NCBI GenBank assembly: GCA_020859985.1
Contig: JAJBVD010000027.1
Span: 15,252-79,251 of the forward strand
Direction of reading: 5' to 3'
Source of the DNA: Clostridiales bacterium
Lineage (GTDB): Bacteria; Bacillota; Clostridia; Lachnospirales; Lachnospiraceae
Length of the DNA stretch: 64,000 nt
Made by a program: the position numbers and the translations under genes. This document shows, piece after piece, positions 1 to 64,000 of this stretch (its first letter is position 1; every line of letters starts with the position of its first letter). A model generated the notes under the pieces. The model was not told the DNA's origin, did no database searches, and saw only the letters and a program-made list of their open reading frames with translations.

Positions 1-352
1 TGTCGTACCGTTTACTTTCACCGTCGCTGTCGGTTTCTTCGCTGTCCCGTCATAAATATAGCTCGTAGCGGAAAGCGTGATCGTCGCTCCCGACACACTT
101 GCTGCGTTGATTGTAAAGGTCTTTGTCGCCGTACCGGTGTAATTCCCCTTGCCAGTAATAGTTACAGTCGCCGTTCCCACATTGGTGTTATTGCTGTAGG
201 ACACCGTGTAATCCGTGCCTGATGTCAGCGTCGTACCATTTACTTTCACTGTCGCTGTCGGTTTCTTCGCTGTCCCGTCATAAGTATAGCTCGTGGCAGA
301 CAGCGTCACCGTCGCTCCCGACACACTTGCTGTGCTAATGGTAAATGTTTTT
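1..352 (-). pseudogene. Continuation of the BspA tandem repeats in a shifted frame; gene runs off the window edge
   Basis: Reverse complement of 1-352 translates to the same repeat (...TFTISTASVSGATVTLSATSYTYDGTAKKPTATVKVNGT...) in a different frame from ORF 306..3479. Confidence 0.75.
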
Positions 353-1460
353 TCACGGTTCCTGTATAATTCCCGGTACCCGTAATCGTCACAGTCGCCG
401 TCCCTGCACTTGTGTTGTCAATATATGCAACCGTATAGTCCCCGTCTGTATCGCTTGTGCCCTGTGTCAGCGTTGTGCCGTCCACCTCTACCGTCACGGT
501 CGGCTCCTTTGCCGTCCCGTCATAGGTATAGCTTGTAGCGGAGAGTGTAACCGCCGCTCCCGACACACTTGCTGCGCTAATGGTAAATGTCTTTTCTACG
601 GTCCCCGTATAATTTCCGGTACCCGTGATCGTTACAGTCGCCGTTCCTGCACTTGTGTTGTCAGTATATGCAACCGTATAGTCCCCGTCTGTATCGCTTG
701 TACCCGGTGTCAGCACCGTGCTGTCTACCTCAACCGTCACGGTCGGTTCCTTTGCCGTCCCGTCATAGGTATAGCTTGTAGCGGAGAGTGTGACCGTCGC
801 GCCCGACACGCTCGCTGCACTAATGTTAAATGTCTTTTCTACCGTACCCGTATAATTTCCGATACCCGTGATCGTCACAGTCGCCGTACCCGCGCTTGTG
901 TTATCAGTATATGCAACCGCATAGTCCCCGTCTGTATCGCTTGTGCTCTGTGTCAGCACCGTGCCGTCCACCTCAACCGTCACAGTTGGCTCCTTTGCCA
1001 TCCCGTCATAAGTATAGCTCGTGGTGGACAGCGTCACATCGTCCTCCGTAATCTCAGCCAGATAGATATAGAAAGTCGCTGTTGTCGTACCCGAGTAATT
1101 TCCAATACCGGTAATGATAACTGTCGCTTCTCCCACTTCAATATTATCGCTGTAGGACACCGAATAATCCGTATTTTTCGTCAGCGTTGAGCCATTCAAT
1201 GTCACCGCCGACACGGTCGGAGTCTTTTTCTCCCCATCGTAAATGTAACTCGTATCAGAAAGCGTGACCGTCGCGTTCGACAAATCCGCCGCACTGATCG
1301 TATAGTACAACGGCCCGATACTCCCATAATAGCTGCCCGCACCGTCAATCGTCACGGATGCCGTCCCCGCATCCGTATTGTCGCTGTAGGAAAGCGTAAA
1401 GTCCGTATCCTGCACCAGTTCCGTATCACCGTCTGTCACGGTAACTGTCGGCTCAATCGC
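1..1460 (-). repeat. ~240-bp coding tandem repeats (about 80 aa each)
   Basis: Repeated 'ccgtcataggtatagcttgtagcggagagtgt...cccgacacacttgctgc' blocks. Confidence 0.85.
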
Positions 1461-3479
1461 CGTGCCGTCATAAGTATAGCCACTTTCTGTAATCGTATAG
1501 CTGCACGCGAAAAGCGCGTAATACAACACACTGGAAAAATAAGAATTGCCCGCGCCGACCGTTACCGCATACGTCTCATCATAGTCTGTCTGGGAACCTT
1601 CATAGTAAACCGCCGTCAACTTTTTGCAGCCGCTGAACGCATAGTCTTCCACCGCCGTCACACTTGTTGGGACTGTAATCGTCGTCAAATTGGTGCACCC
1701 ATAAAATCCGTACGTTCCTATCGTCGTCACGGTGGACGGAATGGTATACGATGTATCCGACTTTCCGATCGGATAAAGAAGCAGCGATGTCTGCTCTGCG
1801 TCAAACAGCACTCCGTCCTCCGCGGAGTAAGTCGTGTTCCCATCTGCAACGGTAAACGCCTCCAACTCACTGCAGCCGCCAAAAACAAGAGTACCAATGG
1901 ACACAACGTTTTTTCCGATAGTCACTGTTGCCAGAGACGTACATTTATAAAATGCGTAATCATCCACCGAAGTTACTCCGCTTCCGGTATCAACAGCCGT
2001 CAGAGCAGTACATCCGCGAAACGCCATATATCCGATAGATGTAACCGTACCCGGTATCTCAATATCCGCCAGACTGGTACAATATTCAAACGTATAATCC
2101 GGGATTTCTGTCATCCCGCTTCCAAAAGTAACGCTCGTCAATCCGGAACAGTCACAGAAAACCATCGTCCCCATCGAAGACACGCTGGAAGGAATCGTCA
2201 CGGAAGTCAGCCCCGAGCAGCCCTCAAAAGTAGATTCTCCAATGGTGGTCACGCTGGATGGAATCGTTACGGAAGTCAGATTCTCACAATAATAAAACGC
2301 ATATTCCTCAATCGTGGTTACGGTAGACGGAATGGTATAAGAAGTATCTGTTTTCCCGCATGGGTAAAGAAGCAGCGTCGTCTGCGCTTTGTCAAAAAGT
2401 ACCCCATCCTCAGAAGAATAATATGCATTATCCTCCGATACTGTAAAAGAGGAAAGGGCATAGCAGTCGCTGAAAGCAAGCCCATCGATCGATATCACAG
2501 CCGCTGAAATAGAAACAGACGTCAGACTGGTACAGTAATTAAATGCATCATATTCTATCGTTGTCACGCTGTCCGGTATCGTAATGGATGTCAGGCTGGT
2601 ACAGCAGCCAAACGTCATCGCAGCAATCGTCGTCAATGAAGAAGACAGCGTCACGCTGGAAAGGCTGGTGCAGTATACAAACGCATAAACATCAATAGTC
2701 GTCACACTGTCCGGTATTACAACAGAAGTCAGAGACGTACATTCGCCAAAGGAATAACCGCCAATATAGGTCACCGTATCCGGAATGCTCACAGATGTAA
2801 GCGCCGTACAGTTCATAAAAGCATAATCGCCAATGGACGTCACACCACTCTCGATCACAACAGATGTGATCGTAGTACAATAGCTGTACCACGGGGCATA
2901 TTTTGAGGACGATACCGAGTAGTCCGCCATATCGCCGCTTCCCGTGATCGTCAGCACGCCGTCGCTCAGCGTCCATTTCACAGCAGAAGTGTCACTGGAC
3001 GATCCGCATGTGCCGGAATAGCTGGCCGCCTCCTCATCTGATACAGCCGCTGTGCCATCCTCTGCATCGTCATCCAGACTCACGACTTCTTCGATGCTCT
3101 CAATCGAAATCCCTGTGTCGGTATCCGCGTCCTCATTTTCATCTGATATCGTAATCGCAATCTCAGAATCCGTATTTTCATCTTCGTCCACTGTCGCGGT
3201 CCCGCTATCCACAGTCTCATTCTCATCCGCTGATGCAATAGCCGTTTTCCCGTCTTCATCGTCTGCTGTCGTGTCTTCTGCATCCGTTTCAGCAGCTTCC
3301 TCCGTCATGTTCTCTGCATTCGCTTCAGCACTCTCTTCAGCCGCACTCTCCGCATCACCCGCCGCGCCGCAAAGCACAGCATCCGCCGGTGTCAATACAC
3401 ACAGCAGCAATGCCATCATCGCGGCAACCATCCGCTTCGTCTTAAAGTTTTTCATCATCGCTAATCGCTCCCGTTTCAA
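306..3479 (-). CDS. BspA-like leucine-rich-repeat (LRR_5) surface protein with C-terminal ~80-aa tandem repeats; reading frame broken near its 3' end
   Basis: Signal-peptide-like N-terminus, acidic linker, many 'SVTIPSSVTTIGxxAFxxCTSLTSV' LRR_5 repeats, then tandem 'TLSATSYTYDGTAKEPTVTV...NTSAGTATVTITGTGNYTGTVEKTFTISAASVSGA' repeats. Confidence 0.9.
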   Translation of the reverse strand: MKRERLAMMKNFKTKRMVAAMMALLLCVLTPADAVLCGAAGDAESAAEESAEANAENMTEEAAETDAEDTTADDEDGKTAIASADENETVDSGTATVDEDENTDSEIAITISDENEDADTDTGISIESIEEVVSLDDDAEDGTAAVSDEEAASYSGTCGSSSDTSAVKWTLSDGVLTITGSGDMADYSVSSSKYAPWYSYCTTITSVVIESGVTSIGDYAFMNCTALTSVSIPDTVTYIGGYSFGECTSLTSVVIPDSVTTIDVYAFVYCTSLSSVTLSSSLTTIAAMTFGCCTSLTSITIPDSVTTIEYDAFNYCTSLTSVSISAAVISIDGLAFSDCYALSSFTVSEDNAYYSSEDGVLFDKAQTTLLLYPCGKTDTSYTIPSTVTTIEEYAFYYCENLTSVTIPSSVTTIGESTFEGCSGLTSVTIPSSVSSMGTMVFCDCSGLTSVTFGSGMTEIPDYTFEYCTSLADIEIPGTVTSIGYMAFRGCTALTAVDTGSGVTSVDDYAFYKCTSLATVTIGKNVVSIGTLVFGGCSELEAFTVADGNTTYSAEDGVLFDAEQTSLLLYPIGKSDTSYTIPSTVTTIGTYGFYGCTNLTTITVPTSVTAVEDYAFSGCKKLTAVYYEGSQTDYDETYAVTVGAGNSYFSSVLYYALFACSYTITESGYTYDGTAIEPTVTVTDGDTELVQDTDFTLSYSDNTDAGTASVTIDGAGSYYGSIGPLYYTISAADLSNATVTLSDTSYIYDGEKKTPTVSAVTLNGSTLTKNTDYSVSYSDNIEVGEATVIITGIGNYSGTTTATFYIYLAEITEDDVTLSTTSYTYDGMAKEPTVTVEVDGTVLTQSTSDTDGDYAVAYTDNTSAGTATVTITGIGNYTGTVEKTFNISAASVSGATVTLSATSYTYDGTAKEPTVTVEVDSTVLTPGTSDTDGDYTVAYTDNTSAGTATVTITGTGNYTGTVEKTFTISAASVSGAAVTLSATSYTYDGTAKEPTVTVEVDGTTLTQGTSDTDGDYTVAYIDNTSAGTATVTITGTGNYTGTVKKHLPLAQQVCRERR

Positions 3480-3856
3480 ACCATCCGCCTTACAGTTCCC
3501 GTCTCAGCTCCTGTTAATTATAAACTATGTCAAAAACTTTTCCGTCTCATAACAACAACTCTCATTCATCTCCAAGGCTCTCAAAAGCCTTGAATTCAGC
3601 TAACTTCTCACAGCCATCTTACCACAGAGCCGCTGACAGGGCAACACGAAATCGTCATAAAAATTATGTAATTATTAAGTCTTTATCGGGAAACTGTAAT
3701 ATTTCTCCTTGTCTTGTAACATTTTTATTTTCCTTGACAATCCTCTTTTTTCTGTTAGACTGAACAGCGTGGCAGATAACACAGTTCCTATCCCACTTAC
3801 AGGAGCGCAGCTCAAATACAAGGCATAGAAAACCCGAGCGGTACACTCTGCCCGAT

Positions 3857-3899
3857 CCGTCTGTTCGAAACCATCCAGACGTAAAATAAAACTAAGGAG
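3857..3899 (+). promoter_or_regulatory. PreQ1-I riboswitch upstream of queT
   Basis: CGUCUG-UUCGAAACCAUC-CAGACG-UAAAAUAAAACUAAGGAG: 6-bp P1 stem, preQ1-I-like loop, and A-rich tail merging into the Shine-Dalgarno; start codon at 3910. Confidence 0.85.
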
Positions 3900-3909
3900 A
3901 GAATAAGAA

Positions 3910-4419
3910 ATGAAGAATCAAACACCCCAGTCACGGAGCGTTCTGTTCCTGACGCACGCGGCGCTCATTGCCGCACTCTACGTTGTGCTCACGTACATCG
4001 CGAATGCACTCGGTCTTGCAAATGGCAACATTCAGGTTCGCTTTTCCGAAGCACTCACCATCCTGCCATTTTTCACACCTGCCGCTATACCGGGGCTCTA
4101 CATCGGCTGCCTGCTTGCCAACATTCTGACTGGCTGTGCCCTGCCTGATATCATATTCGGGCCGGTCGCCACGCTGATCGGCGCGCTCGGCACCTATGCG
4201 CTGCGCCATCACAGTAAATGGCTCTCGCCAATCCCCCCTATCGTGGCAAATGCGATCGTTGTACCGCTTGTCCTGCTGTACGGCTACGGCATCCGGCCGC
4301 TGTGGTTTTCCTTTGTAACAGTGACTGCCGGCGAGGTTATATCCTGCGGCATCTTTGGCCTAATCCTGCTCGCCGCACTGTCCAAATACCGGACGCAGCT
4401 GTTCCCGGATCAGGTGTAA
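3910..4419 (+). CDS. queT: QueT family queuosine-precursor transporter
   Basis: 169-aa membrane protein with QueT-like sequence (ALYVVLTYIANALGLANGNIQVRFSEALTILPFFTPAAIPGLYIGCLLANI), preceded by a preQ1-I riboswitch. Confidence 0.9.
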   Translation: MKNQTPQSRSVLFLTHAALIAALYVVLTYIANALGLANGNIQVRFSEALTILPFFTPAAIPGLYIGCLLANILTGCALPDIIFGPVATLIGALGTYALRHHSKWLSPIPPIVANAIVVPLVLLYGYGIRPLWFSFVTVTAGEVISCGIFGLILLAALSKYRTQLFPDQV

Positions 4420-4542
4420 AACCGGCCAGAATGCAGTCTCAATATTTCACTTAAGATTTCTCAGACACAGATAAATCGAGTGAACCTTACAATCAGATGT
4501 GGAGGAAACAGCCCTGAGCATAACACCCAGGGCTGAAAATCC

Positions 4543-4569
4543 ATAACTGTTCAATATCCACAAAGTTAC
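4543..4569. repeat. 27-bp palindromic repeat variant (ATAACTGTTCAATATCCACAAAGTTAC)
   Basis: Aligns to the copy at 4613-4639. Confidence 0.55.
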
Positions 4570-4612
4570 ATATTTCTTACTGACTTTTAATCACAGGCAA
4601 TTTTGATATCTT

Positions 4613-4639
4613 GTAACTGTTCAGTACCTTCACAGTTAC
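4613..4639. repeat. 27-bp palindromic intergenic repeat, copy 1 (GTAACTGTTCAGTACCTTCACAGTTAC)
   Basis: Related 27-mers at 4543, 7445, 41419, 48562 and 51270; 8-bp inverted termini GTAACTGT/ACAGTTAC. Confidence 0.75.
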
Positions 4640-4642
4640 GAG

Positions 4643-4683
4643 GGGAAAGCCCATTCAGAATCGCTGCGCGATGGGGCTTTCCC
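4643..4683. terminator. Hairpin GGGAAAGCCC...GGGCTTTCCC (possible terminator or structured repeat)
   Basis: 10-bp perfect inverted repeat in intergenic DNA downstream of queT and of the minus-strand ATPase remnant. Confidence 0.4.
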
Positions 4684-4781
4684 TTACAAAATATACGTTT
4701 TCATACGTACTTCGCAGCAAGTGCGAAGTACTGTCCTGAATAGTTACGATATCTTCACTTTCTTTACACTTCTCCACGCAC

Positions 4782-5612
4782 TCAGTTTTTCAAACTCCCG
4801 ATCGGCACAACGCATACGCCATCCGGGCGACGATATGCGTAATCACCGGTACCCGTCAATACCATAAGAAAAGAAGGTACTCTCATCCTGTCCGTATCAA
4901 GCTTTGCTTCCATGGATTTCAGGCTCCTGGCTCCCTCCTCGATCAGTTTGTCCCCGCCGAGTTTGATTTCTATCAGGCCGTACCTGCCGTTTCGCAGGTG
5001 AACGACCGCATCACATTCCTGCCCTTCCTTGTCCCGGTAATGATATACTTCACCATTCAGAGCATCCGCAAAAACACGTAAATCCCGGATGCAAAGCGTT
5101 TCAAACAGGAACCCAAAAGTCTTCAGATCATTTAGGAGATCATTCGGTCCAATGCCCAGACCGGAATGGGTAATCTCCTTTGTGTCAGCAGGGACGGCCG
5201 AACCGGTAAGTATAATCAGACCGAGGCCATCTCGATAATCTACCTCAAAGCGAATGATATCCCAAAGCTTTGGAGCAAGCTGCCATTCATCAATAAGCCT
5301 GGGCACTGCACCGATTAAAAGTCTTTTGGGGCTTATCTCTGACATTGTAATATTCTGTTCCTTTTTTTCCGGGTCATCCATGTATAAAACGCTGGCAGCA
5401 ATCTGTTCAGCGGTGGTAGTTTTTCCGACGTTTGGCGTTATATTTTTCCGACGATTGGCGGAATCGACAAGACACGATGTGTACCAGTCAAGAAAAGCCG
5501 CCCCATCGGACGGCTTTTCATCATATTCTTTTACAACCGGTTTTGCACAAAATCTTAATACGCATTTCTCCTTTTGGGGCGTTTTTCTCAGGCTTCCCCG
5601 TAACTGCCCCAA
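4782..5612 (-). pseudogene. Decayed AAA/DUF4143-type ATPase (N-terminally and internally deleted)
   Basis: Walker A partly lost ('NVGKTTTAEQIAASVLYMDD'), 'LIDEWQLAPKLWDIIRFEVDYR', 'LTGSAVPADTKEITHSG' jumps straight to 'DLKTFGFLFETLCIRDLRVFADALNGEVYHYRDKEGQECDAVV'; middle region missing. Confidence 0.7.
5492..5519 (-). terminator. Rho-independent terminator of the AGCS symporter gene
   Basis: GAAAAGCCG-tccgatggggc-CGGCTTTTC on the minus strand, ~100 nt past the symporter stop. Confidence 0.65.
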
Positions 5613-5616
5613 ATAG

Positions 5617-7119
5617 TTACTCTCCCTCTCTTTTAAGCTTCTCTTCCTGCTCTTTCTGGATATCCGGGAACGCAGAGAGCATCGGCTTTTCGTCTTTTCC
5701 TCTCAGTACACGATCCACATAGTTCTGTGTGATCTTGTATACCTGCGGAGAGAGCACCAGCACGCCGATCAGGTTCGGGATCATCATCAGTCCATTGAAA
5801 GTATCCGCCAGATCCCAGGCAAGGTTGTCGCTCATGACCGCACCGCCGAAGATCGCAATCACGAAGATGACACGGTATACGATGGTATATTTCTCACCGA
5901 AGAGGAACTCACAGGCTTTCGTGCCATAATGACTCCAGCCGAGGACTGTCGAGAACGCGAACAGCATGATCGCGATCGCCACGAACGCAGCGCCGATCTG
6001 ACCAAAATGCATCGAGAATACCTGAGAAACAATATTTGCCTTTGTTAAAGCAACTCCCGCATACTCCGCCACGGTCTCGCCTGTCTCCAGGTCTACCAGA
6101 CCGGAAGAAAGCACCGCGAACGCGGTCAGTGTACATACGATAATGGTATCCGCAAACACCTCGAAGATGCCCCACATACCTTGACGAACCGGCTCGCTGA
6201 CGTTGGAGTTCGAGTGAACCATAACGGAGGAGCCAAGACCAGCCTCATTCGAGAATACGCCGCGCTTCATGCCCTGCTCGATCGCCAGCTTGATGCCGTA
6301 GCCGATCACGCCGCCGCCGGCTGCTTTCAGTGCGAACGCCCCTTTAAAAATGGCTGAAAATACTGCGCCAACCTGCGAAATATTGGTAAAGAAGATCACA
6401 ACCGTACCGACTATGTAAAGAATCACCATGAACGGCACGATCTTCTCAGTCACCGATGCGATACGCTTCAGGCCGCCGACGATCACAAGGCCTGCCAGAA
6501 CGAGAACCACGATACCGGTCACCCATGTCGGCACACCGAATACGGATTCCATGTTGCCGGAGATCGAGTTCACCTGCGTCATGTTGCCGATACCAAACGA
6601 CGCCAGGAAGCAGAAAATCGAGAACAGGACAGCCAGCACCGCGCCGATGCCCTTACAGCCTTTCTTCGCGCCAAGGCCGTCTCTTAAGTAGTACATCGCA
6701 CCGCCGGACCACTCGCCTGCGCTGTTCTTTCTGCGGTAATAGATACCGAGTACGTTCTCAGAATAGTTCGTCATCATGCCAAAGAAAGCGATGATCCACA
6801 TCCAGAACACCGCGCCCGGGCCGCCGACGATGATCGCGCCCGCCACGCCGACGATATTACCGGTACCGACCGTCGCCGCCAACGCCGTACACAGCGACTG
6901 GAACTGGGAAATAGACTTATCCTTTGTATGACCGGTCACATCCTTATCACTGAAAATTGCGCCGATCGTATTCTTCATCCAGTGCCCGATATGGCTGATC
7001 TGGAAAAACTTCGTGAGACAGGTCATCAGCACGCCGACGAACGCCAGAAGAATCAGCGCGGGCCAGCCCCAGACGATGCCGTTTACGACATCATTTACAC
7101 TTTTTACAACTTGCAGCAT
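5617..7119 (-). CDS. Sodium:alanine/glycine symporter family (AGCS) protein
   Basis: Motifs TALAATVGTGNIVGVAGAIIVGGPGAVFWMWI, SNEAGLGSS, SAFAVLSSGLVDLETG; start assigned at MLQVVKSV. Confidence 0.92.
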   Translation of the reverse strand: MLQVVKSVNDVVNGIVWGWPALILLAFVGVLMTCLTKFFQISHIGHWMKNTIGAIFSDKDVTGHTKDKSISQFQSLCTALAATVGTGNIVGVAGAIIVGGPGAVFWMWIIAFFGMMTNYSENVLGIYYRRKNSAGEWSGGAMYYLRDGLGAKKGCKGIGAVLAVLFSIFCFLASFGIGNMTQVNSISGNMESVFGVPTWVTGIVVLVLAGLVIVGGLKRIASVTEKIVPFMVILYIVGTVVIFFTNISQVGAVFSAIFKGAFALKAAGGGVIGYGIKLAIEQGMKRGVFSNEAGLGSSVMVHSNSNVSEPVRQGMWGIFEVFADTIIVCTLTAFAVLSSGLVDLETGETVAEYAGVALTKANIVSQVFSMHFGQIGAAFVAIAIMLFAFSTVLGWSHYGTKACEFLFGEKYTIVYRVIFVIAIFGGAVMSDNLAWDLADTFNGLMMIPNLIGVLVLSPQVYKITQNYVDRVLRGKDEKPMLSAFPDIQKEQEEKLKREGE

Positions 7120-7444
7120 AATTTCTTCCTCCTCAAACATTTTCCAAAACGTAAAAAGCGCAGGTGAAAATCTGAACAATCAGTCTTCACCTGCGAAGCA
7201 ATCATCCTTAGCTCTGTTACGTTTCAAAATTTATTTCATACTATCACATAATTTTCCGTTTGTAAAGGCGCTTATTTTGCAAAAATCGACATTTTTTTGC
7301 CGGAATTTGTTTGATGGCAAAATAATTTTTCCGATTTTGTGCTGCAGCCGAGATTATTTCACCTTTTCTTTTCGATGCTGTTCTGAACTGTTCTTTATAT
7401 TTTACGATTGTATGCATGAAAATTCCATGATAGAATGAGAACAT

Positions 7445-7471
7445 GTGATTGTTCCGTACCTTCACAGTTAT
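7445..7471. repeat. 27-bp palindromic repeat copy (GTGATTGTTCCGTACCTTCACAGTTAT)
   Basis: Aligns to the copy at 4613-4639. Confidence 0.65.
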
Positions 7472-7536
7472 GAAAATACTTATTGGATCAACCGATTCAC
7501 GTAACAACAAAAAACAGGAGCATAAGGAGAAAAGCT

Positions 7537-9708
7537 ATGAATTTTATCAATGACAACGGCGCACTCATTGCACGGCGGCTGGGAGAGACGCTGCGTATCG
7601 AGGCATGGGGGAAAGATTCTCTGCGGGTGCGCGCCACAATGTGCCCGGAGATTTTAGATCAGAACTGGGCGCTGACGGAGATTCCGCCTCAGGCTGAAGC
7701 AAAAGTGGAAATCTTCGCCCCCGGCGAATGGACCGGGATCGTCGATTCTGAAGCGAATCTGGGTGAAAAAGGCTACGCCGTGATCACAAATGGACGTGTG
7801 AAAGCCATCGTTAACTGGACGGGAGTGATTACTTATTACAAAGATGATGTCCTTTTTTTGCGCGAATACAGCCGCAATTACGACGGCACAATTTCCCGCG
7901 AAAGCCGCTGTCTGAAAATCGTCAGCCGTGAGTGGAAGGGCGTCATGGGCGGTGATTATTACAATCTGAACATGAAGTTTGAGAGCAATGAGGGGGAAAA
8001 GCTGTTCGGTATGGGACAATATCAGCAGCCCTGGCTCGACCATAAGGGGAGCGTGCTAGAGCTCGCGCAGCGGAATTCACAGATCTCTGTACCGTTCGCT
8101 GTTTCCTCGCTGGGGTACGGTTTCCTCTGGAACAATCCGGCCGTCGGCCGCGTGACTTTCGGCAAAAACTATACGGAATGGATTGCCTCCTCGACAAAGC
8201 AGATGGACTACTGGATCACAGTGGCAGACACACCGAAGGAAATCCTGGCTTCCTATACGGCAGTGACCGGGCACGCACCGATGTTTCCGGAAGACCGCAT
8301 GGGACTGTGGCAATGCAAGCTGCGCTACCGCACGCAGGCGGAGGTGCTAGAAGTCGCTCACAGATATCAAGAAGAAGGCATCCACATTGACCAGATTGTG
8401 ATTGATTTCTTCCACTGGACCGTACAGGGCGACTGGAAGTTTGATAAGACCTACTGGCCGGATCCGAAAGCCATGGTGGACGAGCTGCACTCGATGGGCA
8501 TCAAGGTCATCGTCTCTGTCTGGCCGTCCGTAGACCGTCGAAGTGAGAATTTCGAACCGATGTACGAGCAGGGGCTTCTGATGAAGACGGACCGCGGCGA
8601 ACCGCAGACCTACGATTATCAGGGTGACTGCGTGGAGATCGACCCGTTTAACCCGCGGACTGCCGAATACGTCTGGAATATCTGCAAAAAGAATTATTAT
8701 GACTACGGCATCGACGCGTTCTGGCTGGACAATTCCGAGCCGGATCTGGGCGTCTATGATTTCGACAACTACCGCTACTACGCGGGGCCGGCGCTCTCCT
8801 GCAGCAATATGTACCCGCAGATGTACAGCCGGATCTTCTACGATAATATGAGTAAACTATATGAGGAAAAATTGTCTTCCTGCTCTGACAGTGCGGCAGA
8901 CAGTTCCTGCGCCGAGACTGCGGCAGCTACTGTCCACACCGGAGAAAACACCGCGTGCCCGAAATCCTGCGCTAGGGAAGAATCTGCGTCTGACGCATGC
9001 AACGGCATCGTTAATCTCCTCCGCTGCGGCTGGGCCGGAAGCCAGAAATACGGCAACGTCATCTGGTCCGGCGACGTACCCAGCACATTCGAGGCGTTCC
9101 GCGATCAGCTGCAGGCCGGCCTGAACATGGGTCTCGCGGGCATCCCGTGGTGGACCACCGACATCGGCGGCTTCATGACCGACGATGTAAACGACCCGGA
9201 TTTCCGCCAGCTTCTGATCCGCTGGTATCAGTTCGCCGTCTACTCGGCAGTGCTGCGGATGCATGGCGACCGCGGTCCTTACGACATCCCGCCGCTCGAC
9301 GACCGTGACTGGGGCGGCGGCTATCTGCACACCGGCCAGCCGAACGAGCTGTGGAGCTACGGCGAGGAAAACTACCGCATCATGCGCAGCTATTACGATG
9401 TACGGATTTCCATGCACGACTACATCCGTGACCTCTACAGGGAAGCGCACGAGAACGGCTCCCCGCTGATCCGCACGATGTTCTACGAGTTCCCGAACGA
9501 TGCAAAATGCTGGGAGCTCACCGACCAGTACATGTTCGGCAGCAACTATCTGGTTGCTCCAATCCTGTATCTGAACCAGTTTTCCCGCAGCGTCTATCTG
9601 CCGGAAGGCAGCTGGAAGCTGACAAGCACCGGAGAAGTATTTGATGGCGGTCAGACCGTGACGGTCGATGCGCCGATCGAGTATATGCCGGTGTTTGAAC
9701 GACTGTAA
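7537..9708 (+). CDS. Glycoside hydrolase family 31 (alpha-xylosidase/alpha-glucosidase-like)
   Basis: GH31 motifs 'FWLDNSEPD', 'IVIDFFHW', 'WWTTDIGGF', 'LRMHGDRGPYD'; start at MNFINDNGALIARRLG. Confidence 0.92.
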   Translation: MNFINDNGALIARRLGETLRIEAWGKDSLRVRATMCPEILDQNWALTEIPPQAEAKVEIFAPGEWTGIVDSEANLGEKGYAVITNGRVKAIVNWTGVITYYKDDVLFLREYSRNYDGTISRESRCLKIVSREWKGVMGGDYYNLNMKFESNEGEKLFGMGQYQQPWLDHKGSVLELAQRNSQISVPFAVSSLGYGFLWNNPAVGRVTFGKNYTEWIASSTKQMDYWITVADTPKEILASYTAVTGHAPMFPEDRMGLWQCKLRYRTQAEVLEVAHRYQEEGIHIDQIVIDFFHWTVQGDWKFDKTYWPDPKAMVDELHSMGIKVIVSVWPSVDRRSENFEPMYEQGLLMKTDRGEPQTYDYQGDCVEIDPFNPRTAEYVWNICKKNYYDYGIDAFWLDNSEPDLGVYDFDNYRYYAGPALSCSNMYPQMYSRIFYDNMSKLYEEKLSSCSDSAADSSCAETAAATVHTGENTACPKSCAREESASDACNGIVNLLRCGWAGSQKYGNVIWSGDVPSTFEAFRDQLQAGLNMGLAGIPWWTTDIGGFMTDDVNDPDFRQLLIRWYQFAVYSAVLRMHGDRGPYDIPPLDDRDWGGGYLHTGQPNELWSYGEENYRIMRSYYDVRISMHDYIRDLYREAHENGSPLIRTMFYEFPNDAKCWELTDQYMFGSNYLVAPILYLNQFSRSVYLPEGSWKLTSTGEVFDGGQTVTVDAPIEYMPVFERL

Positions 9709-9733
9709 TAAATGATGATATTTCGAAAATTCG

Positions 9734-9792
9734 GCTGGGTTTTGTCGCTGCGTTGCTCAAAATGAAGCCTAAAGCAATCGAGGAAACCCAGC
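9734..9792. terminator. Hairpin/terminator-like inverted repeat GCTGGGTTT...AAACCCAGC
   Basis: Inverted repeat downstream of the GH31 gene. Confidence 0.45.
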
Positions 9793-10063
9793 TCATACCG
9801 ACGTTTCTGTCACATACAGGCGAAGAGGGTAAGCTTTAATGAAACTACAGTACCATTCTTTCAATGAAGCAGGTATGATGTCTTTGATCATTTGCTTATA
9901 AAGTAACGCAAAGCGGCCGAATGGACAAATGAAAAAGTGGATCAGGGCATCTTGGAAAAGCTGATATCCCGCAGCAGCCTCTTCCGCTACAGCCATAAAT
10001 ATTTGTATCGTTTGCCAAAAACGAATTTGCCGAAGGATGTATGAACACCGCAGGCAAAGCAGG

Positions 10064-11959
10064 TCAGGCAAATGATAAATGTCCATCTGAAGATGTTTCA
10101 TCGTAAATTTCATTCAGCACTAACTCAAGACTATTCTTCATCTGTTCCGTAGTAGGACTATATACCACATTTCTCTTCGCCACTTCATTTTCAATTATTG
10201 GTGTTAGCAATATCCTTGCAAACTTCCTACGATTTTGGCTTGCAAACATATCTTTTAGTTTTTTGCCATCTAATTCGTCCCGAAGTTTGTCCACGACTTT
10301 TTCTGCTTCCTTATTATTCAAAAGATATTCCGAAGCCATATCTGTAAACACATTTTGGATAATACCAACCATTGCTTCTGCATCGTCCTCTATAAAAGCA
10401 CTGGTCACTTTATTCGCTACAGTACCTGCTGACGCGCCACCGACAATAGACCCCAAAATGCCACCAACAACTGTTCCAATTCCAGGCAAAAGCATCGACC
10501 CTGCAGAAGCTCCGGCTATCCAGCCTCCTGTACCGCCTCCTACAGTAGCAACTGTTTCTGTCATATTCTTGAACATCTGTTTTCCTGAAATTCTTTCCCT
10601 AAAAAGATTTGCTATATCTAAAGATGATAAAACTACAATAGATACACCGGCTGTAATCGTATTCCCCCTAAGAAGCTTAGCCGCACTTTTCATGGCAGCA
10701 GCGCCATATATTGGCTTGGTTCCGGAACGAAACGCATTAATCAACACTGCTGAAGCTTTCGGTCCCATCATAGTAACAATCGCTTCAGAGCTTCCAACTA
10801 ACGCGCTATTAAGACCTGCCTTGGAAAGCTGTGCTGCTATTATCGAAGTAACAAACGCTGTTCCTCCAACTTTAATGCCGGAATAAGTTGCAGTTCTCAA
10901 TGCATCGTCAAATTCCTTACCATCCCATACTTCTGTCGCCAAAGTAAGCAATGCAGTCACGCCAAAAGCTGATGTAGCTATAATAGTTCCATTTACAGCG
11001 TCATAAGTTAAAGACTCTACAGTTCCAGCTTTCGCGATATTTTTCGCCTGCGTGTAAGTAAAATGTCCTTTCCGAACAATATTCTTAGCTTCTTCCGGAT
11101 CCGTAACACCATTCACCTGACCATTACGAATTTTTTCTTCCATTGCCCTGATTGCTTCATCATATTTATCTGATGGAACTTCGATCTGCATAGGTTTTCC
11201 GTCTATAGTGTATCTAAATGCGCCTTTACCATCATCTTCGAAACATTCATTAATGCATCGTGAACCAGTCGCACAGTATTTTGATTGAATTGCTATACCA
11301 TCAACTATCCTGTCGGCTCCATTCTTTGCATTGTCATCCCCAACAATTTTCGCATCGTGCCCGGTAAATTTGTCATACAAATTATTCGCCCTTTCCGCAG
11401 CAAAACCATGCCCCTGACTCGCGTGAAACTTTTCTTCTTCATATTGATTATTTACCGTCTCAAATGTCCCAATACCAAGCCCGCCTGAAATCGCACCATT
11501 GCTTTTCTTCTTTTTATTTTTTTCAAACTTGTCATTACCTGCATTAGTGCAATCAAAACCTGCCATAATATCCAGAAATTCTTTCAATGGCTTATTATTA
11601 AGAAATGTGCTGTTGAACACTCTTTTCTCACCGTCGTACTGAATAATTTCCAAATCTCCGCCACTGCATAGTCTGGTTTCCTTTATATCATCGTACCAAA
11701 GCTTTTTAGGTTTTTCTAATGTTTCCAAATAATACATCTTGTCATCCGTAAATATATAGCCTGATTTTCCATTAGAAAAAACAGAAGTGTCATAAAAACC
11801 AATTATAGTAGTGCGATCCATGCCTAATGCAAAAGTTGTTAACGCTTTATCAATTATTTTACTGGGGATATTTCCTTTAATATAATATCCTGAGCATGTA
11901 GCTATCCTGCTAAGATATTTTTTCATAATCTCAATTTTTTTCTCATGGACTGTGCCCAT
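10064..11959 (-). CDS. 631-aa protein: N-terminal PH-like region, central conserved 'NGADRIVDGIAIQSKY' module, hydrophobic/glycine-zipper C-terminal half; last gene of the Ter operon
   Basis: Long intact ORF; 'GYIFTDDKMYYLETLEKPKKLWYDDI', 'AERANNLYDKFTGHDAKIVGDDNAKNGADRIVDGIAIQSKYCATGSRC', 'GGGTGGWIAGASAGSMLLPGIGTVVGGILGSIVGGASAG'. Confidence 0.8.
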   Translation of the reverse strand: MGTVHEKKIEIMKKYLSRIATCSGYYIKGNIPSKIIDKALTTFALGMDRTTIIGFYDTSVFSNGKSGYIFTDDKMYYLETLEKPKKLWYDDIKETRLCSGGDLEIIQYDGEKRVFNSTFLNNKPLKEFLDIMAGFDCTNAGNDKFEKNKKKKSNGAISGGLGIGTFETVNNQYEEEKFHASQGHGFAAERANNLYDKFTGHDAKIVGDDNAKNGADRIVDGIAIQSKYCATGSRCINECFEDDGKGAFRYTIDGKPMQIEVPSDKYDEAIRAMEEKIRNGQVNGVTDPEEAKNIVRKGHFTYTQAKNIAKAGTVESLTYDAVNGTIIATSAFGVTALLTLATEVWDGKEFDDALRTATYSGIKVGGTAFVTSIIAAQLSKAGLNSALVGSSEAIVTMMGPKASAVLINAFRSGTKPIYGAAAMKSAAKLLRGNTITAGVSIVVLSSLDIANLFRERISGKQMFKNMTETVATVGGGTGGWIAGASAGSMLLPGIGTVVGGILGSIVGGASAGTVANKVTSAFIEDDAEAMVGIIQNVFTDMASEYLLNNKEAEKVVDKLRDELDGKKLKDMFASQNRRKFARILLTPIIENEVAKRNVVYSPTTEQMKNSLELVLNEIYDETSSDGHLSFA

Positions 11960-12044
11960 AAAAGCCTCCCGAATTATTATTATCTCTTCAAAATCAGAAA
12001 AAAAAACGGTCAGTATTTTAAATATAAGCGCATTGGACTAATTG

Positions 12045-12272
12045 TTATTTTTCATTTGTAAAAAGTCTATACACAAGGCCAGGTATGAACATTACTCCAA
12101 TAAGTATCAGAGCAACACCGAAAACCAAAGAATCATTTCCTTCAATAATCCAAAAATGTGGGCGAAAACAACATAAAACGATACCCGCTGCCATAAAAAC
12201 AAGTATTATCAATGCTAACACCAGTTCGTCTTTCTTAGTAGACCTGTCATTCTTTAATAAACTAAATCTCAT
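12045..12272 (-). CDS. Small membrane protein (two predicted TM helices)
   Basis: 75 aa; LVLALIILVFMAAGIVLCCF and LVFGVALILIGVMFIPGLVY hydrophobic segments; co-oriented in the operon. Confidence 0.6.
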   Translation of the reverse strand: MRFSLLKNDRSTKKDELVLALIILVFMAAGIVLCCFRPHFWIIEGNDSLVFGVALILIGVMFIPGLVYRLFTNEK

Positions 12273-12354
12273 ATATGTATACCACCTTTCTTTGCCTTGG
12301 TCAAATCTCTTTCATATGCAGTTTTACTCTATATAAGCTTCAAAATTCCAAATC

Positions 12355-13419
12355 TCACATATCGGCGAGTTGACGAATAATACCAACCGTCTTATAATTC
12401 CCCAAATCGAGCTCGCTGATTTCCACACAAACCTTCTTTTCTGAGGCCAATTGAATAATATGATCCAGTTCAGGTGAGTTCTGATAACGCTTGTTTATCA
12501 GTATTTTCCATGGTATTCTACGTAACAAAACCCTTGTTGTCTCTCCAATTCCCGGCTTTATATAATTGATATCTCCTATATCGTATCTTTCAGCTATCTT
12601 ACTGACGACTTTTATACCGGAAACTGTTTTCCAATCATATGAAGTTTTCTCTTTACAATTTTTATTTGAAAAAAAACGTTCAATCTGTTCAATAAATCCC
12701 CTTGAAAGATCCTCATTTTCCAATTCTTCATAATAAACAGCGCCATGGAAATCATCAGGTGAAATAATATCTCCGCGCAGAAAAGTACGGCTAATCAATC
12801 CGGTAACAACTGCATTCAAACAGGAACTGGGGATTAAAATATCTTCTCGCGTTCCATATCGCTCCGTAATATTTGCCGGGTCAGACACCACCGCAAGACA
12901 CGGATCAACATCAGGATATCTCTTTAATTCTTTGAAAAGTTCTCTGGTAATTGCGCCCTTTCCGATCCATCCGTCCAGGAATTGAATTTCGTTTGCTTCA
13001 TGCCTGTTAAGAATATATTTTATAGCATTATGGTCAATTCCTTTTCCACGAATAATTGAAATAGAGTAATGTGTCACTCGGCATTCTCTGAATTTTTCCA
13101 GATAATGTTTTACTAAAATTCCAATCGGTAAACCAGCTCTGGCCAATGAAACCAGTACAATTTTCTTACCTTTATTTATATAAATCTTTTCAGCCATATT
13201 AGAAATTGCTTTCGCTGTAGATTCCGCATATAAAGACAATGCGTTTCTATAAGCAAGCATATATTTTTCACTGGGTTTATACTCAAGAGGTATCATTTCG
13301 CTGTAATGCATACCCATTTGTATCTTTTTTTCTCGAACACTTGCTGGAAGGGGCTGAACAAGTCCGGTAATATCTTTCAGCAAAATTTCAACATCATCAG
13401 AAGAATAACTGCTTTTCAT
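12355..13419 (-). CDS. StiP-type/PRTase_1 protein with C-terminal PELOTA-like RNA-binding domain (Ter-associated)
   Basis: 'KKIVLVSLARAGLPIGILVKHYL', 'YSISIIRGKGIDHNAIKYIL', 'FLDGWIGKGAITREL', and C-terminal 'GIGETTRVLLRRIPWKILINKR...LASEKKVCVEISELDLGNYKTVGIIR'. Confidence 0.8.
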   Translation of the reverse strand: MKSSYSSDDVEILLKDITGLVQPLPASVREKKIQMGMHYSEMIPLEYKPSEKYMLAYRNALSLYAESTAKAISNMAEKIYINKGKKIVLVSLARAGLPIGILVKHYLEKFRECRVTHYSISIIRGKGIDHNAIKYILNRHEANEIQFLDGWIGKGAITRELFKELKRYPDVDPCLAVVSDPANITERYGTREDILIPSSCLNAVVTGLISRTFLRGDIISPDDFHGAVYYEELENEDLSRGFIEQIERFFSNKNCKEKTSYDWKTVSGIKVVSKIAERYDIGDINYIKPGIGETTRVLLRRIPWKILINKRYQNSPELDHIIQLASEKKVCVEISELDLGNYKTVGIIRQLADM

Positions 13420-14586
13420 TTATTCCTGGCAAACCAAACAAAAAAAATCACATTCAGTCTGCCGTAACACCTCCTTTAATCTTTCGCAGGCACAGGTTAT
13501 AGATATATGGGCATCTGTGATTACCATGACATAATCATATTTAATCAAATTATACACATATGTTATCCTTTCCGAATCATACATACTTACCGCATGACAA
13601 CGGCTGAACAAAGGGTATCCATTAATATCACTGGTTCTAATTGGACTCCTTGTCGTCGCATGAAACATAACGTTTATTTCGGGAAAATGACTATGTATTT
13701 CTTCAGCAATCTTCAAAGGTAAAAACATAAACTCTTCTGTCCCTAAAACAAGTACATTCTTCACTTTTTCAGAAAAATCAACTTTCGAGAGGACTTTCTC
13801 TATATAATTATCCACGTCATTTATTAGAGCACTTCTTTTTTGCAGGAATCTGAAATTATAGTTACTAACATTCACAGTCTCTATTTCAGGAAAAAAATGT
13901 GTCGTATAATATTCAGTAGTACTATCGGATTTTCTTGAATTTAGAAGATTATTTTTTTCGAATAAAGAATTAAATTCATCAATTCGATCTAAACCGTAGT
14001 TATTTGGCATTCTGCATACATATAAACATTCGATCCGGTATTCTCTTTCAAATTGTGAAATACGTTCATCAGTCATACTGTTCAAAATAGATATAATACT
14101 AAATTTCCCTTTAAATTCTGAGAATCTATCCTTTATTTCACCTATAAGATGAAATATTGTATTTCCAGTAGTCACTTCATCATCAACAAACAAAATCCTG
14201 TCAACATTTCCAATGATCTGCTCATATCCATTAATTATTAATGATTGTTCTGTAGCATGAGAATGATCTTCCGTAAAATTCAAATACTCCGCCATTGCAT
14301 ACTTTTCCCTTGTAGTCTGGCTACAATATTGTACTGAAGATGAATAATAGGCAATCCCATTTCCCACAGCAGTTGCTGTTTCAGCAAAAGCAATCAAAAG
14401 AATCCTATCTTCCGAATATTTTTCATCTATCATATCAGCCATATATCTGAAAAGGCATAGCGGCTTTTCTGGCGCAACAGGAATATGTTTTCCCTGTAAA
14501 GGATTTACATATAAAAATGGACGTTTATTATTATTATCTCTACAAGCAACCCGTACAAGTTCATCCATTGAATATTGATTTTTCAT
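13420..14586 (-). CDS. Phosphoribosyltransferase (PRTase_2) with TRSP domain, Ter-associated
   Basis: PRPP-binding 'ILFVDDEVTTGNTIFHLIGEI', and 'MFHATTRSPIRTSDINGYPLFSRC' (TRSP signature). Confidence 0.82.
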   Translation of the reverse strand: MKNQYSMDELVRVACRDNNNKRPFLYVNPLQGKHIPVAPEKPLCLFRYMADMIDEKYSEDRILLIAFAETATAVGNGIAYYSSSVQYCSQTTREKYAMAEYLNFTEDHSHATEQSLIINGYEQIIGNVDRILFVDDEVTTGNTIFHLIGEIKDRFSEFKGKFSIISILNSMTDERISQFEREYRIECLYVCRMPNNYGLDRIDEFNSLFEKNNLLNSRKSDSTTEYYTTHFFPEIETVNVSNYNFRFLQKRSALINDVDNYIEKVLSKVDFSEKVKNVLVLGTEEFMFLPLKIAEEIHSHFPEINVMFHATTRSPIRTSDINGYPLFSRCHAVSMYDSERITYVYNLIKYDYVMVITDAHISITCACERLKEVLRQTECDFFCLVCQE

Positions 14587-14590
14587 ATTT

Positions 14591-15562
14591 TTAGATCACC
14601 CCATATATTTCTGCCAATATCATCACCTTTTTTGCCCACCGAGTATGAGTTTTCACTTCATTCATACGCTCTCCATTTGAGCTTTTTCCAACTAAAAGTT
14701 CCGAATCATTCCAGCTGATAATCGTCCTCGCATCTATATAATCTTTTATTGAGACTTTCAATGCTTCATTCACAATACCAATCTGCTTTGGATGAATAAC
14801 TGTCTTTCCTATAAATCCATTCAATCTATCCAATTTTAATTCACGTCTAAGCCCTGCTTCCCATTCATTATTCTCCCCGAAAAAAAATTCCCACACCGGT
14901 GCTGATATGACATACTCATTCAAAAAAAACGTCAAAATATCGCTCATAAGAAGAGCAACAGGTAAAATGTCATAAATTGTTTCATCACAATGTCTTCTTA
15001 CAGAAAAATGATTGCAAAAATCATTACCGCCAACTCTTACATTTAGCACGTAATCCCTGATAGAATCTATTTTTTCTTTCAGATAACACAGGGCAGCTTT
15101 TCTTGTTTTGTAATCTGCTATATCTTTGCTTTCCAGAATTGGCATACAATATATTTTTTTCACTGACCTTTTATTGATTTCCTCAATACAAAGATTGTAT
15201 TCGGAAGAAGTTTCAGTAGAATACTTAGGAAGCACAAATCCTGTTAAAACATCGGAATATGCCTCAGTTTTTTGATATATCCTATACATCTGTTTTGCAT
15301 TTCTTACTCGTATAAATATATACGGCATAAAAAAATCATGATTTCCCAATTGTTCTTGCAATGTGGCCAGAGTTTTTATAATCTGTTGTTCCGCAGCTTC
15401 TATCATATAATCTGCAATCGTATCTTCACAGCAAAGAGCTAATGAGAAATTATTTCCAATTTTACCTTTTATAATGTCCTGAGCTATTTTACTGTTTGTC
15501 CCTGGCGTATACAGCAACGGTCCTATTCCATATTTCAATTTCAATTCTTCATTTATTATCAA
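14591..15562 (-). CDS. HpcH/HpaI aldolase / citrate lyase (CitE-like) family protein, Ter-associated
   Basis: 'LLYTPGTNSKIAQDIIKGKIGNNFSLALCCEDTI', 'IFIRVRNAKQMYRIYQ', 'NGFIGKTVIHPKQIGIVNEALKVS'. Confidence 0.82.
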   Translation of the reverse strand: MIINEELKLKYGIGPLLYTPGTNSKIAQDIIKGKIGNNFSLALCCEDTIADYMIEAAEQQIIKTLATLQEQLGNHDFFMPYIFIRVRNAKQMYRIYQKTEAYSDVLTGFVLPKYSTETSSEYNLCIEEINKRSVKKIYCMPILESKDIADYKTRKAALCYLKEKIDSIRDYVLNVRVGGNDFCNHFSVRRHCDETIYDILPVALLMSDILTFFLNEYVISAPVWEFFFGENNEWEAGLRRELKLDRLNGFIGKTVIHPKQIGIVNEALKVSIKDYIDARTIISWNDSELLVGKSSNGERMNEVKTHTRWAKKVMILAEIYGVI

Positions 15563-15568
15563 CTTTTT

Positions 15569-16369
15569 TTATCTTCCCCGTTCTTTTATTTCATATAGCG
15601 TGTTATATATTGTATTCGAAAACATTTTTTCCGAAGCATAAACCATGTTTTTGTTCTGACATATGATTCTCAATTTTTCCAAAGCAATCCCGTAATCTAC
15701 CATATCAAACATAGAAATATCCTGAAAGCTATCACCTGCAGCAACAGTAATATTCATATCATTTAATTCCTTATACCGCTTTATGGCAAGCCCTTTATTT
15801 ATCGATTTGCATATAACATAAACCTTCCTTTCATCTGAATAGATATCTACTGAGTCCTGATTTAAAATGACACTCAGGTAATTATGTATATTCTCAACTT
15901 GCATATTCAATAAAGGGCTACTATGCGCATCTTTATCTTCTCCCTTCCCTACAACTGCATAAAGATAGAAAGGTTCTACATAGTGAATTTTTTCAACCGG
16001 AAGAAAAGCCGTCAGGATATCATATGCTTTTGCTATTTCTGGCTGCTGATATTCAGAAATAGCCATCGTCTTTTCTTTCCATTTTGAATCTTCTATCCCA
16101 TGATCCAAAAAAATTCCCCCATTGCAAACAAAAGCTCTGTCACATCCCAACTCTTTCAATAGAAAAATCCGCCGAAACTGTTCTGCTGTTCTGGACGTTA
16201 CCGGAACAATTGTAAAAAATCTATCTTCTTTCAAAAACAAATATAGAGCCTCCGGCATATAGCTTTGTTCTTTCCCATTCAATCGTTCTGCCAAAACCAT
16301 ATCAGAGCCAGTTGTTCTTCTGTGCGAATAAATCAAAGTATTATCCAGATCTGTAAAAAACACATTCAT
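15569..16369 (-). CDS. HAD family hydrolase (Ter-associated)
   Basis: 'MNVFFTDLDNTLIYSHRR' motif I, 'VPVTSRTAEQFRRI', 'VAAGDSFQDISMFDMVDYGIAL'. Confidence 0.85.
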   Translation of the reverse strand: MNVFFTDLDNTLIYSHRRTTGSDMVLAERLNGKEQSYMPEALYLFLKEDRFFTIVPVTSRTAEQFRRIFLLKELGCDRAFVCNGGIFLDHGIEDSKWKEKTMAISEYQQPEIAKAYDILTAFLPVEKIHYVEPFYLYAVVGKGEDKDAHSSPLLNMQVENIHNYLSVILNQDSVDIYSDERKVYVICKSINKGLAIKRYKELNDMNITVAAGDSFQDISMFDMVDYGIALEKLRIICQNKNMVYASEKMFSNTIYNTLYEIKERGR

Positions 16370-16395
16370 TGTTTTTCCTGTCTATCAATTTGCCA

Positions 16396-17394
16396 TCATA
16401 CAATTAGTGGAAGCTCAACATGAGAAATATATTTCTCCTCATAGTTATTTTTCCAGCCTTTACTCATTCCCAACAATTGGTTTACAGCCAGATTAGGTAA
16501 ATTTACACCGCTGGCAAGGCAGGACATATGCACGCCTCCTGACATTCTTGTATTCACCTCAAGGAAATATGGAACCCCATGTAAATATTTAAACTGTATA
16601 TTACAGGGATGATCCAGCCCAACTTTGTTATAAAAGTCTCTGCAAAATTGTAATATTTCGGGTATATATCTTATTCTTTCAACTCTTGAAAAATCTTTTA
16701 CTCTAGGAAGCATAACAATTCCATCTTCAGTTTTCAGACAATCAACACTAACTTCTTCGTCAGGCAAAAATGGCATCACCATTATCGGAGAAAATATTTC
16801 TTTCTCCGATAATGCTGCAATCACATCGTTCAGGTTCATTCTGGAATTTTGTTTCCTTTGTAATGCGGAATAGCCTTTTCTTGTGTTATCAATTAATCGA
16901 TAGCTTTTACCACCTTCGTCCTGCAGAAATTTGAAACAAACCTGTTCCCCGGATGATCTTATTTTGTCATAAGCTTTTAAAAAATCATTCAATGTGGTAA
17001 CCACATAATGTTCTGGGACAAACCCTATTCCTTTTTCTTTGAATAGTTTATATGCCTGCTCTTTATCATTCAGAACAGAAACTATTCCAAAATCATCAGC
17101 CATTACGCGGATTCCATATTCTTCAAATCGAGCCTTTTGTTTACTAATTATAAGCATCCCTCTGCGGGGCAAAAAAGCATCAATTTTATGTTCCTTACAA
17201 AATGAAAAGCAATAATCCGCATAATCTTCTTCATTCAGTATCGGTTCCGTATACCATTCATCGCAAACTGTTTTATAAACTGCATGTGCATTGTCATTGC
17301 TTCCCACAATCCAAAATTCAGATTCCGATTCTTTAATGAGATTTATGATATTATATGCCGTACTAAACCAGTGATTTAGCCAAATCTTCTTCAT
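16396..17394 (-). CDS. ATP-grasp domain protein (Ter-associated)
   Basis: 'FLPRRGMLIISKQKARFEEYGIRVMADD', 'CFKFLQDEGGKSYRLID', 'MPFLPDEEVSVDCL', 'FLEVNTRMSGGVHMS'. Confidence 0.85.
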   Translation of the reverse strand: MKKIWLNHWFSTAYNIINLIKESESEFWIVGSNDNAHAVYKTVCDEWYTEPILNEEDYADYCFSFCKEHKIDAFLPRRGMLIISKQKARFEEYGIRVMADDFGIVSVLNDKEQAYKLFKEKGIGFVPEHYVVTTLNDFLKAYDKIRSSGEQVCFKFLQDEGGKSYRLIDNTRKGYSALQRKQNSRMNLNDVIAALSEKEIFSPIMVMPFLPDEEVSVDCLKTEDGIVMLPRVKDFSRVERIRYIPEILQFCRDFYNKVGLDHPCNIQFKYLHGVPYFLEVNTRMSGGVHMSCLASGVNLPNLAVNQLLGMSKGWKNNYEEKYISHVELPLIV

Positions 17395-17424
17395 TCTGCA
17401 CTCCTTGCGCTCTTATATTTTCTT

Positions 17425-20061
17425 TTATTTCTTAGAAACAATTATTTTCCTTAAGAAGTCTACCGGAATAATAAGCAAGGCCAATAAAATGGACACTACC
17501 AATGCTTTTTCGTTAAGCATCGTCGTATTGAACACCTTTCCACCAAATTCAATAATAACGGTCTGCAAAATAAAGATGGAACCCATAACTAATATAAAAT
17601 TCCTATTCTCCCCAATGTTTTCAAACAAATTCAGTTTCTCAGACCGTGTGTTTAAGCTATTAAAAATAATGGAATAAATAAAAAACGCAAACATAAATGT
17701 CTTTTTATATAATTCCGGATTCGCGCAATTAACAGGAGTAACAAAAGCTGTTATCCCACCAATATTTTCCAATATCAATATGGCGCCTAAAGTAATAAAC
17801 ACAGAGCTTGTTCCTATTGCCGATTTAATGTACCCCGTCAGAATATTATCGGTTCTCAGGGCCGGCTTGTCCTCCATATATCTTTCCAGAATTGGTTCAC
17901 CACCAAATGCCATTGCCGCTAAAGTATCCATAATGAGATTAATCCATAAAATTTGAACAATGGAAAACGGTTCTGTCCAGCCTAAAATTGGAGCAATAAT
18001 ATTCATCAAAAGTGTGCTGATATTAACTGTTAGTTGAAAAATCAAAAATTTTCCGACAGACTTGGCCATGGTGCGACTGTTAAGCACACAGTTCTTTATT
18101 GATCTCAGACTGTTATTTAAAATAATAACGTCTCCCGCTTCCTGAGCCACAGCTGTTCCATCTCCCATTGCAAAACCAATATCTGCCTGCTTCAATGCCG
18201 GTGCATCGTTAACGCCATCTCCAGTCATTCCACAAACCTGATCCATTTGCTGTGAGACCTCCACCAGTCTTTTTTTATCAAGAGGTTTCGCTCTGCTGAC
18301 AACCCGAAGACGAGGAAGCGCCTTTTTCAGTTCTTCATCTGACATTGCATCAAGAAGCTCGTGCGTTAACACAATATCATTCTTCTCGTTCTTTAAAATT
18401 CCTGCTTCTTTTGCAATTGCTACTGCAGTTTCTTCTGCGTCTCCTGTTACCATTACAACTTGTATCCCTGCTTTGTTTAATTTCTCTACAGTCTCTACAG
18501 CATCGGTGCGTACATTATCCCGTAAACACAATACAGCAAGGAGTATCGTCCTGGATGATTCTATTTTAACAACAGATAGCAATTTCATTGTCCTTTTTGC
18601 TTCAGTAGTCATTTGAGTTTCTACTTTTTGGCGATTATTAGCAGTAAATTCATATATTTCCCCTTCGGGCGATGCAAAATGTGTAATTTGATCAATTATA
18701 TTTTCTGTCGCGCCTTTCCAATATATTACGCCATTTTTCAATTGTACAGTTGCACACTTTTTTTCAGAATCAAAACCACTGATACTCTCTACTTGCCCTG
18801 AATCATTTTTTGAATCAACGTAACCATTATTCAAAGCATACGACAGCAGCGCTCGATCCATATTGTTGCTCCCGATTGCTTTTCCTTCTGAAACTTTTGC
18901 AAGATTGTTAAGCGTTATTGCTTCTATAAACTCTTCATTCCGAATAGCGTCAACGACTTTGCCATCACCGGTAATAAACTCAACTACAGAAAGTGAGCCT
19001 TGAGTTATAGTTCCAGTTTTATCACTGAACAGAATATTCATGTAGGCAGAATCAGAAAATGCAGCTTTATGACTTACCAGAATATTTTCCTTATAAAGAG
19101 ATTCTGTATTCATTGACTGCACCAAACTGTTCATCATTGGAAGTCCTTCCGGTACCGCCATAATCACAATAGATGCCATAAGCATTACTGCCTCTGCCAA
19201 TAGGAGCAAAACAAACACAATTGTTATACTTTCTGATGTGCGAAACAGTGTTAATATTACATGAAGAATGCCGGCTATTGCTGCTGCAGAAACTCCTAAT
19301 TTACCGATTCCTCCAGCTACAGCTTCCAATTTCAGGCTCGATGTATCTTTTCTTTCCTCGTTTTCGTCTTCGGTTAATGATTTGTTGATTTTACCAAGTT
19401 CTGAAGAATCTCCAATTACAGTAGCAACCATATAGCCTTCTCCAGAAGTTACGACAGAGCCCATAAACACCTTAGAACGTGAAGCATAATCCGTGTTCTC
19501 CGCTTCTGATAAATCTTTAGCAGGAATTTTAGTTTCATCCCTGGATTCTCCGTTAAGTGCCGCTTGTGATACTTTTATAGTTCCATCAAATAATATTCCA
19601 TCAACCGGCACTTTGTCTCCTGCCTGAATTAAAACAGTATCCCCTTTCACAATATCACTGGTAAGAATATTATACAGTTTCCCATTTCTTATCACTTTTG
19701 CGTAGGTTTTATTATATTCCTCCTGTAATGCCTCACTTCTTGAAGTGTTTCTATATTCTGATAATGTACTAAACCCTGTCGCCAAAGCTATCGCCAGAAG
19801 AATACTTATAATTTCAACAATATCATTTTCTCCTGCTAGTGCAGGTATAAACATGCCTAATACTGCAAGCGCAACTTTTAACAATAGAGCCGCACACAAG
19901 ACCTTAATCCAGATATCGTTAAATGCATCCAGAAACATACTCCAAAGAGATTCCTGCTCTTTCTTTGCAAGCATATTCGTTCCATACTTTGATTCGCTTT
20001 CTTTTATTTGCTGATCAGAAAGGCCTTTCACCAAAAGGTCTTTTTCTATCTTGTTTTCCAT
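17425..20061 (-). CDS. Calcium-translocating P-type ATPase, PMCA-like
   Basis: 'LFSDKTGTITQGSL' phosphorylation motif, 'VMVTGDAEETAVAIAKEAGI', 'MTGDGVNDAPALKQADIGFAMGDGTAVAQEAGDVIILNN'. Confidence 0.93.
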   Translation of the reverse strand: MENKIEKDLLVKGLSDQQIKESESKYGTNMLAKKEQESLWSMFLDAFNDIWIKVLCAALLLKVALAVLGMFIPALAGENDIVEIISILLAIALATGFSTLSEYRNTSRSEALQEEYNKTYAKVIRNGKLYNILTSDIVKGDTVLIQAGDKVPVDGILFDGTIKVSQAALNGESRDETKIPAKDLSEAENTDYASRSKVFMGSVVTSGEGYMVATVIGDSSELGKINKSLTEDENEERKDTSSLKLEAVAGGIGKLGVSAAAIAGILHVILTLFRTSESITIVFVLLLLAEAVMLMASIVIMAVPEGLPMMNSLVQSMNTESLYKENILVSHKAAFSDSAYMNILFSDKTGTITQGSLSVVEFITGDGKVVDAIRNEEFIEAITLNNLAKVSEGKAIGSNNMDRALLSYALNNGYVDSKNDSGQVESISGFDSEKKCATVQLKNGVIYWKGATENIIDQITHFASPEGEIYEFTANNRQKVETQMTTEAKRTMKLLSVVKIESSRTILLAVLCLRDNVRTDAVETVEKLNKAGIQVVMVTGDAEETAVAIAKEAGILKNEKNDIVLTHELLDAMSDEELKKALPRLRVVSRAKPLDKKRLVEVSQQMDQVCGMTGDGVNDAPALKQADIGFAMGDGTAVAQEAGDVIILNNSLRSIKNCVLNSRTMAKSVGKFLIFQLTVNISTLLMNIIAPILGWTEPFSIVQILWINLIMDTLAAMAFGGEPILERYMEDKPALRTDNILTGYIKSAIGTSSVFITLGAILILENIGGITAFVTPVNCANPELYKKTFMFAFFIYSIIFNSLNTRSEKLNLFENIGENRNFILVMGSIFILQTVIIEFGGKVFNTTMLNEKALVVSILLALLIIPVDFLRKIIVSKK

Positions 20062-20200
20062 ATTACCTGTTTCTCCTCCCACAGTCCTTTTATATACTCC
20101 ATCAATATATTCGGAATTAAAATATTGAAAGAGAGGAGCCAGCTTCTAAACTCCTCTCCCTGTCACAATAAAGAAACGCAACGTTATCTTAAATAGATTT

Positions 20201-20803
20201 TTATATGTATCTACTGCAGGTTTGACTGATCCCCGGGTCCTTGGTCCCCTGTCCGATTGCACTGAACTTCCACTGTCCATTATATCTGTACACTTCACCA
20301 AATATCATAGCTGTCATTCCGGAATAATTTTCTGTCAGGTTGTATTTACAGATTTCCATATTGTTCCTGGCATCTACAAGACGGATAAAAGCATTCTGTA
20401 TAAGGCCAAAATGCTGGTGCCGCTGAACAGCCTGATAAATATTAACCACAATAACAATTTTATCATATACTGCAGGAACTCTTGCCAAATCAATTATAAT
20501 CTGCTCGTCATCGCCATCTCCTGCTCCAGTCAGGTTATCTCCCTGATGTACAACGGTTCCCGATTTGTGTTTCAGATTTCCAAAATAAACCAAATCAGCC
20601 TTATCTGTAAATTTTCCGTTTTTGAGCAGTATTGCTGATGCATCACAATCGATATCCTGAGTTCCTATACCAAACAATCCGCCCAGAAGACCGCCTGAAG
20701 ATCGTTTTACTTCATCCCATCCAAGTCCAACTACTATTTTGCCCAGACCAGCATTATCTTTAGAAAGACTGACTTTTTGACCTTTTTGTAAACTAATTGA
20801 CAT
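20201..20803 (-). CDS. TerD family protein
   Basis: 'SLQKGQKVSLSKDNAGLGKIVVGLGWD', 'FGNLKHKSGTVVHQGDNLTGAGDGDDEQIIIDLARVPAVYDKIVIVVNIYQA'. Confidence 0.95.
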   Translation of the reverse strand: MSISLQKGQKVSLSKDNAGLGKIVVGLGWDEVKRSSGGLLGGLFGIGTQDIDCDASAILLKNGKFTDKADLVYFGNLKHKSGTVVHQGDNLTGAGDGDDEQIIIDLARVPAVYDKIVIVVNIYQAVQRHQHFGLIQNAFIRLVDARNNMEICKYNLTENYSGMTAMIFGEVYRYNGQWKFSAIGQGTKDPGISQTCSRYI

Positions 20804-20864
20804 ATTTTTGTCTCCCGTTTTCTCATTGAAAAAATATAATGATAAGCACATTTAATTTGAATAT

Positions 20865-21446
20865 TTACGCAACCTGAATCCCATAATGGCCACAGAGAGC
20901 CGCCAAACCGCCCTGGAAACCACTTCCAATTGCGTTAAATTTCCATTCTCCATCATGTTTATACAGTTCTCCAACTACCACAGCTGTCTCAATGGAAAAA
21001 TCTTCTCCCAAATCATAGTGAATCAGTTCAGTACCATTTGAATCATCCACCAATCTGATATAAGCATTAGAAACCTGTCCGAAATTCTGATGTCTGGATT
21101 CCGCTTCATAGATAGTAACAGTAAACGCAATCTTTTCGATATTTGCAGGAACTTTTGACAGGTCAATCTGAATCTGTTCATCATCGCCCTCACCTTCACC
21201 GGTCAGGTTATCGCCCATATGATTTACCGCTCCACTTGTATGGGAAAGATTTCCATAAAAAACGAACTCTCTGTCTGTCGGGCATTTTCCATCCGCACCT
21301 AACAGAAACGCTGCAGCATCAAGGTCAAAATCAGCACCAGAGTCAAATGCATTTACATCCCATCCCAGGCCAACCAGAATACTTTTCAAACCCGGATTCC
21401 TTTTTGTTAAATCTACTTTTTGTCCTTTAGATAAATTAATTGGCAT
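20865..21446 (-). CDS. TerD family protein
   Basis: '[53 protein letters not shown]', '[23 protein letters not shown]'. Confidence 0.96.
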
Positions 21447-21519
21447 TGTATTTACCTCCTTAAAATGTGTATTGATATTTTTTACAGTAGCTGCTCTGTA
21501 TACCAACAGCTACTGCTAT

Positions 21520-22674
21520 TTACTTTTTCGGTGCAGGCATATGATACATCTTATTAAAATCAGCTTTTATAGCCTCCAGTCTGGCCGCATCTTCTACACG
21601 CTTCTTTCTCGCATCTTCCTGAATACGTTTTGTCTCCTCTATACCACTCGTAATTGTGCGCCAGGTTGTTTCCAACGTCTCTACCTGAACCGAACTTCCT
21701 GATACAAGTCTTGCAGTAGATTTTGATACTTCTACAGAATTCTGTGCATTCTTTATCAATAATTCATTCGTCTTTTTATCCAGTGCTGCCATTGATTCTG
21801 CCTGAATTTTCTGTCGTTTAAGCAGGATTGCCTGAGCCAGTGCCTGTTTAAAAACAGGAAGAGTAACAATGAAGGCAGAATTAATTTTTCGCACAAGATT
21901 GTAATTACTGAATTCCATAGTCTTGATCATCGGAATCGACTGCATCGCAACATTTTCAGCAGTTCGAAGGTCTTGTGTACGCTGTTCCATCATATCTAAT
22001 GCCTGATTCAAACTGGTGATCTCAAACTGGATAGACTGATCTCCGGTAGAATCCATTTCCTGCTGTTTTTGAACAATATACGCCTCTATTTCTTTACAAG
22101 CCTGTTCTCCTGCTAATATATATTTCACTAATTCATGATAGAAATTTACATTTGCTTCAAACATTGTATTTAATTTTCTGTTCGATTGTTTGATTTCAGA
22201 TTCGTAACCTTTAAGCTGAACATAAATCTTATCAACTTCATCTCCCATCGTATGATATTTATCCAGAATCTTGTCCAGCTGTTTTTTCATATTTCCGAAA
22301 AGCTTCCCGAAAAATCCAGGGTTTTCTTTAATTTCCTCAATATCAAACTTGTCCATGATTTTTGCGAGAGCATCCAACATTTCACTTGTCTCATTAAGCT
22401 GAGACATATTCATGCTGTTTAAAACTACATCTGACGCTTTGGATATCTCCTCAGCCACGTCCGCTCCAAAATTGACAATGGATTCAAGATTATACACTTC
22501 TATTGTATTTACAATCTTGTCTACTTCCTCTGAATTAACCAGCTTCGTGTTCATTTCTTCTCTGTCAGCCACAATATCATACTGCTTTACTTCTTCGATT
22601 TCATTTTTCACAGCTGGTGATCCCATCGGTGTGACCGTCGCAGCAGTTTCTGGTTTACTAAAATTAAGTCCCAT
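21520..22674 (-). CDS. Toxic anion resistance protein TelA family
   Basis: TelA-like all-alpha protein: 'KKQLDKILDKYHTMGDEVDKIYVQLKGYESEIKQSNRKLNTMFEANVNFYHELVKYILAGEQACKEIE'. Confidence 0.93.
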   Translation of the reverse strand: MGLNFSKPETAATVTPMGSPAVKNEIEEVKQYDIVADREEMNTKLVNSEEVDKIVNTIEVYNLESIVNFGADVAEEISKASDVVLNSMNMSQLNETSEMLDALAKIMDKFDIEEIKENPGFFGKLFGNMKKQLDKILDKYHTMGDEVDKIYVQLKGYESEIKQSNRKLNTMFEANVNFYHELVKYILAGEQACKEIEAYIVQKQQEMDSTGDQSIQFEITSLNQALDMMEQRTQDLRTAENVAMQSIPMIKTMEFSNYNLVRKINSAFIVTLPVFKQALAQAILLKRQKIQAESMAALDKKTNELLIKNAQNSVEVSKSTARLVSGSSVQVETLETTWRTITSGIEETKRIQEDARKKRVEDAARLEAIKADFNKMYHMPAPKK

Positions 22675-22679
22675 TTTGT

Positions 22680-24956
22680 TTACCCTCTCTTAAAAAATTT
22701 TTCACGCCACGTATGACGCGTATTAACTGGTTTAAAACTGCTCAATTCAGGAACCTGCATATCGTATTTGTATTCGCCAACCTGATGTTCTTCCATCATA
22801 TTTTTATTAAAATATTTTTCAACGCTTTGATAACCTGTTGGCACAAAAAACAAAACATCAAAGCCTATCAGATTTAAAAATGTACACACAATAGTATCTT
22901 CCAGCGAAATTACCTTTTCAGTAACATTAATATAAATCAGTTTCGGATTTTTCTTTGTAAAATCAAACTTTTGTATCAATCTTACAATCTCTTTTGGCAA
23001 ATTCAAAACCTGTGCTATTACAGTGTATTCGGTCCCATTTTCTCCAATTCCCTTAACTGCCTTCCGTCTTATCAGTTCCCCCAACCTGTCAAGCATAAAA
23101 TCCTGCATTTCTTCCCGTAGAATTCCATATGGATATTTGGGGTGATTCTTTATTTCACCGGTCTTCAGCTTACCATTTTTATAAAATTCTGCCACATAAG
23201 GCTTCATTGGATTCATATCCGTCGAAGTAATATATGGAACGCTTTTGATTACCAGTGTATCTTCCGTGATTAACTCCTTAACTGTATCCCAATAGGAAAC
23301 AATTAAACCATCTTTCACTCCGGAAACTTTTGCGAAAATTACAGGAATATTTACAATATCATCCGTCACGCTGAAACTCGGTCGATATTTCAGTTCCTGA
23401 TCCCATAAAATACGAATCTCCTCATACATAGTCTGCAAACATATCACATTTGCTTTTCTATACTGTTGATTTCTATAGATGCCAGTATCATGATACAATA
23501 AATTATCCAAATCTCTTTCTGCATGGTAAGCAGTTGTACCAATCCTTGTCTGTGAGCTGTCCTCCGGATATTCCGTTATCTCCATGTTTTCAGGATAATT
23601 AATCTCATACAGCAGTTTGTCGTCAAGGCAGCATTTGAGATTTCTATTCGGGCATAAAATCACTACATCCACCGGCGTACGTGCCAGAAAGCGCATAAAC
23701 ATTGCCTCATTGTCATCCTTGCAGCCACCCAAGTATATAAAGCAGCTAATATCCCGCATCTTCCAATTTTTAAATAATACTGCTGAATATCGTTTTAACC
23801 AGCAAAGTAAATATACAGCTTTGTTTATTAACCTGTGTAAATTCTGTTCTCCTTTCTGTGATTCAAAAAGTACAGTATCCACAAATGCTTTCCGGATAAT
23901 ACGCTGCAGTTGAATATTAAAGGAACTTGAAATATTCCCAGCCAAATCCATAATCAGCTGATCTGCCTTTTCATAGCTTCCTTTTCGTCGAATTTCCGTT
24001 ATTTCCTCCGGGTTGGGTTTAGTTATGTTATGGTTCACAATTACAATTTTTCTATCTGACCTTTTTAATTCCTGCTGCATTTGATGCAGTTCCTGCGCAT
24101 AAGTATTCCTGTCTTCAACTCCATTGATTCTCAGAAAACAATTATAGAAAAATCTTTCATCACTGCCGCGCAAAGCAGGCTCTTTCTTTATATCTTCAAT
24201 TCCCTTTCCCGTCATCCAGGCATTCGTACAATTAGCAATCGAAGGCATACTTCCATATAATCGTTCTCGATCCGCATCCTGCTTCATTTCTTCCCGCAGC
24301 ATTTTAATACAATACTCTTTCGGAAATGGTTTCATGTCTGGAATTGACAGATTATATGAAAGAGCAGAATCTCGATCTGCTTTAAGGTAAGCATCATCTC
24401 CATTGTATTGCAGCAAGACTACATCGCATCCAGCATGTGAGAGAATAGAAATCAGTATCAGTTCATAATTGCTGATATTTCCCTCATAAAGTATTTTTGG
24501 AATACAGTTCCCTCCCAATAAGCTTACGATTCTCTCAAATTTATAATACAGCCAGCACATGAACTTAATGTAAGCATTTTTCAGCATTGCATCTGTTTTC
24601 CCACTCTTCCTCATGGAATCCAACGCAGTATAAAGAGCTTCAGATATATTTTCCGTTTGAGATTCATTCATTCGCGGCAGCCATTTTTTCAGCTTTTCTG
24701 TAATGAATTGTTTATTCATCTGGAAGTCAAAACCCATTATTTCACTATAATAAGCCAGATTATTCTCTGTGGGATTAGAGATTCTCCCCTCAATCACAAC
24801 ACCTTTTTTTCTCGTTTCGTTATAATATGTTTTTATAAAAGCAGCTATTTCATCGGAATATCCATTGATCCTGTAAAAATATACCCCCTTTTCCCTCCGT
24901 AAATTAAGTTCTTTAAAATAATCATTCAGGTTTTGTATCTTTTTGTGTTCTAACAT
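22680..24956 (-). CDS. YceG-like protein associated with TerD/TelA operons
   Basis: Position next to telA and terD, as in the Bacillus yceC-yceH arrangement; 'CFIYLGGCKDDNEAMFMRFLARTPVDVVILCPN', 'DRLGELIRRKAVKGIGENGTEYTVIAQVLNLPKEIVRLIQKFDFTKKNPKLIYI'. Confidence 0.78.
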   Translation of the reverse strand: MLEHKKIQNLNDYFKELNLRREKGVYFYRINGYSDEIAAFIKTYYNETRKKGVVIEGRISNPTENNLAYYSEIMGFDFQMNKQFITEKLKKWLPRMNESQTENISEALYTALDSMRKSGKTDAMLKNAYIKFMCWLYYKFERIVSLLGGNCIPKILYEGNISNYELILISILSHAGCDVVLLQYNGDDAYLKADRDSALSYNLSIPDMKPFPKEYCIKMLREEMKQDADRERLYGSMPSIANCTNAWMTGKGIEDIKKEPALRGSDERFFYNCFLRINGVEDRNTYAQELHQMQQELKRSDRKIVIVNHNITKPNPEEITEIRRKGSYEKADQLIMDLAGNISSSFNIQLQRIIRKAFVDTVLFESQKGEQNLHRLINKAVYLLCWLKRYSAVLFKNWKMRDISCFIYLGGCKDDNEAMFMRFLARTPVDVVILCPNRNLKCCLDDKLLYEINYPENMEITEYPEDSSQTRIGTTAYHAERDLDNLLYHDTGIYRNQQYRKANVICLQTMYEEIRILWDQELKYRPSFSVTDDIVNIPVIFAKVSGVKDGLIVSYWDTVKELITEDTLVIKSVPYITSTDMNPMKPYVAEFYKNGKLKTGEIKNHPKYPYGILREEMQDFMLDRLGELIRRKAVKGIGENGTEYTVIAQVLNLPKEIVRLIQKFDFTKKNPKLIYINVTEKVISLEDTIVCTFLNLIGFDVLFFVPTGYQSVEKYFNKNMMEEHQVGEYKYDMQVPELSSFKPVNTRHTWREKFFKRG

Positions 24957-25012
24957 AGGTATTTTCCACTTTCAGCTACTTTTATTACTAATCCGCCCTG
25001 ATAACAAACCTC

Positions 25013-25768
25013 TCATTCAGCATCTGCTACAGGTGGTACACCATGTTTTCTGTTCACAGGCAACAATTGAAAAAGATAGTATGCAAGAACAATAATTGAA
25101 ATCCATTGAGATGTCGAAACCCCAAACAAGGATCCTCTAACCTCGTCTCCTCTGAAAAACTCAATAGCAAAACGAAACGCCGCATAAGAGACCAGATAAA
25201 CACGTAACAGATCATTTGCCCAATTGTGATTCTCAATAAAGAGAAGTACAGCAAACATTAAAAATTCAAAAGAGGATTCGAACAATTGTACAGGAACCCT
25301 GTTGATTTCCAATATACCAAACAATGTAATTGTCTGATTCAATTCAATCCCGTAACAGCAGCCGGCAAGGAAACATCCAATACGCCCAAATCCGTGAAAC
25401 AATGGAAATGCCGGCGTTGCAAGGCGAAACACACGTTTCCTCAAATCCAAATCTTTTCTCGTATAGAAAAGAAGAACAAATACAACACCAAACAATCCGC
25501 CGTAAAACACAAAGCCGCTCTCCGGAATCAGTAGTAATAAATTTATAATCGAAAAATTACTAATCAGCCACGGTATCTGTGTTAAGGCAAACAGTATTTT
25601 ACTTCCTGCGTAACAGCCAGCCACACATAACGCCAGCATTTTAATAAATTCCGAAAACTGAATTTCATATTTTCTCAGGCGAAAATATATAAATATCATG
25701 GCAGCAAATCCGCCAATAAACGCCATTACAGAATACGATGAAAGAACGATGTAAATGTATGGATACAT
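25013..25768 (-). CDS. Prolipoprotein diacylglyceryl transferase (Lgt)-like membrane protein
   Basis: Polytopic protein with 'GFVFYGGLFG', 'FHGFGRIGCFLAGCCYG', 'RVPVQLFESSFEFLMF', 'RFAIEFFRGDEVRG'. Confidence 0.88.
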   Translation of the reverse strand: MYPYIYIVLSSYSVMAFIGGFAAMIFIYFRLRKYEIQFSEFIKMLALCVAGCYAGSKILFALTQIPWLISNFSIINLLLLIPESGFVFYGGLFGVVFVLLFYTRKDLDLRKRVFRLATPAFPLFHGFGRIGCFLAGCCYGIELNQTITLFGILEINRVPVQLFESSFEFLMFAVLLFIENHNWANDLLRVYLVSYAAFRFAIEFFRGDEVRGSLFGVSTSQWISIIVLAYYLFQLLPVNRKHGVPPVADAE

Positions 25769-25782
25769 ACGGCTGCATCTCC

Positions 25783-26325
25783 TTAATCAATGCCCAGGAA
25801 GTATTCAATATCGTCAAGCTCCAGTCGTATTATGTCTCCCATACCAAAACACCCCACACAGCCTCCGACGCACCCTGCAAGATTTCCCGAATCATTAGTT
25901 CCACAGGTAACCCCTGCCGAACCCCCTTCCGTAACTTTTCCAGAACTGATGCATCCTGCATAGCAGGATTTTTGTTCTCTGCAGCTGGTGTAATACTCCG
26001 TATCACATGCTACTATATTGAAGCTTTCATCAATTTCCTCATCAGAGTCCGACGAGCTGCAGTAAGACAAAATTTTACAGGATTGTGGCCAAAGACAGCT
26101 GTTACATCCTTTTCCCGAATTTAAGCATCCCCCTATACCCGGAATAGAGATTCCCCAAGATTTATAGCCAGAGCCAGATTCGCTTCCGCACTTGAGAGTT
26201 TCGCAGGAAGAACCGCCACATCCGCTCACACAAAGTAACGCAAAACAGAAAATGCAAAATATTAATAATGTAAACAGTTGTTCTCCTCTGGAACTCTTAT
26301 CCAGATTCTTTAGTTTCTTTAACAT
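25783..26325 (-). CDS. Cysteine-rich (about 16 Cys) predicted lipoprotein; first gene of the Ter operon
   Basis: N-terminal hydrophobic segment ending in lipobox 'LLCVSGC', then GxxC/CxxC-rich sequence (CETLKCG, GCLNSGKGCNSCLWPQSC, CREQKSCYAGC, AGCVGGCVGC). Confidence 0.75.
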   Translation of the reverse strand: MLKKLKNLDKSSRGEQLFTLLIFCIFCFALLCVSGCGGSSCETLKCGSESGSGYKSWGISIPGIGGCLNSGKGCNSCLWPQSCKILSYCSSSDSDEEIDESFNIVACDTEYYTSCREQKSCYAGCISSGKVTEGGSAGVTCGTNDSGNLAGCVGGCVGCFGMGDIIRLELDDIEYFLGID

Positions 26326-26408
26326 ACTCTTTTCTCCTCACCTTATAAATCTCTTTCTAAAGCACTGAATACAATTCATCTGTATTTCCTGTTTGCTGAT
26401 TAAGATAG

Positions 26409-26437
26409 ATTGTATCACGAATAATGCTTGTAGACAA
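26409..26437 (-). promoter_or_regulatory. Candidate sigma-A promoter of the Ter operon
   Basis: Minus strand TTGTCT - 17 nt - TACAAT, about 85 nt upstream of the first ORF. Confidence 0.5.
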
Positions 26438-27207
26438 GTTTTAATTTGCCCTATTAGAATTATTTCTATCTTTGTTTACACGAAAATAGTAACGTTATAT
26501 ATCGCGAAGCAAAATTTCCATCAGCATATAAGGCCATATATCTTTCATAAGATACCTTTTCCGTCTTAATATAAATCTGGCACAAATCATAAATCAGCTA
26601 GAGCTGATTTTTCTGATATAATTGATTGTAGCAGAATACTTTTGTGAGTATTTGTCCCGAATCGGACTGATTTGGTTATTTGTGATAATACAAAGTATTT
26701 CTTTCTCAATTCTTAACCAGAACTGCCTCCTACGATTCATTTACAATCAATTGCTTCCATGTTCCCATATCTTCACCTGGATATTTTTAGGCAAAAACAT
26801 CCGGCCCGCCATTATATTTCAGGACTTCAGCAATCGCCATATTTCTCCCTCAATCACCAGTGGTTTGCAGAATCGCATAATATAAAAAAACATGTACGCG
26901 AAAACCAGCAGGCACCATATTGAACCAGCTATTTCTCGTCAAAAGCTTTGAAACTTCCGTCCTCATATTTCCGGGCTTCAACAAATAAATATACAAATAA
27001 CAGAATTCCTCTTCATCTCGTTCTCTCCACTTGCAGATATTTTCTTAATTTTAGCATGATAATGCTTACGGGCAAGATATTTCTTTGCCCATTAGGCACT
27101 TTAAAACATTTCTCATACCCGTAGAATAAAAATGGCATTTTTTTGTCAAAAGACATATTTTATTTCATCGCTGCCCTTATTTTTGCATCATCCGACGGGA
27201 GGCCATT

Positions 27208-27546
27208 ATGAAAGAACTCAACTACAAAGCAATCGGCGAACGAATCCGTGAAGCACGCAAGGCTCAAAACCTGACACAGGAGGAAGCGGCCGAACGGTGC
27301 GACATCACTCCCTCATTCTACGGGAACGTCGAACGAGGCGATAAAAAGATGAGTCTGGAAACTCTAGTGAAAATTTCCAGAGGATTATCGGTCTCTTCCG
27401 ATACCATTTTGTTTGGCTCTTCTTTCACCGGAGATGATATTCTTTCCGAACTTCGTGAAGAGCTGCAAAGGGCAAATGATGAAAAGCAGGTCGAAAAATA
27501 TCTGCTCATCATCCGTCATCTTGCGCAGATTATAGATCAGTTATAA
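27208..27546 (+). CDS. XRE-family HTH transcriptional regulator
   Basis: 'IGERIREARKAQNLTQEEAAERCDITPSFYGNVERGDKKMSLETLVKISRGLSVSSDTILF'. Confidence 0.9.
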   Translation: MKELNYKAIGERIREARKAQNLTQEEAAERCDITPSFYGNVERGDKKMSLETLVKISRGLSVSSDTILFGSSFTGDDILSELREELQRANDEKQVEKYLLIIRHLAQIIDQL

Positions 27547-27806
27547 GTGTGAAAAACTGTCCTGAATCATTACGATCCTTTCATATCCCGAATTTTGTTT
27601 TGTCAGATTATATCAGAATTCAGAATGGATTTTTGGCCCCGGATCGGGCTGATTTTGATTTCCTGATCTTTGAAGGGCGAAAGCGCCCAGAAATGACGTT
27701 GCTATCACAGCTTATAATATTGCAAATAACATGTGCAAACTTATCCTAAGATGAACTTATCCTAAAATAAACTTACCCTGAAACGGAATGCAAAGAGCAC
27801 AGCCGT

Positions 27807-28896
27807 TCATCCCAGCAGGGATGCCAACTCGTATAATACACACGTAAGTGCGAGTCCGGCCAGAAATATGAGAAAATCATAAAGAAAGATGCCGATTACC
27901 TTTGCGAAAACCCGGGGGCTTCTGGTGATTGGCAGAAAGGACTGTATTCCCAGATAGTCTCCTGTAAAGAATATGATGCCAAAAGCTGTCAGAAAAAGTC
28001 CGATGGTTATTATCGAATCATCCACCTGATTCACGATTTCCGTTCCCAGAAAAGCAATCATCAAAGCATACACCAGCGTCGCTACAGCCATGTTGAGCGG
28101 ATTTCCGCTGCGAAAACCAGGCGGCAGAAAGCGCCGGCGGGAAGAAGTTCCCTGTGCCGCAGTTCTGCTCTCTCTGTTTATACCGGAGATCTGTTCCGGC
28201 AGATCCGATTTTTCTTTTGAACATAAGCGCATAGCCTGCAGCTCCGCTACAAGATCGTCTATGTTTCGAAAATGATCAGAAAAATCCTGTTTCATACATT
28301 TTGTGATAAAAGTGGCAAGATGTTCCTGTACGCAAAGTTCTTTTGCAGTGAGTTTCTGCAAAGAAGACGTTTGTCCAGCGACCGCAAAGGTTCCGCCGGT
28401 CAGAAGTGTATTCAGAAGCGCTCCGATGTCGTGGATATCCTTTTGAATTCCGGAATACGTTCCGGATGTATCTGTTTTGGAGATATCTGTTACGGAGATA
28501 TCTGTTTCGGACTGCGGCGGCAGCATCAGCTCCGCATTCTGAAAACCGACAAGTTTCAGCACATGATCCGGCGAAAGAATCAGGTTGGACGGACGGATAT
28601 TCCCGTGGATGACTACAGGAATCCTGTGATGAAGATTCTGATAGAGTGTCCCCCGCGAAATATTCTTCTATCACAATCAGCGTTTCGCCATCTTCTGCCA
28701 GTTCACAGATGTGCGGAGTGCCCGGAACCGGATGTTCTTTCAGCGTCCGGAAGACTCCGGCATTGTGGGTCGAAAGCCTTCTTTCCGCAAAAATGGCTCC
28801 TGTTTCTATGTGCTGCACAAGCTGGAAACCGTGCTGAGCAGCGACTGTTTTGAGAGGTCGGTAATAAGACAGAGCCAATTCCTCATTCAATTCCAT
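27807..28896 (-). pseudogene. Decayed serine/threonine kinase-like gene (deletion plus frameshift), paralog of the 28995-30050 gene
   Basis: ORF 28276..28896 N-terminus matches the paralog ('HGFQLVQHIETGAIFAERRLSTHNAGVFRTLKEHPVPGTPHICELAEDGETLIVIEEYFAGDTL'); the rest is in another frame ('LYQNLHHRIPVVIHGNIRPSNLILSPDHVLKLVGFQNAELML...'). Confidence 0.8.
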
Positions 28897-28994
28897 ACCA
28901 TAAAGCTCCTTTATTTGCAGAAATAAATCTGTTTTCCCCTGCTCGGATTGCCACTCCTCTGATTTTCTCTGTCCTTATTTTCTCCATCCAGGCT

Positions 28995-30050
28995 CTACCA
29001 GCCGAACAGGAACATCTCTATCAAGGTCAGCAGGACAAAAATAATCGCGTCATAGAGAAGTACACCGATAATCCGAACCGGCCATCTTTTGCTGTCCGTA
29101 AGCGGCAGGGCGGACTGGATATCAAGATAGTTCGCGGAAAAGAAAACAACCGCGAGATAAGGAACCGCAATTCTCAGTCCGCTGATAAGCAGCATCAGAT
29201 ATCCCACAATCGCAATCACAATTTTTGTTGGGGAGCCGCTGCGAAAACCAGGCGGTAAAAAACGCCTCATGGAAGATGGCGAAACCTGTTCCGCATAAAA
29301 GGGCACTGCCAAAGGTGGCAGTTCATCGGGATGGTCTCTGACATAAAGCAGTTCCCCGATGAATTGGTCGATATCGGCATAGCGGTCACGCGGATTGACT
29401 TCCGTACACTTTTTAATCATGGGGGCCAGTCTCCCATCCGTTGTCTTTTCCTGCGGCAGACTTCCGGTCAGCAGTACATTGAGAATAACTCCGATGGAGT
29501 AAATATCGGTCTGCAGGCCGGACGACCCAAAACCATACTGTTCAGGAGCCGCGTATCCGGCTGTACCGAGCAGAACCGTGTCGCGGTTCTCTCCGTCCGC
29601 GGCAAATTTGGCCGTATTAAAATCCAGCAGTTTCAGCACCTGATCCGGTGAAAGGATCAGATTGGCAGGCTTGATGTCGCGGTGGATGATCGGAGGCTCC
29701 ATATGATGCAGATCCTGCACGATCCCGGCAAGGGCAAGTATAAGTGCAATGGCCTCGTTTTCTGAAAAAATGCCGTGCTCTTCCAGAAGTTCCTGTAGAG
29801 TCTGCCCCTGCAGGTACTCTTCTATCACTGTCAGGGTGCCATTCTCTTCTACAAGCTCATAAATGCGCGGCGTATTCGGCACAGGATGAGCGCGAAGCAT
29901 TTGAAAAACCTCAATATTGTACTGTTTCAGCTGCTTTTTTACAAAAAGCCTGCCGGTTTCATCATGCTGCACAAGCTGGACGCCGTGCCGGGCATTAATG
30001 ACGGTAGCAGGCTGATAATGAGACAGTGCGTCGGCGCTTTGTTCTTCCAT
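28995..30050 (-). CDS. Serine/threonine protein kinase with C-terminal TM segments
   Basis: 'PIIHRDIKPANLILSPDQVLKLLDFNTAKF', 'LLGTAGYAAPEQYGFGSSGLQTDIYSIGVILNVLLTG'; C-terminal hydrophobic segments. Confidence 0.92.
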   Translation of the reverse strand: MEEQSADALSHYQPATVINARHGVQLVQHDETGRLFVKKQLKQYNIEVFQMLRAHPVPNTPRIYELVEENGTLTVIEEYLQGQTLQELLEEHGIFSENEAIALILALAGIVQDLHHMEPPIIHRDIKPANLILSPDQVLKLLDFNTAKFAADGENRDTVLLGTAGYAAPEQYGFGSSGLQTDIYSIGVILNVLLTGSLPQEKTTDGRLAPMIKKCTEVNPRDRYADIDQFIGELLYVRDHPDELPPLAVPFYAEQVSPSSMRRFLPPGFRSGSPTKIVIAIVGYLMLLISGLRIAVPYLAVVFFSANYLDIQSALPLTDSKRWPVRIIGVLLYDAIIFVLLTLIEMFLFGW

Positions 30051-30155
30051 AAAATCGTATCCTCTGTTTTCTCTTTCGAATCCGGATCCGGCAGCAAAAT
30101 ACAACAGTCGAATGTAACTGTCCAATGCAGCAACCGGGAAGTCCGTTCAGCAAAA

Positions 30156-30653
30156 TCATTCTTCATGCGCACATTCTTCAAGCGGCTCCATATCATGTTC
30201 TTTCAGCAGGCAGTTCACACTGTCTATATCGCTCATCCCCCGATTGAATGCGATCATCAGAACCGCATCTCTGGACACGCGGGAATAGAGTTCTGACATC
30301 CCGTAAAGTTTTAAGGCGCGCTGTGTCTCTTTTAAGGAAAATTCACCCGCAAAGCAAAAACGGAGAATATAATCTCTGCGAAGAGTGTTCTTAGTCTGTC
30401 CAATCAGCCGGTAACCATATTGTTCCGGAATATCCGCCCTACGGAAGATATCCTGTTGTGATATCTTTTTTTCTTTAAATTTCGTCCGCATATACGCGGC
30501 AAAGGGGCGGTCGGAATCCACAAGGTTTTCCGCCTGTGTTTCCAGATATGTATTGATTTGATCAGGTTCTGTCTTTTCCAGAATAGAATCGAGTCCGGTG
30601 GTTGAATCCTTGAACATCTGTTGTTTCCTCCGTTTTGCTGCTAAGATATTCAC
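30156..30653 (-). CDS. HTH-like/XRE-type small protein adjacent to the kinase
   Basis: 'MRTKFKEKKISQQDIFRRADIPEQYGYRLIGQTKNTLRRDYILRFCFAGEFSLKETQRALKLYGMSELYSR'. Confidence 0.7.
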   Translation of the reverse strand: MNILAAKRRKQQMFKDSTTGLDSILEKTEPDQINTYLETQAENLVDSDRPFAAYMRTKFKEKKISQQDIFRRADIPEQYGYRLIGQTKNTLRRDYILRFCFAGEFSLKETQRALKLYGMSELYSRVSRDAVLMIAFNRGMSDIDSVNCLLKEHDMEPLEECAHEE

Positions 30654-30790
30654 AGAGTACCTTATGTCCGTACTTGCACAACAAGTATGGAAGAAAGCCG
30701 CGCCTTATGTAAAGCACAGCTTTTCATGCACGGCTTTCACTGTACCACAGAATACGGAGTTTCACAAGACGAAATCGTTTATGGTGTGTC

Positions 30791-31669
30791 TCAATTTTGC
30801 TGCAAAATCGGTCTCACTGCCTCACAAATCTCATCAAAATAAATCTGGCACGTTCCTCCAAAAATCTGCACCGGCACTGGCTGCTCCATCCCATAAATAA
30901 AAGTGCGGCAGCTCATATCCGTCCTGTTTCCGTCTATCTCGTTTCCGTCTGTACTGTTTGCGCCTGCCTCATTTACATCTACTCTGGTTTCACCTGTAGC
31001 GTCATACACGATCACTTTTTCCTGTTCCAAATCGACAAGCCAATACTCCCGCACACCCGCGTTGAGATACTTCCTAAGCTTCACCGTTCTGTCCTTGCGG
31101 GCAGTCGAGTCTGACAAAATCTCAATCACAAAATCGGGAGCACCATAAACGCAGCGCTTATGAATCTTATCTTTGTTACATACTACCAGAACATCCGGCT
31201 GCAGCATCGTCTTATCATCGCAATCCAACTGCACATCAACCGGCGCGTACATTACACGGCACTTTCCTTTTTGAGCCTTTATAAAGTTCCCAAGCTGCAT
31301 ACTGATTTCAAAGCCTGCAATCTGATGTGTGGTATAAGGTGCCGCCATATCATAAAATACACCGTCAATCAGCTCAACTCGCTGTTCATCCGGCAGCGCA
31401 TAGTAATCCTCCAGCGTGTATTCCCCCTGACGGTCGTAGGAATGAACTGCGTACTGCAGCGCTGCTTCCCCTAATACATCTTCCGCAGAAATTTCTTCCG
31501 TTCTCTGATATACGGCAGAAATCTGGTCTTTCTGCGAATTTACGTTCTTCTGCAGATCCATGTTCTTCTGCAGATCCATGTTCTTCTGCAGATCCATGTC
31601 CTTCTGCGGATTCATGTCCTTCTGGCCTTCCTGCGTTTTCGACATTTCCAATCTTCTGTTATCGTTCAT
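30791..31669 (-). CDS. Uma2 family endonuclease (DUF820) with N-terminal hexapeptide repeats
   Basis: 'YTLEDYYALPDEQRVELIDGVFYDMAAPYTTHQIAGFEISMQLGNFIKAQKGKCRVMYAPVDVQLDCDDKTMLQPDVLVVCN...GAPDFVIEILSDSTARKDRTVKLRKYLNAGVREYWLVDLEQEKVIVY'. Confidence 0.92.
   Translation of the reverse strand: MNDNRRLEMSKTQEGQKDMNPQKDMDLQKNMDLQKNMDLQKNVNSQKDQISAVYQRTEEISAEDVLGEAALQYAVHSYDRQGEYTLEDYYALPDEQRVELIDGVFYDMAAPYTTHQIAGFEISMQLGNFIKAQKGKCRVMYAPVDVQLDCDDKTMLQPDVLVVCNKDKIHKRCVYGAPDFVIEILSDSTARKDRTVKLRKYLNAGVREYWLVDLEQEKVIVYDATGETRVDVNEAGANSTDGNEIDGNRTDMSCRTFIYGMEQPVPVQIFGGTCQIYFDEICEAVRPILQQN
31527..31634 (-). repeat. 18-bp coding tandem repeat (about 6 units, MDLQKN-type)
   Basis: ttcttctgcagatccatg units at 31545, 31563, 31581 plus degenerate flanking units. 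Confidence 0.9.
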
Positions 31670-32179
31670 CCGGTATCCTCCTGTTTTTTATTTTGCTCTC
31701 TATCTTTTCAGTCCATCCCCCGGACGCTTTCTTTTGTTTGTAAATGCATATTATCACATAACTATTCTTGAGTCAATAGGTTCCATACCATTTTTTCATT
31801 GTATTTCAAATGTAATATTAGCATCATTATATTTGTAAACAGCAGCATATTTTTCTTTCCCGAACGCTTCTTCCTTAAATCCTGTACTTCCAGAAAAATT
31901 ATTACTCAAATAACCATTTTTCGCCATTTTCACTCGATTTTCCATCTGATTTAAGCATCGTCAGTGTATAAAACCATTTCCGCCTCTGCTTCAGTTTATT
32001 TACATGCGTAAAGATTTTTCTTTGCTTTAAGTCTTCTCTTTTTGGAATGCCTGTCATGTATGCGCCGACAATCGTCTCATCAGTATGATCCTGTTGTTTT
32101 CTGTTGTTGCAAACTTTTCTATTATTTTTATATAATATTTATTACCAAATACAAAATTATGATATAATATAAAAAACAG

Positions 32180-32503
32180 ATGACGGAGGATTTTCAGGCC
32201 ATGGCAGGTAAGAATGAATATCTTGATGAAGCGTACAATACGCTTTTGGAACTGAGCGCCGACGAGAAGAAACGTCTGGAATACGAGGCTCGCGAAAAAG
32301 CACTCCGTGATTACAATTTCGGCATGAATTGCGCGAGAAAAGAAGGGGAACAGGTCGGCGAAGAGCGTGGTACTAAGAAAAAAGAGAAAGAGCTTATTCT
32401 GAGCTGGAGCGCCAATGGACGCAGCATTTCTGAGATAGCGGTGCTTTTGAGTCTCACTGATGACGACGTACTTCGGATTTTAGAAGAAAGCAAAAAAGAT
32501 TAA
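32180..32503 (+). pseudogene. C-terminal remnant of an Rpn/PD-(D/E)XK-family transposase-like protein
   Basis: 'YLDEAYNTLLELSADEKKRLEYEAREKALRDYNFGMNCARKEGEQVGEERG... LILSWSANGRSISEIAVLLSLTDDDVLRILEE' resembles the Rpn-family C-terminus; the nuclease part is absent upstream. Confidence 0.65.
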
Positions 32504-32512
32504 TATCAAAAG

Positions 32513-32550
32513 CAGGCGGGCCACGCCCCGCCTGTTTGTTTGCTCTTTTT
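32513..32550 (+). terminator. Rho-independent terminator
   Basis: CAGGCGGG-ccacg-CCCCGCCTG followed by a T-rich tract. Confidence 0.75.
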
Positions 32551-32580
32551 TGGTTTTTTACGCATCCTTTTTGCGTTCCA

Positions 32581-33615
32581 TCAGATTTTATAAATCTCCT
32601 CCGCGTTGCCATGCAGCATCAGCTCTTTTTCCTCGTCTGTGACGTCGAGCGCACGCACGAAAGCCGGACCGTCGGTCAGCCATTCTTTGCGGACCGGATA
32701 AGAGGTTCCCCAGATGATATGGTCGGCGCCGAGCACCTTCACCGCGCATTCCAGCTGGGTCTTGCCCCATGGCTGTGCGTGAGACATTTCGAAGTAGATG
32801 TGCTCGCGGAAGCGCGCCGCCGTCTCGCCGCCGTCGGATTTAAAGCGGCTGACGTCCTCGGTCTTTTTCGCCTGCTGCGGGAACATCATGTTGGCGATGG
32901 CAAAGAAGCCGCCTCCGAGCATGGAGTGCACCATTTTGATGTTCGGATATTTGATGAACAGGTCGCTGAACACTTCGCGGCCAACGGCCAGCCCCTGGTC
33001 AACGCAGCGGCCATAGGAACGCCTTACGTTGTTGTACGCAAGGAAAGACTGCGGTTCTGCCGGAATCGGAGTATGATGGACGTATACGTTCATCTGCAGT
33101 TCGTTGATCTTCGCAAAAAACGCAGAAAAACGCTCATCGTCAAGGTATGCGTCGCCGTAATGCGCGCTGACCTGAACGCCATTCATGCCGAGTTCGTTTT
33201 TGCAGCGCTCCAGCTCCGCAAGGCTCTCCGGCGTCCCGTAGGGCGGAACAACCGCCAGCGGAATCAGTCTGCCGCCGCTTTTTTGTGCGTAGTCGTACAT
33301 GCCGTCGTTAAACATCTTACAGAAATCTAAACCCATCCATTCGTGGCAGCCAGGCACTTTTAGGATTGCCTTGTCCACGCCTGCGGCGTCCAGATCGGCC
33401 AGCTGGCTCTCCAGCACGTAGTCGCCCTGTACATAGTTCAAATTCGGACTGCCCTCCGGTTTTTCGAGAACGACCTGTTTTTTTCCATTTGTTCCCGGAA
33501 TCTCTTCACAGCGGCCGACCCAGCCGAATTTTGTCTCGCCCAGAAAACGCTCCATCAGCGCGTCGTCTGTAAAAAGCTGTTCCGGAACCCAGTATAAATT
33601 TGCGTCAATTACCAT
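32581..33615 (-). CDS. Amidohydrolase family (TIM-barrel metal-dependent hydrolase)
   Basis: 'QLADLDAAGVDKAILKVPGCHEWMGLDFCKMFNDGMYDYAQK', 'NVYVHHTPIP', 'FIKYPNIKMVHSMLGGGFFAIANM', 'ADHIIWGTSYPVR'. Confidence 0.8.
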   Translation of the reverse strand: MVIDANLYWVPEQLFTDDALMERFLGETKFGWVGRCEEIPGTNGKKQVVLEKPEGSPNLNYVQGDYVLESQLADLDAAGVDKAILKVPGCHEWMGLDFCKMFNDGMYDYAQKSGGRLIPLAVVPPYGTPESLAELERCKNELGMNGVQVSAHYGDAYLDDERFSAFFAKINELQMNVYVHHTPIPAEPQSFLAYNNVRRSYGRCVDQGLAVGREVFSDLFIKYPNIKMVHSMLGGGFFAIANMMFPQQAKKTEDVSRFKSDGGETAARFREHIYFEMSHAQPWGKTQLECAVKVLGADHIIWGTSYPVRKEWLTDGPAFVRALDVTDEEKELMLHGNAEEIYKI

Positions 33616-33957
33616 TTCTGGTGCCTTCCTTTCTTGCGCATATCCGGTGTATGCACGCTGCCATAATCCCGCAGTAGTTTCTGCATATCAGACAGAGCCT
33701 TTCACCCACATGCGCACTCTCGTACGCTCTCCTGCATTTTAGTCAACTCACAGGATATATTTTAATAAAATTATCATACTTCACTATCGTGATACTGCTC
33801 AAGCATTTATTTGGAAACGCTTCTTTCCATTTCCGAAACCAAGCGCATGAAAACCGCCGAACTTCTGCAAGACACAATCAGGATCAAACGACCAGTCTCC
33901 CCTGTTTGTTGTTACATACCTATGGATGCAGCTTTCCCGGCAATTCCGGTTACATAC

Positions 33958-35520
33958 TTACGAGTGCAGTTCCTCCAGCATCTCCACTGCCCGCCCTGCG
34001 AGCATTTCTGCCGCACCGCGCCCAAACGGGGAGTTCTGCGCCTCGTAGCAGCTGCGGTCGTAGGCTCCGGTGTCTGCCATGTACTTGGATGCACCGTTCA
34101 CCAGTGTGCAGATAAGAGTTGTGTCAAATGCGGACTGTTCCATGATGTCCGCCGCCGTGCGGCAGGTCAGCTCCGGCTTCACGCCCAGCAGGGCGATATT
34201 GCCAATGCGGATGCCCTCAATCTCGCTCTCACTCTCTCCGTCCGGTTCGTATATGGCGTTTCTGATCGGGCGCAGGCTGTGAAGGTCGCGGTTCATATGC
34301 TTTGCAGGCACGGTCAGCGTTGCGGAAATCGTCCGGATCGATAAAGTATCCTGATCCGTGGCCCGATTGCTGTCCTGATCTGTGTCCTGACCTGCGTTCC
34401 GATTGCTGTCCTGATCTGTGTTCCGACCTGTGTCCTGACCCACGCCCTGCTCTGCGTCCCGATCACAGGCAATTGCCTGCGCGATTTCCAGAATGCTGTC
34501 TTTCAGTCTGTCAGAAAGGCGGTCGCAGACCGCAAAGCCTGCTTCATGCAGATCTGTGCGGATTTTCTCTCCGTTTTCGAATGTCTCGTTCACTGCTTTT
34601 TCAACGGGAGCCTGATCCGCCGCCGCGCCGATTAAAAACATCACGACCGGAGTATTCACATTTGCTTTTTTCGTGCTGTCAGCATTCGTCTCGATGCCCT
34701 GAGCCTCTGTTTGAACAGTTTTTTCCGCATTTCCATATTTCTGCTCTAATATCCATTCTGCCTTCCGGCATGCGTTTCCGGCGATGTCGGATGTCACCGG
34801 CTTTTTGCCGTCTGTCAGTTCGGACTGATCCATCACGGAGGACTGAATGGCGAAATGGCTGATCAGGGCGATGGGGTTCCCATCCAGATCATTGAGGCGA
34901 AGCACAGTCACGGTCCGGTTCGTCGGGCCGTCGCCGTTTGTGCCGATCCACCAGCCGTCTGCCAGCTCGATGTCCCGGTTCGCAACGATTCCGCATTCAC
35001 CGGTGCCAACGCCAAGACGGGCCGGACGCAACTGCTCCACCGCGTCCGCTGCCGCGCCGACTGCCGCGTTCTGCAGAGCCTCACGGTATTGCTTTTTCAG
35101 CCCAATCTCTTTTTCCGACTTCATCATATGATCCGGCAGAAGATGCGGAGAGGAAAAGGAGTGCGTCACACACACCCAGATATTTGTCTCTTTTACGCCT
35201 GTTTTCTCCGCAATCAGAGAGCGGATTGCCGCTGTCTCTTCGCCTGGCATGGAGGTAATTTCCAGGGAGACAAGTATGATCGTCTCCTCACCCGACACTG
35301 GCATATTCCCATCGCAGTTCATGAAAGCAGCACTGCCCGATTTCTGTTCTGCTGCATTACTGCTCCCGTTGCTTTCTGAGCACCCGCTGCGAATCGCCAC
35401 TGCCCTTGCGTGGATCGGGTCATGGATCAATCCGAAATTCTCAACCGCCAGATAGTCCTGCGGGATCTCGATCACCCGCCTGCCTGCTCCTGCCTGTAAT
35501 CCTGCTTCCATATTATGCAC
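33958..35520 (-). CDS. Neutral/alkaline ceramidase-like N-terminal domain protein with internal low-complexity repeat
   Basis: 'AVENFGLIHDPIHARAVAIRSG', 'WVCVTHSFSSPHLLPDHM', 'NDLDGNPIALISHFAIQSSVMDQSE', 'DIAGNACRKAEWILEQKYG', 'FLIGAAADQAPVEKA'. Confidence 0.6.
   Translation of the reverse strand: MHNMEAGLQAGAGRRVIEIPQDYLAVENFGLIHDPIHARAVAIRSGCSESNGSSNAAEQKSGSAAFMNCDGNMPVSGEETIILVSLEITSMPGEETAAIRSLIAEKTGVKETNIWVCVTHSFSSPHLLPDHMMKSEKEIGLKKQYREALQNAAVGAAADAVEQLRPARLGVGTGECGIVANRDIELADGWWIGTNGDGPTNRTVTVLRLNDLDGNPIALISHFAIQSSVMDQSELTDGKKPVTSDIAGNACRKAEWILEQKYGNAEKTVQTEAQGIETNADSTKKANVNTPVVMFLIGAAADQAPVEKAVNETFENGEKIRTDLHEAGFAVCDRLSDRLKDSILEIAQAIACDRDAEQGVGQDTGRNTDQDSNRNAGQDTDQDSNRATDQDTLSIRTISATLTVPAKHMNRDLHSLRPIRNAIYEPDGESESEIEGIRIGNIALLGVKPELTCRTAADIMEQSAFDTTLICTLVNGASKYMADTGAYDRSCYEAQNSPFGRGAAEMLAGRAVEMLEELHS
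34350..34465 (-). repeat. 36-bp-type coding tandem repeat (DQDSNRNAGQDT)
   Basis: ccgattgctgtcctgatctgtgt[ct]c[ct]gacctg repeated inside ORF 33958..35520. Confidence 0.8.
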
Positions 35521-35733
35521 CCCTTTCTATATCATACTCTTTTGTCGTTTGAATCGTATGATGATACTATCCAAAAATCTCTAACGCTGCTATTATCCCG
35601 GTTTTCGATAAAATGAATGCTGTACTGTCCCATCCGCCCACAGGATACTTTTGCCCGTTTTATCTCTTCAAATTTCGGCGTCTGCCATCTGCAAAATCCG
35701 GTCAGATCAGTCCTGCGCTGCTCACTGCAAACA

Positions 35734-36165
35734 TCACCACGCCAGCAGCGCGCTGCACATCGCCTCAGTCGAATCCACGCTCTCGTAGTTGAACACGCAC
35801 ACTGCGCCGTCTGTCGTAGTCAGAACGATATAGCTTTCCACAGACTGTTTGATGCACAGCGTGTACTGCCCCCAGTCCTCATTCTCCCAGGTGCCGACGA
35901 TATATTTTTTCTCAGAAATGCTTTCTACGGCATCCCCCATCGTAAATGTCGTCACAAGCTCGGCCGACTGAATATCATCCTTTGAAAACTGCACCACCGC
36001 CTCGTCTTCATATATGATGGTAAATACCTCGTCCTCAATCTCCACCGCCACCGTGGTGGATTTAAAAATGCCGAGCGCGTTCACAATCGCCACAATCACA
36101 ATGACCCCGACCAGAATTTTCAACATATTCATCAGGCCCTGATGTTTTTCTGCAAAGTCACCCAT
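35734..36165 (-). CDS. Hypothetical membrane-anchored protein
   Basis: 143 aa with one N-terminal TM helix (MLKILVGVIVIVAIVNALGIF). Confidence 0.5.
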   Translation of the reverse strand: MGDFAEKHQGLMNMLKILVGVIVIVAIVNALGIFKSTTVAVEIEDEVFTIIYEDEAVVQFSKDDIQSAELVTTFTMGDAVESISEKKYIVGTWENEDWGQYTLCIKQSVESYIVLTTTDGAVCVFNYESVDSTEAMCSALLAW

Positions 36166-36305
36166 ATGTTTCCTTTCTCCTGCCAGACATCCGACATTCT
36201 TTTCGATGCGGGCGGTAAAATAACTGCACCCTGTTACTATTATCCGCCCTGCCTCGCTGCTGGTTCCTGCCTAATTCTCCGTAAGCGCAAGTCAAATAGT
36301 CCATA

Positions 36306-37205
36306 CTACAGCATCGTCTTATCATAGGAAAACTGATAGCCCCTGTACACGACGTCCACCATGTTGGGATTCTCCTTGAAAAATCCGGCTTTCGGGACAT
36401 CCGCGCTGTGCGGGAACTGACAGTCATAAATAATATGACCCTCGGCGTCCCGCTCATCCTCCATCGGCGGACGGTTCCCGCTCGGGCGCGCCTTTTCAAG
36501 TTCTTCTCCATCCAGAATTTTACAGGCGGCCTCATGAAAGATCTCCAGCGCATCATCCGCCACCTTCTGCGCACCGCCGTAGACAGCGTCAAATTCATCT
36601 TTGTGGACAAGCAGCTTTTCCAGATCATTTTTCCATTTGCTGACGGTGTCATTGAGTGTCTTGCCGTGTCCCATGATCTCGTCGCCGGTGAAGAGAAGCC
36701 GGTGCGTCCGGTCGAGAATCGCGATCCCATCCGCGGTATGATCGCCGATGCGGATAATCTCCAGCTCACGGCCTTTTAAGGGAATGATGTCTCCGTCGCC
36801 GACCACCGTTTTCGGATAATCGGGTTCCGGAAACGTGATCCCGTCAAAGCTCGGGTAGGGAATGGAAGCCAGATCAAGCGCCTCTTTCCCCATGTACGCC
36901 ATATCAAAATAAAAATTGTTTGCGGTATGATCGAAATGATGGTGGGTGTTGATCACCCAGGGAACCGGCTTCCCGCAGAGTTTTTCAAGATATTCCCTTA
37001 AATTGCCCGCGCCGTATCCGGTATCAATCGCCACACCGGCCTCCTCCCCGACCAGCAGATAATGATAATCGCCTGAGCTCATGATCTGCCAGGTGTTCTC
37101 ATCGATCTGTATCGCCTCGTAATAGGGAACATCCATTGGAGTCAGAATGCCATCCTTATGGCGGATCAGAATGTCATGTTTTGGAGAAAAATCAATCGCG
37201 TTCAT
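36306..37205 (-). CDS. MBL-fold metallo-hydrolase
   Basis: 'VINTHHHFDHTANNFYF', 'IRIGDHTADGIAILDRTHRLLFTGDEIMGHG'; start at MNAIDFSPKHD. Confidence 0.88.
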   Translation of the reverse strand: MNAIDFSPKHDILIRHKDGILTPMDVPYYEAIQIDENTWQIMSSGDYHYLLVGEEAGVAIDTGYGAGNLREYLEKLCGKPVPWVINTHHHFDHTANNFYFDMAYMGKEALDLASIPYPSFDGITFPEPDYPKTVVGDGDIIPLKGRELEIIRIGDHTADGIAILDRTHRLLFTGDEIMGHGKTLNDTVSKWKNDLEKLLVHKDEFDAVYGGAQKVADDALEIFHEAACKILDGEELEKARPSGNRPPMEDERDAEGHIIYDCQFPHSADVPKAGFFKENPNMVDVVYRGYQFSYDKTML

Positions 37206-37313
37206 GTGTCCCTCCCGTTGCTTTTTTTGTCTATAAATGCTATAATACATCAATTCTTAATAATATTTTGTACAAACTGCTGAACAGGCAATTTTTCAAA
37301 AGGATGAATCCAT

Positions 37314-38279
37314 ATGTTAGAAAGCAGCGCCATAAAATATCTGAATGATTTTATCGCACTCGCCCATGCCGGCAATTACACGAAAGCCTGCGACCAGCTC
37401 TATCTCTCGAAGACTACCCTGACCAAACACATCAAAGATCTGGAAGCAAGCCTGGAGCATAAGCTCTTTGCCCTGTCCGGTCACAAGCTCGTGCTGACCG
37501 AGTTCGGCAAGCTTTTTCTGGGCTACGCCGAACGTTTTGCCGCGTTGGATGAGGAATATGAACATGCAAGGGCTTCCTTTGACGAGGACGTCTCGTCTGA
37601 GGTGCGCGTCGCCGTCTCGCTCCATATGAACTGCGATCACATGATGAATATGCTCTGGGATCATTTCGTCCCGTCGCATACGCAGTATCACCTCTCGACG
37701 ATTGAATATCAGGCAGGCGCACTTAGCCGTGAGGACCTGTTTGCCATGGGCTACGAGCTGGTGTTCGGTCTTTCCGCGAAACCGGACGATTCCTCGTATG
37801 GATGCTTTACCTGGGCGGAAAGCACCCTGGTCGCTCTTCTTCCGTTGTCGCATCCGCTTGCCGCGAAAAAGCAGATCCGTCTGCAGGAGCTCCGTGCAGA
37901 GTCCTTTGTCCTGCCTCCCAGAGACACCTCTCTGTACCGGCTGATCGTGGAAGTCTGTCAGGGAGCAGGATTTGACCCGCATGTCAACTTTACGATTCAG
38001 GGAAGCGCGAATCTGACGGAACTTGTATCCGGAAATGTCGGCATATCCATTTCCACTGCCAACGATATTCCCGAATGGGTTTACTCAAAAACGGTAGCGA
38101 TCGTGCCGCTTGATCCGCCGGTACCTGTTTACTTGAATCTATACTATCGCAATGACCGGACGCTGTCCCGGCCTGCACGCAGCTTTTTCGACTACGCGAA
38201 ACTCATTCACCGGGATCACACAATGGACATCCCTTATTACGGACCGGAGGCTGGAGTTGAAAACCCTTTTTTTAAATGA
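37314..38279 (+). CDS. LysR family transcriptional regulator
   Basis: 'LNDFIALAHAGNYTKACDQLYLSKTTLTKHIKDLEASLEHKLF' HTH; substrate-binding C-terminus. Confidence 0.9.
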   Translation: MLESSAIKYLNDFIALAHAGNYTKACDQLYLSKTTLTKHIKDLEASLEHKLFALSGHKLVLTEFGKLFLGYAERFAALDEEYEHARASFDEDVSSEVRVAVSLHMNCDHMMNMLWDHFVPSHTQYHLSTIEYQAGALSREDLFAMGYELVFGLSAKPDDSSYGCFTWAESTLVALLPLSHPLAAKKQIRLQELRAESFVLPPRDTSLYRLIVEVCQGAGFDPHVNFTIQGSANLTELVSGNVGISISTANDIPEWVYSKTVAIVPLDPPVPVYLNLYYRNDRTLSRPARSFFDYAKLIHRDHTMDIPYYGPEAGVENPFFK

Positions 38280-39144
38280 ATTTCTCGTCCTTGCGGACCA
38301 GCTGAATTTCTCCAATGCCGCGAAAAAGCTCGGCATCAATCAGTCTGCTCTCTCCCGCCACATCAAGCAGCTGGAGGAAGAGCTCGGTGTGCAGCTTTTC
38401 TCACGCACTACGCAGAAGATTGAACTGACGCCCTACGGCATCGCGTTTCTTCCGCATGCAATCTCCATTAAGGAGCATGAAAAAGCATTTGAACTTGCTG
38501 CGGATGCCATCCGCCGGGACACCGCGCACCGTATTTCCCTTGGGGTCTGCGGCTTTCCGGGATACTACGGCATCACCGCGCTTTTTTCCGAGTTTAAAAA
38601 TCAGTACCCGGAATCCATCATTGACGTAAGCATGGGCTCAACCGAGGAAATGCTCGGCCGTCTGCAGTCCGGCGTTCTGGATATCGCGTTTGTCCACGAT
38701 ACGGGCGGTCTCACCGAGGATTATACCATGATTCCGTACCGGGAGGACTATCTTTCTGTCAGCCTTCCGGCAAAACACCGGCTCGCGAAGGCGAAATCCC
38801 TGCGGCTGATCGATCTGAAAGACGAGGTCTTTTTCATCCGCCACAAGAAGGGTTCGACGCCCTGGAATTTTGAAGTTCAGGCGTTAAAAGACGCCGGTTT
38901 TACCCCAAAGCTCTCTTCCAGCAAAAACACCTGGGAGGATTCGGTCATCAACCGCTTCAACGAAGTCTCCCTTGTAAAACAGGGTCTGGCGGATAAGCTT
39001 CAGGGCAATGTCCATGTCGCCGTAGTTGATTTGGAGCCGCGCATCCACACAGACCTCTACCTGATCTACCCGGCAAACCGGCGGCTGACAAGCATCGTCA
39101 ATGCGTTTGTAAGCTATACCGCGGAGCATCGGCTCCCATTGTGA
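38257..39144 (+). CDS. LysR family transcriptional regulator (TTG start overlapping the upstream lysR)
   Basis: 'LKTLFLNEFLVLADQLNFSNAAKKLGINQSALSRHIKQLEEELGVQLFSRTTQKIELTPYG'; GGAGG upstream of TTG at 38257. Confidence 0.88.
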   Translation: MKTLFLNEFLVLADQLNFSNAAKKLGINQSALSRHIKQLEEELGVQLFSRTTQKIELTPYGIAFLPHAISIKEHEKAFELAADAIRRDTAHRISLGVCGFPGYYGITALFSEFKNQYPESIIDVSMGSTEEMLGRLQSGVLDIAFVHDTGGLTEDYTMIPYREDYLSVSLPAKHRLAKAKSLRLIDLKDEVFFIRHKKGSTPWNFEVQALKDAGFTPKLSSSKNTWEDSVINRFNEVSLVKQGLADKLQGNVHVAVVDLEPRIHTDLYLIYPANRRLTSIVNAFVSYTAEHRLPL

Positions 39145-39212
39145 AGATCTTGTTTCATCTATTTCAACGGATTATTTTTCTTTCCGTGATGTGCCGCATA
39201 TTCTGCGTAATT

Positions 39213-39251
39213 CCCCTGGCAGGATTGTTTATCCTGTCAGGGATTTTTTAC
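39213..39251 (+). terminator. Rho-independent terminator after the lysR pair
   Basis: CCCTGGCAGGAT-tgttt-ATCCTGTCAGGG-ATTTTTT. Confidence 0.85.
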
Positions 39252-39270
39252 TTTACAGGGAACTTCGATT

Positions 39271-40524
39271 TTATATTTTCTCCTTCGAAAACAGCCACTC
39301 GCGGATTGCTTCGATATCATATGCGGTCTTCCACGTATTCATATGGTGTTCGCCGCCGCGGCTGCTCCAGCCGTTCGCAACCGTCTCAATCTTATACGGC
39401 GTATAAATGACGTTCGCACCCGTTGCGATCAGTTCTTTTGCGATCTCATCATATTCCTCCTGCGTGGCTCCGGCATCGATCACTTTTCTCGCCACCAGCG
39501 CGCCTTTTGACTCCATCTCACATGCCATCTGATTCATGATCGGGAACGCTTTCGCGTCGCCCATGGAATTCAGCATCCAGAGGTTCTGTTTTTCCAGTCC
39601 CTGTATCTGCCGGTCGTCCCACTGCCCCGCCACGAGGTAGGAAGCCGCGAACAGATCCGGATAGCGCACATTCAGTACGATCGAGGACATACAGCCCATC
39701 GACTGTCCGGTCGTATAAAGCCGGCTGCGGTCCACCGGATACTGCTCACATACCCAATCCAGCAGACGTTTTGCCGTCTCCAGACGGGGATCGACGTTCC
39801 AGTCGTCGTCCACGATCGGCGGCCCGTCAAACTGCGGCGCCAGCACAAAGCATTTGCGCCTGGCCTGCTCCTCCGGTTTTGCCCAGACGATCGCGCCCAC
39901 GCCCTGCGTCAGTGTCAGCTTCGGTTCTTTTCCGCAGGGACCCGCATCATGGATGAACTGCACCAGCGGGTACGTTTTCCCCGGTTCGCAGTCCTTCGGG
40001 ATATAAAGATTGTAAGAGAGCCCCTCAAATTCTCCCTGTATAAAGTCATCCACAACAAGGTTGCACACACGGTCGTTCTGGTCTGCAGCGGTGCATACCG
40101 GGGCAGCAGCTTTTCTGCTGCCCCCAATGGCTGAAGGCTCCACGCCCGAAGCAGCTTTCGCATTGGCATTCAGATCTTCATCAGCTGAGGTACCCGCTGT
40201 ATCCATCACACTCCCGTCCGCCGCCCTGACCAGCCCGCACTGGCGGACCGTGACCACGGCCTCATCCAGTACCGTAGACGTATGCTGCCAGGGATTTCCC
40301 GGGTGAAAAAGTGAAGCCGCCTCGTCGTCCGGTGAGAGAAGCAGTATGACCGTGTTTCCGGAAACTTCGATGCCGGTGATCGTCCGGTTCTCCACCTCAA
40401 ACGCGTCTGCCGCCGTGTCCGCGGCAAGCGGCCGGTCATATTCCAACTCGGCCTGCGTACACTTTTGTCCGTCCGGTCCTACCTCTGTCACAGCCGTAAT
40501 ATGTAAAATGTGTTTGTTGTTCAT
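39271..40524 (-). CDS. Alpha/beta hydrolase, PHB-depolymerase/esterase-like
   Basis: 'YNLYIPKDCEPGKTYPLVQFIHDAGPCG', 'YTTGQSMGCMSSIVLNVRYPDLFAASYLVAGQWD' (GQSMG nucleophile elbow). Confidence 0.85.
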   Translation of the reverse strand: MNNKHILHITAVTEVGPDGQKCTQAELEYDRPLAADTAADAFEVENRTITGIEVSGNTVILLLSPDDEAASLFHPGNPWQHTSTVLDEAVVTVRQCGLVRAADGSVMDTAGTSADEDLNANAKAASGVEPSAIGGSRKAAAPVCTAADQNDRVCNLVVDDFIQGEFEGLSYNLYIPKDCEPGKTYPLVQFIHDAGPCGKEPKLTLTQGVGAIVWAKPEEQARRKCFVLAPQFDGPPIVDDDWNVDPRLETAKRLLDWVCEQYPVDRSRLYTTGQSMGCMSSIVLNVRYPDLFAASYLVAGQWDDRQIQGLEKQNLWMLNSMGDAKAFPIMNQMACEMESKGALVARKVIDAGATQEEYDEIAKELIATGANVIYTPYKIETVANGWSSRGGEHHMNTWKTAYDIEAIREWLFSKEKI

Positions 40525-40574
40525 GTTTGTCTCCGTAAAATTTTACGTCATATGATTCAAGCGACAAAAGGGAC

Positions 40575-40648
40575 ATGATACCACGGTCCCCAAGGTCATG
40601 AATAGGAACGCAAGCGTTCCATTCCTGACCTTTTGTCCCTTGTATCAT
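40575..40648. repeat. 74-bp imperfect palindrome in intergenic DNA
   Basis: ATGATAC..AAGGTCATGAATaGGAACG-caag-CGTTCCATTCctGACCTTttGTCCCtTGTATCAT. Confidence 0.75.
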
Positions 40649-40652
40649 TATG

Positions 40653-41378
40653 TTACCAGATTTCATGCGCCTCCCCGGCGGGAAGCACAGTATGATTTTC
40701 CTCTTCCCGGTACGGCATCCCTCTCTCGATCAGGTACACGGCAAGCACCGCGGCCGCGCAGAGCAGCACACCGCCCGCCAGCTTCAGTTCCTGCAGGGGA
40801 GACGTCACACCCGGAAAGATATTGACGACGATCATCAGCGCCGTCGCCGTCAGGCAGACGGACGCGATGAGCGACGCTTTTTTCAGATTGTCAGAGGAGC
40901 TTTGATGGTCATACAATGTCATCCGCTTTCTCATAAAAACGTAGTTGATGGCAGCAGCGGCCAGCAGGACTAGGGCAACGACCGATATCAGCTCCGGAGC
41001 TGCCACCAGAAGAGACCGGGTCCCGTCAAACCCGTCCATGCACATCAAAGAGACATACCCGATAATGGCAGCCGCGACCAGCAGCACATACAGCAGGCGG
41101 TACCAGATATACATGGCCGGTTCAACATCCTGATACAGCCATGGTTCCGTATAGAACCGCTCGATCTTAATGCCTCCATTGGGCTTCTCTGTGCGGATTT
41201 CCGTATAGCCCCGAAAATATCTGTGGAAATACCTGCTGCGGTGAATGTCGTCGTCCGTACTCTTTCCCATTTTCTGGTCCAGCTTCCAGTTCGAGTTCAC
41301 GCCGTAGATATCGTTTCCGACCTTTTCCGGTCCTTTCTTCTCTTTTTTATTTGCAGACCTTTTGAACACTGCTCTCAC
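40653..41378 (-). CDS. Hypothetical membrane protein
   Basis: 241 aa with about 4 hydrophobic segments in the C-terminal half. Confidence 0.6.
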   Translation of the reverse strand: MRAVFKRSANKKEKKGPEKVGNDIYGVNSNWKLDQKMGKSTDDDIHRSRYFHRYFRGYTEIRTEKPNGGIKIERFYTEPWLYQDVEPAMYIWYRLLYVLLVAAAIIGYVSLMCMDGFDGTRSLLVAAPELISVVALVLLAAAAINYVFMRKRMTLYDHQSSSDNLKKASLIASVCLTATALMIVVNIFPGVTSPLQELKLAGGVLLCAAAVLAVYLIERGMPYREEENHTVLPAGEAHEIW

Positions 41379-41418
41379 ATCCTCTTAAATCCGATAATAT
41401 TGTCACTGTGATGATATT

Positions 41419-41445
41419 GTAAATGTTCCGTACTTTCACAGCTAC
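41419..41445. repeat. 27-bp palindromic repeat copy (GTAAATGTTCCGTACTTTCACAGCTAC)
   Basis: Aligns to the copy at 4613-4639. Confidence 0.65.
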
Positions 41446-41473
41446 ATGGCTTCTGAATTACTGAAATATCCTG

Positions 41474-42430
41474 TCAGTCATTGATTTCCTTCACTCTGCA
41501 GCAGGACACGAAATGTCTCGGCTCGATCTCCTCCAGCACCTGCGGCTCGCGGCATTTGTCACACGCGTACGGACAGCGTGCCGCAAAGCGGCAGCCCGGC
41601 TCCGGATTGATGGCTGATGTGATCTCGCCCTTCAGCTGCACACGCTGCATCGGATGATCCAGATCCGTCGACGGGATTGCCGACAACAGAGCCTTTGTAT
41701 ACGGATGCAGCGGGCGGCGGAACAGCTCGCGGGACGGGCTGGTCTCGACCAGCTGTCCTAAATACATGACACAGATATCATCTGAAATGTGGCGGACGAC
41801 CGAGAGGTCATGCGTCACGAACATGTACGTCAGCTGCATCTGCTCCTGCAGGTCCATCAGCAGGTTCAGTACCTGCGCCTGGATGGAAACGTCCAGCGCC
41901 GACACCGGCTCATCGCACATGATAAACTGCGGATTCAGTGCCAGAGCGCGGGCGATGCCGACTCTCTGGCGGCGGCCGCCGTCCATCTCATGCGGATACG
42001 CGAGACGGAGACGTTCTTCGATGCCGACCAGATCCATCAGCTCTTCCGTGCGCTGCTGCACCTGCGCCTTTGTGTAACGGTGTGATTCCTGCAGCGGCTC
42101 CTTGATCGTCGCCTCCACGCTGGAGCGCGGGTTCAGGGACGAGTACGGATCCTGAAAAACGATGCTGACCTTCTCACGCAGCTCGCGGAGCTTTTTGCCC
42201 TTTGCGTAGGTGATGTCCTCACCGTCCAGGCGGACGACGCCGTCGGTCGCGTCCAGCAGGCGGATGATGGTTCGTCCCAGCGTGCTCTTGCCGCAGCCGG
42301 ACTCGCCTACAACGCCCATCGTGTGCCCCTTTTCAATGGATAACGTAATATCGTCAACGGCGTGGTTCGTACCGGCGCCTACGCTGAAATATTTCTTTAA
42401 ATGTTCTACCTCAAGTAATGCCATACTCAC
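41474..42430 (-). CDS. Oligopeptide/dipeptide ABC transporter ATP-binding protein (OppF/DppF-like)
   Basis: Walker A GESGCGKSTLG; 'LSVVRHISDDICVMYLGQLVE'; C-terminal oligo_HPY CxxR...C motif. Confidence 0.93.
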   Translation of the reverse strand: MSMALLEVEHLKKYFSVGAGTNHAVDDITLSIEKGHTMGVVGESGCGKSTLGRTIIRLLDATDGVVRLDGEDITYAKGKKLRELREKVSIVFQDPYSSLNPRSSVEATIKEPLQESHRYTKAQVQQRTEELMDLVGIEERLRLAYPHEMDGGRRQRVGIARALALNPQFIMCDEPVSALDVSIQAQVLNLLMDLQEQMQLTYMFVTHDLSVVRHISDDICVMYLGQLVETSPSRELFRRPLHPYTKALLSAIPSTDLDHPMQRVQLKGEITSAINPEPGCRFAARCPYACDKCREPQVLEEIEPRHFVSCCRVKEIND

Positions 42431-43398
42431 ACGCCTCCCTTCGCAAACTTACAGCAGCGGACAAAATGCCCCGGCTCGATTTCAACCATTGCCGGATCTT
42501 TCCCGCATTCGCCCTTGCATTCCGGACATCTCGGACCAAACTTGCAGCCCTCCGGCAGATTGGTCGGATCAGGCGGCAGCCCGTGGATCGGGGAAAGCCG
42601 CTTCGAATCATCGTCCAGCTTCGGCAGCGAGCCGAACAGGCCGAGCGTATACGGATGCTGCGGGTTGCGGAAAATATGCTCCCGCGTACCGTACTCCACG
42701 ATCTCGCCCGCATAGATGACCGCGACATCGTCGCAGGTCTCCGCCACCACACCAAGGTCGTGTGTGATCAGGATCATGGATGTATTAAATTTCTCTCGGA
42801 GCTCACGCATCATGTCGAGCACCTGCGCCTGGATCGTCACGTCCAGCGCCGTCGTCGGCTCGTCCGCGAGGATCAGCTCCGGATTGCAGGCCAGCGCCAT
42901 CGCGATCACGACACGCTGCTTCATGCCGCCGGAAAACTGATGCGGGTAGTCCATGTAGCGGACGCTCGCGATGCCTACCAGCTCCAGCATCTCAATCGTG
43001 CGCTCCTGCGCCTGCTGTTTTGTAAAATCATTGTGCTGCAGAACCACCTCGCTGATCTGGTCGCCGACCGTCATGGTCGGATTCAGTGCGGTCATCGGAT
43101 CCTGGAAGATCATGGCGATCTTATTACCGCGCACCTTCATCATTTCCTTTTCCGGAAGCTTTAAGAGGTCCTGTCCGTCGAGGAAGATCTCGCCCTGTTT
43201 AATCTTTGCGGGCGGCATCGGCAGGATGCGAAGGATCGTCTTCGCGATCGTCGTCTTGCCCGCACCCGTCTCGCCTACCAAGCCGAGGGTCTTGCCTTTT
43301 TTCACCGTCAGATCCACATGGTTGACTGCCTGGACAATCTGTCCGCCGGAGGAATACTCTACGACAAGATCGTTGATTTTCAAAAATTCTTCACTCAT
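42427..43398 (-). CDS. Oligopeptide/dipeptide ABC transporter ATP-binding protein (OppD/DppD-like)
   Basis: Walker A GETGAGKTTIA; 'FSGGMKQRVVIAMALACNPELILADEPTTALDVTIQAQVL'. Confidence 0.93.
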   Translation of the reverse strand: MSEEFLKINDLVVEYSSGGQIVQAVNHVDLTVKKGKTLGLVGETGAGKTTIAKTILRILPMPPAKIKQGEIFLDGQDLLKLPEKEMMKVRGNKIAMIFQDPMTALNPTMTVGDQISEVVLQHNDFTKQQAQERTIEMLELVGIASVRYMDYPHQFSGGMKQRVVIAMALACNPELILADEPTTALDVTIQAQVLDMMRELREKFNTSMILITHDLGVVAETCDDVAVIYAGEIVEYGTREHIFRNPQHPYTLGLFGSLPKLDDDSKRLSPIHGLPPDPTNLPEGCKFGPRCPECKGECGKDPAMVEIEPGHFVRCCKFAKGGV

Positions 43399-43414
43399 CT
43401 TTTTCTCCTCCTTC

Positions 43415-44308
43415 TCAGTCTTTCAGGCGCGGATCCATCGCGTCGCGCAGGCCGTCGCCTAACAGGTTGATCGCCAGCACCGTAAGCAGGATGACAAATC
43501 CCGGCCACAGCATCTCATGCGGATATTTTGTCAGATACTCTCTCGCGGAAGAGCACATCGCGCCCCACTCAGCGGTCGGCGGCTGGATGCCCAATCCTAT
43601 GTAGGAAAGTCCTGCCGCGGACATCATCGTGCCGCCAATCTGGCCGGTCGTACCGACAATCGTCGGGGCAATGATGTTCGGCATCATGTGTTTGAACATA
43701 ATCTTCATTTTGGAGCAGTTCATCGCTTTTGCCGCTTCCAGATATTCCATCTCACGCTCTTTTAAGGCCATTGCGCGGGTGCCGCGCACCGAGCCCGGCA
43801 GGCCGGAAACTGACAGTGCCAGCACGGTATATCCAAAACCGGAACCCAGAGCTGAGGAAATCACGATTGCCAGCAGAGTGCCCGGAATCGCCATCCATAC
43901 GTCGCAGATACGCATCGCGATGTTGTCGACCTGCCCGCCGTAATAGCCGACGATACAGCCGAAGAACACACCGAACACCATGCCGACGACGGCCACGGTA
44001 AAGCCGAGCATCAGGGACATCCGGCCGCCGTAGAGAATACGGCTGAAAATGTCACGTCCGAGGTTGTCACAGCCCATGATATGCGCCAGGCTGGAGCCCG
44101 CGTTCAGGGAAGTGTAATCCATATAGTTCGGATCATACGGCGCGATCAGCGGCGCAAACACGCAGGCCAGAACAATAATCACGAGGACAATCAGGCCGAG
44201 CATGGCCGTTTTGCTTTTTACCAGCCGCCGCGTGATCTGGCGCAGCTGGGTATCTTTTTTCCGTTTCGGCACGGAAGAGGCCTTTGTAACAGTTGCTGCA
44301 TTCGCCAT
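43415..44308 (-). CDS. ABC transporter permease (OppC/DppC-like)
   Basis: 'HIMGCDNLGRDIFSRILYGGRMSLMLGFTVAVVG', 'MMSAAGLSYIGLGIQPPTAEWGAM'. Confidence 0.93.
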   Translation of the reverse strand: MANAATVTKASSVPKRKKDTQLRQITRRLVKSKTAMLGLIVLVIIVLACVFAPLIAPYDPNYMDYTSLNAGSSLAHIMGCDNLGRDIFSRILYGGRMSLMLGFTVAVVGMVFGVFFGCIVGYYGGQVDNIAMRICDVWMAIPGTLLAIVISSALGSGFGYTVLALSVSGLPGSVRGTRAMALKEREMEYLEAAKAMNCSKMKIMFKHMMPNIIAPTIVGTTGQIGGTMMSAAGLSYIGLGIQPPTAEWGAMCSSAREYLTKYPHEMLWPGFVILLTVLAINLLGDGLRDAMDPRLKD

Positions 44309-45291
44309 TATTTCTTCCCGCCTTTCTTACTGCCGCCTTTTTTCGCGGCATAGTTTACATACTGCGCCTTGATACGCGGATCAAGGTACGCATAGACCAG
44401 ATCGACCAGCAGCGTGATCACCGCTGAGAACAGTGCCAGGATCATGACGGAGCCGCGGACCACGGGGTAGTCTCTGGAGTTCACGCCGGTCAGCAGGTAC
44501 TGCCCGATGCCCGGGAAAGAGAACACCGTCTCGATCACGACTGTGCCGCCGACTACCATGGAGAGCTGCATGCCCAGAGAATTTACTACGGGGATCAGCG
44601 CATTCGGAAGCATATGCTTGTAGATAACAGTGCGCTCCGGAAGTCCTTTCGCACGCGCCGTCGTAACGAAGTCCGCACGAATGGTCTCAAGCGCCGCAGA
44701 GCGCGTCTGCCTTGCGTTCATGGCCATACCGGATAAGGAGTTTGCCAGCACCGGCATGATCCAGTACATCCAGGTCGGATAGGAGCCGCTGATACCAAAC
44801 GGCGGCAGCCAGCCCAACTGCACCGAGAACAGGACTACCATCAGAAGTCCGAGGAAAAACTGCGGCACAGAGATAAATACCATCGCCAGAACCAGGACGC
44901 CCTGATCCCAGATCGTATTTCTGTGAATTGCCGCATTGACGCCGAGTGGGATGCCGATGATGATGTTCAGTGCCATCGAGATCAGTCCCAGCCCCAGCGT
45001 ACGGGGAAGACGGGTCGCGAATTCCTGAATGACAGGAATTCCGTAAACGTAGGATTCGCCGAAATCCAAACGGCAGGAATTTACCAGAAACTCAACCAGC
45101 TGCACCATATAAGGCCGGTCAAGCCCCAGCTGCTCGTGTACACGCGCGATATCCTCATTCGTGGCGCCGGACCCCAGAATGATCTGCGCCGGATCGCCCG
45201 GTACAAACCACATGATCGTAAAGATGATGACGCCCACACAGGCCATGATCACGATCAGCCAGAGAAGTCTTTTTACTATATATCTCCACAT
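44308..45291 (-). CDS. ABC transporter permease (OppB/DppB-like)
   Basis: 'MWRYIVKRLLWLIVIMACVGVIIFTIMWFVPGDPAQIILG', 'RADFVTTARAKGLPERTVIYKHMLPNALIPVVN'. Confidence 0.93.
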   Translation of the reverse strand: MWRYIVKRLLWLIVIMACVGVIIFTIMWFVPGDPAQIILGSGATNEDIARVHEQLGLDRPYMVQLVEFLVNSCRLDFGESYVYGIPVIQEFATRLPRTLGLGLISMALNIIIGIPLGVNAAIHRNTIWDQGVLVLAMVFISVPQFFLGLLMVVLFSVQLGWLPPFGISGSYPTWMYWIMPVLANSLSGMAMNARQTRSAALETIRADFVTTARAKGLPERTVIYKHMLPNALIPVVNSLGMQLSMVVGGTVVIETVFSFPGIGQYLLTGVNSRDYPVVRGSVMILALFSAVITLLVDLVYAYLDPRIKAQYVNYAAKKGGSKKGGKK

Positions 45292-45632
45292 AGTTACGCC
45301 TTTCTCATTTTCATTTTTTGTCAGACAGGCCCGCAGACCTGCCCGCTTCCGATAAATCTCAGAAGATCTTTGTCCGGCAGCGAAGCCTGAAGGACGTTTC
45401 TGTCGGATAATGGAAACGCCCCCTCGCTTTGCGTCGGCGGCAGATCGCGTCAGCGATGCAGAAAACGCTTCGCGTTTCGCTGACGCTAATGAGCGCCGCC
45501 CCGCAACAGCCGGAGCGGCGCCCTGAGTAAAATCTTGTTATTACCTTCATGAATATCCGGATCATCTGATGTTCAGAACACTTTGCGTATAGGTACGTAC
45601 CTGTTTCTGAGCATAAGCGATCCCTTCATTCA

Positions 45633-47246
45633 TTACTCCACTGAACCGTCGAAGCAGCATGCGCCCGGCAGAAGATTCAGGCGGTCAGACAGGCATACAT
45701 AGGTGCAGTCTTCCGGAACGATATCATAATTGTTTCCTGCATAGAGCCCCATAGCATATCCGTTGTCTACGCACATCTGCCACCATGCCAGCATGTTCTC
45801 AGAGGTATGGCCTTCCGCCGTGTTGCAAAGCTCCAGGAGCTCCTGCCACTCATCATTTACGGTAAAGTAGCCGTTCGCTGTACCGGTACCGCCATTGCTG
45901 TTGTAATCAAAGCCATGGCTCCATACCTGTACGTTGTAGTCGCCGGCCATCATGCCGAACATCATATTCCATGCGGTCGAATCCGCCAGTGTGGTGGTCT
46001 GTGTCGCCTGGTCTACGCCCTTTACGGTTGCGTTGATGCCAACCGCCGCCAGCTGTGCCGCGATGATCGTAGCTACATCATTGTAATCACTCTGGGTGAG
46101 GATCGTTAGAGTCTCTCCGTTGTAAGAAGAAGCTGCCAGATACTCTGCTGCCGCTTCCAGATCCGCGCCATCATTCGTGTTGTAGTTGTCAAGGCTTGCC
46201 CAGTCTACATAGCTGTAGTCTGAATAATAATCCGTTGCGTACGCATACAGTCTGGTGTAAGTTCCGCCAAGGGCCGTGATCAGACCATCCTGATCGATCG
46301 CGTTCAGGATCGCAAGTCTCAGGTTTACATCGCTTGTAACAGAATCGTCACTGCAGTTCAGGCAAAGTCCGTAAACGAACTTCTGCACATAGCTGTATAC
46401 GCTGTACTGATCGCCGTAGCTTCCGTCATCCGTGAAGGTCTCAATGTTCTCAAGCGGCATATCATAAACCATATCCAGAGCGCCGGACTGAAGACCGGTC
46501 TCACGGGAGTTGCCCTCGTCTACGAACTGATAGGTGATGGTCTGTACATTTGCCTGAGATTCCTGACGGCGCAGGGACTCATCTGTCTGCCAGTAATCCT
46601 CGTTCTTCTCAATTACGAGGGAGGAACCGGATGTATAGGATACAAACTTATACGGGCCTGTGCCGCACATGGAGCTGGTCAGGTTCGCCGTGCAGTTCTC
46701 GGAAACGATGAAGCAGCGGGACAGGAAGTTCTCCAGAGCGCCCAGAGAATTCAGCTCCTCTGAAAACGTAAACAGAACCGTCGTATCATCTTCCGCTTCT
46801 ACGGAAACCAGTGTCTGCCAGTTGGACGTCGTTGCATTCTCATACTGATACATATAGCTGTAAGCTACATCAGATGCCGTGATGTGGTTGCCCTCATGAT
46901 CATAAATATAATCATAAATGTAAACCCGGTACTCGGTGCTGCCTTCCTCGTGGTCATATCCGCCGTACTCGCCGCGGCTCGCGTCTGCCAGCAGTGCGTA
47001 GAACTCGCCGTCCGCGGAGGTCTCAAACAGCATCTCATAGACTTCGTAGTTGCCCGGTACGTTGTTGTCCGTGCCCCACGGCTCGATCGACGTCGCTGTG
47101 TTCCAGCCTACCGTCAGGGAGGAGCGTGTTACGGTATTGTCGATATTGGCGGTGTCATGCAGGGAATCGTCGCTTGCGAAAGCAACTGTTCCAAGGCTCA
47201 TTGCCAGAACCGCAGACATACATACTGCTAAAAATTTCTTCCTCAT
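45633..47246 (-). CDS. ABC transporter substrate-binding protein (family 5, peptide/nickel type)
   Basis: Signal-peptide start MRKKFLAVCMSAVLAMSLGTVAFA; SBP_bac_5-like body; upstream of oppBCDF-like genes. Confidence 0.88.
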   Translation of the reverse strand: MRKKFLAVCMSAVLAMSLGTVAFASDDSLHDTANIDNTVTRSSLTVGWNTATSIEPWGTDNNVPGNYEVYEMLFETSADGEFYALLADASRGEYGGYDHEEGSTEYRVYIYDYIYDHEGNHITASDVAYSYMYQYENATTSNWQTLVSVEAEDDTTVLFTFSEELNSLGALENFLSRCFIVSENCTANLTSSMCGTGPYKFVSYTSGSSLVIEKNEDYWQTDESLRRQESQANVQTITYQFVDEGNSRETGLQSGALDMVYDMPLENIETFTDDGSYGDQYSVYSYVQKFVYGLCLNCSDDSVTSDVNLRLAILNAIDQDGLITALGGTYTRLYAYATDYYSDYSYVDWASLDNYNTNDGADLEAAAEYLAASSYNGETLTILTQSDYNDVATIIAAQLAAVGINATVKGVDQATQTTTLADSTAWNMMFGMMAGDYNVQVWSHGFDYNSNGGTGTANGYFTVNDEWQELLELCNTAEGHTSENMLAWWQMCVDNGYAMGLYAGNNYDIVPEDCTYVCLSDRLNLLPGACCFDGSVE

Positions 47247-47824
47247 GGTATTGTATTTCCCCTTTCTGAATGTCCCGCAGCGATCCAAATAACTTAAGCC
47301 TGCATGTGACTGCTTTGGAAGGCTGCGCTTCGTTGACTGGTGATCTTCCTGCTTCCCGGACGGACCGGTCAAGACTTTGTCCGGAAAGCACGGAATGGGA
47401 ACCGTCGGACGTCTCCTTCGGATTCCTTGCTTCCGCCCCAGTTCCGCCCTTTCTATTTCGGCGGACCGAAGCCTGCTTTCGCTCCGGATCGATATCTGCC
47501 GGAGCTCATCTTCGTTCCGGTCTGCCGCGCAGACCGAAACATTTGATGTTCACATTTTACCGACCGGTCTGTGCATTTTCAACACGGAAAAACTGGAAGT
47601 TTTATTCGCTTTTTGCAATAATCACCACATATCAATTCCGTACAAACACAATTTCCGTGTTTTTGCACTAATAGTGAAACGCTTATTTGTCTTCGACACC
47701 CCAGAGCCGAATAAGGTTTCATTGTATTGTCCTTCGATATTTTTCGACAACGGCAGATCACCTTTTACTGTCCATTTTCCGAAAGGTATGCTATACTTCT
47801 CATCAAAAAAGAGAAGGTGACGTT

Positions 47825-48265
47825 ATGTCAAAACGATACCATTTTTACGGATGGGAAACCGCAACCGTCCCTGCAGTTACGGATCACTACACAGGCATCC
47901 GCACGCCGCAGGATTTGTATGATGCATTATCCGAACTCTGGTGCGCAGACACCTGCGCGCCCAGAATGCGTTCAGACTGGACGCCGGAAAATAAAACGTT
48001 GGGGCAGTGCTCTATCACTGCATTTCTGGCACAGGATATTTTTGGCGGCAAAGTCTATGGAATTCTGCGGCCGGGCGGCAACTATCATTGCTATAATGTG
48101 ATCGGGGAATGCGTTTTTGATCTGACCAGCGAACAGTTCGGAGACGAGGTGCTGAATTATTCTGACAATCCGCTGCAGTCAAGAGAAGTTCATTTTGCCA
48201 AAGAAGAAAAGAGGTTACGATATGAAAAGCTGAAAGCAGATCTGCAGGCATTCTGTAAAAAATAA
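47825..48265 (+). CDS. YunG family protein
   Basis: 'IRTPQDLYDALSELWCADTCAPRMRSDWTPENKTLGQCSITAFLAQDIFGGKVYGILRPGGNYHCYNVIGECVFDLTSEQFG'. Confidence 0.8.
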   Translation: MSKRYHFYGWETATVPAVTDHYTGIRTPQDLYDALSELWCADTCAPRMRSDWTPENKTLGQCSITAFLAQDIFGGKVYGILRPGGNYHCYNVIGECVFDLTSEQFGDEVLNYSDNPLQSREVHFAKEEKRLRYEKLKADLQAFCKK

Positions 48266-48271
48266 TCGAGA

Positions 48272-48448
48272 TTACACAAACGCATTTTTCTCCCTGTCAT
48301 ACTCATAATCCACCGCGGCAAGCTTTTTCAGGATCATCTCCCGGGAGGCGCCCAGCCCCGCGCACAGATCGTCGAGCGACGCATAGTTGTCACGAAGCTG
48401 GGTGTTAATATAGCTTAGTAAAATCATCGGGTCATTCGGTAATTCCAT
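48272..48448 (-). CDS. DUF4250 domain-containing small protein (58 aa; below the ORF-track cutoff)
   Basis: MELPNDPMILLSYINTQLRDNYASLDDLCAGLGASREMILKKLAAVDYEYDREKNAFV, read directly from the reverse complement. Confidence 0.82.
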   Translation of the reverse strand: MELPNDPMILLSYINTQLRDNYASLDDLCAGLGASREMILKKLAAVDYEYDREKNAFV

Positions 48449-48561
48449 TGTTTTGTTCCTCCGTTCTTCATTTTTACTCTGCCGGGGCGCATATCCGCGC
48501 CCCTTTTATTCTGATTACGCCGTTCTCATCCGGCTTAAAATATTCCTATCCTTCCGGACTG

Positions 48562-48588
48562 ATAACTGTTCAGTCCCTTCACAGACAT
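48562..48588. repeat. 27-bp palindromic repeat copy (ATAACTGTTCAGTCCCTTCACAGACAT)
   Basis: Aligns to the copy at 4613-4639. Confidence 0.6.
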
Positions 48589-48591
48589 TTT

Positions 48592-51195
48592 TTATCCGAC
48601 CGTCTCCACCACTTTTCGCACATCCGCAGTCAGGTTCCCGTTTTCCGTGCCGAATACGATAACATCTTCCATGCCGACTTTTCCGGAAAGGATCAGACGT
48701 GCAGCCAGGGTTTCCACATTTTTCTGCAGAAAACGCTTCAGCGGGCGGGCGCCGTATACCGGGTCGTAGCCGCCCTCGATGATCCATGCTTTCGCGTCCG
48801 GGGACAGCTCCAGGCTGATGTCCTGCGCTGCCAGACGGCGGTTCAGGTCATCCATCATCAGATCAACGATACTGCCGATGTTGTCTTTCGTCAGCGGCTT
48901 AAAGAGAATGATCTCATCCAGACGGTTTAAGAACTCCGGCCGAAAGCTGGCCCGCAGCTGGCTCATCACCTGCTCCTGACATTCCTGACGGATGCTGCCG
49001 TCCGGTTCAATGCCTTCAAGCAGATACTGCGAGCCGATATTGGACGTCATGATCAGAATCGTGTTTTTAAAGTCTACCGTGCGCCCCTGCGAATCGGTGA
49101 TGCGGCCGTCGTCCAATACCTGCAACAGCACGTTGAAAACATCCGGATGCGCTTTCTCGACTTCATCAAACAGCACCACAGAATAGGGCTTGCGGCGCAC
49201 GGCCTCGGTCAGCTGGCCGCCTTCCTCGTATCCCACATATCCGGGAGGCGCTCCGATCAGCCGGGATACCGAATGTTTCTCCATATATTCGCTCATGTCG
49301 ATACGGACCATGTTCTGCTCATCATCAAACAGGCTCTGCGCCAGCGCTTTCGCCAGCTCGGTTTTGCCGACGCCGGTCGGGCCTAAGAACAGGAACGAAC
49401 CGATCGGCTTTGTCGGGTCTTTGATACCCGCTTTCGAGCGCAGAATGGCTTCCGTCACCTTTTCTACGCCGTCGTCCTGTCCGACTACGCGTTTATGAAG
49501 TTCGTCGTCCAGTGCAAGAATTTTCTCTCGCTCGCCCTGTGTCAGCTTCGCCACCGGAATACCGGTCCACCGGGAAATGATACGGGAAATCTCTTCCTCA
49601 GTCACGCTTTCATGCACCAGCGACATATCGCGCTTCTGCACAGTCTCCTCCTCGATGGCCAGCTGCTGCTGAAGCTTCGGCAGCTCGCCGTACTGCAGTT
49701 TGGCCGCTTTCTCCAGATCATAGCTGCGCTGTGCCAGCTCGATTTCTTTATTCATGGCCTCAATCTGCTCACGGAGCGCGGACAGATTCTCCACGGCTTT
49801 TTTCTCATTATCCCACTGCGCCTTCTGCGAATTAAACTCATCCCGCAGCTCGGCCAGCTCACGCTGTAATTCATCCAACCGCTCACGGCTTGGCTTGTCG
49901 GTCTCCTTTTTCAGCGCCGCCTCCTCAATCTCCATCTGCATGATTTTTCGCTGCAGCTCATCAAGCTCTGTCGGCATCGAATCCAGTTCCGTCTTGATCA
50001 GTGCACACGCTTCATCCACAAGGTCAATCGCTTTGTCCGGCAGGAACCGGTCCGAGATATAGCGGTGGGAAAGCGTCGCCGCCGCCACAAGCGCACTGTC
50101 CGTAATCTTCACGCCATGATAGACCTCATAGCGGTCTTTTAAGCCCCTGAGAATGGAAATCGTATCCTCCACAGTCGGCTCATCGACCAGCACCGTCTGG
50201 AAACGCCGCTCCAGCGCCGCATCCTTTTCAATGTATTTGCGGTACTCGTCAAGCGTCGTCGCGCCGATACAGTGCAGCTCGCCGCGGGCGAGCATGGGCT
50301 TTAACATATTTCCGGCGTCCATCGCGCCGTCCGTCTTGCCCGCGCCAACGATCAGGTGCAGCTCATCAATGAAAAGGATGATCTCGCCCTCACTCTTACG
50401 CACTTCTTCCAGCACGGCTTTCAGACGCTCTTCAAACTCGCCGCGGTACTTCGCGCCGGCCACCAAAGCTCCCATATCCAGAGAAAAAATCTTCTTATTC
50501 TTTAAGCCCTCCGGCACATCCCCTCGCACGATCCTCTGCGCCAGACCTTCCACGACAGCCGTCTTGCCGACACCCGGCTCGCCGATTAGCACCGGGTTAT
50601 TCTTCGTCTTACGGGAAAGGATGCGGATCACGTTGCGGATCTCCGAATCCCGCCCGATCACTGGGTCAAGCTTCTGGTTCCGTGCTTTTTCTACCAGCTC
50701 TTCGCCATACTTATTCAGCGTATCATAGGTCTCCTCCGGATTATCCGTCGTCACCCGCTGGTTGCCGCGAACGGTCGAAAGCGCCTGCAGAAAACGCTCC
50801 TTCGTGATGCCAAACTCCTTAAAAAACTGCTTCATCGACGGGCTCTGGTTATCGAGCAGCGACAGGAACAGATGCTCCACGGACACATACTCATCGCCCA
50901 TCCGCTTCGCCACGTCCTCCGCACTCACGAGCGCCTTATTCAGATACTGCCCGATATATGGATTCCCGCCGGACACCTTTACCCGGGCGTTCAGTGCCTG
51001 CTCCAGCCGATCGTCAAAATACTCCCTCTGGATCTCCATCTTCTCAATCAGCTTGCCAATCAGACTGTCCTCCTGATGAAGCAGCACATACAGAAGGTGC
51101 TCTTCCTCAATCTCCTGATTGCCAAATTCATAAGCGGTCTTCTCCAGATCGTTGACCGCCTGAATCGACTTCTGCGTAAATTTGGTAATATTCAT
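48592..51195 (-). CDS. clpB: ATP-dependent chaperone ClpB
   Basis: Two AAA modules ([33 protein letters not shown]), middle coiled coil, N-terminal Clp repeats; start at [10 protein letters not shown]. Confidence 0.96.
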
Positions 51196-51269
51196 AAGCT
51201 CCCTCCTTATCACTTACAACATGATTCCGACCCTGTCTTCCGCCGGATCATGTGTTTTTCTGTTTCTTC

Positions 51270-51296
51270 GCAACCGTTCCATATGTTCACAGTTAC
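51270..51296. repeat. 27-bp palindromic repeat copy (GCAACCGTTCCATATGTTCACAGTTAC)
   Basis: Aligns to the copy at 4613-4639. Confidence 0.55.
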
Positions 51297-51331
51297 GTTT
51301 CTTTCATACAACCGCACTATAGCACTGTTTG

Positions 51332-51358
51332 TTAGCCAAGTCAAGAGGTGAGTGCTAA
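51332..51358. promoter_or_regulatory. CIRCE-like (HrcA) operator upstream of clpB, left half degenerate
   Basis: TTAGCcaag-N9-GAGTGCTAA vs consensus TTAGCACTC-N9-GAGTGCTAA. Confidence 0.6.
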
Positions 51359-51507
51359 TTTTCAGAATCTTTTTCAGCCACGCGATCGAGCAGTAAAGCT
51401 GCTAATTTCCACTCGCGCCCGTACGCATAACATGAAAAAGAATGCGCCTTGGCGCATCCTCGCGGAGCGTTTTTGCTTTATAGGAACGAAATTTCCTATA
51501 AAGTAAA

Positions 51508-51547
51508 GAAAGCAGTCTTTCTCCTGTCATGGAAAAAGACTGCTTTC
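51508..51547 (-). terminator. Hairpin downstream of gdhA
   Basis: AAAGCAGTCTTT...AAAGACTGCTTT inverted repeat. Confidence 0.6.
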
Positions 51548-51573
51548 CTGTTCCTGAATCCTAAATCATCATT

Positions 51574-52935
<1,362 letters not shown>

Positions 52936-53072
52936 TTACCCGGAATGCAGCTTCTTTATTCCATTACTATCCGCAGCCTATTGCGCAAACGCCTTAAATG
53001 ACCAGCCTATAGCTGCTTTCGGCCGCTTTTCCGGTGATTATCGTGTCGTGTACGATCCGGCAAACATTCGAT

Positions 53073-53104
53073 CGAGTAGGAGGCCGCTTGCCAAGTCCTA
53101 CTCG
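53073..53104 (-). other. Stable hairpin in the gdhA leader region
   Basis: CGAGTAGGA...TCCTACTCG perfect 9-bp stem. Confidence 0.5.
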
Positions 53105-53156
53105 TCTGCGCCGACCGGGTGCAAAACTCCTTGCCCGGCTGTGCGCATAAAACCGC

Positions 53157-53190
53157 AAAATACCCGTGGCAGAAGCCACGGGTATTCTTT
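53157..53190. terminator. Terminator hairpin between htrA-like gene and gdhA
   Basis: AATACCCGTGGC-agaa-GCCACGGGTATT followed by T-rich sequence. Confidence 0.75.
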
Positions 53191-53338
53191 TGTCTGCTCC
53201 GTCGCACACATGCTTTTATATTATACACGCATGGTTTTTGATTTGCAATCAGTTTTCAACGACAAATGCATATTTATTCAACATTTTTCAGCTTTTTCCA
53301 GTATCCACAGCATCTCCGCGAAGATCCGATACTGCTGT

Positions 53339-54646
53339 TTATTCATTTACCGCAGGCTCATTGTCCTCGCTCACTGTCTGATAATCCGACAGCAGACCCA
53401 GTGTCAGATCAATGGTCTCCTCAATGTATTCGCCATTCGACTGATAGCTTACCACGATTGAAACCGTTTCGCCTCCCGCATAGTAAGCGAGCAGTTCTTT
53501 TAAATCCGTCATGGAGCTTACACTTGTACTGTCAAACTTCGTGATAATATAGCCTGCCTGCAGTCCTGCGTCTGCCGCCGGGCTGTCCTCAGCCACCTCA
53601 GTGACGTAGATGCCTTCCGGAATGCCGTACACGCTGGACATCTCAGAGGAAACCTCCTGTCCGGTAATACCGATGTAAGCGCTCTCTTCCTCGCTGACAG
53701 TCTCTGTTCTGGTCTGCTTGTTCATCAGATCCTCGATGATCGATACTACATCGGAGATCGGAATCGCATAGCCCATACCCTCTACCGCCGTCGAAGAAGT
53801 AGAAGAAGAAACCTTTGCAGTGTTAATGCCAATTACACGGCCATTCATGTCAAGCAGCGGACCGCCACTGTTACCGCCATTGATTGCAGCATCTGTCTGA
53901 ATCATTTTCGCAGTATACGTATCCAGCTCTACCGTGCGATTCAGGGCACTGACAATACCTGTCGTCACAGACTGCCCATAACCAAGTGCATTGCCGATGG
54001 CTACAACCTGTTCGCCAAGCTGCAGATCATCCGAATTGCCAATCTCCGCAATCGCGATCTCAGACATGGTCTCATCTGAAATATCATCCAGCTGTACAGC
54101 AACCACCGCGATATCGATTGATGCGTCCGTGCCCTTGATCACGGCCTCGACCGCCTCCGCGTCTTCCTCATCATCACTGATAAATCCAACGGAAAGCTCC
54201 GTTGCGTCCTCAACCACATGATAATTTGTCAGAATCAGAAGCTCTGTATCATTTTCGCCAATGATGATACCAGAACCAACACTCACCGTTTCGTAGGTGG
54301 AGGATTCCCCTTCATCTCCATAACCATATCCAAAATAATATCCGTAATAGCCGTACATGCTTTCCAGCTCAGTCACGGATGTGTTCGTGATCGTTACCAC
54401 CGACGGAAGCGCTTTTGCTGCCACCTCCGCGACAGTCAGTGTCGAAGAAGAGCTGTCATCCGTTGTGCTCTCTTCTGTCACGCTGTCATCGGAAACTGTC
54501 GTCAGCGTGACTGTGTCGTCCGCTGATTCTGATGCAAATGTCGTTGCTACCTCTGTATCCTTCGAAGTAAATCCGGTCAGCCCAGCGACTGCTCCCACTG
54601 TCAAAACCCCTGCTAATACCGCTGAAATCACGTTTTTGTTCTTCAT
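53339..54646 (-). CDS. HtrA/DegP-like trypsin-like serine protease with PDZ domain
   Basis: 'ILTNYHVVEDATELSV', 'IDIAVVAVQLDD', 'QTDAAINGGNSGGPLLDMNGRVIGIN', C-terminal PDZ. Confidence 0.94.
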   Translation of the reverse strand: MKNKNVISAVLAGVLTVGAVAGLTGFTSKDTEVATTFASESADDTVTLTTVSDDSVTEESTTDDSSSSTLTVAEVAAKALPSVVTITNTSVTELESMYGYYGYYFGYGYGDEGESSTYETVSVGSGIIIGENDTELLILTNYHVVEDATELSVGFISDDEEDAEAVEAVIKGTDASIDIAVVAVQLDDISDETMSEIAIAEIGNSDDLQLGEQVVAIGNALGYGQSVTTGIVSALNRTVELDTYTAKMIQTDAAINGGNSGGPLLDMNGRVIGINTAKVSSSTSSTAVEGMGYAIPISDVVSIIEDLMNKQTRTETVSEEESAYIGITGQEVSSEMSSVYGIPEGIYVTEVAEDSPAADAGLQAGYIITKFDSTSVSSMTDLKELLAYYAGGETVSIVVSYQSNGEYIEETIDLTLGLLSDYQTVSEDNEPAVNE

Positions 54647-54755
54647 AGCAATCCCTCTTTTCGTAATTATTATTTTATGATGAGTACGGCTGATGCCGTT
54701 TTGTTTATCATGGCTGTAGTATAATTTCCCGGTTTGACCGATTTGTGTTGAATAT

Positions 54756-54822
54756 GTGGTTCTTATATGACAAAACTGTGTCTATTCTGTGAACGCTGTG
54801 ATTTTAGAGGGCTTGCACAGGC
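54756..54822 (+). repeat. 67-bp direct repeat, copy A
   Basis: gtggttcttatatgacaaaactgtgtctattctgtgaacgc...agagggcttgcacaggc; about 61/67 identical to 57326-57392. Confidence 0.9.
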
Positions 54823-54960
54823 AGTGTGTAACCTTCTCGAATCCATACCCTTTTTTTACCCTTTTTTGAAGCCAACGTGTAGAGTATATTCCTGAATCGA
54901 CATTTCCGCAAGAGAGCAAATTGGGAATTCAGCCGAAGATTATAAATCTCCCGGACACAG

Positions 54961-54989
54961 AAAAAGCGTCCCGGCTTACCGAGACGCTT
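54961..54989 (-). terminator. Rho-independent terminator downstream of the AlbA_2 gene (minus strand)
   Basis: Minus strand AAGCGTC-tcggtaagccg-GGACGCTTTTT. Confidence 0.6.
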
Positions 54990-55331
54990 CCTAATATAAT
55001 CGTCTATACCCTGCGCGGAACAAACGTCGAAAAAGCCCGTCAAAAAGGCCGTCCCCTGCAGTATGACCGTTTGAGCCTTTACCTGGTATCAAGCCGTCAT
55101 CTTGCGCACTGGCGTATAGATGTTACAGTTAATTCGTATTTACAATGATTTGGATTGCACATAAACAGGGGAAGATAAAGAAACATCCTCCCCACTCCTG
55201 TTTTCGATTATCTGATCTTTTTATTCCCTAGGTTATCCCCGCCATTCTCCGGGAAATGATCAATTCTTGTTCAAAACCTTGTTCAAAATCTTGTTTAATC
55301 TTGTTCAAAATTCCACTCTGTGAACAAGGTA

Positions 55332-57038
55332 TCATTTCAGAACCCAACTGCACTTCTGCTGATTAGGCGAATCAGTCACAATGAGCCCGGCCTCACGCAT
55401 AGATGTAAGAAGATAGTTGATTTTACGATTCTTCTGAGCATCAGACAGAATTTCCGGCAATTTATCCCAAAGCAATTCCCTAATTTTTGCTTTATTCGCT
55501 TTTTGGTATGTCCGTAAATATTGTAAAATCAGATCTTTATAATACTGATCATCAAAGGCTTTATTGCGAATGTACTTTGTTTCTTCATTTGTTACCTTAG
55601 AAGTCTCAGCTGACGGATAAATCTTCGGATATCTCCCTTCGATCATCTTCTGTTTTCTCAGGTAATCCGCTGCTTCCTTCGAAATCTCCCGTCCTTTTTG
55701 TACCCGATCCAGCAGGAAAACCGTCTCCAACGGCATTTCCGGATGATCAAACAAAATATGCATATAAGCTTCATTGAGGCTCTTTCCATAGACCGTCACA
55801 CCTACCTGCATTTCGCTCGAGAAGTCATAGTCCGGCATTGGAAAATACTTATCCCGCTGGATTCGGTACACCTTCTGAATGCCTGACGACTGCGTGTCTA
55901 TCATATTAAAGTTGACCATGCTCGCCGCTAGCAGCTGATTTCGGTAGAAAGGCGGATTATATCCCGGACGCAGCACCTTTTCTACCTTCTCCGGCAAAAA
56001 CTCACCCGGATTCGTAATCGTAATCTGTTCATCAAATTCGTTCAGATAGATCCGTCCGCCAAGCTGATAGTTAGAATGTGCAATGCAATTGTTCAGCAGC
56101 TCACGCAGCATCCATAAATCATATTGCTTCGTTTCCAGAGGAAACAATGTCATCTGGTTTGGCATATACCGATAGGTCAGATTTCGGATTTTCATCATTA
56201 TTTTATCCACAACTGAAATAAAAGGGATTGTGAAAATCGCGTAATCCCGGTTAGCGCCATCTGCTCCATACAAACGCCACATCATCGTTGGCGGGGTAGA
56301 AAAAAGATAATCAAAATCCGGGTTCCCCAGCAATACCATTGCGGCATTCGTGACTTTTCCATCAATCATCAGCTTTAGTTTGGTCAAAAACTGTTCGTCC
56401 GTCATCTGTAATACTTCCTCGGCAATATGAGGACGATTCATTTTTTCCAGATACTTTGCTTTCGCGAGTTTTACCGCATCCGGATCCAGATGTTCCAGCC
56501 TTGCTCCTTCCAGGATCTGTCTCGACCAGTCCATTCGCTCCTGGCTTCGTATGATATCAATCTTAATCTGTAAAAGCGGAACAATACTCTCTCCTGAACG
56601 AGCATAATAACGATTTTTCCATGCTGTCGGCATTCCGGTCGCTGCAGAGGGGATTTTGAACATCAGCACACGACATACCCTTCCCTGATAAACAGGGGCA
56701 ATTTCTATGATATCCAGATATGTCGCACCATCCGTCGTGCCCTGGGAAATCTCGTACTTAAACTTTTCTAAAAGAGATGGCTCCCCTCTCTTAAAATTTG
56801 TTCCGACCGGGTACTTCTCCTGGCTCTCACTTACACCAAGAACAAACCAGCCATATTGCTGATGTTTCAGGTTCGCTTCATTGCTGATGGCCGAAAAATA
56901 CTGACCCGCGCGATCCGTATTATAATTTCCCTTTGCCTCTTTAAATTCCACGATCTCATATTCCCAGCGTTCAATCAAGTCGGCCAGAACTTCATAATAT
57001 TGTGCATTCGGAGCCGATCTGTCATACTCAAAATTCAT
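55332..57038 (-). CDS. AlbA_2 (Schlafen-like) domain ATP-binding/transcriptional-regulator-type protein
   Basis: 'EIVEFKEAKGNYNTDRAGQYFSAISNEANLKHQQYGWFVLGVSES', 'LRELLNNCIAHSNYQLGGRIYLNEFDEQITITNPGEFLPEKVE'. Confidence 0.88.
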   Translation of the reverse strand: MNFEYDRSAPNAQYYEVLADLIERWEYEIVEFKEAKGNYNTDRAGQYFSAISNEANLKHQQYGWFVLGVSESQEKYPVGTNFKRGEPSLLEKFKYEISQGTTDGATYLDIIEIAPVYQGRVCRVLMFKIPSAATGMPTAWKNRYYARSGESIVPLLQIKIDIIRSQERMDWSRQILEGARLEHLDPDAVKLAKAKYLEKMNRPHIAEEVLQMTDEQFLTKLKLMIDGKVTNAAMVLLGNPDFDYLFSTPPTMMWRLYGADGANRDYAIFTIPFISVVDKIMMKIRNLTYRYMPNQMTLFPLETKQYDLWMLRELLNNCIAHSNYQLGGRIYLNEFDEQITITNPGEFLPEKVEKVLRPGYNPPFYRNQLLAASMVNFNMIDTQSSGIQKVYRIQRDKYFPMPDYDFSSEMQVGVTVYGKSLNEAYMHILFDHPEMPLETVFLLDRVQKGREISKEAADYLRKQKMIEGRYPKIYPSAETSKVTNEETKYIRNKAFDDQYYKDLILQYLRTYQKANKAKIRELLWDKLPEILSDAQKNRKINYLLTSMREAGLIVTDSPNQQKCSWVLK

Positions 57039-57325
57039 TATGGTTCACCACATCTTCCATACGAGTAAATCACCTTATTTTATGAACCGATACTAACATA
57101 CAAAACCATAATTTGCAAGATATACGTTCGGCCTTATGCCCGCAGTTATCAGCAATCCATAGTTCCGAATATCTGTATACCCTTTTTATACCCTTTTTTA
57201 CACGGATTCAGATAAACTCTGATAAATTGTTAATGTGTTAAGAATCCTTTATTTTAGCGGCCTCCGGGGATTTGACGGATGTTGATAAACCATGATAAAA
57301 CCCGAAAAATACCCCTGTCATACCC

Positions 57326-57392
57326 GTGGTTCTTATATGACAAAACTGTGTCTATTCTGTGAACGCAGCTGTTTCAGAGGGCTTGCGCAGGC
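57326..57392 (+). repeat. 67-bp direct repeat, copy B
   Basis: gtggttcttatatgacaaaactgtgtctattctgtgaacgc...agagggcttgcgcaggc. Confidence 0.9.
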
Positions 57393-57395
57393 ACA

Positions 57396-57440
57396 AAAAA
57401 CCGCCCGGATATTGTAAAGTCCGCATTTCAATGCTATAAT
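57396..57440 (+). promoter_or_regulatory. Promoter repeat, copy 1 (upstream of the GtrII-like gene)
   Basis: aaaaaccgcccggatattgtaaagtccgcatttcaatgctataat: TTGTAA-17-TATAAT; near-identical to 59973-60017. Confidence 0.7.
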
Positions 57441-57502
57441 ATGAAAATCATTTTTCAAAATGCCAGCCCTTTCACGGGGTGTACTTTTAAAGGAGCGATT
57501 AC

Positions 57503-59121
57503 GTGGGCACAGGATTATTGGAATGCTATCGGAGCAAGGTCAAAAAGGAATGGAAAATTGCTTTTATTACGGCATTTTTATTAGGATTTTTAATACATAC
57601 GTACCTGTTTACCAATTCACTGCTCAATCATGATGCACTCTATAACTTCTACAGTGATCAAAACATCGTTGCCTCGGGTCGATGGCTTTTATCCCTTGCA
57701 TGTGGGCTGAGTTCATTCTTCAACCTGCCCTGGTTTATCGGTGTATTATCCGTTCTTTTCATCGCATTCACTGCTGTCGTTGTCGTAAATATTTTCGATG
57801 TAAAAAATCCGGTTCTGATCATTCTTATCAGCGGATTACTGGTCTCTTTTCCAGCTATTACTAATACGTTTTACTTCGAATTCACAGCGGACGGATACAT
57901 GATTGCCATGCTTCTGGCAGCACTTGCAGCTCGGTTCTCTATGATCGGTGCAAAAAGAAATAATCTTCTTTTATCTCTCATCTGTATCTGTTTGTCCTGC
58001 GGAATATATCAGGCATATATTTCTTTTGCACTTATGCTGAGTATCGCTTATTTTATTATGGAATTGTTGGAGAACCGGTATTCTCTGAAAGCTTATCTGA
58101 GCTGGATCCGGAATCAATTCATTATATATGCAGGTGGATTAGCTCTATATTATGCGATGTGGCAGATCTGCATGTATGTGCAGCATTATGAGGCAACAAC
58201 CTATCAGGGGATAGATAAGCTGGGTCAGATGAATCTCCAGAATATTCTGGAAGCACTTCAAGAAGCGCTGCTGTCTTTTGTTTTCTTTTTTATAAACAAC
58301 TTTTTTGAACACGGACTCACTGCATATGTTGGTTTGAATGTGCTTTTTCTAATCGCGGTGGCGGTCGTTGCAGTTACCGCTATTATAAAAAGCAAATTAT
58401 ATCAGAGAAAAGCAGAATTGTTCCTATGTTTGCTGGCCGTTGCCGCGATTCCGTTTGCCGTATTTATTTGGCTTTTTGCGTCAGACAGCGTAGCTTACAG
58501 CACAAGAATGGAACAAAGTATCTGTATCTGCTATATTCTTCTCGGACTTATAGCAGAACGCTGGCTGCCCCCCGAAAGAGTTCGGCAGTCGGCCTTCTCC
58601 TTGCGGCAATCATTTTTAACAATAGTGTGACCACCAATATTTTTTACTATTATATGAATCAATGTAACCAACAATCTTACGCCGCCGCAATTGAAATGTC
58701 TACCCGTATTCACGAGTTAGATGACGGTACAATTACATCCGTTGTAATCGTAGGCGGCATGGACAGTTGGACCGCCGATGATCTTTTTGACAGTAGTGTT
58801 CTTGGAACGCTGGGGCCATTAAAATCGGTCAACAAAACATTACTCCGAAGCGAAAAATATGTCGCCATGTATCTCGAAAATGTCCTCGACTTTCAGTTAT
58901 CCTATTATGCAGAAAACCCAGATGTGGAATTGCCGTCACGTACAAAAGAAGGCAGTGATCCGGTGTCAAAAGATTGGACACTTGATTTCCCCCTGCTTTC
59001 GGCAAAGGAGAAGGCTGCGCTTCTAAAAACAGAAGAATACAAATCCATGCCATGCTGGCCGGATAAAGATTCTGTTAAGGTAATTGGAGAATCCATCGTA
59101 GTGAAACTGTCAGAGCCATAA
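57503..59121 (+). pseudogene. GtrII-like glucosyltransferase membrane protein, split by a frameshift at a C6 tract
   Basis: ORF 57503..58630 (FLIHTYLFTNSLLNHDALYNFYSDQNIVASGRWLLSLACGLSSFFNLPW) continues in the next frame as '...KSSAVGLLLAAIIFNNSVTTNIFYYYMNQCNQQSYAAAIEMSTRI...'. Confidence 0.8.
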
Positions 59122-59183
59122 CTATTTAAATTAATATCCAGCATTCAACCGTTATGTAATTTGCTGTAAGTTTAGTTCTGCCA

Positions 59184-59582
59184 TCACATTTCCTCAATCC
59201 AGCGCTTCTCCACTTCATTTTTTAACTCTTCGAACGCACGGACATAGTCCGATTTTAACTCCCGAATCACCGATAACGCCTGCTCGTCACTATAGGTGTG
59301 TGCGAGCTCATTCCTCGCTTCGAGCAGATTAAGCCAAAGCTCCTCGTCACTAATCATGTCGCATTGATAGGCTATCTTAATAATCGCTCTGGGAGAACCT
59401 ATTTTGTTTTCAAATCTTCCATGTTCTTCCAGAAGCTCCTTCATCAGCTTCCACGACTGCTCAAAGCAGATTTCGAACAACCCCACAATTCCTGCCTGTT
59501 CTACGATACTGAACGGTTCCTCCAGCTCAAGTCCCACCTGCAGGTTTGCAAGCGCCCTGCAGAAATTTTCATATTTTTTCAT
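59184..59582 (-). CDS. HEPN-type nucleotidyltransferase substrate-binding protein (HI0074 family)
   Basis: 'QAGIVGLFEICFEQSWKLMKELLEEHG...SPRAIIKIAYQCDMISDEELWLNLLEARNELAHTYSDEQA' with RNELAH (RxxxxH) motif. Confidence 0.9.
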   Translation of the reverse strand: MKKYENFCRALANLQVGLELEEPFSIVEQAGIVGLFEICFEQSWKLMKELLEEHGRFENKIGSPRAIIKIAYQCDMISDEELWLNLLEARNELAHTYSDEQALSVIRELKSDYVRAFEELKNEVEKRWIEEM

Positions 59583-59859
59583 ATAATACAACTCCTTCCC
59601 GCTCAATTTCGTTTTTCAGCTCTGTACTGATCTCCCTGTCCAGGTCAACCACGTCAAATGTCAGAAGCGTGTGGGCAAATTCCTCGAGATCCAGATAAAA
59701 TGCAAACGCATCGCCGCCGTTAACAGCCAGATCTATGTCGCTTTTCTTATTATGCGTTCCTCTCGCTCGGGATCCGAAGAGCATTACTTTTTTAATGTTG
59801 TTTTTTCCGGCAAATTCAAAAATATCATGCATAACCGTTTTCGACAAATATCCTTCCAA
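59569..59859 (-). CDS. MNT-type nucleotidyltransferase domain protein
   Basis: 'KVMLFGSRARGTHNKKSDIDLAVNGG' (GSRARG...SDIDLAV). Confidence 0.92.
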   Translation of the reverse strand: MEGYLSKTVMHDIFEFAGKNNIKKVMLFGSRARGTHNKKSDIDLAVNGGDAFAFYLDLEEFAHTLLTFDVVDLDREISTELKNEIEREGVVLYEKI

Positions 59860-59972
59860 TATCCCCGCCTCCTCAAATTAATTGCAGTATAGCATAGCTG
59901 CTCTTAAAAAGCCATCGGCAAAGCAAAATAAGTATTAACATATAGTATCCAATCCGCCTCGACATTTACCAG

Positions 59973-60017
59973 AAAAACCGCCCGGATATTGTAAAGTCCG
60001 CATTTCGATGTTATAAT
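59973..60017 (+). promoter_or_regulatory. Promoter repeat, copy 2 (upstream of the DUF6077-like gene)
   Basis: aaaaaccgcccggatattgtaaagtccgcatttcgatgttataat. Confidence 0.7.
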
Positions 60018-60097
60018 TTTCAAAGCGGCTGCCCTTACCTGGAATGCGCTTTAATTGAAAAGCAGACTGCCGTTTTGGCAGAAAGGAATCTTCTACT

Positions 60098-61186
60098 ATG
60101 AAAATGCTTAATGTATTGCTTTTTATTCTTCTGGTTGTACCGATGCCTCTTCTGAATGGCCTCTTCTGGTCCGCCAAAGACAAGAGCAGTTCCCGTTCAC
60201 ATCACCTTCTTTCAGCGCTGTTTTACGGTATGTTTCTTGAGTTTGCGCTATTCGAGATTTTGGCCATTCCAATGGTATTTTTTAAATGCTCTCTTTTGCA
60301 GTTAAGCGTTACCTGGCTAGCACTTTCACTGGTGCTTGCCGTTTTTTCCTTTTGCAAAAGCCTGCATCCTGCTTTACGAAAAACAGGGACATCGGCTGCC
60401 GATGAGACGTCGACGGAAGCAGTCGATTCGGATGGAATACGCACCCGGAAATGGTTTTCGCCTCTTTTGCCTGTGGTATTGCTTTGCATCCTTTTACAGT
60501 TTTTTTATGTCACGTTCAATCAGCACATTGACGAAGACGACGCTTTTTATGTTGCCACCGCCACAACCGCAGTTGAGACCAATACATTGATGGAATACGA
60601 CCCCTACACCGGGGATCTCTACTCGGAGCCCCCCGCGCGCTACGTGCTTTCCGCATGGCCATTGTATCTGGCTGTTCTGTCTACACTTTCCGGCGGAATT
60701 CACCCGACAATACTCGCGCATCTTCTGATTCCTGGTTTCGTATTGCTGTTTGCTTATTGCATTTATGCTCTGATTGCGAAAAGCCTGTTTCCCGATGACT
60801 GTTCAAAGCAGCATCTGTTCCTGCTTCTGATCAGTTTGCTCCTGAGTTTTTCCGGCTTTTCTGTCTATTCCTCCGGCACGTTTCTGTTCGTACGCGCATG
60901 GCAGGGAAAGGCGCTGGTCGCCAGCATTACACAGCCGACGCTCTTTTATCTCTGTCGCTGTGCCATGAAAGAAGATAACGGAACCATTTTCTGGTTCTAC
61001 CTGTTTTGCGCAGTGACCGCTTCCTGTATGTTTTCTTCTATGGGCGTCATTTTAGCCACAGTTCCTATCGGTATTTACACACTCATTTATGCAGTTCCCC
61101 AACGAAAATGGCGTTACTTTTACCGAAGTGCCTTTTCCTGTCTGTATGCGGTTTTCTGTGGGATTGCATATCTTATTTTAAGCTAA
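60098..61186 (+). CDS. DUF6077-like polytopic membrane protein, N-terminal part
   Basis: 'FYVTFNQHIDEDDAFYVATATTAVETNTLMEYDPYTGDLYSEPPARYVLSAWPLYLAVLS'; many TM segments. Confidence 0.7.
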   Translation: MKMLNVLLFILLVVPMPLLNGLFWSAKDKSSSRSHHLLSALFYGMFLEFALFEILAIPMVFFKCSLLQLSVTWLALSLVLAVFSFCKSLHPALRKTGTSAADETSTEAVDSDGIRTRKWFSPLLPVVLLCILLQFFYVTFNQHIDEDDAFYVATATTAVETNTLMEYDPYTGDLYSEPPARYVLSAWPLYLAVLSTLSGGIHPTILAHLLIPGFVLLFAYCIYALIAKSLFPDDCSKQHLFLLLISLLLSFSGFSVYSSGTFLFVRAWQGKALVASITQPTLFYLCRCAMKEDNGTIFWFYLFCAVTASCMFSSMGVILATVPIGIYTLIYAVPQRKWRYFYRSAFSCLYAVFCGIAYLILS

Positions 61187-61200
61187 GAGGAGGGGACGAT

Positions 61201-62016
61201 ATGACTGCTATCATAGAAATACTTGTTGAGCGCTTTGTTGCTTATTTCTCAGAAGCGTTGCGTTGTTTTCAGCTTTATTTTGCAGACAGTTTCTATCCAA
61301 TATTGTTTGTTGTGTCTCTTGCCCTGATTTTTTTTCATCCGAATGCAAAAAAGGAACGTTCCTCTCTGCTCTGGCCAAATCTGGCCTTTCTGGCGCTGAC
61401 TTTTTTCCCGCCGACCATATATTTACTGATGAAAATGGTGGGAATCCTTGTATATTGGCGCGTATTCTGGATGCTGACGTTCCCGATTGTCATTGCCTAT
61501 GCGATCACACAGTGGGTTCACAGTTTTTCCAGGCAATTCTTTCAGACAGTGGCCGTGCTGATCGCAGTCGTCGCTATTATTTTCAGCGGCCAGCTGATTC
61601 TCAGCGAAGAGTATTTCACCGAGCGGGAAAATTATTATAAACTTCCGGCAGAAGTACTTGAAGTAGCTGATATCATTTCTGAACAGGCCGAAGAGCAGGG
61701 GATTGAAAGTCCCAAGGCTGCCGTTCCGGAGTATTTATGTGTCTACATCCGGCAGTACGACGCCAGCATCCGTCTGGCCTATGGCCGAAACATGGTCAAA
61801 TGGGATGTGCCGCAGTCTGGCCTGTACAGCCAGATTAACCGAAAAATTCCTCAAACGCAGAAGCTGGTGAAGCATTTTCGAAAAGCCGAATGCAATTATC
61901 TTGTTCTGCGTACCTCTCTTTCTTTAGATGAGGCGCTTTCTGATTACTCTATCGTCAAGGTTGGTGAAACCGAAACGTATACCATATATTTCGATGAAGA
62001 AAGCACAGGCAGCTGA
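61201..62016 (+). CDS. DUF6077-like polytopic membrane protein, C-terminal part (separate ORF or frameshifted half)
   Basis: MTAIIEILVERFVAYFSEAL...; strong GGAGGGG ribosome-binding site just upstream; TM-rich then soluble C-terminus. Confidence 0.6.
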   Translation: MTAIIEILVERFVAYFSEALRCFQLYFADSFYPILFVVSLALIFFHPNAKKERSSLLWPNLAFLALTFFPPTIYLLMKMVGILVYWRVFWMLTFPIVIAYAITQWVHSFSRQFFQTVAVLIAVVAIIFSGQLILSEEYFTERENYYKLPAEVLEVADIISEQAEEQGIESPKAAVPEYLCVYIRQYDASIRLAYGRNMVKWDVPQSGLYSQINRKIPQTQKLVKHFRKAECNYLVLRTSLSLDEALSDYSIVKVGETETYTIYFDEESTGS

Positions 62017-62022
62017 AAAATA

Positions 62023-62676
62023 TCAGACATACGCCTTCAGCACCTGCCACAAAGCGGACAGCGGCAGGCCAACCACGCTGTTATAGTCACCGTCAATGCG
62101 CTTGATCCAAAGGCCAAACTTTCCCTGAATTCCATAGGCTCCGGCTTTATCCATAGCCTCTCCCGAATCCAGATATTCTTCCGTCTCCTTTTCCGTCATC
62201 GGATAGACCTCTACCTTCGTTTCACAGAAAAAAACATGCTTCTTTATATTTTTCACATCTTCCGGATTCTGCGCATTTTTGACCAGCACAGTGACACCGG
62301 TATACACCGAATGTTCCCTGCCCTGAAGGCGGCGCAGCATCCGATACGCATCCGCGCGGTCCTTAGGCTTCCCCAGAATCTCATTATCCCAGACAATCGT
62401 ATCCGAGCCGATCACAATGCCTTCCGGAATTTGTGCCGCAACTGCTTCTGCCTTGCTGGACGATAAAGCTTTTACCACCTGCGCAGGATAAGCTTCGTCT
62501 TTATTCCCGGCTCCCGCCTCCACGCCGTGATTTTCTGTGCTGCTCTCAGTGCTTCTCAGCGCCTGTACCACAGCGTCTTCATCAACCTCTCCCGGAATCA
62601 CTTCAAAATTTATTCCTGTCTGCGCAAGCAGTTCCCGTCTGCGCGGGGAACCAGACGCAAGGATCACTCGTTTCAT
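62023..62676 (-). CDS. Maf family nucleotide pyrophosphatase
   Basis: 'VILASGSPRRRELLAQTGINFEVIPGEVDE', 'IVIGSDTIVWDNEILGKPKDRADAYRMLRRLQGREHSVYTGVTV', 'DKAGAYGIQGKFGLWIKRIDGDYNSVVGLPL'. Confidence 0.95.
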   Translation of the reverse strand: MKRVILASGSPRRRELLAQTGINFEVIPGEVDEDAVVQALRSTESSTENHGVEAGAGNKDEAYPAQVVKALSSSKAEAVAAQIPEGIVIGSDTIVWDNEILGKPKDRADAYRMLRRLQGREHSVYTGVTVLVKNAQNPEDVKNIKKHVFFCETKVEVYPMTEKETEEYLDSGEAMDKAGAYGIQGKFGLWIKRIDGDYNSVVGLPLSALWQVLKAYV

Positions 62677-62914
62677 ATGCTGTATTTTCCTCCCGTTTTT
62701 TCCTTTCCATTTTCCTTTCCGTTTATGCCGTCACTTTTTCAGCGAATGCCAGTTTCTTCCGTATACCACTTGACGGCATTTGGTAAAATGGTGTATTCTT
62801 GGCACGCGGCAATGCGACAGCAGTTCCGCAGGGTAAAGTGGCCGGCTGTATTTGTCATAAATAATCCCAACCAATACATGCCCTGATTTGTTCCGGTCAG
62901 GAAAGGATTTTCTT

Positions 62915-63862
62915 ATGTTTTCTATTATTATCACTCAAATTGTGAAAATGCTTCTGATTCTCTTTGTCGGCATTCTTTGCAGCCGTCTGAATCTCATTGA
63001 CGACCATGCAAACAAAGGGCTGGCCAACCTTCTTCTCCTGGTGGTAAATCCAATCGTCACCTTTATGGCCATGCAGGCTGACTATGAACCAGAGCTTGTG
63101 ACCGGACTTTTAATTTCATTTGCACTTGCTATCGCCACACATCTCCTGATGATCCCGGTTGCGAACCTTCTGATCAAAAAAGAGGGCAACAGCGACTGCG
63201 CCATTGAACGCTTTGCAGTCATCTATTCCAACTGCGGCTTCTTCGGCATCCCGCTGGTGCAGAGCATTCTCGGCAGTGAAGGTGTGCTGTACCTGACCGC
63301 TTACATGACAGTCTTTAATGTCTTCTCCTGGACACACGGACTGGGGCTAATGACACAGGATTCCTCCGAAAAGCAGAGCACCAGCGTCGCCGCTTCCGCA
63401 AAGACATTGCTTAAAAATCTTTGCACTCCTATGATTTTCGCCTGCACGATCGGACTCATCCTTTTTGCCCTGCAGATAAAGCTTCCAAATATCCTCTCGG
63501 ACACCCTGAATATTATCGGAAATATGAATACTCCGCTCGCAATGATCATCGCCGGAGTGTCTGTTGCGCAGACCAATATCTTCGATATTTTGAAAAATCG
63601 CCGGATTTATCTGGTAACCTTCGCAAAGCTGCTTATTATGCCGGCCATTGTCTTTGTAATATTGCTTCTGGTAAAAGTGGATTCCACTGTAGCTTACACC
63701 ATTCTGGTGGCTTCCGCCTGCCCGTGCGCAGCAACCGGCACCGCATTCGCACTGAAATATCAGAAAAACTACGCCTATTCATCAGAAATATACGCGTTCT
63801 CAACACTCTGTTCGCTGGTCACCATCCCGGCATTTGTTTTCGTGGCGGAACGGCTGCTGTAA
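62915..63862 (+). CDS. AEC (auxin efflux carrier) family transporter
   Basis: 'MFSIIITQIVKMLLILFVGILCSRLNLIDDHANKGLANLLLLVVNPIVTFMAM', 'YSNCGFFGIPLVQSILGSEGVLYLTAYMTVFNVFSWTHG'. Confidence 0.92.
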   Translation: MFSIIITQIVKMLLILFVGILCSRLNLIDDHANKGLANLLLLVVNPIVTFMAMQADYEPELVTGLLISFALAIATHLLMIPVANLLIKKEGNSDCAIERFAVIYSNCGFFGIPLVQSILGSEGVLYLTAYMTVFNVFSWTHGLGLMTQDSSEKQSTSVAASAKTLLKNLCTPMIFACTIGLILFALQIKLPNILSDTLNIIGNMNTPLAMIIAGVSVAQTNIFDILKNRRIYLVTFAKLLIMPAIVFVILLLVKVDSTVAYTILVASACPCAATGTAFALKYQKNYAYSSEIYAFSTLCSLVTIPAFVFVAERLL

Positions 63863-64000
63863 AGCCATTCGCGCTACATGCTCACGCTTCATAAGGCACA
63901 TAGCGCAAAACGAGCAGAAGCACAAATACGTTAAATTGCTGTAGCACGTTTCATATACGGACTTTCGTCAGTGACAAAAAGGCATCCCAATCCGTCACTG

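Follow-up and report, generated by a model that had tools for sequence, protein, structure and literature searches.

Lgt, the prolipoprotein diacylglyceryl transferase, is regarded as a general enzyme that modifies any protein with a lipobox. In the Escherichia coli enzyme (PF01790; PDB 5azb/5azc), N146 of the signature motif is called absolutely required in PMC13251419, and one study found the E151A and E151Q variants inactive (PMC4728403). PMC13251419 also reports that in distant Lgts C or C/D stands in place of N146 and E151, and that accessory or plasmid-borne Lgts (B. cereus group plasmids, Streptomyces, M. smegmatis MSMEG_5408) occur as second copies, with N146C reported; MSMEG_5408, which carries N146C, is presumed there to have low activity. 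These accessory enzymes lie with conjugation lipoproteins or have no partner named, and the available text describes no fixed pairing of an Lgt with a DUF4190-like or Cys-rich protein.

Here we analyse a pair of genes encoding a Cys-rich lipoprotein precursor (P0001) and an Lgt-like protein (P0002), located beside an operon with the gene set of Ter stress-response operons (PMC7824862). P0002 is alike to E. coli Lgt in family, fold and core residues, and it differs in its signature motif, in being extra to another lgt in seven pair-bearing genomes, and in having a fixed partner gene. A spare Lgt beside one small Cys-bearing membrane protein is a much wider habit of Clostridia, and apparently one not described before. 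No description of the pairing was found in the open-licence literature, and an earlier description elsewhere is possible; in the same literature no paper treating DUF4190 and diacylglyceryl transferase together was found, and the one paper that brings TerD and diacylglyceryl transferase together is a B. cereus proteomics study. If each extra Lgt is tied to one Cys-bearing partner, then dedicated lipidation systems exist, a concrete role is suggested both for the Cys-substituted Lgt signature and for the uncharacterised DUF4190 proteins of gut Clostridia, and a second lgt in such genomes should not be taken as mere redundancy.

The gene pair and its products

The window, the 64,000-nt stretch of DNA that was analysed from a gut bacterium of the Lachnospiraceae, encodes P0001 (180 aa) on the minus strand at 25783..26325, as judged from its translation, homologues and codon constraint. 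By reading, its N-terminus contains a basic n-region followed by a hydrophobic stretch and a lipobox ending in Cys (C-V-S-G-C36; V-S-G-C at residues 33-36, encoded at 26218..26229 on the minus strand), as is characteristic of bacterial lipoproteins. The protein contains 19 Cys, of which 16 lie from the lipobox onwards (the lipobox Cys and 15 more), and the lipobox form (V/I/L)(S/T)GC is common to all six close family members. The P0001 gene has the Shine-Dalgarno-like purine-rich sequence GGTGAGGAG, and the Shine-Dalgarno-like sequence of the P0002 gene, AAGGAGATG, spans both the end of the P0001 reading frame and the 14-nt gap between the two genes (25769..25782, minus strand, from the ORF coordinates).

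P0001 matched no Pfam or NCBIfam family, a profile search of the PDB gave no clear match (best E 0.5), and its AlphaFold model was poor (pLDDT 46), such that no fold or metal site could be predicted and the model was not used. High Cys content is shared with metallothionein-like proteins; P0001 differs from these in being predicted to be secreted and lipid-anchored, in matching no metallothionein family, and in a CxxC count that is not above that of shuffled sequences. Several internal Cys residues of P0001 resemble lipobox Cys (IVAC, LAGC and others; 4 observed versus 0.45 expected, p 0.001 for a feature picked post hoc), and they were dropped as a main finding because the feature is weak in the homologues and was selected after the fact; they are retained solely within the internal-lipidation variant considered below.

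P0002 (251 aa) is encoded at 25013..25768 on the minus strand. It matches PF01790 with an E-value of 2e-32 (112.9 bits against a curated cut-off of 24.9) and carries the GRIGCFLAGCCYG signature, also written HGFGRIGCFLAGCCYG. It belongs to the H clade of the tree described below, and its identification draws on PF01790, alignment A5, 5azb and this tree. The AlphaFold model (pLDDT 75) has an Lgt fold, and the sole PDB match under E 0.001 was 5azb (TM 0.60), which also matched at the sequence level (9e-15). With E. coli numbering carried over by alignment with 5azb, P0002 residues R129, E164, R199, E203 and R206 correspond to R143, E202, R239, E243 and R246, and all five are invariant across alignment A5, including a decayed remnant in genome G512. 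Where the E. coli signature has N146 and E151, P0002 has C132 and C137 instead; altogether the P0002 signature has N146C, N149A and E151C, with H at the position of L139.

The same genome contains a second, housekeeping lgt (G000:C52:19349-20122; PF01790 1e-69) with the ordinary form of the signature, GRWGNFFNREAFG. This copy is much closer to the family than P0002 (235 bits versus 113 bits), and each of the remaining genomes with a pair, six in all (G005, G032, G106, G457, G246 and G512), likewise has at least one further lgt. The presence of a separate housekeeping lgt indicates that P0002 is an accessory copy. The initial annotation, which had proposed a ~180-aa lipobox protein with about 16 Cys lying 14 nt from an Lgt-like gene of variant signature, is borne out, and its proviso that P0002 might be the only lgt of the genome does not hold. 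Its further suggestion of a modified peptide finds no footing, as a scan of the neighbouring genes recovered no recognised RiPP enzyme and the P0001 N-terminus is a lipoprotein signal.

Conservation of the pair

Recognisable homologues of both genes lie side by side in five more intact loci (L003, L008, L007, L011 and L025), within comparison genomes that were mostly drafts and many probably metagenome-assembled. The P0001 relatives are those of L003 (71% identity; the same as G032), G005:C3 (40%; L004/L008), G106 (L007/L012), G005:C48 (L011/L014) and the human faecal scaffold MT839723.1 (L025), and at each of these the gene is immediately upstream of an Lgt with H before the xFGR of its signature (H-type). 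Between P0001 and its L003 homologue, differences by codon position were 33/28/95, with an NG86 dN of 0.19 and a saturated dS of 3.7, indicating that the P0001 reading frame is under selection. The corresponding values for P0002 and the L003 Lgt were 0.18 and 2.2. Constraint on the coding sequence is strong for both genes, and the possibility raised at the outset, that the Cys-rich frame is not conserved or lacks constraint, is set aside by the five further loci and by the low dN relative to dS.

Looser versions of the pair were also found. In G457 the Lgt gene is preceded by a gene for a 73-aa lipoprotein with the lipobox TTGC and 14 Cys, whose richness in CxxC is a feature shared with metallothionein-like proteins, and in G246 the partner has 180 aa, 14 Cys and a TM segment, with SSDCIRCTNC in place of a lipobox. 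At these two sister loci the Cys-rich protein beside the enzyme is thus of a quite different kind, and given the SSDC of the G246 partner the lipobox motif is not constant among partners. In G512 the copy is decayed, the N-terminus of the Cys-rich gene running into an Lgt; an in-frame TGA in this match belongs to the decayed gene and is not a Cys-to-Sec change, and the idea of a selenoprotein was rejected. Weak matches at L009, L010, L021 and L022 were likewise discarded as unrelated open frames.

The P0001 family is rare: a search of 47 genomes from the genus found it in 3, and few of 397 genomes from the wider taxonomic family have it. Searches of IMG/VR contigs returned no P0001 relative and one distant Lgt, and searches of plasmid sequences returned no P0001 relative.

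A clade of Lgt homologs with partner genes

In a tree of 74 Lgts, P0002 falls within a clade of 46 (support 100/97), nearly all with H before xFGR; L083 and L087 have Q in this position, yet lie inside the clade and have a partner. Partners were scored as genes within 200 nt on the same strand, using mechanically called ORFs and a small DUF4190 profile built in this analysis. By this measure 36 of the 46 H-clade enzymes have a partner, 27 beside a DUF4190-like protein and 9 beside a Cys-rich protein, whereas no partner was found for any of the 28 rows outside the clade, rows from L122 on having been scanned as well. The ten H-clade rows without a detected partner count against a dedicated-partner reading. 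At 40 held-out loci that were unused in forming the idea, a partner was present at 16 of 21 H-type and 1 of 19 Q-type loci (p 4.7e-6, a value that overstates independence since these loci are related to one another). The DUF4190-paired enzymes are among L026, L036-L039, L044, L051, L056, L063, L065, L068-L075, L078-L090 and L202-L240, not every number in these ranges being included. In a phylum-wide search very few H-type Lgts, and no paired loci, were seen among the loci examined outside Clostridia.

DUF4190 (PF13828) proteins are small membrane proteins that here occupy the same slot as P0001, with Cys at that end of their final TM segment which is predicted to face outside; unlike P0001 they are multi-TM, contain few Cys and have no N-terminal lipobox, and no sequence relation between the two is shown. 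The Cys-paired enzymes form one clade of nine rows (99/93) nested in the H clade, so the simplest history is a single change of partner from DUF4190-like to Cys-rich protein, with the DUF4190-like pairing seeming to be the ancestral form.

Within the same 30 genomes, a CxxC ends the last TM segment in 14 of 15 Lgt-adjacent DUF4190-like proteins versus 1 of 16 located elsewhere (Fisher 8.6e-7). In nearly every case an A, S or T precedes the first Cys, mostly following a hydrophobic residue. Among held-out DUF4190 tails a CxxC was present in 9 of 17, which makes the motif less strict than the first set had suggested, and a small residue preceded the Cys in 14 of 17. The loop preceding the last TM segment is basic. 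Under the positive-inside rule a basic loop lies inside and the opposite TM end outside, and Lgt acts outside. As a rule of thumb, then, the TM end carrying the Cys should face outside, which should give this residue a position and chemistry suited to Lgt action.

The Cys-substituted signature is widespread

The variant signature had been taken as a hallmark of P0002. This proved too narrow, as Lgts with the form GRxGCFxxGCCYG occur frequently among Lachnospiraceae and other Clostridia. In G223, G514, G354, G359, G502 and G508, PF01790 is matched solely by an Lgt with the Q-preceded form (QGFGR..), and the sole copy of G888 (L150, QMFGR) is placed at the base of the H clade. The sole-copy Lgts with N146C/E151C (Q..GRxGCFxAGCCYG) are those of L139-L141, L143, L144, L148 and L150, from seven genomes. 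With these genomes being 81-99% complete, where absence from a draft is no proof, the Cys signature is probably compatible with a working housekeeping Lgt, and the sole-copy enzymes argue against N146 being indispensable.

Relationship to the Ter operon

The pair is co-directional with a full Ter biosynthetic operon downstream, all on the minus strand. The first canonical gene, encoding a YceG_bac protein (22680..24956), begins 56 nt past the P0002 stop and is followed by genes for TelA (21520..22674), a TerD-like protein judged from its translation alone (20865..21506), a second TerD copy (20201..20851), a P-type ATPase of the Ca (PMCA) type (17425..20082), the ATP-grasp protein of Ter operons (ATPgrasp_Ter; 16396..17394), a HAD hydrolase (15569..16369), a C-C_Bond_Lyase of the Ter biosynthetic branch (14591..15562) and a PRTase_2 + TRSP protein (13420..14586). 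Apart from the ATPase this is the set of the described Ter operons, and the Ter operon reported beside the pair is therefore real. Between the pair and the Ter genes a pattern scan picked up no strong terminator on the minus strand; a single weak match falls inside the P0002 reading frame, and promoter pattern matches were at chance level.

Ter genes accompany the window copy, lie near the G005:C3 copy and surround the decayed G512 copy, and a Ter C-C lyase gene is present in 3 of 4 intact-pair genomes versus 20 of 194 in a 194-genome sample, representing some co-occurrence. Intact pairs without adjacent Ter genes were found at L012, L014 and L025, and looser pairs likewise at L058 and L059; conversely, among relatives that carry the gene for the Ter C-C lyase, at least six (G014, G042, G046, G049, G075 and G100) yielded no Cys-rich match. 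Because these five copies stand apart from Ter genes, and most Ter operons lack the pair, it is an occasional neighbour of Ter genes and not a constant Ter component, and the view of it as a Ter-specific device does not survive the comparison.

Candidate function of the pair

The explanation that we favour, while giving it somewhat less than an even chance, is that P0002 is an accessory diacylglyceryl transferase from a clade of Clostridia enzymes kept with their partners, that it would lipidate a Cys at the TM end of its neighbour, and that mature P0001 may be metal- or thiol-active. Regarding catalysis, substrate, the role of the Cys residues and co-expression with the Ter genes, we infer the following scheme. 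P0002, predicted to be active from its family, fold and core residues, would transfer diacylglyceryl to the partner Cys at the outer end of a TM segment, here C36 of P0001, and LspA would then cut the signal peptide. Dedication to the neighbour is suggested by the partner association of the clade, and an ordinary N-terminal lipid anchor is the expected product since P0001 keeps a good lipobox. Once processed, P0001 would form a domain held by lipid at the outer face of the membrane and carrying another 15 Cys; outside the cell these are probably most easily read as metal- or thiol-active, and they may bind metal or serve as a thiol/disulfide buffer or sensor. As the pair is carried with a Ter operon here and in the G005:C3 copy, production of both proteins may at these loci accompany the Ter stress response. 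Weighing against the scheme are the requirement of E. coli Lgt for N146, the inactivity of its E151 variants, the low activity presumed for MSMEG_5408, the missing lipobox of the G246 partner, the H-clade rows that lack a partner, the looser CxxC of the held-out tails and the poor model of P0001.

The housekeeping Lgt alone could lipidate P0001. In a rival explanation the pairing is structural or regulatory: P0002 would have little catalytic activity and act as a chaperone, tether or redox partner, exchanging disulfides or metal with its neighbour through C132/C137/C138 while the housekeeping enzyme performs the lipidation. Such a role would fit the presence of Cys on both partners where the two membrane proteins would meet, the replacement of E. 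coli N146 and E151 by Cys, and the fact that neither the G246 partner nor the DUF4190 proteins count as classical lipoproteins. However, the Cys signature also occurs in the sole-copy Lgts of seven genomes and intact members retain the transfer residues R143, E202, R239, E243 and R246, and we regard this explanation as unlikely. Similarly improbable in our estimation is that P0002 is a general second Lgt for broad or stress-time substrates, adjoining a lipoprotein gene simply as such genes cluster; against this, the kind of partner is particular to the clade, in the tree as at the held-out loci, and the DUF4190 partners are not ordinary lipoproteins.

The initial annotation had viewed P0001 as a metal- or oxidant-sensing outer component of the Ter stress system, with the Lgt pair as an integral Ter module. 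Co-direction with the operon, the lack of a strong terminator between them and the co-occurrence with the C-C lyase all favour this, yet intact pairs exist away from Ter genes and Ter genes exist without the pair, making it the least probable of the accounts considered. A further variant, quite unlikely and somewhat more probable than the Ter module, is that H-clade Lgts lipidate Cys that are not N-terminal, namely the Cys where the last TM segment of DUF4190-like proteins ends on the outside, and perhaps several Cys of P0001. If true, this would define a class of integral membrane proteins whose diacylglyceryl-Cys anchors are internal and are not exposed by signal peptidase II.

Other features of the surrounding loci

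At four loci without adjacent Ter genes, the pair adjoins a large protein with a Gly-rich motif of the RGRWxGGGFG type (L012:12609-14456, L014:9782-13612, L025:2827-5307 and L058:5425-7326), the motif region of which has no Pfam family. The G005:C3 pair is located among genes for an FtsK/SpoIIIE-type ATPase and WXG100/EspC-like proteins (L004:6-3014, 3017-3997 and 9309-9689), which suggests a type VII secretion neighbourhood beside the Ter genes of this copy. In G512, downstream of the Ter genes by the decayed pair, L060:13900-18000 contains many near-identical repeats (reading FQSTLPRGER / ISIHAPARGAT) that are likely a CRISPR array. Within the window, downstream of the last Ter gene, a 631-aa protein without a Pfam match is encoded at 10064-11959 on the minus strand. 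Finally, a serine/threonine protein kinase gene at 27807-28896 (minus strand) is apparently broken, leaving two overlapping frames that lack the kinase core, and an intact-looking relative is present at L003:6744-8090.
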